Shown here one piece after another: positions 1-64,000 of a DNA stretch of 64,000 bases. Source of the DNA: Ceratodon purpureus. Lineage: Eukaryota > Streptophyta > Bryopsida > Pseudoditrichales > Ditrichaceae. Both the position numbers and the translations under genes were made by a program. How positions within the stretch are numbered: the stretch's first letter is position 1; the number at the start of each line of letters is the position of its first letter. The stretch spans positions 18,695,357 through 18,759,356 of the forward strand of contig CM026424.1 of NCBI GenBank assembly GCA_014871385.1, written 5' to 3'. The notes under the pieces were generated by a model. That model saw only the letters and a list, made by a program, of their open reading frames with translations. It made no database searches and had not been told where the DNA came from.

Positions 1-1460
1 GAAAGCCCTTGTATCAAATTTTATCCTCTCCACAATCATATATTTGGATTCTTCCCTTCCACCTAAACCCTAAATCCATATAAAAAGCGGCCCTGAGTAG
101 GTCTTTATCCTATCTATTTATTCTACGAGATAAATTTCTTCATTCTATGTATGTATGTTTATATGTATATATGTATGTGTGTACATATGTATCTATTTTT
201 ACTTAGTTTTGTCATGCCCTTTTAAAAAGGATTCTATTATGTGATGAAAAATTGGTGTGAAGGTGAATAAGTTTGTTCTCATTCCTTTTATAGGTTAGGT
301 TAATTAATGTTGACCTTAAAGACTTAGACAACCAAATTTGAGCTTTTAACTTTTTTAGACAAATCTCATTGTGTCAAAAAAAATAAAAAATCTTAGAATT
401 ATTCAATGTTGATTCTTACATAATTATCTATGTAGCAAGCTTTGTTTCATGATCTTTCAATGCAAAATCAACAAGCTATAAAAGATTGGAGTTTTTTTAG
501 GTCTATATGCACAACTAGAATGCTTTCAAATAAAATTTTAAACTTTGTGATTCACATGTATGTAAAAATCTTGAAACCACTCCATTTTAATAAGTGATGT
601 AAATGATTTGAGAACTCATGTTTTGCAAACGAATTAAGTAGCTTTTCATCAAAAGAAACATTAAGACTTCAATTTTGAAGGATTTTTATTTTTTAAAATT
701 ATTTTATATAGTTGCTTGTTGCATTAATTTCAACATTGAGATTGACATCATTCAACTTTATATAAGCATAATTAGAAATTTAGGTTTTCCTTTCATTCTA
801 AACCTTCTTTGATTTATATTTTTTTAAGGTGAAAATCAAGGTTTCATCTTTTGAATTTTTTAATATAGACCATCAAGTCATATTTTTAATATATTATGAA
901 GTTGCTTGGTCTTTGAAATTAAAGTATCATAAGATTTCAACATTTTTAAAGATAATAAAACTTATTTTTCAGGTCTAAACATTATATCTTTGCAGTTGGT
1001 TTTGTTTCTTATTTTAATAAGTTGGTTATTGAATCCTACAATCGGATTTGGCAAAGAATGTTATAAAATCAAAAAATCTACTTTACCTTAGTTTTAAGGG
1101 TGACTTTTGCTCTAAACCATCAAGGAATTTTAAAGATTAATTAATTATATCATTTATTGTTAAATACCATCCGCAAGAAAAATAAGATTCTAATGTACTT
1201 TCAAACCCGATCGTGGGGTTCAATAATTACATTTAAGCTACAATTTTCTAATTTCAAATTTGATATTTTTTTCCTTTGCGATTGAAACGTTAAGATCTTT
1301 CAATCATATGCCCATATCAATCCAATTTTGATCCACATTATTTAGGTATGATCCCTCAAAGACACACAAATGCTTGCAAACGAATGTCAAATCAAAAGTT
1401 GCCGCATGAATACATAAAGTATATTATTGTAGAATGATTCAAATTAGTTTTAAATCCACA
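1..1460. other. AT-rich intergenic DNA, no gene seen
   Basis: Strongly AT-rich sequence with no open frame above about 60 codons and no recognisable domain on either strand. I see no RNA gene or clear repeat boundary in it. Confidence 0.6.
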
Positions 1461-1912
1461 CTAAGGTAAAGAAACCAAAAACCATAAATGCCCTCAAGGA
1501 ATGCTATAGAGTTTTCCAAAAACAGAGAAGTGGCACACTGAAAATTGAGAAATTTGTATGGTTTTGGTGAACCAGCTAGTTTTTAGTGGACCATTTAAAT
1601 TTTGCCACATAACGTCAAGTTTTGATTTTTTTAATAGTCTTAGTCTAGTTTTCCGTGATACTCCTATTAGTTAACGGTTTTAAAACACCACCACATTTGA
1701 TTGAGGAAGAGTCTAGTATACAAGAAAGGGGTTAGACAAACTTCCTACTTTCAAAAATTCTAGACAATTATTTACATGGAATAAAAATACAAAACAAGTT
1801 GCATTCTTCATCATTTCTTCTTCTTCATCTCAAAAAAATTCAGAGAAATTCTATCTCCCTCCTTTCTAGTCAAATCACCTTATTTTTACGGTTTTTGGTA
1901 ACTCTACCTTAG
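1461..1912. mobile_element. Non-autonomous TIR element (MITE-like), 452 bp
   Basis: The left end (from 1461) reads CTAAGGTAAAGAAACC and continues CAAAAACCATAAA. The right end (to 1912), read on the minus strand, is CTAAGGTAGAGTTACC followed by CAAAAACCGTAAA. The ends therefore form imperfect inverted repeats of about 28 bp with a few mismatches. The interior has no transposase. The terminal CTA/TAG allows a TA target duplication, as for Tc1/mariner-type MITEs, but the exact boundary is ambiguous. A related left end lies near 4280 and a different element with the same first bases lies at 17646. Confidence 0.6.
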
Positions 1913-3162
1913 AAAGAGCTCGTGAGAGCCGTGCAATTTCCCACAAGTGTTTGCTTTCTCTACAGTATGAAAACTCATATTCTACAATACTAGGAGTGTA
2001 TGAATCATGATGAACCTCAACAATGGAAGCGCTATAAACATCCTGATTCTGGACAAAATGCAAAGCCCAGCTCAAGGGACCCAACAGATTTGCCCAGATC
2101 AAGCAAATTTGGAAACTGTGCAGCTCATGCTCTCTCAAGGTAGCTTATAACAATCTGTAATCAGTTGTGCACTGTCTTTGAAGTTTGACAATCTCGCAAG
2201 TACGCACTAAACCAAGCCGCATGAGGTGGTGTTACATCACGGGTCCTTCTAGATTATACATTTTGCTACCTATTTGGTAACACCACAATGTATGATATAG
2301 CATTGTAATAATGTAAGCACTGAATGATCAGAGTTCTTACATTTTTAGAATGATTTTACGGATTGCGTCTCATCAATCAACTGTTGTTTCTATGGTTGTC
2401 TATTTAAGTAAGTACTGTGTAGTTTTAGAATTAGAAGTGTATACTCCATGTAGTTAATACTGCCGAAGACCCATGATCAAGGACTTTACAGTAGGGTGCA
2501 GAAATAATTCAAATTATGCTATGAGCGCGGTGTAGCTGAGAAAATTGCCACCTTCAAAAAATTATTATTCATTTACAAGGATATGTTGAACTCCAAAACT
2601 AGAGATGTAGTTGAGGCATTTGTAGAACTATCAATAAGGCCAAATGGCATCAAATAGTTGGATGAGATGACTTATTCAAGCTTCCCAAGAGCATTGTTAG
2701 TAAATAGGTTTTGAAAGCCTGGGTTTTTGAGTTTTTGACCATATTAATTTTAGTGACTTCTTGTATCATACCACAAGTTGATTGTATGTTGTTTAAGAGC
2801 TCTCGATATGCACCATGAAGTATATAATGTTGTCCTTTGAAGCAAAGAATTGAATTGGCAAGGCGATGAAGTGTAGCAAATTGTAGAAGCCTCTAATACT
2901 TTGTGTTCAACCATTTTGAGTGTCTTGAGTTACAAAAAGGTTTCAAAAAGTGTGAATTTATTAAAATTAGAATGTCTTCAGTAGCTTTTATAAGTGTCCA
3001 TTGGTTATTCATTCCTTGAGATTAGGGTGAACAAGCCATTTTGTCAATATTATTTACAAGAAAACATTATGTGGCTTTTATTTCCTACACAATGATCTTA
3101 AGTGAATGCTAAAAGATGTTGCCCTAGTCCACCATAGCTCATTACCATTGCAGTGGAGGCTT
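1913..3162. other. AT-rich intergenic DNA, no gene seen
   Basis: A minus-strand frame of 87 codons (1875-2138) crosses the end of the TIR element and has no recognisable motif, so it is not called as a gene. The part next to 3163 may contain unrecognisable upstream remnants of the Tc1-like transposase. Confidence 0.45.
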
Positions 3163-3378
3163 GCTTGTCATATAAAGAAGTTAGATTAGTCTACCAATAT
3201 ATCAAACTTGAATCCAATAGAAAATGTTTGGAAGATTCTAAATTTTTTGTCAAAACATCATAGTAGACCTAAAAACAAGGTAGAAATGATACAAACTATT
3301 CAATATGTATGGGATACAATATCTACAAAGTGGCTTCATACATTAGTTTCGACAAATAAATATGGTACTTACAACTAG
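3163..3378 (+). pseudogene. Tc1-like (Tc1/mariner) transposase C-terminal fragment
   Basis: Translation from 3163 gives ACHIKKLD, a TAG stop at 3187, then SNLNPIENVWKIL and later RPKNK...IQYVWDTIS before a TAG at 3376. In Tc1-like DD34E transposases the last part of the catalytic core reads SPDLNPIENLW, the glutamate being the third catalytic residue, and is followed by a conserved RPKN...W..I segment, so the match is specific. The piece before it resembles the CH.A motif but is shortened and interrupted by an in-frame stop. The N-terminal paired-like DNA-binding domain and the first aspartates are not visible. This is a dead fragment about 70 codons long. Tc1-like elements are uncommon in flowering plants. 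Confidence 0.8.
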
Positions 3379-4933
3379 AGGTGGTAGTAAAAGATGATAG
3401 ATGGTATAATGTAAAAAAAATTATTGATGTATAATCTTGCAAATTTATTATGAAAACTTTTGAGACCTTGAGACTATACTCTAGTATCTTTTTAATTCAA
3501 CTACAAATCCATTCATTTTGAACCTACTAAGGTAGTTATGGAGAAAAATGTGCAGGTTCTTAAACCGACCTCTAGGATTGGGGAGTTTTGTCATGTTAAG
3601 TACTTGGTTTGGTTTCAAATAATTCCCAAGAACATTATTGATTATTTCTATGTCTAAGAAGTTCACTCTTTATAATTGTTGCAATAAGAGATCTATTTTT
3701 AGAATCCAACCTCTTGAGAAAGCCTGTCCTTGATGGACGGTTTACGGCCATTCTATGCTTCCTAAGATTTAAACATTTAAACGGTGTGTGATATTTTTTT
3801 AATGATATTTGAATGTTCCACAAAGTTGGTGCAAAAGCTTAATAAAGAAAATTACAATTTTTGAGCATTCCTACATCTTGCTCAGATTTTGCACCACTTC
3901 CTTAGCCCGGACAATAAACCTCGCCCTCCTCTTGGTGATGAGGCGGGCCCTCCTCCTCTTTTTCCTCGCCCTCCTCCCCTCATTAATTCTAATACCAGGG
4001 GACCTTCGGCCGATTTTTAGTAAATTTTATATTTTTAATGGAATCTGGGATTCCAAATTAGTTTGGGGAATCCATCTCATTATTTTTAGTTAGTTTATAT
4101 ATATTTTTAAAAAAATCTATTTATTTATTTATTTATTTATTTTCATTAATAAGCAAATTATAGGGGGCTTTTTGTCCTCTCTAATGGGAGCCATAAATGG
4201 AGGCCCTTGTCATTAAGGCAAGGATGAGGTTTATTGCTGAGGCTACCTTAGAGCTTTACAAAGTTCATTGATTTCAACACTAAGGTACAAACACCCATAA
4301 CCAATAACTGCCCTATCACTAGTGCGCATGGCTTAACCAAAAACGGATAATTTTATCCATCAAGCGTCAGGTGCTTGATGTCTTAGAGGGAGGTGGTGGC
4401 CGAGATGGGTGCACCCAATAATGGGAATTGCTAATCTCAGTGACTCAAATAAATAAAAGAGAGGACCCGGAATGGCCACCGATTTGTGCTAGATTAGGAT
4501 GATAACAAATGTAGATATGATTTCTCTTGGTTGTGGTTAGTGAGCTGTAAGTTAACAGTATTTGATATGAGAATTAGCAATTCCTGCTATGACCTTTGCC
4601 AGAATTTCGGATCTTATGTCATGGAAATTCAAGAGTAAGAGTATGCTCAAGTGTGCTCCTCTCGGTGTCTGAGTGCAGTAGCTTGGTGTCTGAGTGCAAA
4701 GGACTCGATCATTTTCATGAGCGATCTCAGCAATTGTGAGTGCACTATTTGGTTCACTTAGGATCTGTGTGTTGATCACTACGGTCATGCATTGAGCTTT
4801 GGCTGTTCAATATTCAAGCGAGGTGCACAAGTTGGACTTCGATCGGAGATCTGCGCGTACCTCAGCACACCTTGACTTCGTACAATCACAGTTTCAGTAT
4901 AGGGTACAAGATTATTCAGAGTGTCTGTGAGTC
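3379..4933. other. Intergenic DNA with simple repeats, no gene seen
   Basis: AT-rich DNA with a TTTA tetranucleotide run at 4118-4141. A more GC-rich patch at 3895-4010 gives a 94-codon plus-strand frame of low-complexity leucine-rich sequence that I do not regard as coding. Confidence 0.45.
4280..4320. repeat. Degenerate end of the CTAAGGTA repeat family
   Basis: From 4280 the sequence CTAAGGTACAAACACCC, then ATAACCAATAACTGCCCT, lines up with the left end of the element at 1461, which also runs into TGCCCT. I could not find a partner right end, so this may be a truncated copy. Confidence 0.35.
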
Positions 4934-7545
4934 ATGGCATACAGCCCGCAACCAAGCAACAATGATATTTTATTTCAAAGTGATCAAAGTCCACAATACA
5001 ACAACGCCATAGCTCAAGATGTTACAATGTGCTATGGGAGTGAGGAAGAGCATTTGAGCGGGGAGGAGCATTTGAGTGAGGAGGAGCATTCAAGTGAGGA
5101 GGATCATTGAAGCTTTTGGTGGGCAACCAAGATGTGGATTACAGTCAACTTGAGCGGATCATCGCCGAGACAGATAGGAGGAGCGGAGGCACACTGTCTG
5201 CACAGAGAAGCGGAGCCTCTCAGCCGCAAAGCTGGGGCACTCAGCATGGGAGACAAAGATCAATTCATGGCGTGCGGCTCTTTGCCGCACCATTTGGGCA
5301 ACAGTCTAGAGGGGCAGCGGCACAAGTGACTGCAATTCCGGACTGCCTGTCTGTTGAAGACATAACGGTTGTCGGTTCTTAGGTGCCGGCATCAGCCTTT
5401 CGCCCCGTCATGCAGGCCTCTTGGATCCACAATGCACCCCCGCAACATAGTCGTAGCCTTCTATCCGCAGACATCACATCCCACGTAGGACAAGAAAATG
5501 GACAAATACTTAGTTAAAGGGATGCAATGGCTGCTGTCAAGGGAGGTATGAGTATGGAGATGGCTTCAGACTTATATCACATACCTTACTCATCTTTTCG
5601 TGAATGGTGTTATGACTTGAGGTCGAGTAGAAAGAAGGAGCCACCTGCAGTCCTGAGTCAAAGTGAAGAAAAAAAACTTGTTGATTATTGTATACGCATG
5701 TGTGAGATGGGGCGAGTTCTAACACCTACTGCGCTCAAGGTGAAAGTGTATGACACAACAAAGGATAGAGCGACCCTATTCTGAGATGGCATTCCAGATG
5801 GTGGCTAGATGGAGTGGAGGAGGCATCGCCACCCGGAGCTTACACTGCGTGTATCTCAGGCTCTTGAAATAGCACGAGCACGGGGCCTATGTACACAGAA
5901 CGTTGAAAGTTTTTACGAAAACTTCCACAGTTTACTGACCTTCCATGAGTATAATGCAAACAAGATTTGGAACTGCAACGATTAAGGTGCGCAAGCTGGG
6001 AGAAGCGGTGGAGGAGTTGTCATCGCTTGAAAAGGCACCCGCCATGTACACTCAATCGTGTCAAACCAAAGAGAGTGGCTCATCGTATTGGTATGCATAA
6101 ATGCGGATGGAGTGAGTGTCTTTTCTTTCCATGTCTTTTGAGGCACACGGTTTAGACATAATTACATTAGAAGATGTGAGCCCGGGGCTACAATGGCAAT
6201 GCAACCCCACGCTTGGATGACGACATACATCTTTAGTGCATGGTTGTCACACTTTATTAAAAGTGTACAGAGCATGGGGGGAATTTCAGCTGAGCGGAGG
6301 CACTTCTTAATTTTCTATAGAATAATTCATATTGCACATTAGATGTCGTCTTGAAGGCCCGTACTGAAGGCTTGGACATCCTCACGCTTCTTGCGCATAC
6401 ATATCACGCCCTACAACCACTGGATGTTAGTGTGTTTAAATCATTCAAGCAGAATTTTAAAACTTCCATGGACTTTTGGACATCTCAAAATTTGTCGCAG
6501 CCTACAACGAAGTCAACATTGGCTCACTGGGTTCATCTTGCTCTGCGAAAAGCATAGACAAAGAAGAATATCAGCAGCGGATTTTGAGCGAGTACAGACA
6601 TTTATCCTCGAAACCCTGCGGCAGTGAATTCTTACATGGCTCCTTTGGATAACTACGCAGGCTCCAACGATGCAATTGCCGCTGTCGACATGCAGGTAGA
6701 CGAAGAGCTCCCAGAGCTTGCAGACAACAACCACATATCTGCGCCCACAGAGAACGGTCAGAACCAAGAGGAAGAGCATCATGATGCACATGAGGACGGG
6801 AGTGACGAGGGTTTGGAGACAAACGTACTTGGCGACAAGGCACGGCTAGAGATGGAATGCGAATTTGACGAGGTCCCCCACTCAAGCGCTTCCCATTATT
6901 TCGTTGCTCCAGATCCTATAGACAGTGGAGAAGGGAGCACTCAAGATAGCAACCATTGATAACGCTAAGGGGGATCGTGGCTCTATCACGAGGTTTCATG
7001 ACAGTGCCGACCATTGCAGCCCACGCAAGCTTGAAACGCAAAGACCTCCTGCTGAACTTCACGAAGTCAAAGATTCTGACATTGAACGAGTACATAGCAC
7101 TTGTCCAGAGACTTAATGACGCAAAGGAATTAGCATCAAGAGAGAAAGAGAGGTTATGTACCGAGAAAGAGTCGACGCGGAAATGAAAGGCTGCAGCTGG
7201 CTGCTGAAAAGGAGGCTCGTGCTCCTATAGTAGCCGAAGCTCGAGCTCGTCGAATTGAAGAGAGAAAGGAGGCAGCGCGCCCCAAGGCGCGACACGCAGC
7301 TCAGGCTGCAATGGCACGTGCTACAAAAGCAACTAAACAGGCCAGAAGTACCTCTACACGACGTGGGGGCAGGGCCACAGAAATAACCCAAGGTTGCGAA
7401 TACGGTGGAATTCCAATTGTCGCGCAAGAGACGACTGAAATTCCAATTGTCGCGCAAGAGGCAGGTTCTGCAGATTTTCCTTCCACGCTGGAGGTATTCA
7501 AAACCCCTACTTCTCATACGCTTCACCATCTCTGGAAATGCAACA
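4934..7545 (+). pseudogene. Decayed Tigger/pogo-like transposase (Tc1/mariner superfamily)
   Basis: Several plus-strand frames carry pieces of one Tigger-like protein in the expected order. At 5527-5784 is a psq-type helix-turn-helix, AVKGGMSMEMASDLYHIP followed by REWCY, then TPTALKVKVYD. Near 6089 VCINADGVSVF corresponds to the first strands of the DDE core. At 6351-6557 LLAHTYHALQPLDVSVFK matches the conserved L..HTSHALQPLDV..F segment before the last catalytic acid. From 6624 an acidic stretch and at 6956-7540 a KR/E-rich, probably coiled-coil tail follow. The pieces lie in different frames with stops between them, so the gene is broken by several shifts and stops. A direct repeat of about 36 bp encoding IPIVAQE is seen at 7410-7460. 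Convincing terminal inverted repeats were not found. In this family the protein binds the TIRs and cuts and pastes the element. Confidence 0.8.
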
Positions 7546-7715
7546 CCTTTGCTTCCTTCCTTTCAATCAATTCGGCAACCGTGTGATATCTATATCGCCA
7601 AACCCCTAACCTCAAACAATTCTACAACCTCCATCTCTACAACACGCACCACACATCTTTCTTATTCAAGGTTGGGCACCCATAGAGGGGGGAGAGGGTG
7701 ATAAAACAAGGGGCG

Positions 7716-7877
7716 ATGGAGGGAGGGAGGAGCGCGTTGGAAGGAGCCGTTGACACCATCAAAGATCAGGTGGGAAACGAACAGTTCCTGCGCCCGAACA
7801 TGGGTCTGTTGTGCCTGTTGTTGGGATGTTTGGTGCCTGCGATAGAGAGCACAAAGCGAGCAAGGGGAGAACATTAG
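7716..7877 (+). CDS. Small hypothetical ORF, 53 aa
   Basis: ATG at 7716 opens a 53-codon frame starting MEGGRSALEGAVDTIKDQ, with a central hydrophobic stretch GLLCLLLGCLVPAI, and a stop at 7875. Base composition here is clearly more GC-rich than the surrounding AT-rich DNA, and an AAACCCCTAA motif lies about 120 bp upstream. I do not recognise the protein. It could be a first exon of a host gene, captured sequence at the end of the Tigger-like element, or chance. No clear splice donor completes it. Confidence 0.25.
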   Translation: MEGGRSALEGAVDTIKDQVGNEQFLRPNMGLLCLLLGCLVPAIESTKRARGEH

Positions 7878-7889
7878 TGGCCTCGACAT

Positions 7890-8288
7890 GGTGCGGATAG
7901 GGCTAGGACTGGGGGCGAGTGGATTTCGTGAATGGTTCTGCGGTTATCGGTTACAGGTTGTCAAGTTATGCTCAAGGCTGGATTTGCTTCATGTTTGTGA
8001 TGGGATCTCATATATGGATTTTTGTTCACTGCTTTTACTCTTGTTTGTCATGCATGAAGCTATATGTTGGTTGTGTTTGGGCTACTTTTGCACTCAAAAA
8101 TTCGTAGTAATTTCAATTTTTTCTTAATTTTTTTCAAAAAAATTTCATTCTTCCTAAACCTTATTTCCCTATAAAGGAAAAATAAATCCTTCTTCGTAAG
8201 CAAAGTCACACCATGCTCAAATGCTTAAGTTATCGGTTCTAGAAAGAATTCAAATTATTTCTGTACCCCTCTGTACTGCAGAATGATA
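7890..8288. other. Intergenic DNA, no gene seen
   Basis: Frames of 60 to 79 codons occur on the plus strand (7888-8127) but are hydrophobic, without motifs, and end in AT-rich DNA. Nothing else is recognisable. Confidence 0.4.
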
Positions 8289-9229
8289 CCGTAGGTTAAG
8301 AGCAACTTCGGCGCTCTCTTGCCGAATAATTAATTAATTTATGATTTTAGTGTTCGGCACCTAAAAATAGTATGTTCAAAATTTCGGCATCTTTCTTTTT
8401 AAACTTTTAAAAATTCGGCTTTAATCATTTTTTACATTTCTACTTGAGTTTGTATCATGTACAATATTCATGCATTACATTACAAGTTAGATGGGAGTGA
8501 TGAGGTGAGAATGCTCTCTAATTTATACAAGTGGAGTGGAGTTGTGTCCAACAATGCATATGGGAAATGTGAACTTTGAGGTGAAGCACTTAGTTAGTCT
8601 TCTTTTTTATAACACACATAACTTTTGCATATAGTCTTCAAATGACATAAAATTTGTTGGAGGTGAAAGATTACTTGATTTAAAAACTTTTCTCAGACCA
8701 ACAAAATTTCAAAAAAGTTAATCTTCTATGCACAAATGACCTCCAAAAAACTGTTATGAATGCATTTTGTTTTTTGATCTTTACATGGCTGCAATGATTT
8801 GTTCATATTTTTTGCATAAAGACTCATTTTAACACAAAACTTGTTGGAGGTAGAAGAAGGATTGATTTCTCAACTGTTGTTAGTTAGACACAATTCTCTA
8901 AAACTTCATCTTCTATGCTCAATTGGACTCCAAAAATCTGTGTACAACACATTTGAAAAGCCTCACTTAGTGTCTTGGTACTTCTTAACCCATATTCTTT
9001 GTGAACTAATGTGAGTGAGCTTGATTACAAAAGGAGCACATTCTCTCCTCCATAATTCATATTAGTTTCCACTAGAGGTAAAATTTTAGTGAGAAGTAAA
9101 AATTTCTTACTTTTCGGCAATTTTGAAAAATAATTCATATTATTTTCGGCTAAAATTGCCAATAATATCCTAAAATTTTGGCATCTATTTTTGGAATTAT
9201 TTTTCGCCGAACCTGCTCTTAACCTACGG
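8289..9229. mobile_element. Non-autonomous TIR element, 941 bp, with TA target duplication
   Basis: The left end CCGTAGGTTAAGAGCA, then ACTTCGGC, and the right end, read on the minus strand, CCGTAGGTTAAGAGCA, then GGTTCGGC, form terminal inverted repeats of about 24 bp with two mismatches. TA flanks both ends (8287-8288 and 9230-9231), as expected for Tc1/mariner-type insertion. The interior is AT-rich, repeats TTCGGC/GCCGAA motifs near both ends, and has no transposase frame. It also holds two diverged direct copies of a segment around TTGTTGGAGGT...TCTTCTATGC (about 8660 and 8845). Confidence 0.72.
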
Positions 9230-10948
9230 TACACAACTGTACAGTACAGCCTCCTCCCTTCTTTGGCATGGTTTCACCAAAAGCTCAGGAATCTGATCTG
9301 GACATCCAGATGCTCGTGAGAAGCACATTTCCACTAGAAAATTTTATTTTAACAGAGATACTTCCAATATTACAGCCGCAATTTTCACAATGCACTACTG
9401 TAGAAATACTTTTTAAGTGATTGATAAGTAAGTGTATCCTAGGTAATCAAAATGAAAATAAAATCAACAAGTTAGCAACTAAAAATCATGAGCAAGAAGA
9501 GTGACAGTGAAAAAAAAACATGGCATTTTTGTAAGAATTCTAAGGGTTTTATTTATGGGATCACTAAAGAATATGATTTTATTCTTTCATTTTTTACAGA
9601 CTACTAAAGTGGCAATAGAAAATGTTATAGTGATGCTCTACATTTCAACAATCATCCCCAAATAGGGAAGAAATTATTACACATCCATAATTATGTATTC
9701 TTTTGATATATAATTTGGTAGTATCATCAACCATAATTTGACAAATTCATGGAATATTTTTTTAAAGTAAAAGTAAGTTTTTAAATAGAAATTATTGAAT
9801 TCTTCTACTTTAAGCCAAATTAATTTCTAGGTGCAATGTCACAATATTTGGCCAAAAATAATCTACTAAATTATTTTATCAATAAACAAGCACGTGATGT
9901 AAGATTCAATTTTTTTTTAATAATTTTTTATCCTTATGTTTTTCTAATTCTTTTTTCTATTAGAAAATTATTTGTAGATCAAACATGTTATAGTGCCACG
10001 ATAGCCTTAAACAATCTACATAGACTTCAACCCTATGTCAACCCATTTTAATCCCTAAAGTTCTTTTGTCAGTTCCAAAAACAACTAGAATTGTGGATAG
10101 GTTCTTACAATGTCAATTTAAATGCATTTTTTAGATAAAAATTGTGCACTTAAGAAATTACAAGAGCTTTGTAAAAACATTTATATTTTTCCCATTTGAC
10201 CTTTAGAAAAAAGTTATTCTCCTCTAAGTCATTATTCCTTAGTGACAAGCAATTATAAATTTTTTTCGTCACCCATCTACTACCTTTCAGGATTTTTATA
10301 GAAGTATCTAGCATGATTGCTTTCAAGACTGTCAAAAAAAATTCCTTCTAAAAATATTCAAAGGTTTGCCACATTGTTTTTTTTGACACTACTGGAGATA
10401 ATCTTTTTTTCTCCCTTTACACTAGAAAGTATAAATCATATTATGTTTAATGGAACATAAATTCATCCTTAATGCTACTTTGAATTTTTCTTTACTCTAC
10501 AATCAATTTTTACTCCAAGTACTTGGTAGGGATGAAATATTTTGATAATACTTCTATATTTGGTATATAAGAGCTTAGTAATCTCTAAATTGAAGAAAAA
10601 TTAATTTGCATGTAAAAAATGACCACAAAATTGACTTTTCCTTGAGTTCAAAGAGCACTAAGTTTTTACATACCAAATAGGGAGAGACCACTAAGTTTTT
10701 CCATGTGAACTATTTATCTAAAATGAATAAATAATAGTATGTCTTATGGTATCTAAGTCATATTTGGTGTCTTTATAAATAATTCTATAGTGAAGGAATT
10801 TTAAGAATTAAGTAAATTTACCCTCAAAAGGGCCAATACTTCTATACCACTTATCCATATCCTCGGGATAATAATAGAAGTGAAGATGGACAATGGAGTA
10901 GATAAACTCTTCATTGACAATGTTCCTTTTAAAGATCGTGTTCTTCTT
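9230..10948. other. AT-rich intergenic DNA, no gene seen
   Basis: AT-rich throughout. The 60 to 71 codon frames at 9836-10051, 10150-10335 and 10801-10996 are composition-driven and carry no motif. Confidence 0.5.
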
Positions 10949-11290
10949 ATTAAACGTTCCATTTTTGGAACTAAATAAACCACAAGTGAAAACCAATTAT
11001 GTTGCGCAAATTACGTTCCTAAATATCTCAAATACTAGCCAAGGAATGTAGGGAGGGGTTTAAGGAATGGTCCACATACAACGTATCTGGTAAGTTTGGC
11101 GTCTCCTTTAGAAACTGAACTTTTTCTTTTTTAAAAGTCCCATTAAACATTCCATTTTTGCATTATTTAGAATTTTCCCATTATGCTTTCCCAGATGATG
11201 TTTTAAAATACCTGAAGTACTGGGTAGCAATTCAGGGGTGTTAATAAATGGTCCACATACAGCGCCCCTAGTGAGCTTGGGCATAATTGT
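10949..11290. repeat. Diverged tandem duplication of about 180-190 bp
   Basis: ATTAAACGTTCCATTTTTG at 10949 is matched by ATTAAACATTCCATTTTTG at 11142. Further on, AATGGTCCACATACAACG at 11066 is matched by AATGGTCCACATACAGCG at 11247. The two halves are diverged and differ in length by several indels. Function is unknown. Confidence 0.5.
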
Positions 11291-13282
11291 TCCCCTTATT
11301 CTGGTGTTCCCAATCCGGGAAGCATCCATTTTCCCAAACAAGCTGCTCTCATCCGCTATGAAGTTATGTATTCTTGTCCAGATCTGGTGATTCCCGTCTG
11401 CGCATTTCTGCCAACTACTGTATTCTTACTAAAAAGTGATTCTATTTGCGTTTAGGAACAGGCATGGTTCAAATGGAGTGCCTTGTATCATGTATGTATG
11501 TGCTCGCAAGTCACCCTTGCCATTGGATAAAGTGCGCGCAAGAACGACAGCAGTAGTGTATAATATTCCCTTCAGACATATGAATTGTGTGTACTGTAAC
11601 TGTTTGGAAGCATTGGTCTGGGAAAAGAACATGTTTTGTCCTGTTTTTGGATTACTCTGCATGAGCTAAGTACCTCTAATTTAAATATGTGATATAACAC
11701 CTGTTTGACAATATTTAACCCCTGATATTTTTTGATCGATTTTTACCTAAAAGAGTCTTCAATTGCCATTTTAAAAGCAAGAAAGCTAAAGAATCAAAAC
11801 AAAAGCTTTCTTTGATTTTTTTAGATATGATTTTTAAGTAATCTCTATCTTTCATACAATAAAGAATTTTATTTTTTTCATCATCAAAATGGGTGAGAAA
11901 GATTTGATTTCTTGACGATTTCAAAGCCAAACATTGGATTGGAGTCCAAAATAGTTCTATATACTTTTGCCATATAAGATTCTAATTAGATTTTTCATCA
12001 ACAAAAATGAAAATGTTGAAATGGAGTCTAACTTTTTCTAAATCTAAATCTAAATACCAAAACTATTTACCAATGAGAATTTTCTCATTTCTTGAGTTTA
12101 AACCTAATGTTTTTTTGGTATAAACCCGCCCAAAGGTAGCATACTCCTTCCATATTTTGATTCCATGATAAATACCTGTATTATACTCCTCTGAAGTCAT
12201 TTTATTCTTCAACCACAAATCAATCCAAAGTGAATTTGTATGAAATCATTTCCATATTTAAATTACTTGGTATAAAAAGGAAATTTATTCAATTTACTAT
12301 TTTTATTGGAAGTTGTGAGATCAAAATTGTACATGGGTCAAACTACCACCAAGTAGACCGTGGCTTCAAAATTTCTTAATTCTTGTGACGTTGAGTTTTC
12401 ATTTCAATTTGCTATAGGGGGAAATAAATCGTGACCACCTTGAATCCAACCACACATTTGCACAAAAAGTACACTGATAGCCATGAGTTTTTCTGTTACC
12501 TTATGCATTTAACCATGATAATTGTAGAACCAGGCCTCCACTGGATTGTGTGTGACCTGATGACATTGTATGATAACAAGTATAAACTTTATTATCTTGA
12601 AAACAGTCTAACACTAATTCAAAGCCCTTTCTTCCCTTCTCGTGGATTCCTCACTGGATAGATTTAAACAGATTTAGAAAAGAATATTACAGTTGAATAA
12701 TTACATTTGAAAAAATCATGAGAGTTTTTGAACTACACCACAAACTACTATAAACTTTGGGCAACTACCCCATGGATAAATTGCTCCTCAGTGGTTAAAT
12801 TGCCAGTCAAATAATTGGGTAATACTGAACTAACCAAATGAATCATGTTTATTGCTGTAGGGGAACAGAGGCAGGTGGTACATTTACAGTTTTTCGGAAC
12901 AGCCACAAAATAATTTTGCGACTGTGACCCTTACTACGATACTAAATGAGGTGAACAACAAATTCAATAATATCTACATATCACCGTACTGGTGGATGCA
13001 CTGTTACAATGGCCATGATAGGCTTCTTTGCAACAAGCTCTGCTCCCTTGAGATGTGACCGTGGTAAACAAGATCACTCCTAAGTGAGCAACATTAGATG
13101 GTCCCAGTTATCAGCGTTGTACTTATCATATGCAGAGAAAGGTCTAAAGGATTTAGACCTTTAGAAGCAGGTGTGGTAGAAGTGCATTGAATAAGTGGGG
13201 CGAACAAGGCAATAGCAATATGAATGAACAAAGAGCTGAGTCTAGGGAGTATATACCAGTACTTTCAAAATTTGGGATCATA
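11291..13282. other. Intergenic DNA and 3' flank of the PP4R3 gene
   Basis: Small frames at 11429-11669 (both strands) and 12431-12661 show no family motif. The part from about 12.8 kb to 13.28 kb probably includes the 3' untranslated region of the minus-strand PP4R3 gene, but I cannot place its polyadenylation site. Confidence 0.4.
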
Positions 13283-25002
<11,720 letters not shown>

Positions 25003-26550
25003 GTATGATCCCTCCAGTTTTAACTTCGGCTCTACGCCTCTTAACAACCAATTGAATTCCCGGTTAACACACCAAGGCCCCAGTGCGAAGCTGGCGGAAG
25101 CGTTTATGCACCTCTGATATCCTTTTTCCTTCAAACACACCTCCTACCGATTAATATTTACAACTTTCTTGCTCCTCAGCCTGAAACCTGACCTGTCTGT
25201 CCAAGTCAACTGTCAACCAATTGCCGCAACAACCAGCACGGCATATGCTCAACACGCTTCCACGGGACTGCCATGATGACACAGCTTCAACCACATCAAG
25301 CGCACAATCCCACCGAATGCATTCTCGTCAATGTTGACCATCGCCTCATCTCACTCTCAATTAGGTGCACTGAACCAGAGTATCACAATCCCTCATGCAA
25401 ATTCTCACCCGCAGAAAGAAACTGCCATCCATGCGCCACCATTATCCTCCCTTCCCCTCAACATACCCCCACTGCACTTCTTGACCAGCTAAAAAACCAT
25501 CACCGGCACAACGCACTGCCAATTCCTCCCCGCCAATAATCCCCACGCCCGTCCCCCACCTCACCACCTTCCCGCAAAAGCCTCCATTCCCCTCCCCTCA
25601 CCACCACGAGTAACCACTCCCCGCTCTCCTCAAGCAACCACCGCCACAACCTCCCTCAACCATTTCCCCTCGCCCGCGCACCGCACCGCCAGAAACTCAT
25701 CAAATTCACAAAATCTCCGCGTAATTCACGACATTTCCACTACGAACACACGCTCCGTCGCCCGTCCCGCAATACGAAACCCTAGGCGCGCTCCTAACCT
25801 GCAAACCTAACACACACACATACACACCTCCCTACGAAACCACAACCACGCCCCCGCCACCGCCACGACCACGACCACGGCCACGGCCACGGCCACTCAG
25901 ACGCGCAACCGCAACCGCAACCGCAACACCAACACCAACACCACCGGAGCTTGAAACCCTAGAAGAGGCTCCCGGGAGCCTGCAATGATTGTCTGTGAGC
26001 CCGTGAAGCAGAGCGTGGCAGGAACGAGCGCGGCAAGTGCGGCAGGACGGCGGGCAGGACGGCGGGCGGGGCGGAAATGCGATGCGATGCGATGCGGGCG
26101 GGAGGGTGCGAGTGATGGCTGTGCAAACGGTGGCTATGGCGATGGTATCTGCGCCTGTGCTTGCGCTTGTGTGTGTGTGTATGTGTGTATGTTCGCGTGC
26201 GCCTTTTTCAGCGTGTTGTGTGTGTATGCGTTGTTTTTTGCGCATGTTTTTTTGTTGTGGCGTTGTCGAGTTTTTTGTGGGAGAGACGACGGCTTCCACA
26301 GGTGGCCTTGGCTATGGCGTCCGCCACTCGGCAGCCCCGTCCCCGTCCCGGGTCGGGTCCGTCCGCTGGCCCCTCTTCCTTCGCCGCCCCGCTCCCCTCC
26401 GCCCAGTCACCTGGCAGTCGCCCCCTCTCATATCTTGGCCAGGAGTCCTCTTCTGGGCAGTCCGAAAAAAATACTTTTTTAAGTTTTTTAAAAAAAAATA
26501 TGAATGCATTTGGTGTTGTCAATTTTTCTGTACCCTGCTTGAATAATAGA
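25003..26550 (-). promoter_or_regulatory. Probable 5' leader and promoter region of the PP4R3 gene
   Basis: Between the tentative start codon and AT-rich DNA lies about 1.5 kb of high-GC sequence rich in simple repeats, as expected for a long 5' untranslated region and core promoter. Telomere-like CCCTAG motifs occur at about 25782 and 25960. Frames here of up to 169 codons on both strands are low-complexity (GRGRG, VCVCV and similar) and overlap each other, so I do not call them as genes. The transcription start is not resolved. Confidence 0.45.
25851..25965. repeat. Compound hexanucleotide microsatellite
   Basis: Runs of CCGCCA, CCACGA and GGCCAC-type units, then four CGCAAC units and three ACCAAC units, within the leader region of the PP4R3 gene. 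A TG-rich run is also present at about 26166-26190. Confidence 0.7.
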
Positions 26551-29500
26551 GGTGCCTTGAACTGGAAGTATTGGAGCTCATTTCCATGTTCTTAGGAAAG
26601 TTCTTCCATGTTGTTTGACTCACCACAGAGGATATGGGAGATAGAAAAGGGAGGTGGAGAGGGGTCATAGAATTAGCGGTCAAATATTCATAATCAAAAT
26701 GGTATAAATTGTAATTATTAGAGAATTCACTAAATCCTCGTGTTTTTTTTATTAAATATGGAGTTCATTATGGAAATATTAATATAAGGACATGACCATT
26801 TAGTAGTTGAAATGTAAATAGTTATTCAAATTCTTTGAATGAGTTATTTAAAAACCAATTAATTATATAATTACAGATATGGAAAATATACCAGTAAATT
26901 GATAATTTTACTACTTGAATCAAATAGTTTTTATGCATGATGTTTGGAAAATACGAGATTGATGAATGTGTAACCATTTTTATTTTATATAAATTGATAA
27001 CCCAAAAGATACATGGTGCCTACATAGTTATAAACTTACATCAAAATCAAACTTAATCCTTGATTGTTGCACCATCCAATTTTTTGATGTTTAATTTTAG
27101 GTGTTATTTCTCCTTTACATGGAATTAAATTGCAACTAATTTTTTTGACTTTGGTTTTTATTTAAGTCTAGTTTTTTGTTGTTACTAATGTCTTGCCAAA
27201 ATTGAAGTTATAATCAATATTTTATTACAAAAGGAATCTAAGTTTGGATTCTTTTTGCTTTGTATAATTTGGACTATTTTTTGACATTGCAAGGACATTT
27301 TTAAATGAATTTATTTTTGTTTCAAGACAATTAACAAATGTGTGGTTAGTGAAGATATGCTTTGAATTAAACATTTTAAAGGAATTGTAATTCAGATTGT
27401 ACTTACTTTACAATACTAAAGACTATTTGGGTCATTTTTATGCAATACAAAGATGGTATTTTTTCTAAAAATATCAACGAAGAGAATTTTGAGTGAAAAG
27501 CTTAAATATTTTTTAATAAAAAATAATTAGTATTATGGTTTTTAATGAACTGTTGAATTAAATCTATTGAATTAATATATACTACTATGTTTGTTAATGT
27601 ACTAATTCATTATTGTACACATGTCATCTATCTTCTACATTTATTAATACAAATTACATACAATCTTTCCAAAAACATATAATTATTGAAAGCCAATAAC
27701 AAATCAAAAGTGAACACCTAGACTTATTTGATGTAAATTAATGTAATGATCGATATTATACTAAATCCATCATTTCTTATCAACCATGGTATTTACAAGA
27801 GACCTAATTATTCTTTTTTATAAAAGACATTAAGGTCAAAGAGTTTTTAAAGCAATATTAGTTATAGTCAAGTTCAAAAACTCATTGCCTTATTAAAAAA
27901 AATTGAAGTCTTAAGAAACTATAGTAATAGTGTAACCATAAACATTGTGTAAACGACCAAAATATATCCTATTTATAACCTTTTTTACATAAATCATGGA
28001 TTTTAAAACCACATTATTCACATATATGAAGATACTATTGATATATTTGAATTTCGTTTTGAATCCACGATATTCACTCATGTTGAGTACAAGGTGGATT
28101 GAATATACTTATTTAGAATCAATTGTAAATTTCAAATTTGCTCAAGGTGGATTGAATATACTTATTTAGAATCAATTGTAAATTTCAAAGGGCACATTTG
28201 CTTTAGCTTAACCTCTGTAGTACTAATGTATACCAAAGTCACTAGTATAGTATACCAACATATATTAGCAAATAAAACAAATAGGTAATAGATGAAAATA
28301 TTTATTTAAACGGATACAAATTCATCCAAATGGACCATAACCACCAATTCTTTATTGTATGTAATTCGCTACAATATATGGTTTAGGATTTCTGATAGTG
28401 CTTCTATTTATTATTGGTGTAAAGTATCTAGTGAAGTGATTACATGAAATATGATTTATTGTTCCTAAGTATAATTGTAATTCAGGTGAAAATCTATTGC
28501 TCTTGTCTCATAATCTTTAACCTTTCATGACAACTCTAATATAGTATATTAAAATAGAACCAAGTTCTTTACATCTCTTCTTTCTTTTTATTCTTATCAA
28601 AAATACAATCTAGTACAAGGTAGGAACACTTGAATCTACCAAAATATGGAATTTAGTACCATGAACGTGAATTTTATACATAATTCAAATATGAATCTAT
28701 TAATGAAGTTGGTGTGGATTAGACATCTATATGAGGCCATAGATTTACTGGAAATAAACAACACCTAAACTCTGTATCATTGAACAACACTTGACTAAAC
28801 ATTGTTAAACCTCAATTCAACTAACAATTTTGAATTCATGGCTTGCCAACTTATGTACATCAAAATCATTTTTACCAGAAACACCAAATATCCAAGTAAA
28901 TTTTCTCCAATGTCAAGCCTTGCGTCTACAGTGTTTACCTCCTAAATCAATCACAACAATCATGTAATCTTGGTCTTATTTCCTTTAAGACATAAATATA
29001 AGATCTTGGACTGACAGACAGTTAATTCACGTTAACTTCTTTCAATTTAAAGAAACCAAAGTTCTTCTTTGTCTCATAAAAATTGTGACATATGCTTCAA
29101 ACATCATGAAGAATTTGGCAATTTCACAATGATGCCAAATTAATTTTTTAGTGAAATAAGAAGAGGCAAGACTAAGCACTTGACATCAACAATTTCAAAA
29201 GTGGCTAAATTTTGCCAAGTTGCTACCAAAATAATCAAACTGCTATATCTACAAATTAAAAAAATTAAAAAATGAAGTTAAGCTAGAAAGGACTAAAAAT
29301 GTTTTTTCCTCAAAACTATTATTTTAAACCTCTTGATAATGGGATCTAAATTTTCTTTTGACATTGTGATATTTTTTAATGAATCCAACCGTAAGATCTT
29401 ATATTTATCACTGTAAAAGACTCCTCAAAAATGTATAGTTAGAATAAAAAAAAAAACTGCAAAATCCTATCTCCAAAACTTCAAGAATAATTTTTTTTGA

Positions 29501-30159
29501 ATCCTTTCCAAAGCTGAAAATTCAAGAGTCTTAAATTTTCAAAAAATATGGATTTCAAAAATCATAAAATAGATAGATGTATGAAATGATAGTAAAATCT
29601 AAATCACTAATTACATTGGCATAAAATATAATAATGTTAATTTGAAATGGTAGGAGTGTTGCAAGAATCAATTGTAACCTTTTTCTTCATTTTCTTTTTT
29701 AAAAATTGATGAATTGAATCAAAACAAAACTTCAAAGGTTTTTTTTTTGTTTGGAAATTGTGCAAGTAAAGATTTTAGTATTGAAATTGAATTCAAGATG
29801 AAACTTCAAAGGTTGTTTTGTGTGGAATTTTTGTATGAGCCCATAAAACATGGCTTTTGTATCATTTCTTTGACGTATCAAAATAAAACAAATCAAAGAT
29901 TTATATCTTCATCACAATATGATTCTATTTTTAGACTTTTTGAAAAATAGTTTATAATTTTTTTAAACCTTGCCATTCCTATTGTGATTTAGGCTAATAT
30001 CTTAAAAAATCCATAATTCTTTCAATATTTATTATAATTCGATGAGAATAATTTTTGTTGGAAAATCTTACAAAAATTTACCTTCATTAAAAATTATAGG
30101 AAAATAAATGAAAATGTTAAGGCGATAAAACTTGCATAAATTCACTAAAGATCCGTTAT
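26551..30159. other. AT-rich intergenic DNA, no gene seen
   Basis: About 3.6 kb of AT-rich sequence with stops in all frames. The one notable structure is the short tandem duplication near 28.1 kb, listed separately. A 78-codon plus-strand frame at 29714-29950 is composition-driven. Confidence 0.55.
28090..28191. repeat. Tandem duplication, 53-bp period, two copies
   Basis: CAAGGTGGATTGAATATACT and the following 28 bases (to AAATTTCAAA) occur at 28090 and again at 28143. The copies are identical over about 48 bp, so the duplication is recent. Confidence 0.85.
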
Positions 30160-30330
30160 AAGAATCATATCATGAAGTTGCTACGTACTTAATATAAGAT
30201 GGTTTATAAGTTGCTACGTACTTAAAGATCCGTTATAAGTCTCTTAGTTCTTTGGATATCAAACCAAAATTTATGCCAGAATTTAAACCATCTTATATTA
30301 AGTACGTAGCAACTTCATGATATGATTCTT
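30160..30330. repeat. Perfect 47-bp inverted repeat (foldback)
   Basis: The left arm at 30160-30206 starts AAGAATCATATCATGAAGTT and its exact reverse complement is at 30284-30330, separated by a 77-bp loop. The loop begins with a direct partial copy of the arm (TTGCTACGTACTTA) and the AAAGATCCGTTATAAG unit that also precedes the left arm. No target duplication or typical transposon end is seen. Confidence 0.9.
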
Positions 30331-30611
30331 TCAGATATCATGGTATCACTTTAATATCTCAAGGGTATTACAAGATATCATAGAATTATTGTGTGCAATG
30401 TAGCAAAAGTAGTTGACATTTATGTGGGAGGTAGCATCCTATGCTAAATGTCATAAAATGGTTATGGGATCACTTCTTGCCATAAAAGCTGCCTCCTTCC
30501 ATCTTCACAGAACTGCCATACCTCGTCGAAGATCACATTACCATCCATCCAAAGGATGCTCGTCATCCCCACGAATCACATCTCATCCAAACACACATTC
30601 ATCCACTACCA

Positions 30612-30660
30612 TTGAACCCTAACTCCAAGTCCCTTAAACCCTAAACCCTGGCCCTAAACC
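30612..30660 (+). promoter_or_regulatory. Telo-box-like promoter motifs upstream of the L1-domain gene
   Basis: AAACCCTAAA at 30636-30645, with GAACCCTAAC at about 30614 and CCCTAAACCC at about 30652, lies roughly 190 bp before the start codon. Telo-boxes (AAACCCTAA) are established promoter elements of plant ribosomal-protein and ribosome-biogenesis genes, which fits the gene downstream. Confidence 0.6.
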
Positions 30661-30831
30661 CAAAGCCCCGAGAATTCTCGGAGGTTTCTCTCCGCAAGCT
30701 CCGACAATTTCCATCGCTGCTCGCATTCCATCGCTCCGATGCGTCATTTTTGACGCTTCTTCTCGTACACAACCTGGAGGAACAGCCTCTGCGGAAATCA
30801 GAAGGAGAATTGGAGGAGAGAGGGGGAAGTT

Positions 30832-31860
30832 ATGGCGGTGAGCATGGAGACGGAGGGGGCTGGGGGTGGGAGTGGGAGGAAAGGAGGGAGGGTGGATGCG
30901 GTGTTGGTGGGGAAGGCGGTGGATGCGCTCCTGAAGTGGAGCGGGGCGCAGAAGCAGCAGGCCAAGGCGCAGCTCCTGGAGGATGATCAGTTGGTGTATG
31001 TGGTGGTGGGGATGAACAAGGTGCCGGATAAGGGTAGGACGAATCCGTGTAGTGTTACGTTGCCACACCCGCTGTATCAGATGGACGGGAGCCGTGAGAT
31101 TTGTTTGATTGTGAGTGATCGGGAGAATGGGAAGGTGAAGCTTAATAAGCAGACGGCCAAGGGGCGGATTGAGAAGGAGGGGTTGAATATTGCGAAGGTT
31201 ATCCCGTTGTCGAAGTTGAAGAAAGATTATTTCTCGTTCGAGGCGAAGCGGAAGCTGTGCGGGTCGTATGATATTTTTCTGGCGGATGATCGGATTCTAG
31301 GGGAGTTGCCGAAGCTGCTCGGGAAGGCGTTTTATAAGAAGAAGAAGCATCCGATTCCTGTGAACCTCACGCGGGCGCAGTGGGCGGGACAGATTACGGC
31401 GGCGTTGAATTCGACGTTTGTGTATGTGAGCGGCGGCACTTGCAGCGTCGTGAAGGTTGCTAGGGTCTCGCAGACTCGGGAGGAGATCATCGCGAACGTG
31501 AACGCGGTGGTGGAGGGCGTGGCGCAGCAGATTCCCAGGAAGTGGGCTAATATCAGAGCGTTGTTTTTGAAGACTCTGGAGTCGGTCGCTCTTCCGCTGT
31601 ATCAGTCTCTGCCTGAAATGCCATTGAAAATCGAGTTGCCCGGGCTGTCTCAATTGAAGAGCTCGGAACCGCTGAAGAAGAAGCCCAAGTTAGTTGAAGG
31701 TAGTAAGGAGAAGGTAGCTAGGTCATCGAAGAATGAGAGTGCAGAGGTGGGGGACAAAATGGATGTGGTGGTCGAGGATGCCGTTGTTGACGCTGAGAAA
31801 CTAAAGAAGAGGAAACGGAAAGACACTGGGGACGGCAAGCGGAAAGCCGTGCGCGCGTAA
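30832..31860 (+). CDS. Ribosomal L1 domain-containing protein (RSL1D1/Cic1/Utp30-like)
   Basis: An intronless 342-aa protein of the ribosomal L1p/L10e superfamily. Residues about 20-255 form the L1-like domain: VGKAVDALLKW at the start, LPHPLYQ, a conserved LSKLKKDYFSFEAKRKL, YDIFLADDRILGELPKLLG, then FYKKKKHPIPVNL and a GT.S.VKV strand. The tail from about residue 275 is lysine-rich with a likely bipartite nuclear/nucleolar signal, KLKKRKRKDTGDGKRKAVRA. Relatives in yeast (Cic1, Utp30) and animals (RSL1D1) are nucleolar and act in pre-rRNA processing rather than as ribosome components. The ATG at 30832 has a purine three bases before it and GCG after it, a good plant context, and telo-boxes lie upstream. 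Codon use is G/C-rich at third positions, unlike the AT-rich surroundings. Which L1-domain paralogue this is cannot be settled by eye. Confidence 0.92.
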   Translation: MAVSMETEGAGGGSGRKGGRVDAVLVGKAVDALLKWSGAQKQQAKAQLLEDDQLVYVVVGMNKVPDKGRTNPCSVTLPHPLYQMDGSREICLIVSDRENGKVKLNKQTAKGRIEKEGLNIAKVIPLSKLKKDYFSFEAKRKLCGSYDIFLADDRILGELPKLLGKAFYKKKKHPIPVNLTRAQWAGQITAALNSTFVYVSGGTCSVVKVARVSQTREEIIANVNAVVEGVAQQIPRKWANIRALFLKTLESVALPLYQSLPEMPLKIELPGLSQLKSSEPLKKKPKLVEGSKEKVARSSKNESAEVGDKMDVVVEDAVVDAEKLKKRKRKDTGDGKRKAVRA

Positions 31861-34800
31861 CTTTTGCCGTGTTTACTTTTCTCTTCTTCAACACCACTTG
31901 ACAATTTTGATGATGATGATTAGTTTAATGTCCTTCCTCGAAAAGAAAAAGGGCTTACGCAATTGCGTTGAATCCTGCAATTCCTTTCCCATTGCCATGA
32001 GAATACACTCGAAGTTATTTTGGTCTGATACTGTAGGTCTAGTTTCCTCATATTAGTTGTTTAGGGTTAGAAGCTCTGGCTCGGCAACTCAGGAGCCGAT
32101 GTAATTTTACAAATCTTTTTATCCCTTTTTGATACTATTTCAATTTGCACCGGGATGGTCGGTGTTACCCAGACGTTCCTCTTTGCATTTGCGTCTCTTT
32201 CAAACTTATTTGCTGTGAAGTGTAAACTGCATCCAGTGTTTTGCTTCAAAATACTCGCATGCTTTTTATTGTTGATAGCATACACTTTGCTTCATTGCCG
32301 ACAGTTTTGTTTATTTATTTATTTTATTTTCCGCAATGCCGTGCGGTCTAGAGTTGTTGGAGACAATAGTTGTGTGAAGGTGTTGGAGCTGAGTTGCTGT
32401 TTGGTTGGATTTCTGGTTGCTGGGCTGATACTCTTTGAACTGAACGCTGCTTGAGTGTGTACAGATATCGCGAGAGCGTATTCTATTGCATGTAACTGAG
32501 TTGGCCATGTTACATGCACCAGGTTTCAGCTTACGAAGGAGGCATCGTCTTTTTGCCGGCCCAGGAACCCATGTGCGAGTATATTGCCAAAGTCATATTT
32601 CTTAGGTATTATTGTCAAATCGATGGAAAGAAATAATAGTCTGCTCTTAGGTGCGAGTTCAGACCTGCGTGTTCAGATGCTTGGACCCTTTCTGCTCTGC
32701 TTCAGCTAGTTTCTGTGAGTGTAGCTTTTACTCATCGCAAGTGTGTTTGGTTTCCTTTTATGTTAAAAGAGTCACTTGTAGTGGTTCGCATTGAGAGCGT
32801 CCCAACGTATTCCTAAAATTCTCTAAGACTTTTTCTTGTCCAGCAATTTGTGTACCCCGGGAATCATGTTCTTAGACGCAGTGGTGAGCAACTGTGACAC
32901 TTGATGGAGTTGCAACATTCACGCTTGAGACCTTCACATTATTCCTCCTGCGGCCTACCGGTTGACCAAGGAGGATATTTGTTTTGCAAACAAATGGACT
33001 GGTAAGTCATCTCTAGACTTTGCTTCTCATCAACCTTACGTAATATTGTGTAATGAATAATACGAGCATGGACGTTGCACCTGTGATGGTGGGTTTTGGT
33101 GTAGTTGTGGATGTGTAGTCTTGTACAAGTTCATTGGTTCGTCAGCCTCAAATCGCTGTATGATATGGTGCTTTGAGTGGTCGAATATATTTATTAGCTG
33201 CAGTGTGCTGCTTCTCAATATTGCTCGAGTTTACTGAGTTTATTCTGTTACGGTTTCTGAGATTCTGGAAGTCCAGCTCGTGAATTTGGCTTCCCATGCT
33301 TAGTTGTACCTGAGGAATTGAACCTATTGTATCTGTCTCACTCTGCAATCGATTATTGCTGCTGCGCATGTGACTACCGGTATGTAAGTTATACCATGGT
33401 CTCTTTGCCAAGTATTCTTCTAATCAGACTTCACAGAAACAGTTTTTGAAGATTGAGTGTTGGTTTTAAACTGGCATTTCTGGACTTGATGGTCGTAGGG
33501 AAGATTGATTGTAGAAGAGGTGGAATTCCTCCATCATGTGGGTCAGAGTACAATACTATTTCTGTTGGATTTGGTATAACGGGCATTAGCTTTCTACGAG
33601 CATAGGGATATCATAAGGATAGTGTGGGTCACAACGGTACAACATAGTTCAAACAATGTGGGTAAATGGTCCACATTACAAAAAGGATTATAAGTGTGAT
33701 TTTAAAATAATGTAGACTGTTTGAAGTAAAGTAGTCCACACAGAGTAGAATTAAAAGTATACCATGCTGCAAGTACAACACAAGTCCTTCAATAACAAGC
33801 AACTAAGGCGGTGATCTGCAGGTCCAAAAGAGATTGAGATACATTGTGTGCATCTCAAGAAATTTCACTCGGTGGTAGGAAAGGAGATTGAAATTATGCA
33901 TGTAGTTGAGTACAGCACTGATAGCCTTGCTCAACGCATGATTCATATTTGGTGACAGGTGCTCCTTCAGACTTCTTATGTCGACAGGCGTTGCTCGTCA
34001 TTAACATTATTACCAGCTAGCAATGGGGAACCAAGCAGTGTCCACCTATAATATGAGTGCCTATGGTCCTGATGACAAGGAGTCCTGGCATGTCCTGTGC
34101 CTGACTGTTCCTCAAGTACCATGAGTTTGTGAGTTGGGTGGTGAACCATGAAAGACCGGTATAAGTTGACCGTCGTCCTCCCTTTTTGTTTGCTTAAATC
34201 TTCTGTCTGATTGGATCAAAAAAAGAGATAGCGGTCTGAATGTGTTGGTAAATGAGTTGTACTCTGCTACAACATCTTGGTTTGTTGTTTGTTGGGTCTT
34301 TTACTCATCAACTGAACAAACTTAAAAGAGTTGGAGTATGTATTGTGGTCCACCATAATTTGTAAAATATGTGTCAAGGGTAGCTTTGACTGATCCACCA
34401 GATGTTGCATGCAATTGCACTGGTCAATTTTTGACACTGTTAGAAGAGCGAAAGGGCTGCAATTGCATTGAAGCCATTTGTTGCATTATGTTGTAGACAT
34501 ATCTTGCCAAGCCTGAGTGTTGCTCCCACGTGTTATGTTGCATCACCTGTACTGAACCAGATGTTTTTGAGCTACAGGATGAGGATTCAAAGCCTCTCGC
34601 TTTTATCTTGAATATGGACACTGGCATCATGCACAAAGTTTCAAAACATGCAAGGCCTGGGGTACAACAGCTACACTGATTGTGGCTCAGAATTGAGTTG
34701 GGTTTGGAGCTGGAGCATTTCCAGGCATTATCAAATCAGCATTGACGCGTGCTGTTTAAATTCAGTTTGATTTTTGATCAGTGGCAGTAATGGATAAAAC

Positions 34801-37800
34801 TGAAAAAAAAAAAAAAAAAATTGAAAGAAAAAGGAGAACTACTAGTACCATGTTCACAATTTCTATCCATTAATTGTTACAAATGAGGTGATAGTACATT
34901 ATTCAATCATAGCTGGATAGTCCTTGGAGTTGATTACATGATCTAGCTAAGCTTTTTATTATTGGAGAAACTTAGTCTAAATCTGTATCAAAAGTTGCTA
35001 AGCTTAGTGTGTTCCTGGAGCATGTCCTGTGCAGGAAGGTGGATTATTACTTGCAGAATGTATTTCACTAATCAGATGGCTTAACCCCCATAGGATGTTT
35101 GGTTTTGAGGCGTGGAACTGTACATGGTGTATTTTTTGGCATAGTTTGCATACATCAGTGAATTTCAGCAGTTGGGTAACTGAATTTTGAAGTGATTTTT
35201 TTTCAAGACATAGAAGGTGAAGTCTGGAATAGAAATATCAAATTTAATTGTGAATCTAATATGTTGATAATTTTAGAGAAAATCCCAAGTAAGAGGGGGT
35301 GTCATATGCTGTGAAAATAGTATATGTAGAGGAAGAGAAGTATTAGACGGATGGGTCAGACTACTGTTCTAGGTCTGACCCCTACATTGACAGTCAAGGT
35401 TACTGTATATAGCTAGTTTTTGGGGGCAGTTGGTGACCGGTAGGTTCGGTCAGTGCCAATGTGGAGGGTGAGTGGGAAAATGGAGACCCAATGGAGGGTA
35501 GCCACGGTGTAGGGGGTGTTAGGTGTGGAATGTCTTGGGACAGTGGCTCCCAACTGCTTGAAAGCCACTAACTGCGGCATAGAACCCATGGGACACTCAG
35601 ATCCACCAAAACTAAGAGTGCTGAGGAGCGGAATACAAGTAAAGGGAGGGTAAAACAAAGGCTATTGCTCGCATGGCTCAAGCGGGAGCCAATGTTCGTG
35701 GAATCCGACGTTGCGAATAAAAATATGCTCTTGATGCTGGGCCTTCATTATATTGTGTCAAATTATGTCACCATCAATGGATCTGCAAAGAAAAAAACGG
35801 ATAAAATGAATTAGAACTCTAGCATATGCTCAGTACGCTGTACAATCAAACCATTGACGGACTCTTGGCCCAACACCTTTCTAAGATACGTTAGATAATG
35901 CAGAAAGACAATCACCTGTTACAGTGAATAAAAATTTCAAACACTCATTATTGCAGACAGTTGAAAGATCTTGGAAAGAGAGGGGAAACGCTTCAAACGC
36001 ACGAACAATTCGCTCAATGAACACCCTACCTATATGAAACCAAAAAGACCTTACTAACCCTTGCACAGATCTTCTAAAAAACAATAAGTGATGGAAGTTG
36101 AAAATCAATCCTCACAAAATCATCAAACTCGTGTTAACCTTGCAGTAAAGCACTCAAGACTGAGAAACCCACGACTAAAGAGAGGATTCTGAATCGGCGT
36201 CACAGCATCCCGCAATAAAAGGTATACCACTATGCAAAGGCGTTATTTTCCAGAAACGATATTTCCCAAAAACGCCATTTCCATAAGAACATCACACCCA
36301 CCCAGACTTCTGTAAGCATAGCCACTCTCACATACTCCGCTCGATGCACAATCTACATTGAACGCTTCCAGAAAGAAAAAAAGCCAGGACCTACAAATCA
36401 ATCCACTAAATCCTCATCACAAGAACAAGATCCCACCTGAAGACGTCACGGTGGTGCAACCCCCAAAAGCCACCCAAAGAGCCAACTTCAGTTCTCCGCC
36501 GCCACCAGAAACTCCCAACTCCAACCCGCCTAGCTCCACCTCCCAAACGCCAGATCTCACGTCCACAAAAACCCCCACCTTGGACCTCCCCTCAACACAA
36601 CAAACCTCAACAGCAAACCCCGCCCAAAAACACAAACACACTCTCGCTAGAAACCGAAAGCAAAACTACACAAACAATGCAGCTGCAAATCTCGTTGTCC
36701 TCTTGATCTCCTCATCCCAAAACACCTCCAAGCCTTGAAGAAAGAGAGTCCGCAGCAATGGGCAACGGAGGATGGTAAGGACGACAGTGGGTTTACGGGA
36801 GCTGCATTCTCACCTGCACACCCGGTCACCACATCCTCGCTGGCATAATGGTGTCAGGTACCGAGGCTATTGTACACTGCGCTGTCCAAGTCTTTCTCCA
36901 CTGTATTGTACGCAGAATACACTGTTCCGGGGTCTCCACAGGACGGACTTTAATTATTTTAAAATTTAAAAAAATATGTTCACCAAGTACAAACCCTGGC
37001 CTACATTTTCTTTTCCACGTATTTTGGCAAATACAATAAGCACCATGGCGAAATCAGCTGAATACGCTAAGCGTAGACCATAATCTGGTTGCAACATCCT
37101 ATGGGGGTTAACTTACACCTGTCTGTCTTTGCTAAGTGTGGAGAAGGGTTTACAAAGTCAGAGCAAAAGACATTCTTGTCTGGGGAACAGTTTGGTTTCT
37201 GGCCTGCCTTTGGATACTTTTTTATACAACCAGTCACCAGATATCTCTCTTAAAATACCACAAACAAATAGGTTTTAGTCATCTGCTTGCATTTTTGAAA
37301 ATTAACCAGCCATTTGAGAAAATGACCAGATCTAGACTTACAACTAATTGGTGATGATTGCTTGATGATTCCCCATTCCAAACATTGTTATTTCAGATGC
37401 CACTTTGATGATAAAAGAGAACACATGAGTCAGTATTTATTTATTCGTTTAAATAAACAGCTAATGAATTTTAATTTGTCTTTTGCATGTTTCATTTAGC
37501 AAGCATAGTGTAGATTTGACTACTTTTGACATTATAGTTATTTGTAAAGTCCCTCAAAACCTGAGTTTTTGACCAGTAATTTGGAAAGGACCGGATTGAC
37601 ATGATCTCACTATAAACCCAGAATAGAATACTGGATAGATTAAAATTTTTATTCATAAAAATTTGGAGGGAGGAGAAGAATTGGGTAGATGGGTGGGACC
37701 GTGAGGAGGAGGAGGAATGATACTAGCTCTGGTCCATGAAAAAAGGAGGACAAAAGACTGGATGCCTTTACAAATAACTCAATTGTCTCTCAAAGTTAAT

Positions 37801-38966
37801 TGGTGCCTATAAAAACTAATGTTCTTGGAAACCGTGCTAAAAAAAAAAAGCTCGGCCACTCTCTTTCGCAAGCTCAAGATTCCAATAACACACTTCTAGA
37901 GAGTTCTTCGAAGAGTGGAAAAGGCCATCTATTACACCAGCCCATTACACCAAAAAATGGGCTTGGTGTAATCTCAAAATTAGAGAACCGTTCTGATTGG
38001 TCGAGGCGCCACTTCGGTGTACACGGCTTCCTTCTCTGTTTTGCGTGGCCTATACTTGGTTCGGTACTGTTCATGGATAATCACTGACCAATTAGGCGTC
38101 CTTTATTTTTGAGTATGTCAGTCCTGGAATCGATTCACCCCAACGAAACGTGAGATGGGAATTGGTAAATGCGTGGGGGGTAGGGTCAGTAAATGTCCAT
38201 CGACGTAAAAGTAGAGGAGATGATATTGTGTGGATGTCGATTCGGGTTCATCTACATTCCGTCACGCAGTGAATCGGCGTGGTAACTACGATGGTGAGAA
38301 CCATGCATAGTCGGGTACCAATAGTGACAGAACGGGTATTTGAGCAAGCGATGTACAGAGCCTACTTATCGTGGATGTACGAACATAGAATTCTGTTGGG
38401 AATTCATGGTTTAGGGTTCTATGGTGGCAGTTGGAAAATAACGGTAGTATACTGTGTGATCCTATACAGATTCCATGGTTTTAGAATTGCATGTCAAACG
38501 TTTCTATCAGTATCTGAATTCATAGAGCAAAGAGGTGCATTCAGAAAGCTACTAATTGTGCTCCACCAAGGCAGTGGGAGTCTACAGATTTAGAGCAACT
38601 GTTTAATTGCACATACGTCAAAAACGAGTCCAGTCCTTTGCATACATCAACTGATTACGATAAGAAGTACCGCTCTCAAAGAGTCTATCAGAGTTTAGTG
38701 GGATCACAGCAATGCATTCACGTTAGACGTAGTGCATGTTCAAGCTAGGTTACTGTCGCGTTTTGCTATGCCCTGAAAATTTTGCTAAGTAAAGAGAGAA
38801 ACTGTTAGCCGTCGAGAACCTACACACGAGTCCGCTATTTACAAAATGAGCTAAGTTTCCATAACTGTTTGGAAAGAGACTCAGCGGGATTAACTACACT
38901 GTACAAAGACCAAACCGATGTCATGTTCCTCCGATGCTAGTCGAAGAAGTGGAATGTCATAGCTTG
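31861..38966. other. Seven kilobases without a recognisable gene
   Basis: This stretch begins with the 3' flank of the L1-domain gene. Frames of 60 to 126 codons occur, but none shows a domain or plausible exon chain. A poly-A run (about 18 A) lies at 34802. A perfect 9-bp hairpin, GGGTCAGAC with its complement, lies at 35353-35381. A GC-rich patch at 36360-36850 gives a proline/threonine-rich plus-strand frame (36358-36738) and glycine-rich minus-strand frames, and may be the leader of an unrecognised gene. A 104-codon plus-strand frame at 38279-38593 starts MVTTMVRTMHSRVPIVTERV and has no motif I know. Confidence 0.4.
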
Positions 38967-40904
38967 TCATCCTTTCAACTGCTCCAGCAGATTCGTGAGA
39001 GCTTGGAGATGAGCGAGGTCGGCATCAAGTGAGGTACATGTTTTCGAGTATTCAGTCTCGGCGGTTATCAATTCAGCGTGGACTCTCGCTAGAAAGGCAG
39101 AGTGTCGCTCTGATTTAAAGCGCCACTCCGTCAATTGGTTACGGGCTGTCTTCACGTTCTCATACCAACGATTCATGAAGGCCTCGCAGTTACGAATCAT
39201 GTTCTCCACGCTTCGCTTCCCGTCCAAACCTGAGCGGATTTCGCCATCGCCCATTGCTGCACCAGCAACACGTCGAGAGCTCTCGTAATCTGCCACCGCG
39301 CGCTGGTAAGCTCCTTCCTTCTCTGCGATTTTTTTGGCAATATGTTTCGCTCTCTCCTTCTCCTCGCGAACACGGGCTTTCCCTTTAGACACCGTGGAGT
39401 ACGCAAGATGGCGAGTCTCTTGGAGCTTCCTCTGTTCTGCCTCCACCAACGGGATGATGTCTGGTCGGAGAACACAAAGACTTGGAAATAGAACGCGCAC
39501 AGGAAATTCCGCGTGAATGGCGTTCGCATTGCTTGGAATTGGAACTCCGGGAGTAGAGGAACCGCCAATCTCCAGGTTTACTTTCGATTCACTCCCTGTC
39601 GCGTACTTGAAATGTGGTGGTCGAGCTGCGGCGCTGCGTGGAGGGGCCGCTTCGGGCGTGGCTTCGACCTCCACCACGTTCGATCTCGCTGGGTTCACAG
39701 TTCGAAAATTCAAAGCTTCATCGGGATTTATCGGATCAGGGCGAGGATGTGGAGTTGTCAAGCCACTCTGCAAAACATGGGTCCGGACTCCGACAGGGGT
39801 TAGGGCTGGAATGTACATCACGGGTTCTAATAAACACCAATGGACATCAAGTAGTGAAAAAATGTGGGGATAATTGACATGTAATCAATGCAGGGTTTAG
39901 ACTGCATCAGAACACAAAATCCACGAGATCAGGAGAGGAAGGACGAAGTTTACCTGATCGTCAAGAGATAATTCTGGTGATATCTTGAACAGCGGAGGGA
40001 GCGGGTTGTCCAATTCGACATAGTCTTCCAATGTCCGGGGGATATGAGTGCGCGATTGGTGGGGGTGGGTGACCTTGAAGGCAAATTCCGCCCAGTTCAC
40101 TTCATCCCCCATTGCCTCTGCCACTAACCCCCTGGCAAAGTGAAAAGGTAACACGTGGTTAATCGGCCATGGAGTCTGATAAACTCGGACAAATAACTCT
40201 CTCGAATACTCCTCGTACTCGGTGGACCGGTGGTTGTCGAAGACGTAGCCAGAGTTGTATTTGGGCCCAAAAAATTGAGCCAACTGCAGGCGTGTAGGCA
40301 TGTACTCCGTGGGAGTGACAGAAGGAACGACGCCCGTGTTGTTCAGACGCATGAACATCACAAACCAAGCAATCGAAGAATTCTCCGGACGTGCCATTGA
40401 AAGTGACGAGGTCTTCGGTACAGCTAGGAGCGAGATATGGCCACTGCTATGCCGCCAGCAACACAAGACATCTGCCTCCAACAATGAAACTTGATATAAG
40501 AACTCTAATGCACAATGCAGGCTATGTAACAGACGCAAACTCTCGGAGAGAAGACCTGCAACTCTGATAACATCTAAAGTATGTGCACACCGGCTATCAG
40601 CAACTGCGCTTGGAGAATACACTCGACAGCAAATACAGGGTTCCAAAAATCAACTTACATAGAACGGTGGGCGAGGATACAATGATCGGCGTGGGAAGCA
40701 AATGAACTGGCCAGACCTTTAAGTACCGAGGAGTGAACCCTGATCACAAGGCAAATTGGGGAAGATGGATTTGACAGCCTCCACTTTCTGAGCACCATCC
40801 ATGATGATCAGGGAAATGGAAGTGATGTGTGAGTCTGGGGATTGTACACTTCCACCAGCATGGGCGCCCACGATGATGTCTATACGTCGACTTCCAATTG
40901 TATC
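38967..40904 (-). CDS. Uncharacterised three-exon gene, probable accessory gene of the CACTA element
   Basis: Three exons are consistent in phase: 40904 to about 40739 (or 40727), 40423-39954 and 39767-38967. The first reads GRR-type sequence IDIIVGAHAGG...SLIIMDGAQKVEAVKS; the in-frame ATG at 40802 could be the start, but the frame continues upstream to an acceptor at 40905, so a 5' exon may be missing. Exon 2 encodes a globular part (WFVMFMRLNNTGVVPSVTP, FFGPKYNSGYVFDNHRS, WPINHVLPFHFARGLVAEA). Exon 3 starts SGLTTPHPRPDP, is proline/alanine-rich, then has about 160 residues rich in K, E, R and A with the look of a coiled coil, ending LTNLLEQLKG. I do not recognise a family. Location and strand suggest the second gene of the CACTA element, comparable in position to TNPA-type accessory proteins, but this is inference. 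Confidence 0.6.
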
Positions 40905-41503
40905 CTGTCAAGTCCGAGGCAACCTGCAATTATGAGTCACTGGATTTGATACTGAAGTAGTAATGCGGATGTGTTGGAAATCACTGAGCGATATCAGATG
41001 ATGAGACAAGTATTAACCATAAAACAAAATCTGAATCCTGTGCATTAATGGAGAAACTCACAAATAGTCTGGGATGAATTAGACTGGAGTGATTAAATGA
41101 CTAATCAGGGGAGAGGTTTGAGCAATGACAATGAACGGTATTGCACTATTACATGAATAACAAGTGGGAAAAATTGGACATATGACTAATTCGTACAGAC
41201 GGTGCAATTAATGACTGTAGACAGCTGCTTTAGTGAATGGACGATTTGACAGTTGAGAGAAACGTAAGTACAGTGGGTTCGTGAAAATGTAACACCAAGA
41301 TTAGTTTGAAGAATCACGATGACATATCAGCCCGCAATTGAGTCTCAATGCAGGATATGCAATTAAATTTGCATAAGTGAAATTAGAACTTCATGAGTGA
41401 CTATCCAAACTCACTAACAACAATCAGCAACAAACGAGTACCCTGATCAGCTAAGAGGTGTTACTAACAAACTGAGCGAAAAACACTAACAAGGTTCATA
41501 ATC

Positions 41504-42240
41504 GGGGGGAAGCACAATAAAGTGGACCACCAAGTGCAATATGTGATCACTAGGAAGTGAATACGAAGTGTGCTGTTTTTTATAGCTCAAAGCTGATTTT
41601 GAGCATTTTGGTGTAGTTTTTGAGCATTTTAGTCACTTTTTAAGGTGTCATAAGGTATCCTACACACATCTCCATGAAAAAAACATCTTCAATTGAAACT
41701 TAATTTGACCCCTAGTTCTAAATCATGAAAATGAACTTTTCCAAAGTCTTGATTTCTTCATTTGGGGCCCTCTATTGTCTTTAGAGGATGTTTTTTCCAA
41801 TTTTAAAAACAATGTTCGGTGAAAAAAACCTCACAAAAAGTTTCACCGAAAACAGTGTTTTAAAAGCGTCCCGGGGATACTTTTTGCCAGTCTAGGATTG
41901 CAAACACGGCCACCTGGATCATTTCTACAAGCGTAATGTACAAACAAAGGGCCCCACAAAGTCAAAAGTGATTTCTGTCAAAACTACAATGTAATACGGT
42001 CACTTTTCCAAATGACTGCATTCACTTTGTTCAACTTTGTGGTGTTCATAGAGGTGTCTCAACTCAACAACTACGAACGCAAATTTCGGAAGTTGTAGTA
42101 CATCAAGTCTACTTTCCGTATCACAAACTTAATTTCCCATCAAGAAGTTTTAGATGCCACTTTCTAGCGTGTTTACACAACAAGCTGAAATTGGCAATGA
42201 GCTAAGCACTTTTGTGGTCCACTTTATTGTGCTTCCCCCC
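41504..42240. mobile_element. TIR element, 737 bp, with GGGGGG ends and 4-bp target duplication
   Basis: The left end GGGGGGAAGCACAATAAAGT, then GGACCACCAAGTGC (41504-41537), and the complementary right end (to 42240) form inverted repeats of about 35 bp with only a few mismatches. AATC flanks both sides (41500-41503 and 42241-42244). The interior is AT-rich with no transposase frame. The superfamily is unclear: a 4-bp duplication with G-run ends does not fit CACTA, hAT or Mutator. It lies between the accessory gene and the CACTA transposase, so it is probably nested in that element. Confidence 0.75.
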
Positions 42241-43226
42241 AATCGCAGATCAAAGGACATTTCCGTCTTGTTCAGTTGTGGGTTCAGAAAGTTTACTATA
42301 CCCTGACGTCTCACATCAGTCGAAAAGAATATAGTAAAACACCCCAGATTCAGATGAGAGACCCAGTCCTGCACAGTCGAAATTCTCTTCGGTTAGTGAA
42401 TTCAAATTTGATTAGTTAGAGGCCGATACTTACTAACTGGTCCAACGTCAGAGCGCAGTATTTTACGGATACTAGACTCTGGCAAGGTCTGAGTCACTAG
42501 AGGAATACAGGGCCACACTATCTCCATCGTGTATAACTGATGGAGCTCATAAGGGATCGAAGGAGGGTTTTTGAGTCAGTTACAACGACCACTGCGTAAT
42601 CATAATGCAGATAGCGCCGAATTCAAGACTGAATTTGACGGATGAGCACATGATCACAAGTGTGTGATTCAAGATTAACTGGCATTAGGCAGAAGAAGAT
42701 TAGCCACTAACCATACTCAGTTAACTGAGGCATGTTTTGCAGAGAAGTCGGCTTCCATGAGTTCGATTAGTCGACCTTCTTAACAAGCACTTGCAGGGTT
42801 GGGAGTCGTAAGCTGCTCAGACATATAATGTTTGAGTAATATAAGGGCTTCCTGATACGAGGCATAACATTCTATAGTAATAACGGTACAAACCAGGGTG
42901 AGACAATGATGAGCACTCGGGAATGCCGTACAATAAAACATGAACAAAAATCTCAGAAAATATTCAAAGACTATGTCATGCAAGCATACTCCTAGTAATG
43001 TCATAGGTGAGGCATCCTCAAATGACGTCTCTCTTCACAACCTGAATGCAGCATGGTATCCCGGAATTAACCTTGATGATAAGGAATGACCGATAACAAT
43101 CAGTGACTGAAAGGTTTGAGATTACTGTAAGTGGGGGAAATCACGGAATATAGAGATTAAATGTAGAAATTGGATTGCTACTCTCGGGCCATATATTCAG
43201 CCAAAAGTCAATATCAATTACCAGCA
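42241..43226. other. Non-coding DNA downstream of the CACTA transposase
   Basis: Minus-strand frames of about 74 codons (42150-42374, 42780-43004) carry no motif. The interval may contain 3' untranslated sequence of the transposase or a 5' exon of the accessory gene. I could not identify either. Confidence 0.35.
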
Positions 43227-46200
43227 TTATTCGACGTATTGAATGTCCATTGCGTCTTCAAATTGGGTATCGTCGAGGTGACGCTCATCGTCTGCCTCTT
43301 CTTCGTGAAGAACATAAGCCTGGAATTGTTCGGCTGCTACTAATTCAGGTACTTCCTCTGTTTGACTGGGTGCTTGCGAGCTGGTTGCTCGTGATTGCGA
43401 ACGGGTGCTCAGCGTAGGCCGGGTTGATCCTGCAGCACCAAAAACATAGTGCTCTTGATCACCCTGGATCCTCTTGCTTCGGGCGTCATGACGCAACACT
43501 ACCCTCCATGCGGGATCCAGCGAGTCTTCTAGAAAAAAAACTTGTGAAACCGTTGCAGGATATACAAATGGATTGTCTTTGTCACGGATTTCTCTTGAGG
43601 AGTAGTGCACGGTCCAGAAGCCATATGAATCCTTTTTAATCACACGCCGTCCTTGATCGACGGACCTTATCCACGAACCTTCCATCACTACGCAGTTGAG
43701 GTCAAGGTACTGGACCAATAAAATGCTCTTTAAGATCCCCACATCGATCTCTGTGCAGGATTGTGAAGGAGGGATTGTTGCTATCCCACAATCAAACGCA
43801 ACAGTAGTGGGAACTATTTCGCTGTTACAAGTGTAATGGCAGCCGTATGCCCACATGGAATTAAAACTCCAAGCATTAGGTGAAGGTGGGCAATGGAGGG
43901 AGTCCAGTTCACTTGAAACGGGAAATCCTTCTTCTTTGAGGTCACGTACGTGGTCATTGAGCCATTTCGCAAAACATGGGAAGGGAGTTGATAAATCAGG
44001 GGGATAGAGGACTGGAACTCCCGCAACTCTGTTCAAACTTCTGGCAAATTCGACCCTCCTTTGCTTGAAGTCGGCTTTTTGAATAGTCCATTCCCTGCAT
44101 ATGGTCAATCAAAGACGAGATCATTAATTTGATGTACACTCAATGTCATCAGCATAATTCGAAACCTTAATTGCGAAATATCGGAATTCCCCCAGGTAAT
44201 TGGCATGACACAGTTCACGAAAGTCAAATAAACGAAGTCAGCTCAAGCAATTGGATAACAATAGCTACATTAACTGTTACTTATCATCAACATATCAGTG
44301 GGGGTGACTGAGCAACTAGCTATCTTTGCTAGTGAAACAGGAAAAAAATAAAAAAATTGACATGTGCCTCTAAAATAACCGCAATGGCCTCTGTACATGT
44401 TATCTCCCACGACTGTGTGATTTAAGAGTCCATGTAATCCCAACGAGCTCTATAAGTGCACTACCAATGATATCAGAATTTAGTTCCGCAGACGGGAAAC
44501 AAAAAAAGTTAAGTCGCTACTGACGGAGGATTATTCACAGTCCTGAATACTGGAATTGGATTTAAGGGACCCTGATCTCGCAAACAGTTAGTGTACCTGT
44601 GAAATCGGAGCTCAAACGACACGCTAAGGTTAGTCTAAGCAGACTACACATAGAGAACAAATTATAATATACATTGTGGAAGACCAACAGCAGGTTACTT
44701 GACGGGTCTAAGGTTAGGGAAATTACCCCAAGAGCTCCTCTGTGTGTACCGAGTGCTTAAGTACATAGTCATGAATGAAGTCGATTTCCTTCTCTGTCAG
44801 TCGCTTCAGTTTAGGCTTCCCCAGAAGGCACTCTCCGGAATCCTTTAACTCTTCTTCGGGGTCCCAGACTCTGCTTCGACTATGTTCATACAACTCAAAA
44901 TATTCCGTACAGAATCCCAAACTCTCATCAATCATATATCCGGTTGCCATTCCAGCTTCAGGTTTGGACTTATCACGGACATATTTTGTAAGGACACCAA
45001 GATACCGTTCAATAGAGTAGCACCATCTTGCGTGAACGGGTCCACACATCTCTAATTCGTCTACCAAGTGTATTACAAGATGTGTCATAATGTCAAAAAA
45101 TCCTGGAGGGAAATTAATCTCAATAAGGCACAAAACTTCAGCAGCAAGGGTTCTGAGGGCCTCAATCTCAGAAGTTCGAATTACTTTAGCACAAATCCTT
45201 TGAAAAAGATTTCCTAACCTTATTATTGTCTCACGAACACTCCGGGTGAGGAAATTCCGAATGGCTGCTGGCAGAATTTGCTGAAGTAGGACATGGTGAT
45301 CATGGCTCTTGAGTCCGTTCAGACGGCGTTCTCCAATGTGTTTTGTCAGTGTACTACTAAACCCAGAAGGAACCTTGGTTGAAGACACCAGCTGAAGGAA
45401 CCCTCGTTTTTCCCTTTCACTGAACACATACGGTGCCTTCGGCTTCACATAGTTTCCTCCACGAGTTTGCACCAGATGGAGATCGTGCATCACCCCAGCC
45501 CTCTCCATATCCCTGCGAGTTTCCAACGTATCCTTGTCGCCGAATAAATGCTTAAGTATGTTGTCACTGACGTTTCGCTCTATGTGCATTACATCTAATG
45601 TGTTTCTAATAGGGAGTTCCTGCATTCACCATGTAACAAATCCGGCTGTTATAGACCAATTAACCACACCGTGGAACTTTTGCAAACTTTCACGGCACAA
45701 TGTCCGATCGGAATTTTCCGGGCAGGATGGCGACAATGCATCACATTACAAACATAAGCGCCGACCGGTTCGTGAACCTCGTCTCACCTAAGGTCACACA
45801 ACTGTGCTATGGAAGATGTAGACTTGACAACCTAAAGTATTTCAGTCATTTACATGTGAAAAAGTTTGACTGTAAAATTCGGTTTGCAGAAAGAATTGAT
45901 CATGGGATATTTGCTCGAGTAACCAGAAGCACGCATGGTACAGGCCCCTATTGACTATGTAAGTGGCCTTCAATTAGCGTTTAAACTATGGCCGGTCACA
46001 TTTATAGAGCAGGGAACATGTTCGAAAGAGGATGGTATTCGCAGACACTGAATGTAAGACAAGAACGACATGAATCCAATAACATTGAGCAACGAATATG
46101 AATTCTATGCGGACACAAATTGAAGTCGACTCCACTCGCTGGGACGAAATAGGAACAGAACAGAACAGATGGTCATTGCAAGTATTGACAAAAACGCACC

Positions 46201-48146
46201 TTCCAGTAAGGCAATGAAAAGAGCGCCGAGATTCTCTTAATGCCGAATAGGCGTGCGGGATCTGATGACGCTGGAGTCGCCCCCAGTGAAATCCAGCTTT
46301 GTCGGAGTTCGCCCCACCTTAGCACATCCGCAGCTGTGGACTTCACAGGTGGGGGTCTCCTCTCGGCAATTCCACCAAATTCTTGCCTAGGTAGTCTCCA
46401 GTGATGATCACATGGGAGAAAACGCCTATGTTGATTATCATACACGTTTTTATGAAGAGATAAGGAACGACGTGAGATAGTGTTCTCACCAGAGATGGGG
46501 CAGCCATGGTATCCCTTGGTAACACATCCCGCAACAATACCATAAGCCGGAAAATCGTGCATAGTCCATAAGAGGATTGCCTTCATGGTGAACCTTGAAC
46601 TCCCTTGATACATTGAAGCATCATCAGTAGGAACTCCTTGATGCCACAAAATCTGCAACTCTTCTAACAGTGGCTGCAAATAAACATCAAAGTTTTCCCC
46701 CGTGACCGATTTCTTCCCTGGAATTATGAGACTTAACATTATGAAATGTTTTTTAGTAGTCATCCAGGGTGGAAGATTATAGTTCAAGATCAACACTGGC
46801 CACGTACTCCATGTTGACCTGTTGATAGAGAAAGGATTCACTCCATCCGTCGCTAACCCCAACCTCAAATTTCGATCCTCTGATGCAAATTCAGCGTTCC
46901 ATCTCCAATTGACAAATTTCCACTGATGGGAATCTACAGCTCCCCTCATGACTCCATCTTCACTTCTATGACGAGCATGCCAAGTCATGTACGATGCTTG
47001 AACCGGTGTACTATACATCCTTTGCAACCGCGGAATTAACGGGAAATGCCTCAAAACCTTCAATGGCACCTTTGATTTCCCAACCTGTTTGTATCTAGGA
47101 GCCTCACACCGTGGACAATGTGTCATGTTCTTGTACTCCTCACCTCGGAAAAGAATGCATGTCGATGGTCCCGAGCAGCAGTGAATTGTTTCATAGGCTA
47201 GTCCCAATTGTTTTAAGACCTTGGAAGCATGGTACTCATTCGGTGGTAATGAATTTACAGAAGGCAACATGCTTTTGCTTAAAATTGAGAATACCTCATT
47301 CACAAGCTGATTTGATGCTCCATGCGTACGCAGACAGTTGAGGAGAATCAGTGTGCCTCCTAATTGCGTCAAACTCGACCCTGCGAACAAGGGCGTCTTC
47401 GCACTCTCTTCCAGCATCTGCTGCCGTGATGGAGGTAAATTTTCCATCGCTGCGAGATCATCATCTGTCAAATCATCATCGACCGAATATGGTTCTTCAG
47501 GCGGTTCGGGATCTATGGCGCCCTGTTCCATCTCCATAGCCTCATCAGCGGTCTGATCGCCTACCGCTTCAGCTGCGTTGCCATCATCAGCTGTCCCATC
47601 GTCATCCATGTCGCGAACGTTACCCAGCTGGGCAACCAGTCCATCATACATGTGCAATGTGTGATGGACCAATCCTGACATATCCATACCCGAATCAAGA
47701 GTGCCCTGCCGGTTTCGCTCCAGTACTCTATCCCGGGCTCCGAATTCTAATGAGATGTCGTGGTCCCATTCGATATCTGAATCATCTTCCTCAAAACCCT
47801 AATAACAATGCAGTCACTACGTAATCAGGTGCTGCCCATTCGATACGCATCCTTGTCACCAATAATTAAATTTCCATAATGAGGACGCAGCATTGAAAGT
47901 AGGAGATTATCACATTACCTGGGTTGAACCCCGATGACAAGGATGTCGCCCGTAGGTCCCGAGATGCTGGCGCACTATCGCCCTATATTGCAACGATCTG
48001 TTCTCTCCAAGGCAAACATTACACGGACACACCCGCCTCGCAGCGCTTGTTCTGTCCGCCAATAACTCCTCCCTGAACAAAAGTTTCCTATTGCGTGCTT
48101 CCTGTCTCCTTCTATCCTGCAGTGGTAACCTTCCCTCTTCCTCCAT
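43227..48146 (-). CDS. CACTA (En/Spm) transposase, TNP2 type
   Basis: Four exons with consistent phases and GT-AG introns (48146-47919, 47798-46200, 45619-44727, 44094-43227) give 1,195 codons with no internal stop. Order of parts: an N-terminal zinc-binding motif CPCNVC with H61; an acidic linker; the TNP2/transposase_21 core (LGLATDGVNPFS, YLQPLLEELQILWHQGV, MHDFPAYGIVAGCVTKG, LPYWK|ELPIRNTLDVMHIERN across an intron); DUF4218 (THLVIHLVDELEMCGPVHAR, SIERYLGVLTKYVRDKSKPE); DUF4216 (KKDSYGFWTVHY, VFFLEDSLDPAWRVV); and an acidic tail. In this family the protein cuts at CACTA-bearing terminal repeats. The intact frame suggests recent or present activity. I could not locate the CACTA/TAGTG ends, so the element borders remain open. 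The accessory gene and a nested TIR element lie downstream on the same strand. Confidence 0.93.
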
Positions 48147-49800
48147 CGCTCAGAACTCTACTACACCGCACCCTTGCAACGTCCATGCAGTGAAAAACTT
48201 GGAACAGCCACGAACACTGATGATGTACGAAGCAGACCAACGACAGCAGAAATCATCATCCCCTCTAACGACAACAGTGTCCTATGGATGATAAACTCAC
48301 AGATGGATGTTTCAGGAATTGGATTGTATCGTGTGCATGCAAAAACGAGGCAAATTTTATTTATCTGAAAAAGATACAGAGTCAATGCAGAGTTTGCATG
48401 TACAATCCTAGCAGCGCCAGAAGGTCACCACAATCTAGCTGAACAGCAGTCCCTGAGGCACTCTTATCAACGCCTGCAGCACTTCACGACAGGATCCTGT
48501 CTCAATTAGTTCCGGCGGTCGTTGTACACTCCTTCGTTGTAATGAAGATTGAACAAAATCCGCAACAACTCATAAAATCTTGGTTTTCATATGTCGTCAC
48601 CAAAAACCAACAGGTGTATCATCAGCGTAGAGACGGACAATTCGAAGCATCGTTGGAGCCAAGCAAAATGCCTGTCGAGGATTCCAGTGCCGTATGCTGA
48701 ATCTTCAACTTCGCAGTATTGACAATCTGGACTACACTTCAGCATTGAGCATAGGCCCATGTACCAAACTCGTGTCTCTCCATCCTCCGTCTCCAATGCC
48801 GGCATGTCAGAAATAAAATCAGTTTCCTGGTCGAATCTCATTGCCGGTTTCACGTCTGATTCTACCAGCCACACATCAGAGACGCTTGGGAGACTCTCGG
48901 ACGTCACTAAAGTGCGAGCCTTGAGCGGTGAGCGGAGAGCGGTGAGCGGTAACTTTGCGGATATTTTGATGTATTTGGGAATTTAGAGCGATATGGTTAT
49001 GGTATTTTATGGATTAACAATTTTTTGGGTTTTGAAATTTCTAAATTTAGTTCGTAATGGGACCTATTACCGTGGACAGTCTCAGCAAAATTAATACTTG
49101 GCCTGATCTATGGCCGTGGAAATTATTGTATTACGGTTTTCGGGTGCGTTAGTGGCCTCCACTCGTGGATTCCTGTTATAGAGACTGGTCAGCCGGGTCT
49201 TTTTATAAGGACAGGCCGTGAGGTAACACTGTAGCGCTGAATTTCTCTTCAGTGTGTCGTGAGCCACGGAGGTAGGGGATGAACGTCAGCCAACAGCCAC
49301 TGCCGATGATTCCAACCCAAGCAAGCGTCGAAAACTGGAGGACAATGAATTCTCACTTTGCGCACGAACAAAAAGATTAGACCATACATGTGCAACATAT
49401 CATACAAAAGTATGCACGTTCTGCAAAGTACAACAGAACAAGTGGTAGTTTATCCCATTCATGGACCTATGACAAAGGTGGGTCAGTAGTACACCTCCCC
49501 TTCAGTAAGAGTTCTCTCGGTTTAGGGAGTCTGGAAAAGGATTGTTCGGGCCTAGGCACACATATGTGACTTCCTCCCAGACCCTTTTACATGGACCTCT
49601 TCAGGAATTACACAGTTCTTTAAATGACTTGCAAAATGGTTCTTAACAGCGCTTAAGAAAAATAAGGGCGTGATTCACAAGAATGGGAACAACGGTTTAC
49701 AGTGCAAGTGCAAATTTGTGGTAGTGGCCCTTTTAGTCTCACTACTTCGTCATTGAGATGAATTCAGGCGATACATGTGTGAATAACGAATCAGATATCA
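48147..49800. other. Region between the CACTA and Mutator-like transposase genes
   Basis: It contains the probable promoter of the CACTA transposase, a hypothetical 106-codon frame (listed separately), a short GAGCGGT/GAGCGGA direct-repeat cluster at 48918-48952 that could be subterminal transposon repeats, and the 3' flank of the Mutator-like gene. Neither element's end could be fixed. Confidence 0.4.
48587..48907 (-). CDS. Hypothetical ORF, 106 aa
   Basis: The frame starts MTSESLPSVSDVWLVESDV and has a cysteine cluster CSPDCQYCEVED. Its acidic, mixed composition looks protein-like rather than repeat-driven, and it lies on the same strand 440 bp upstream of the CACTA transposase start. It could be a separate small transposon gene or a mis-delimited 5' exon. 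No family recognised. Confidence 0.3.
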   Translation of the reverse strand: MTSESLPSVSDVWLVESDVKPAMRFDQETDFISDMPALETEDGETRVWYMGLCSMLKCSPDCQYCEVEDSAYGTGILDRHFAWLQRCFELSVSTLMIHLLVFGDDI

Positions 49801-52800
49801 CTACTTCTCCAGGTGCTTCAAAAGGCCACTCTCTAGGACTCGCTTGACTTCGTTGAAGCTAAAACTAGCTGCATGAATGAATGTATCCGACTCCGAATCA
49901 AGACCGCAAACTACACTGAGAAGGTAGTACAAATGCTTACAATTAGCCCATTGACCCCGCTTCCCAAGTGCCGTCATTGCCATCTCCTTGAAGTTTGGGC
50001 AAGTGCAGGCAGGGTGCTGCGAAATGGTCAGGTAGTATTGTTGTACCTTTGGAAGCTTCCCAGAATCCAATGTGACAATGCATCCCAGGGCTGGGGCAGG
50101 CAGCATGCAAAGCTTGCTGACCTTCGCGTTCAACGATAAGGCAGAGGCACAATTATTGCTATGCTTGGTCGACGGGGCCTTCTTGTTCCGTCGGATGAGC
50201 TTCCCTGATCGCCGGGTAGGGAACTCATCCGGGTATGCCGGCGTAGGGTAGGCGGAGAGGTCCACTGCCGCGGCCCGGTCTTGGAAGAGTCTTCTTGGTG
50301 ACATCTCCTTCAGTTGAGGGAGTCTGAAGCCGGCATTCTCTAGAGAGAGGATCTCTTTCTTCGTCAACTTCGTCCCAATCTTCACAGGCCACACCTCAGG
50401 TACCTTTGGCACCGATAGTACCCACTTCCGCTTGCTACCCTTGACGCACCTGTCAATGTCGTCATTGCAGAAAAAGAACTGATGAGTCTCTATTCTGTCC
50501 TTCTGGTAGTTCTTCATGGGGCCTGTGTATGTCGGCGCAGCCGTGCTCTTCCCGTGCTGCACAATTCGTGCCACGCATTTCTTCTTAGTCACAGCGTGTT
50601 GGGCGAAGCAAGCCTTAGCGGACGTCTTAGGAAGTCGTGCAATGTGCCACTCGGAAGGGTTGCAGGCGGTCTCTTCAACTGAAGTGACGTGATGGTACTC
50701 GACTGGAGGTGGACAGTGCTCAGGGTGGAGGTCGGCTTCGTCCGCTTCAGTGCTTGTAGGAGAGTCTGCTATTACCACCGTCGGAGGGTAGTCGCTCTCC
50801 AGACGTGCAGCTCTAGTCTGGACACGAGGTCTTGACACGATGATCTTGTCTGGCCTATGAGACTCTCGTTCATCTCCGAAGGCAACATCAGGTTTTCGTT
50901 TTAGTGAGACACAGACCTCCTCCCCTTCGAGATGCGGGTCCCTTGTGCACCAGTCGCCCGCTCCTGGCATGTTCATAATTGCTTCATGTAGGACCTTCGG
51001 GTTCCCTGTCCTCGCTGCAGATCTCTGTGCACGTCGGAGGCTGAGCTCTTCTTTTGACGGACCTTTCCCGGGACGCTCCCCCTTCAAGAACTGGAAGTAG
51101 GCAACGCATTGCATGAACGCCCTTACAAAGTCGTCGACAGCTGCAACGTACAAGTCGCTGCCCCGATCTCCAGACTGCTGCTTCCACCTGTTGTGAATTG
51201 ATTCAGCAAGATTGCACGACGGCATTTCCGCCAGCTCTTCCTCAGTGTGATTCTGCGCACATTAGGGGTTAGGTTAGGGTTTAGGGTCCAATTACTGACT
51301 GCGAAGCAAAAACAGTGCCACCAGCAAGAGTCCTCGTCACCGAGGCCAATTGCCAAGCGCTGCAAGGCTGCTGCATTGGGCGCTAACTCAAGGCATGGAG
51401 CAACATGAAAGACCAGACTGAGTACCCCCAGCAAGAGTCCTCGGCACCGAGGCAAATTGCCAAGGGCTGCAAGGCTGCTGCATTGGGCGCTTAGTCAAGG
51501 CATGGAGCATCATGAAAGACCAGACTCAGTACCCCCAGCAAGAGTCCTCGGCACCGAGGCAAATTGCCAAGGGCTGCAAGGCTGCTGCATTGGGCGCTTA
51601 GTCAAGGCATGGAGCATCATGAAAGACCAGACTCAGTACCCCCAGCAAGAGTCCTCGGCACCGAGGCAAATTGCCAAGGGCTGCAAGGCTGCTGCATTTG
51701 GCGCTTAGTCAAGGCATGGAGCATCATGAAAGAGCAGACTCAGTACCCCCAGCAAGAGTCCTCGGCACCGAGGCCAATAGCCAAGGGCTGCAAGGCTGCT
51801 GGATTCGGCGGTAGGTCATGCCTCGGAGGATCAGAAATGAGCAGATTCTGTACTCCCACCTGGAGTACTCGGCACCGAGGGCTGAAAGGGTGCTGCACTG
51901 GACGCTAGGGCATCGCAAGGAGCATCACGAGAGAGCAGATTCTTTACCTTCACCAAGTTACCTAAGATGCGATAGACACCTGAAAGGCCGAGAGATAGCT
52001 TACCAGTTCCATGAAGCCTCCCCACTGCCGATAGCGATGGTGCCAGAACGAGAGCCACGTCTCCATGTTGGAGAGCCCTTTTCCAGTTGCAGCGCCGGAT
52101 GACATCCACCATGCTCGGATTGCCAAGAATTTTGTTTCAGCTTCGGCCAGTGTCGTCGCATTCTTGTACTGTTGGCAGAGTTTGATATGTTGTGCTCGGA
52201 GGTCCTGTCGAATGTTTGCGTTTGTATGTTGCTCCAAAGACTGCCTCCAATGAAATAGGCATGTCCTCTCCCTGTCAACCATCCTCTCGGAGGCGTTACC
52301 GCTCCCATAGATAATTCGAACTGCGTTCCAATTCGCTTGGGCACCGTCTGCCATGAAGCCCTTAAAGTTAACTCTCGCGACCCCGTGAGTCTCCATGATG
52401 GCATTCAAATTCTTCCACAGCACGGACTGGGCTGCCGTGTCCTCCGACTGCATGTCGCACGCAGCGATTGTCATTATCCGACAGTAAGTTGGGTCGTAGA
52501 CGTGGCAGGCCATCGTTACCCAGTCCCTTACTCGCCTCACGTGGTCAAACATGATCCACGCATCCTCCAAGTCACCGCCTGTCTGCATACGCTTAACTAG
52601 ATCGACTCCAGAACCCGGCCCTACCTCAGACATCTTGAAGACATACACCTTCGCCGCATCATCGCCTTGCCCCGGGAACATGTTATTCTGGATAAACTTC
52701 CAGTTGCTGAACCCCCGCAGCATCCTGATGCCATCCATAGTCCCAAAGCGCCTAACATTCTTGAACGACGTAATGCAATTTCGGATGTTTGGAGAAGAGA

Positions 52801-54118
52801 GGTGCTTACAGCGGTCGAATATTGGTTCGAGCTCCTCCAATTCAAGAATCTTCTGCGGTTCACCTTCCTTGGCCAGAAGTAACGGGCCCAGCAGCTCCTT
52901 CGCAGTTTCGAGGACGATTGCGGAGGGTGTGGCGGAGGGAGTGCGCTCCACCTGCTCCCTGATCAAATTCTCCGTGTGTTCGACGAAGTCACGGTTCTCG
53001 CCAGACTTCACTGGATGATTGTGAGTTCCGAAGTGAACGCACGCTCTCGTCATGTGAGGTCCTGCAGTGACATAGTAAATCTTTGCAGGACAAAGTGCAA
53101 CGCAGGTAGGCGGCGTACTGCAAGATTTACAGACCACGGTGGAACTCTGCGGCGGCTTCGACCCAACTTCAAACAATTTCTCAGATTTCCCATCCCATTC
53201 AGTCTCGTTCAGTACCGAAGTCCTATTATCACGTGTAAGATACTCACATTTGACATTGTCACAGCGCAGATGGCCAAGGCACGACGAAGAACGAAATGTC
53301 AGCTTGAGGTCGTTCTGAATATTCGAAGTCGCTGTTCGAGTCCAAGGGTGTCCGTCGTATTTCCTATCCATTCCCCGTAACTGCTTTGCGCCGGAGTGAT
53401 GGCCGTGAGCACCTAGGGGTGGGAACTCAAAAATGACATCGCCATTGTACTGAGGAGGAAGGTACTCAACTTCCTGCATTCTAATTGCATCAAAATTGAT
53501 GCGAGACAGAACACTCTTTGACCTTTTACGAGCGCTAAGCTTCATGAGGCACTGGACGACACTGTTTGAAGGGGAGACTGCCGGGATAGACGGAGGGGAG
53601 ACTGCAGGGGTACATGGAACGGATGACTTCAGGGAGGTTACTACTATTGCAGGAATCTCAACTGCAGTTGGCAATGTCGTGTCCTTCACCTCAGGGAGTA
53701 CTGTCGTCTCAAGTACGTTTTCACTATCAGAATCACACAACTCAAAGATGGTTTGAAGTCCTGGCTCGGTCTTCACTTTCCTCAACGGCGGATCAGAATT
53801 GATGCAAACTGTTGTGGACGATCGGGGGGTAAGCAATTCAGTAGAAGCACCTAAGACAGACTCCGTAATTCCGTAGACTCTGTACTTCCCTGGTTTAAGC
53901 AACCAAAACGTCCCAAACTCCTTCTGGGTAGATAACTGACCCACTGCATGCGAAAGTTCGCCACTGATGTCGTCAAATATCTCCTCCTCTACATGAAGTG
54001 ATTCCTCTCTGTACTGGAAGCGAAGACTCAGAGTGGTAGAACTGATCATAGCACACCCATCTACACCCAAAGGAAACGTAATCGGAACAGAATGCGAATC
54101 TGCACGAAGGTAAGCCAT
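49801..54118 (-). CDS. Mutator-like (MULE) transposase with WRKY-GCM1-type and SWIM zinc fingers
   Basis: Exon 1 (54118 or 54154 to 52004) and exon 2 (51252-49801) join in phase 0 across a 751-bp GT-AG intron, giving 1,188 or 1,200 residues without a stop; the ATG at 54118 has the better context. Numbering from the longer start, residues about 285-380 hold CLGHLRCDNVKC, CKSCSTPPTC and HFGTHNHPV, the pattern of WRKY-GCM1 zinc fingers found in some Mutator-type transposases. The DDE region has WIMFDHVRRVRDW, FMADGAQANWNAVR, the CLFHW (C2H) motif and METWLSFWHHRYRQW. MPSCNLAESIHNRWK in exon 2 matches the conserved T.N.AES.N segment. A SWIM finger, ACTCPNF...CKHLYYLL (CxC, CxH), is near residue 1140. 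The family excises and inserts its element as a nuclear recombinase. The intron is filled with a tandem repeat. TIRs were not identified. Confidence 0.82.
51310..51955 (-). repeat. 107-bp tandem repeat, six copies, in the MULE transposase intron
   Basis: The motif CCTCGGCACCGAGG or its variants recurs at 51332, 51439, 51546, 51653, 51760 and 51867, an exact period of 107 bp. The central copies are almost identical; the outer ones are diverged. Read on the minus strand, each unit runs CAGCCCTTGGCA...GCCTCGGTGCCGAGGACT...TGCTGGGGG...CTGGTCTTT.ATGATG, which aligns along its whole length with the 108-bp satellite at 56.8-61.1 kb. Confidence 0.93.
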
Positions 54119-54515
54119 ACTGTGAACACGAAGAGCGAGATGTGAAAAAAGCAAACACGGCGGAGGAGATGATCACAGAATATTACGTACCCTCCTCGCT
54201 GCGACATTCTTCTAAACTCACACAAGAGTACATGATTCAGGAGACGGTTAACATTAAGACGTATAGTTAGGATAATTTCTGGAGCGAATAACCTTATATG
54301 AACTAATTAATCATGGATTAGTACAGGTCCAGAGAACATGCCCGCCCTAATATTCATTGTCATATAGGCTGGGAGATTACAGACATGAGTGGAAGATGAC
54401 GGCCACTTTTAGTACTAATAGATTTTTTATTACAATGAAACGATTTCATTACAGCAGAACCATTCCGATCACATTCAGGTACACGTACTCCAAGGTCTTT
54501 AATCCCACTACTCTG

Positions 54516-54971
54516 TTAAACTCGACGAATGTGTTTTCTGGATGGCTCCCTCGCATCGTACTCTTTGATACTGTCTTCAAGAAGCCCATGAGTGCTAATT
54601 GCAGTCCAGCAGCCTCTACTTTGGAGCTTACGTCCTTTCGGACGAGGGGTGCTTCTTAAAAGACATCTGGAGTAGGTCCCCGGTTTGATGTTTCCAACTT
54701 TGGCGTACGCATGGGCTGCACTAATAACGTCGCACACAGCCCCTTCTCCTTCTACCGTGGTTGCTGTGGCCGATTGGACACAGCCCTCGGCGTCCACAAT
54801 CATGACATGAACGGAAGCAACTTGGGTGGGTGGCTCCTTGGAGTCTGGCAAGCTGCAATCTGGAACTGGATCAAAGGGACCCTGAAAATCGTCTAAGGAC
54901 ACCTCATACTCTCCCACTACCTGTGAATCTAGAAGTATACGAGAAGGGGACATGAGCGGTTCTGCCTCCAT
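54516..54971 (-). CDS. Hypothetical 151-aa protein resembling the MULE transposase N-terminus
   Basis: A single frame from ATG 54971 to the stop at 54516, on the same strand as the transposase and about 360 bp upstream of it. The middle, VDAEGCVQSATATTV then VCDVISAAHAYA and IKPGTYSR, can be aligned with the transposase N-terminus (VDGCAMISSTTLSL, DDISGELSHAVG, LKPGKYRV), so both seem to carry one small domain. The rest is acidic at the N-terminus and basic at the C-terminus. No known family is recognised. It may be an accessory protein of the Mutator-like element that shares a dimerisation or targeting domain with the transposase. The similarity was judged by eye and is modest. Confidence 0.5.
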   Translation of the reverse strand: MEAEPLMSPSRILLDSQVVGEYEVSLDDFQGPFDPVPDCSLPDSKEPPTQVASVHVMIVDAEGCVQSATATTVEGEGAVCDVISAAHAYAKVGNIKPGTYSRCLLRSTPRPKGRKLQSRGCWTAISTHGLLEDSIKEYDAREPSRKHIRRV

Positions 54972-55494
54972 CTCCAGTGAAGCCTCTACTAAGATTATCT
55001 CAGTGTGGAAATGCGTCTGGAAATGGAGGAGCCAGTGACATTTCTTATATAGGAGTACAATGAACGCAGCCTCGGCTCATGTTAAAACACGTGTCTAGGA
55101 GGGCTATATTAATGCAAAGAATGAATCAGGGACGGCGCAGTCTTCGCATGGTTGTTTACATGCAGTTAATACGTGACAGTATGAAAGGTGAACTAACTTG
55201 TGCTGCAGAACAAATGCTACGTCCTGGTGAGTAGATATTGGAATATTATCAGGTAACTAATTTCATGTATTCCACGTACAGCCAACGGCGGCTCATTCAT
55301 TAAGACAACTATTAGCGTGCAAATATCTTATGGAGGGCCCAAATGTCAGTGAGATCTATAAATCGAGGTCTAGCTCATAATGACACGCTTTAAGACATTT
55401 TAAAGAATCAACATATTATGGGGTTCATAGATCCCTCGTCAGCTATTTTTTCAAGCCATTACGTAATGCTTCGGATGGCCCATTAGAATCAGAG
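54972..55494. promoter_or_regulatory. Intergenic region between divergent genes
   Basis: About 520 bp separate the minus-strand 151-aa gene and the plus-strand modular gene, so a divergent promoter is likely here. I see no precise core promoter element that I would call. Confidence 0.35.
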
Positions 55495-58400
55495 ATGATC
55501 ACACGGTCTGCTTCGAAGGCGCAGGCAGAGTTATCCAGGTCTGTACAGAAACGGAGGCGTCTTCGGAGGAAGAGGAGGTTAGCGGCTCCGGAGGTCACTG
55601 AATCCCCGTACAATTTGCGTTCAGCGATGGGGAAGAAGGGAGGGAATTCTAGTCAGGCCGTCGGAGGACAAACTAGACGGCCTGGCGCTTCGATTGGACG
55701 AGACGATGTTTCACCGCGAACTCTGAAGTATGTGGAAGAGGACGGAACGCCCATCCAGAATCCTCGCAGTAAGGTATGCTCCAATTCAATGGGAACCATG
55801 CATACGCTTGTCAACTTCGTTCTCTGGTAGACAATAAAAATCACTGTCCTCATGAGTATGGGTTACTTCAGAGTTGTCAAGTACATAGTCATCGAGTAGG
55901 CTGTAGTTTAGGAATTCAGGGTTTAGTGCGGGACGTTTCCTGCGGACGAAAAGGCCTATTACTCATGTGATTAAAATGGTGACAGATTGAACGATGTTTG
56001 AGCCGTATGAATTCATTTTTTCCGTTCTCGTCATATTATTTACGTACTGAGAAATTGCAAAGAGCGAATCATTAATAATAGTTCGTTGGCGGTAATATCG
56101 GGGTCGGCACCGACTGAGGCAAAGTCTCGTTGCAATAGCCTAGGGGGCTGGTTCAGACCGCAGCATATACGAGGGACGGGTCTAGGTTAAGAGAGAGGGG
56201 GCGCATGCAGCCTCGCAACGACATCCTACGTAGTATTCTGCGTTCCTTGTGATTTTGGTGTCCCTTCTGTTGGTCTTCTATTCCCCTGCACTGCAGACCT
56301 CATTGAGCATTTAGTTATTACTACAGCTCCTGGAGCAGATCGAAGTCGAGGACGACATGGAGGAAGAATCAGTCGACCGGAGTATGCGAGCACCAGTAAA
56401 GCTGAAGCCCAGCAACCATATTCAGGTGACGACTTCATATGTTATAATGTTCTGCATTATATACGTCTTCCTTTAGCTTGTTGATGCCATCTATTTCGAG
56501 TAATTGGAGCTTCTGGTTAGTACAGCATTAGGTCTCGCGAGGATACCTAATATCCAGGGTTTTCTGAGAGAATACAAATTTCGATGTCGCAGCCTCAAAC
56601 CGGTGCGGGAAGCAGTACCAGCGACAGCGGTGGTCCTTTCATCGCGACCAGAGGAGGCAACGTCATGATCGCAACACCCTCAAACAATCAGGTATGAGCT
56701 AATGCTTGGGCTCCAACTCCGATCAGCTCATGTCGTAATATCACTCCATTCTACAGCCCTTTCAAGCAGCGTCGTAGCCCACGGCATAATGCCTTGGTTT
56801 AGGGTACACCCGCTGCGGCTCCCAGTCTGGTGGTTTTATGTTGATTTGTAAGTTGTATTGTGTGCCCATCTCGCATCCCCGCAGCCCTCGGCATACTGCC
56901 TCGGTGCCCAGGACTTGTGCCGGAGGCTCCAACTGTAGGCTTCTTCTGTTGATTTGTAAGTTGCATTGTGTGCCCCTTGAGCAGCCTCGCAGCCCTTGGC
57001 ATCAAGCCTCGGTGCCGAGGACTTATGCTGGGGGCTCCGATTTTGGTCCTTTTCTGTTCATTTTAAAGTTGCATTGTGTGCCCCTTGAGCAGCCTCGCAG
57101 CCCTTGGCTTCATGCCTCGGTGCCGAGGACTTATGCTTGGGGCTCCAATTTTGGTCTTGTTAAGTTGATTTGTAAGTTGCATTGTGTGCCCCTTGAGCAG
57201 CCTCGCAGCCCTTGGCATCAAGCCTCGGTGCCGAGGACTTATGCTGGGGGCTCCAAGTCTGGTCTTGTTATGTTGATTTGTAAGTTGCATTGTGTGCCCC
57301 CCTAGCAGCCTCGCAGCCCTTGGCATCATGCCTCGGTGCCGAGGACTTATGCAGGGGGCTCCTGCTCTGGTCTTGTTATGTTGATTTGTAAGTTGCATTG
57401 TGTGCCCCCCTAGCAGCCTCGCAGCCCTTGGCATGAAGCCTCGGTGCCGAGGACTTATGCTGGGGGCTCCTGCTCTGGTCTTGTTATGTTGATTTGTAAG
57501 TTGCATTGTGTGCCCCTCTAGCAGCCTCGCAGCCCTTGGCATGAAGCCTCGGTGCCGAGGACTTATGCCGGGGGCTCCAATTTTGGTCCTTTTTTGTTCA
57601 TTTTAAAGTTGCATTCTGTGCCCCTCTAGCAGCCTCGCAGCCCTTGGCATGAAGCCTCGGTGCCGGGGACTTATGCTGGGGGCTCCAATCTTGGTCCTTT
57701 TATGATGTATTATGAGTTGCATTGTGTGCCCCTCTAGCAGCCTCGCAGCCCTTGGCATAATGCCTCGGTGCCGAGGACTCCCGCTGGAGGCTCCCATTTT
57801 GGTCTTGTTATGTTGATTTGTAAGTTGCATTGTGTGCCCCTTGAGCAGCGTCGCAGCCCTTGGAATAATGCCTCGGTGCCGAGGACTTACGCTGTGGGCT
57901 CCTCCTCTGGTCTTTTTATGTGGATCAGTCCTCCATAGGGAACTAAGACTGACCAATATATGTTGTTTCTCTTTTGGAACAGGTGCCACGAAAAGGTGGT
58001 CCAGTAACCATGAGCGGAGGTGAGGATGACGTCGACGCAACACCAAGCAACAATCAGGTACGAACATCGTCTACGCTGGGTTCTGTTCAATAGAGCGTGC
58101 TTAATGAATGTGTTACTCGATTGTACCAGGAGACCATTAAGATACCCTCGCAGCCCTTGGCATAATGCCTCGGTGCCGAGGACCCCCATTAGGGGCTTTC
58201 ACTGTGGTCTTTTTCTGTTAATTTTTAAGTTGCATTCTGTGCCCCTCTAGCAGCCTCGCAGCCCTTGGCATCAAGCCTCGGTGCCGAGGACTTATGCTGG
58301 GGGCTCCAGCTCTGGTCCTTTTATGATGTATTCTGAGTTGCATTGTGTGCCCCTTGAGCAGCCTCGCAGCCCTTGGCATCAAGCCTCGGTGCCGAGGACT

Positions 58401-59326
58401 TATGCTGGGGGCTCCAGCTCTGGTCCTTTTATGATGTATTATGAGTTGCATTGTGTGCCCCTTGAGCAGCCTCGCAGCCCTTGGCTTCATGCCTCGGTGC
58501 CGAGGACTTATGCTGGGGGCTCCAAGTCTGGTCTTGTTATGTTGATTTGTAAGTTGCATTGTGTGCCCCCCTAGCAGCCTCGCAGCCCTTGGCATCATGC
58601 CTCGGTGCCGAGGACTTATGCAGGGGGCTCCTGCTCTGGTCTTGTTATGTTGATTTGTAAGTTGCATTGTGTGCCCCCCTAGCAGCCTCGCAGCCCTTGG
58701 CATGAAGCCTCGGTGCCGAGGACTTATGCTGGGGGCTCCAATCTAGGTCCTCTTATGATGTATTATGAGTTGCATTGTGTGCCCCCCTACCAGCCTCGCA
58801 GCCCTTGGCTTCATGCCTCGGTGCCGAGGACTTATGCTGGGGGCTCCTGCTCTGGTCTTGTTATGTTGATTTGTATGTTGCATTGTGTGCCCCTCTAGCA
58901 GCCTCGCAGCCCTTGGCATGAAGCCTCGGTGCCGAGGACTTATGCTGGGGGCTCCAATCTTGGTCCTTAGGTGATGTATTATGAGTTGCATTGTGTGCCC
59001 CTCTAGCAGCCTCGCAGCCCTTGGCATAATGCCTCGGTGCCGAGGACTCCCGCTGGAGGCTCCCATTTTGGTCTTGTTATGTTGATTTGTAAGTTGCATT
59101 GTGTGCCCCTTGAGCAGCGTCGCAGCCCTTGGAATAATGCCTCGGTACCGAGGACTTACGCTGTGGGCTCCTCCTCTGGTCTTTTTATATTGATCAGTCC
59201 TCCTTAGGGAACTAAGACTGACCAATATATGTTGTTTCGCTTTTGGAACAGGTGCCACGAAAAGGTGGTCCAGTAACCATGAGCGGAGGTGAGGATGACG
59301 TCGACGCAACACCAAGCAACAATCAG
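55495..59326 (+). CDS. Unknown modular gene with repeated phase-0 exons separated by satellite arrays
   Basis: Predicted exons are 55495-55773, 56327-56425, 56593-56691, 57983-58057 and 59252-59326 (93, 33, 33, 25 and 25 codons). All are bounded by AG/GT and all are phase 0 on both sides, so they join in any number. Exon 1 starts MITRSASKAQAELSRSVQKR and has a strong basic signal (KRRRLRRKRRL). Exon 2 is acidic and ends KLKPSNHIQ. Exons 3 to 5 share a theme: GGP...GG...ATPSNNQ. Exons 4 and 5 are identical. Introns 3 and 4 each contain ten 108-bp monomers, and more monomers follow exon 5. I do not recognise the protein, which looks disordered. The end of the gene is not seen; after exons 4 and 5 a nearby acceptor would give the short terminal reading ETIKIPSQPLA and a stop. 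The shared satellite links it to the Mutator-like element. Confidence 0.5.
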
Positions 59327-61086
59327 GTACGAACATCGTCTACGCTGGGTTCTGTTCAATAGAGCGTGCTTAATGAATGTGTTACTCGATTGTACCAGGA
59401 GACCATTAAGATACCCTCGCAGCCCTTGGCATAATGCCTCGGTGCCGAGGACCCCCATTAGGGGCTTTCACTGTGGTCTTTTTCTGTTAATTTTTAAGTT
59501 GCATTCTGTGCCCCTCTAGCAGCCTCGCAGCCCTTGGCATCAAGCCTCGGTGCCGAGGACTTATGCTGGGGGCTCCAGCTCTGGTCCTTTTATGATGTAT
59601 TCTGAGTTGCATTGTGTGCCCCTTGAGCAGCCTCGCAGCCCTTGGCATCAAGCCTCGGTGCCGAGGACTTATGCTGGGGGCTCCAGCTCTGGTCCTTTTA
59701 TGATGTATTATGAGTTGCATTGTGTGCCCCTTGAGCAGCCTCGCAGCCCTTGGCTTCATGCCTCGGTGCCGAGGACTTATGCTGGGGGCTCCTGCTCTGG
59801 TCTTGTTATGTTGATTTGTAAGTTGCATTGAGTGCCCCTCTGGGAGCCTCGCAGCCCTTGGCATAATGCCTCGGTGCCGAGGACTCCCGCTGGGGGCTCC
59901 AATTTTGGTCTTGTTATGTTAATTTGTAAATTGCATTGTGTGCCCCTTGAGCAGCCTCGCAGCCCTTGGCATCAAGCCTCGGTGCCGAGGACTTATGCTG
60001 GGGGCTCCTGCTCTGGTCTTGTTATGTTGATTTGTAAGTTGCATTGTGTGCCCCCCTAGCAGCCTCGCAGCCCTTGGCATCAAGCCTCGGTGCCGAGGAC
60101 ATATACTGGGGGCTCCAATTTTGGTCCATTTATGATGTATTCTAAGTTGCATTGTGTGCCCCCCTAGCAGCCTCGCAGCCCTTCGCTTCATGCCTCGGTG
60201 CCGAGGACTTATGCTGGGGGCTCCAATTTTGGTCCTTTTTTGTTCATTTTAAAGTTGCATACTGTGCCCCTCTAGCAGCCTCGCAGCCCTTGGCATCAAG
60301 CCTCGGTGCCGAGGACTTATGCTGGGGGCTCCAGCTCTGGTCCTTTTATGATGTATTCTGAGTTGCATTGTGTGCCCCCCTAGCAGCCTCGCAGCCCTTG
60401 GCATCATGCCTCGGTGCCGAGGACTTATGCTGGGGGCTCCAGCTCTGGTCCTTTTTTGTTCATTTTAAAGTTGCATACTGTGCCCGTGTAGCAGCCTCGC
60501 AGACCTTGGCATCAAGCCTCGGTGCCGAGGACTTATGCTGGGGGCTCCAGCTCTGGTCCTTTTTTGTTCATTTTAAAGTTGCATACTGTGCCCCTCTAGC
60601 AGCCTCGCAGCCCTTGGCATCAAGCCTCGGTGCCGAGGACTTATGCTGGGGGCTCCAGCTCTGGTCCTTTTATGATGTATTCTGAGTTGCATTGTGTGCC
60701 CCCGTAGCAGCCTCGCAGCCCTTGGCATGAAGCCTTGGTGCCGAGGACTTATGCTGGGGGCTCCAGCTGTGGTCCTTTTTTGTTCATTTTAAAGTTGCAT
60801 ACTGTGCCCCTCTAGCAGCCTCGCAGACCTTGGCATCAAGCCTCGGTGCCGAGGACTTATGCTGGGGGCTCCAGCTCTGGTCCTTTTTTGTTCATTTTAA
60901 AGTTGCATACTATGCCCCTCTAGCAGCCTCGCAGACCTTGGCATCAAGCCTCGGTGCCGAGGACTTATGCTGGGGGCTCCAGCTCTGGTCCTTTTATGAT
61001 GTATTCTGAGTTGCATTGTGTGCCCCCGTAGCAGCCTCGCAGCCCTTGGCATGAAGCCTCGGTGCCGAGGACTTATGCTGGGGGCT
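56790..61086 (+). repeat. 108-bp satellite, 36 monomers, interleaved with exons
   Basis: The core CCTCGGTGCCGAGG (6-bp palindromic arms around TG) was followed through 36 positions from 56899 to 61057. Within each block the spacing is exactly 108 bp, with no indel that I could find, although monomers differ by substitutions. A further degenerate monomer precedes 56899. The array is broken only where exons 4 and 5 sit (57.9-58.14 and 59.17-59.41 kb). A typical unit reads CCTCGCAGCCCTTGGCATCA, GCCTCGGTGCCGAGGACTTA, TGCTGGGGGCTCC, CTGGTC, then AGTTGCATTGTGTGCCCC. Because 108 is a multiple of three, frames stay open across many units on both strands; these are not called as genes. Confidence 0.96.
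57610..59790 (+). repeat. Tandem segmental duplication with 1,269-bp offset
   Basis: Every landmark of the block around exon 4 recurs 1,269 bp later around exon 5: satellite cores 57655/58924, 57763/59032, 57871/59140 and 58168/59437, the exon starts 57983/59252 and the exon ends 58057/59326. Similarity runs from about 57.61 to 58.52 kb and from about 58.88 to 59.79 kb with only a few base differences, so the duplication is recent. Extra monomers (58.5-58.9 kb) lie between the two copies. Confidence 0.9.
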
Positions 61087-61299
61087 CAGGGTTGTCACGG
61101 TCGTCCGGGACGCTTGGGACGTGGGGACGTCCGCGGACGTCCGCCAGCGCCAGGGGACGTCCTGTGATTTAGAAAAAAAAAATCACCCGCATAGGTTTCA
61201 CCACGGGGTGAAACCACATCTTCTACGCGGCGGAGGGGTTGCGGGGGAGGGTGCGGCCGTCGCCGCGGAGCGGGGGGGGGCCGTCGGACGCGTCGGGAA

Positions 61300-61790
61300 G
61301 GGGCCGTCCCCGGCGACGGCCCCTTGCCGTCGCCGCGGAGCGGGGGGCCCTCCCCGGCGACGGCCCCTAGCCGTCGCCGCGGTGGGGGGGGGGCCGTCCC
61401 CGGCGACGGCCCCTTGCCGTCGCCGCGGTGGGGGGGGCCGTCCCCGGCGACGGCCCCTAGCCGTCGCCGCGGTGGGAGAGGGCCGTCCCCGGCGACGGCC
61501 CCTTGCCGTCGCCGCGGTGGGGGGGGCCGTCCCCGGCGACGGCCCCTTGCCGTCGCCGCGCTAGGGGGGGCCGTCCCCGGCGACGGCCCCTTGCCGTCGC
61601 CGCGGTGGGGGGGGGCCGTCCCCGGCGACGGCCCCTTGCCGTCGCCGCGGTGGGGGGGGCCGTCCCCGGCGACGGCCCCTTGCCGTCACCGCGGTGGCGG
61701 GGGGCCGTCCCCGGCGACGGCACCTTGCCGTCGCCGCGGTGGGGGGGCCGTCCCCGGCGACGGCCCCTTGCCGTCGCCGCGGAGACGGCC
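61300..61790. repeat. GC-rich minisatellite, about 44-bp period, 11 copies
   Basis: The segment TCCCCGGCGACGGCCCCT, then TGCCGTCGCCGCGGTGGGGG, repeats with cores at 61308, 61352, 61398, 61442, 61487, 61531, 61575, 61620, 61664, 61709 and 61752, so spacing is 43 to 46 bp, varying with the length of the G run. Each unit holds self-complementary parts and a run of five to ten G on the plus strand. Confidence 0.93.
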
Positions 61791-62635
61791 GCAAATTTTT
61801 TTTAAAAAAATCCCGAATCTTAAAATCTTCATAACTTCTTCAAAACGTCTCCAAATCGGGCTTATGAGGTGTTTTTTGGCATCTACATTTCCTGTAGATG
61901 CCAAAAAACATCTCATAAGTCCAATTTGGACAAGTTTTGAAGAAGTTACCGGAATTTGGAGATTTCGGGGAGTTGAGGGGTCGGCCGTCGGCGGGGACGG
62001 GGGGCCGACCCCCGGGGACGGCCGTGGGGACGGCAGGCCGTCCCCGGCGACGGCCGCGGGGACGGCCGCAAATTTTAAAAAAAAATCCCGAATCTTAAAA
62101 TCTTCATAACTTCTTCAAAACGTATCCAAATCGGGCTTATGAGGTGTTTTTTGGCATCTACATTTCCTGTAGATGCCAAAAAACATCTCATAAGTCCAAT
62201 TTGGACAAGTTTTGAAGAAGTTACGGGAATTTGGAGATTTCGGGGAGTTGAGGGGTCGGCCGTCGGCGGGGACGGGGGGCCGACCCCCGGGGACGGCCGT
62301 GGGGACGGCAGGCCGTCCCCGGCGACGGCCGCGGGGACGGCCGCAAATTTTAAAAAAAAATCCCGAATCTTAAAATCTTCATAACTTCTTCAAAACGTAT
62401 CCAAATCGGGCTTATGAGGTGTTTTTTGGCATCTACATTTCCTGTAGATGCCAAAAAACATCTCATAAGTCCAATTTGGAGAATTTTTGAAGAAGTTACG
62501 GGAATTTGGAGATTTCGGGGAGTTGAGGGGTCGGCCGTCGGCGGGGACGGGGGGCCGACCCCCGGGGACGGCCGTGGGGACGGCCGGCGGTCCCCGGCGA
62601 CGGCCGCGGGGACGGCCCCCCGTCCGCTTGGAGGC
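61791..62635. repeat. Three direct repeats of about 275 bp, each with a long hairpin
   Basis: Units begin at GCAAATTT at 61791, 62068 and 62343. Each contains an inverted repeat with arms of about 57 bp and a TTTCC loop (first copy 61831-61887 and 61893-61949), with the innermost 20 or so pairs (around GGCATCTACA/TGTAGATGCC) nearly perfect, then a GC-rich part with GGGGACGG and CGTCCCC blocks. The copies are almost identical. Confidence 0.93.
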
Positions 62636-62690
62636 GGGGTCTCGCATGGCCTTCCTTCTTCTCTTGCGTTTTCTCTAGAGGCGGCCATCC

Positions 62691-64000
62691 CTCCCCTCCT
62701 CCTCTCGTCCAACCTTGACAAAAAAAATTCTATTTCTAGATACTCTAAAAACAAAATCAATACCGAATTAGAAATTTCAGACATATCCCTGAAATCATGG
62801 AAAATGTCCAAAAGATTTTGTAATCGGGATTGTGGGATCCGCCTTGATGTTGGGGTATACTTTAGAAGGAGATATTTATGCCGTTCAATTGTTGGTGCTC
62901 TACTATGGTTTGCAAACATAATCTCAATGTTTAGAAGGAAGAATCCATTTGTTTTGGAAATGAAATTATGGCCCATGGGCCTGTAGACGAGGGAGGTATA
63001 CGATGGGGGGTACAACTTAAAAGGTAATGAGAAGCTTATAAAAAATAATATTCTTTTATTTGAAGACATTAGGTAATAAAATTAAAAGAGAACTCGACAT
63101 GGATTTCTCTTACATTAATATGACAAGTTTGTATGTTTTTGGCTTTAATTTTATAAGGCAAGACAAATCCTTTTTCCATAAATGGAACATTGGAATTAAA
63201 TAAAGGATAAACTTGAAATTTAGAAATGAATTTGAATGAGAGGATGTGGAAGGTATGTTGTAGAGGACGTAACACTTAAAAATTAGATTTCAAATCAATT
63301 AGATAGAAGTTGAAATTGTGTGAAGGAGGTTGGAGGACACATTAAATAGAATTGAGGATTGTAAAGTTGAATTAGAAGTCGAAGATGGTGGACAAAAAAT
63401 TCATTATAAGTGATAGAGGATAGAAATTTAAATACAACAAATTTTAGTTCTAATAATAAATAAATTGATTAATTAATTAAAAAACCAAGCAATCTGACAA
63501 GGATGGATGTTTAATTTTAAAAGGTGAGTGAATTTTGAAGGTTTGGGAGTTGACATTAAGAGAACTGTTTCTTGCTTTTGAAATGAAAGATATGCTAGTA
63601 TTACATTTGAGTACTTGGGCAAGTGAATGCCACATTGTTTGCCTTCCATTCCTTTTAGACAAACACCAAGTCTATATGGCTTAAAGTTTAGCAAATCTCG
63701 TCAATTTTTTATTCTGAGACTTATGATTTCTTTCCATCTTAAAGGTGATTCATAATCATTATTTTTATGAATGAAAGACATAACATGTGGATTCATCTAA
63801 ATGTGGAAATACAAACACATACTTCATAGCCAAAAATTTATATTTGTTTATTTATTTATTTAAGTATTTAATTATTTTGTATTCTTTCCTTAGTTTCCGA
63901 TTCTATCTTTTATTTTTATACTTTTTCCATTTGCCTTCTATGCTACCTTCTTGTTATTTTATTATTACACTATTATTCCATTCTATACTCTGAACTTTTT
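62691..64000. other. AT-rich DNA, no gene seen
   Basis: Composition changes sharply from GC-rich to AT-rich near 62.70 kb. Frames of 60 to 80 codons occur, but none has a motif, and the frames spanning the boundary start in the GC-rich repeats. A TTTA-rich run lies at about 63845-63865. Confidence 0.5.

What the first reader, a model, noticed from the sequence alone, without database searches (positions are those of the whole stretch)
51310..61086. The same satellite lies in introns of two divergent genes, in the sense direction of each
The 107-bp repeat in the Mutator-like transposase intron and the 108-bp repeat in the plus-strand modular gene align over the whole unit, including the palindromic core. 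The arrays are inverted relative to each other, so each is in the same orientation with respect to its own transcript. A repeat kept sense-oriented inside the introns of both genes of one element suggests a function in splicing, transcript processing or transposition.
Basis: partly seen in the sequence, partly recalled or inferred. Interest (0 to 1): 0.85.

Follow-up and report, generated by a model that had tools for sequence, protein, structure and literature searches.

The report
Moss transposon with intron-borne tag arrays
A jumping gene, probably of a moss, carries blocks of one repeated DNA tag inside the introns of two oppositely directed genes, always pointing the way each gene is read, in an arrangement that resembles the binding-site arrays with which some Arabidopsis jumping genes recognise their own copies and escape silencing.

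Summary
The window lies in a 362-Mb genome that fits the moss Ceratodon purpureus. The element is a Mutator-superfamily transposon: transposase (-), a 151-aa ORF (-) and a long multi-exon plus-strand gene. All 28 transposase copies at 97% identity or more have the array beside them on the same strand; in 11 inspected copies 68 of 68 intron units and 329 of 329 plus-gene-side units keep their strand. Of 40 scored loci matching the intron array, 39 adjoin transposase exon 1. More distant subfamilies (12 introns read) have a ~100-nt intron without satellite, so the transposase-intron array is one derived gain (clade support 0.98). One copy each of four such subfamilies carries other tandem arrays (65, 150, 171 bp) in the plus-gene region; several share a sense-oriented motif, linked only weakly to the 108-bp unit. 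In the satellite a 53-bp core is conserved, the linker mainly in length. No RNA structure was found; splice-like signals tilt only weakly to sense. Best reading: noncoding arrays bound by an element-encoded protein, as in Arabidopsis VANDAL/VANC, with a non-VANC accessory gene. Binding and anti-silencing are inferred, not shown.

The parts
48899..61092 (.). Mutator-like element copy; left end intact (GGACGTCACTAAAG...), right part lost at 61092
   Evidence: window and 10 further copies share this left end with different flanks; complete copy C3b is about 15,658 bp with TIRs and an 11-bp target duplication read by eye
49801..51252 (-). transposase exon 2 (AESIHN motif and CxC...CxH SWIM-like motif read by eye)
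   Evidence: ORF, splice phase 0, conserved in copies
51253..52003 (-). transposase intron, 751 bp; 644/751/858/965 in other copies, i.e. whole 107-bp steps
   Evidence: 27 of 32 database proteins contain the anchor before this site and each has Val (GTN) there (by eye)
51305..51918 (-). 107-bp satellite, 6 units, sense to the transposase
52004..54118 (-). transposase exon 1 (GCM-type zinc domain, RNase H-like domain)
   Evidence: AF2 model pLDDT 70, pTM 0.40; Foldseek best ISCth4 transposase E 6e-4, GCM domain rank 5; 32 database proteins, one identical
54516..54971 (-). ORF3, 151 aa, second minus-strand gene
   Evidence: 3 database protein clusters; same position in A copies and in one copy each of B-G
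55495..55773 (+). plus gene exon 1 (basic)
   Evidence: 4 database protein clusters, one the window's own; same place in A copies and one copy each of B-G
56327..56425 (+). plus gene exon 2
56593..56691 (+). plus gene exon 3
56757..57923 (+). 108-bp satellite array in intron 3, 11 units
57983..58057 (+). plus gene exon 4, 25-aa module
   Evidence: phase 0; 0-4 copies found in the fetched part of A copies
58117..59192 (+). 108-bp satellite array in intron 4, 10 units
59252..59326 (+). second copy of the exon 4 module (units and exon repeat with a 1,269-bp offset)
59386..61092 (+). 108-bp satellite array in the next intron, 16 units, cut at 61092

Best explanation
The arrays are cis-acting protein-binding arrays of a Mutator-like transposon, placed in noncoding DNA of the element (introns of both genes, and in some copies downstream of the plus gene) and read at the DNA level by an element-encoded protein, most likely the product of the plus gene. 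High local density of the core marks the element's own copies, so that the protein can open or de-silence them. Arrays grow and turn over by unequal exchange in whole units. The core is kept by selection and the linker mainly in length. The transposase intron received an array once, in the ancestor of subfamilies A-C. Shown: element membership, strand constancy, a single gain, core conservation, different units in the plus-gene region of other subfamilies. Partly shown: a motif shared by those units. Inferred: protein binding, which protein, and the anti-silencing outcome.
For: Core 46/53 against linker 22/55 identical between the two array types. Seven array classes of A-C share 13 invariant columns in a row, GCCTCGGTGCCGA. 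Arrays in D, E/F and G are 171, 65 and 150 bp. A joint motif near CCCGAGCAGACTCGCA over A, D, E, G has fewer mismatches than any of 1000 shuffles at five lengths. Motif AGCAGMCTYGCAG at up to 2 mismatches is strand-biased: C3b +37/-7 with all 7 in the transposase-intron array, D +37/-0, E +59/-0, F +9/-0, B +50/-1. Gene order TPase-ORF3-plus gene kept in the A copies and in one copy each of B-G. ORF3 and plus gene exon 1 are far more diverged than the transposase (dN 0.41-0.52 against 0.03-0.14). Whole-unit length steps. Plus-gene exon 4 is repeated with the arrays. PMC5735166 (Results read in full) reports VANC21 on motif arrays in introns, intergenic and terminal regions, motifs in one orientation, VANC exon/intron structures often tied to tandem repeats, and a much more conserved VANA.
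Against: No binding, methylation or expression data. The plus-gene product has no VANC domain and no recognised DNA-binding domain. The 108-bp unit is tied to the others weakly: pairwise only A-E stands out (3 of 500 shuffles), not A-D (58), A-F (494), A-G (65); A_TP gives D 167, E 24, F 19, G 102; E-G 24 and F-G 100 are weak too. Control: with A reversed, the joint score ties the sense score at K = 11 and ties or beats the shuffle minimum at every length, and D-E-G alone is already at 0-1 of 1000, so most of the joint signal is D-E-G. E was chosen as reference after inspection. G has 1 match to the main motif form; the second form gave G +26/-3 but B +0/-6. Where measurable dN/dS is 0.08-0.41, and plus gene exons 5-9 have dN 0.15-0.40: divergence, not positive selection.
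Confidence: 0.42

Rival explanations
1. Passenger minisatellite: introns and ends of a large transposon tolerate tandem growth; the array spread from plus gene to transposase intron by chance and is inherited with the element. Same orientation is a coin toss fixed by descent.
For: Subfamilies D-G do without the transposase-intron array; single gain; whole-unit copy-number change; weak sequence link between the 108-bp unit and the D-G units; transposon-borne tandem arrays are reported (search listing only).
Against: Core and linker have the same age but 46/53 against 22/55 identity; 13 invariant columns across seven array classes; tandem arrays are present in the plus-gene region of the one copy read from each of B-G although the unit differs.
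Confidence: 0.31
2. Transcriptional enhancer, insulator or internal transposase-binding array: host factors or the transposase itself bind the palindromic core and drive the two divergent genes or the transposition complex.
For: Imperfect 14-bp dyad CCTCGGTGCCGAGG exact in 32 of the 36 plus units with a recognisable core, and in 4 of 6 minus units; arrays flank the divergent gene starts; transposase has a GCM-type DNA-binding fold.
Against: The transposase-intron array is missing in D-G although the gene order is alike; the A monomer HMM gives only weak matches in the D-G regions (8 in E, best E 0.17, positions of the non-palindromic part mostly; 1 each in D, F, G; shuffled controls 1-4 in total).
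Confidence: 0.17
3. RNA-level function: sense arrays act in splicing, intron retention or transcript processing, or the antisense direction is selected against because it would bring in harmful signals.
For: Sense strand in 68 of 68 and 329 of 329 units. Best donor and best acceptor score higher in sense than antisense in 6 of 8 units each; the E unit has a strong donor (10.7, p 0.01; real donors of the element 5.1-9.5); AATAAA/AATGAA occurs in sense in 0 of 8 units and in antisense in 3 of 8.
Against: No excess RNA structure (z -1.20 and -0.65 sense, -1.79 antisense, E unit +1.63); no Rfam match in the arrays at E <= 1; sense donors beat shuffles in 1 of 8 units and acceptors in none below 0.05 (D at 0.05), with recalled PWMs; the intron is short and free of it in D-G.
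Confidence: 0.1

Closest known systems
VANDAL21/Hi and VANDAL6 elements with VANC anti-silencing proteins (Arabidopsis; PMC5735166 Results read, PMC10398659 abstract and introduction read, PMC6446971 passages read)
   Same: Mutator-like element with transposase plus two further genes; short motifs in tandem repeats in introns, intergenic and terminal noncoding DNA; one orientation per array; repeats and motif differ between related elements; accessory gene with repeated exon/peptide modules, more diverged than the transposase.
   Different: No VANC domain (DUF1985, DUF287) found in the plus gene; different motif; here the repeat also lies in the transposase intron; units of 107-109 bp with a long conserved core; TIRs of about 70 bp, while VANDALs are described as lacking TIRs or having short degenerate ones; function untested.
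Mutator superfamily DNA transposons (MuDR and kin)
   Same: IS256-like transposase fold, GCM-type zinc domain, TIRs, 11-bp target duplication (one copy).
   Different: Three-gene element of about 15.7 kb; transposase not recognised by Pfam; intron inside the catalytic domain (by recalled DDE motifs) filled with a satellite.
Transposon-borne satellite DNA (e.g. in Helentrons or LTR elements; search listing only)
   Same: Tandem arrays dispersed by a transposon.
   Different: Arrays sit in introns of the element's own genes with constant strand and a conserved core.

Membership tests
Mutator superfamily | RNase H-like DDE transposase of the IS256/MuDR type | tested here: met
   AF2 model of exon 1 only; Foldseek best four hits ISCth4 (IS256 family by recall), E 6e-4 to 1.8e-3, prob 0.89-0.99, but low TM (0.20-0.28 on target); no Pfam hit
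Mutator superfamily | WRKY/GCM-type zinc domain before the catalytic domain | tested here: met
   GCM domain 1odh at Foldseek rank 5, E 0.019, prob 0.93: moderate
Mutator superfamily | SWIM zinc finger after the catalytic domain | tested here: inconclusive
   CxC...CxH seen in exon 2 by eye; Pfam gives no match
Mutator superfamily | TIRs and 8-11 bp target duplication | tested here: met
   copy C3b only: TIR match of 66-72 bp starting about 14 bp in, CTCCTGCTCGC on both sides by eye; the three other copies tested gave no TIR within the fetched part
VANDAL/VANC system | VANC protein domains DUF1985 and DUF287 | tested here: not met
   not among Pfam results for plus gene exons 1-4 or the later segments
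VANDAL/VANC system | motif-bearing tandem repeats in noncoding regions of the element, one orientation per array | tested here: met
   for D-G the exon-intron structure was not modelled
VANDAL/VANC system | element protein binds the motif and removes silencing of own copies | not testable with these tools
   needs ChIP/EMSA and methylation data

The most novel reading that the evidence does not exclude
A moss Mutator-like family has independently evolved a self-recognition and anti-silencing system of the VANDAL kind: a non-VANC accessory protein (plus gene, with a conserved DGNHR segment) reads intron-borne arrays whose core co-evolves with it from subfamily to subfamily, and the system has extended its own tag into the intron that splits the transposase catalytic domain.
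Probability: 0.3. Interest if true: 0.82.

Novelty: new variant of a known kind. Interest (0 to 1): 0.62.

Why it matters
I know sequence-specific anti-silencing by transposons only from the VANDAL elements of Arabidopsis. A second case with an unrelated accessory gene in a moss would show that tagging one's own noncoding DNA with repeat arrays is a repeatable way for transposons to escape silencing. The family offers at least seven subfamilies in one genome, with different units and a candidate reader protein, and mosses are haploid and easy to transform (recalled), so co-evolution of tag and reader could be tested directly.

Tried and rejected
Coding satellite: the 108-bp period keeps frame and some frames stay open, but the homologous 107-bp array does not keep frame, so rejected. 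RNA hairpin or ribozyme: no support. Cryptic splice sites: a weak tilt to sense, not convincing. Free genomic satellite that entered two introns by chance: 39 of 40 main rows (window included) lie next to transposase exon 1 on the same strand (31 by position within 700 bp; C3b; 7 by tblastn); one, on C6, showed no exon within 800 bp. The other 17 of its 57 rows were left out as overlapping or adjacent pieces at the same loci. That search scored 40 of 306 candidates and used the transposase-intron array as query, so plus-gene-type arrays elsewhere remain uncounted. ParB/sulfiredoxin-like fold for the DGNHR segment: recalled idea; Pfam (DUF1015 at 0.075-0.12 in 4 of 4), PHROGs (one unnamed family at 0.0098 in 1 of 4) and PDB searches did not support it. 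Exact core patterns in viral and prokaryotic contigs: none; transposase in viral contigs: none. Array translation as protein probe: the 4 hits match exon 1 only.

Full report
Where it is. The window is C4:18695357-18759356 of a 362,488,568-bp genome of 151 contigs; contig C6 has 110,524,308 bp. A review gives Ceratodon purpureus 360 Mb with sex chromosomes above 100 Mb each (PMC8000587, passages seen). The species is my inference, not a record.

The observation. Both repeats are there and are homologous. TRF gives period 107 at 51313-51880 and period 108 within 56817-61087. A monomer HMM finds 6 units on the minus strand and 37 on the plus strand; matches outside the arrays have E 1.5 or worse. 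The consensus units agree in 68 of 108 columns, 46/53 in a core from CAGCCTCGCAG to CTGGGGG and 22/55 in the linker. Their local score of 80 compares with at most 17 in 500 shuffles.

The host genes. On the minus strand lies a two-exon transposase. Pfam does not see it, but an AlphaFold2 model of exon 1 (mean pLDDT 70, pTM 0.40) matches the ISCth4 transposase (E 6e-4) and the DNA-binding GCM domain (E 0.019), which places it in the Mutator superfamily; TM-scores are low. It has 32 database proteins, one identical. In the 27 of 32 that contain the anchor before it, the intron site is kept (by eye). Four of them (P0002, P0008, P0014, P0023) can be read through a short intron of roughly 90-265 nt into exon 2, with no satellite (lengths estimated by hand). 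Next comes a 151-aa ORF with three protein clusters. On the plus strand is a gene with phase-0 exons, whose first exon has relatives at 43-59% identity.

Close copies. An independent test: of the 28 transposase copies at 97% identity or more found with the protein, 28 have a match to the intron array within 700 bp on the same strand. I inspected 10 further copies besides the window; these were picked from the top, that is, because they match the array. All 11 share the left end GGACGTCACTAAAG with different flanks. All carry 5-8 units in the transposase intron, and 10 of 11 carry multi-unit arrays in the plus gene; the eleventh, C1a, breaks off after one unit into a related transposon. Units with score 25 or more: 68 of 68 minus in the transposase intron, 329 of 329 plus on the plus-gene side; lower-scoring matches, and plus-strand units lying left of the element in C8b, were left out. 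Intron lengths in ten copies are 644, 751, 858 or 965, whole 107-bp steps; C2a was not measured because its donor string did not match. Copy C3b is complete: about 15,658 bp, TIRs, and CTCCTGCTCGC on both sides. It shows the rest of the plus gene as open segments of about 206 aa (with a DGNHR motif), 29, 72, 81 and 179 aa, with further arrays between them; exon limits there are estimates.

Subfamilies. Seventeen introns of other transposase copies were read. All 5 at 90-94% identity (4 B, 1 C) hold the satellite, in sense; two of these (L034, L036) were not. All 12 at 86-88% (D, E, F, G) have an intron of about 100 nt without it. Over the whole list, array matches accompany 28 of 28 copies at 97% or more, 3 of 6 at 90-94% and 0 of 27 at 86-88%; C11:4040628 and 15 of the 27 were not read. 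Exon-2 trees group A, B and C with support 0.984 (DNA, 27 sequences) and 0.924 (protein, rooted with P0002); L042 was left out as too short. So the transposase-intron array is best read as a single derived gain. In one copy each of B and C the plus gene also holds the satellite in sense.

The unexpected part. One copy each of D, E, F and G keeps the gene order, and none has the 108-bp satellite at E 0.01 in the 10-kb stretch read, but each has other tandem arrays there: 171 bp in D, 65 bp in E and F, 150 bp in G. They lie between exon 1 and later plus-gene segments; in E one more lies after the 72-aa segment, in G one after the last segment. Exons of D-G were not modelled. Pairwise, D-E, D-F, D-G and E-F stand out (2, 1, 0 and 0 of 500 shuffles), and A-E does (3 of 500); A-D (58), A-F (494), A-G (65), E-G (24) and F-G (100) do not. 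Over A, D, E and G together a motif near CCCGAGCAGACTCGCA has fewer mismatches than any of 1000 shuffles at five lengths. Two cautions from the same call: D-E-G alone already reach 0-1 of 1000, and with A reversed the joint score still ties or beats the shuffle minimum, although it is worse than the sense score at four of five lengths (9 against 13 mismatches at K = 16). The reference E was picked after inspection. The link of A to the others is therefore suggestive only. The motif is sense to the plus gene: D +37/-0, E +59/-0, F +9/-0, B +50/-1, C3b +37/-7 with all seven minus matches in the transposase-intron array; G has one match. A second form gave G +26/-3 but B +0/-6, which does not fit.

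Rates. Between A and D-G, dN is 0.03-0.05 for transposase exon 2, 0.12-0.14 for the part of exon 1 held, 0.41-0.46 for ORF3, 0.44-0.52 for plus gene exon 1 and 0.15-0.40 for its later segments; dS rises too (0.34-0.42, 0.61-0.77, 1.06-1.40, then above 1.3 or saturated). dN/dS, where measurable, is 0.08-0.41, so there is no sign of positive selection. The accessory half is far more diverged, by faster change or by older separation with exchange of the transposase half; I cannot separate these.

Mechanism. In VANDAL21 the VANC21 protein binds a nine-base motif that is dense in introns, intergenic and terminal regions, arrayed in one orientation and often in tandem repeats; repeats and motif change between related elements; VANC exon/intron structures are diverse and often tied to tandem repeats, with tandem peptide motifs, while VANA is much more conserved (PMC5735166, Results read in full). 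Silencing by RdDM hits the same noncoding regions (PMC10398659, abstract and introduction read). Most of these anatomical points have a counterpart here. The plus gene is not a VANC by Pfam, so I claim 'works like', not 'is a'. Binding and effect on silencing are untested.

RNA folding of the units is ordinary (z -1.20, -0.65; antisense -1.79; E unit +1.63). Best donor and acceptor scores are higher in sense in 6 of 8 units each, but sense donors beat shuffles only in E (p 0.01) and acceptors reach 0.05 only in D; AATAAA-like signals occur in 0 of 8 sense and 3 of 8 antisense units. A mild preference for the sense direction for such reasons is not excluded. The family keeps this intron short and array-free in D-G.

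In print. I saw no paper on this element in the rows listed by eight searches. The library lacks most subscription journals, so this is weak evidence of absence.

Noticed in passing
43227-47798 (-): CACTA-type element (recalled class): Transposase_21, DUF4218 and sub-threshold DUF4216 domains, directly left of the Mutator element.
   Followed up: no
61093-62617: GC-rich 44-bp repeats and three 275-bp repeats with long inverted arms replace the right end of the element; hairpins match miRNA families below their gathering scores.
   Followed up: partly
57983-58057, 59252-59326 and other A copies: The 25-aa exon 4 module occurs 0 to 4 times per copy in the fetched part, so the plus-gene protein may vary in repeat number between copies.
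   Followed up: partly
49801-56000 against D-G copies: dS rises stepwise from transposase exon 2 to the plus gene, which suggests exchange between subfamilies or different ages of the two halves.
   Followed up: partly
L029 about 2900-3960; L030 about 1240-1980 (reverse strand): Copies C3a and C4a carry a further sense array downstream of the last plus-gene segment; copy C3b has none there.
   Followed up: no
G000 C6:101788854-101789211; L061: The one array match without a transposase exon within 800 bp lies on the 110-Mb contig, presumably a sex chromosome.
   Followed up: no
30754-31860 (+): Ribosomal L1 domain gene, E 2e-47.
   Followed up: no
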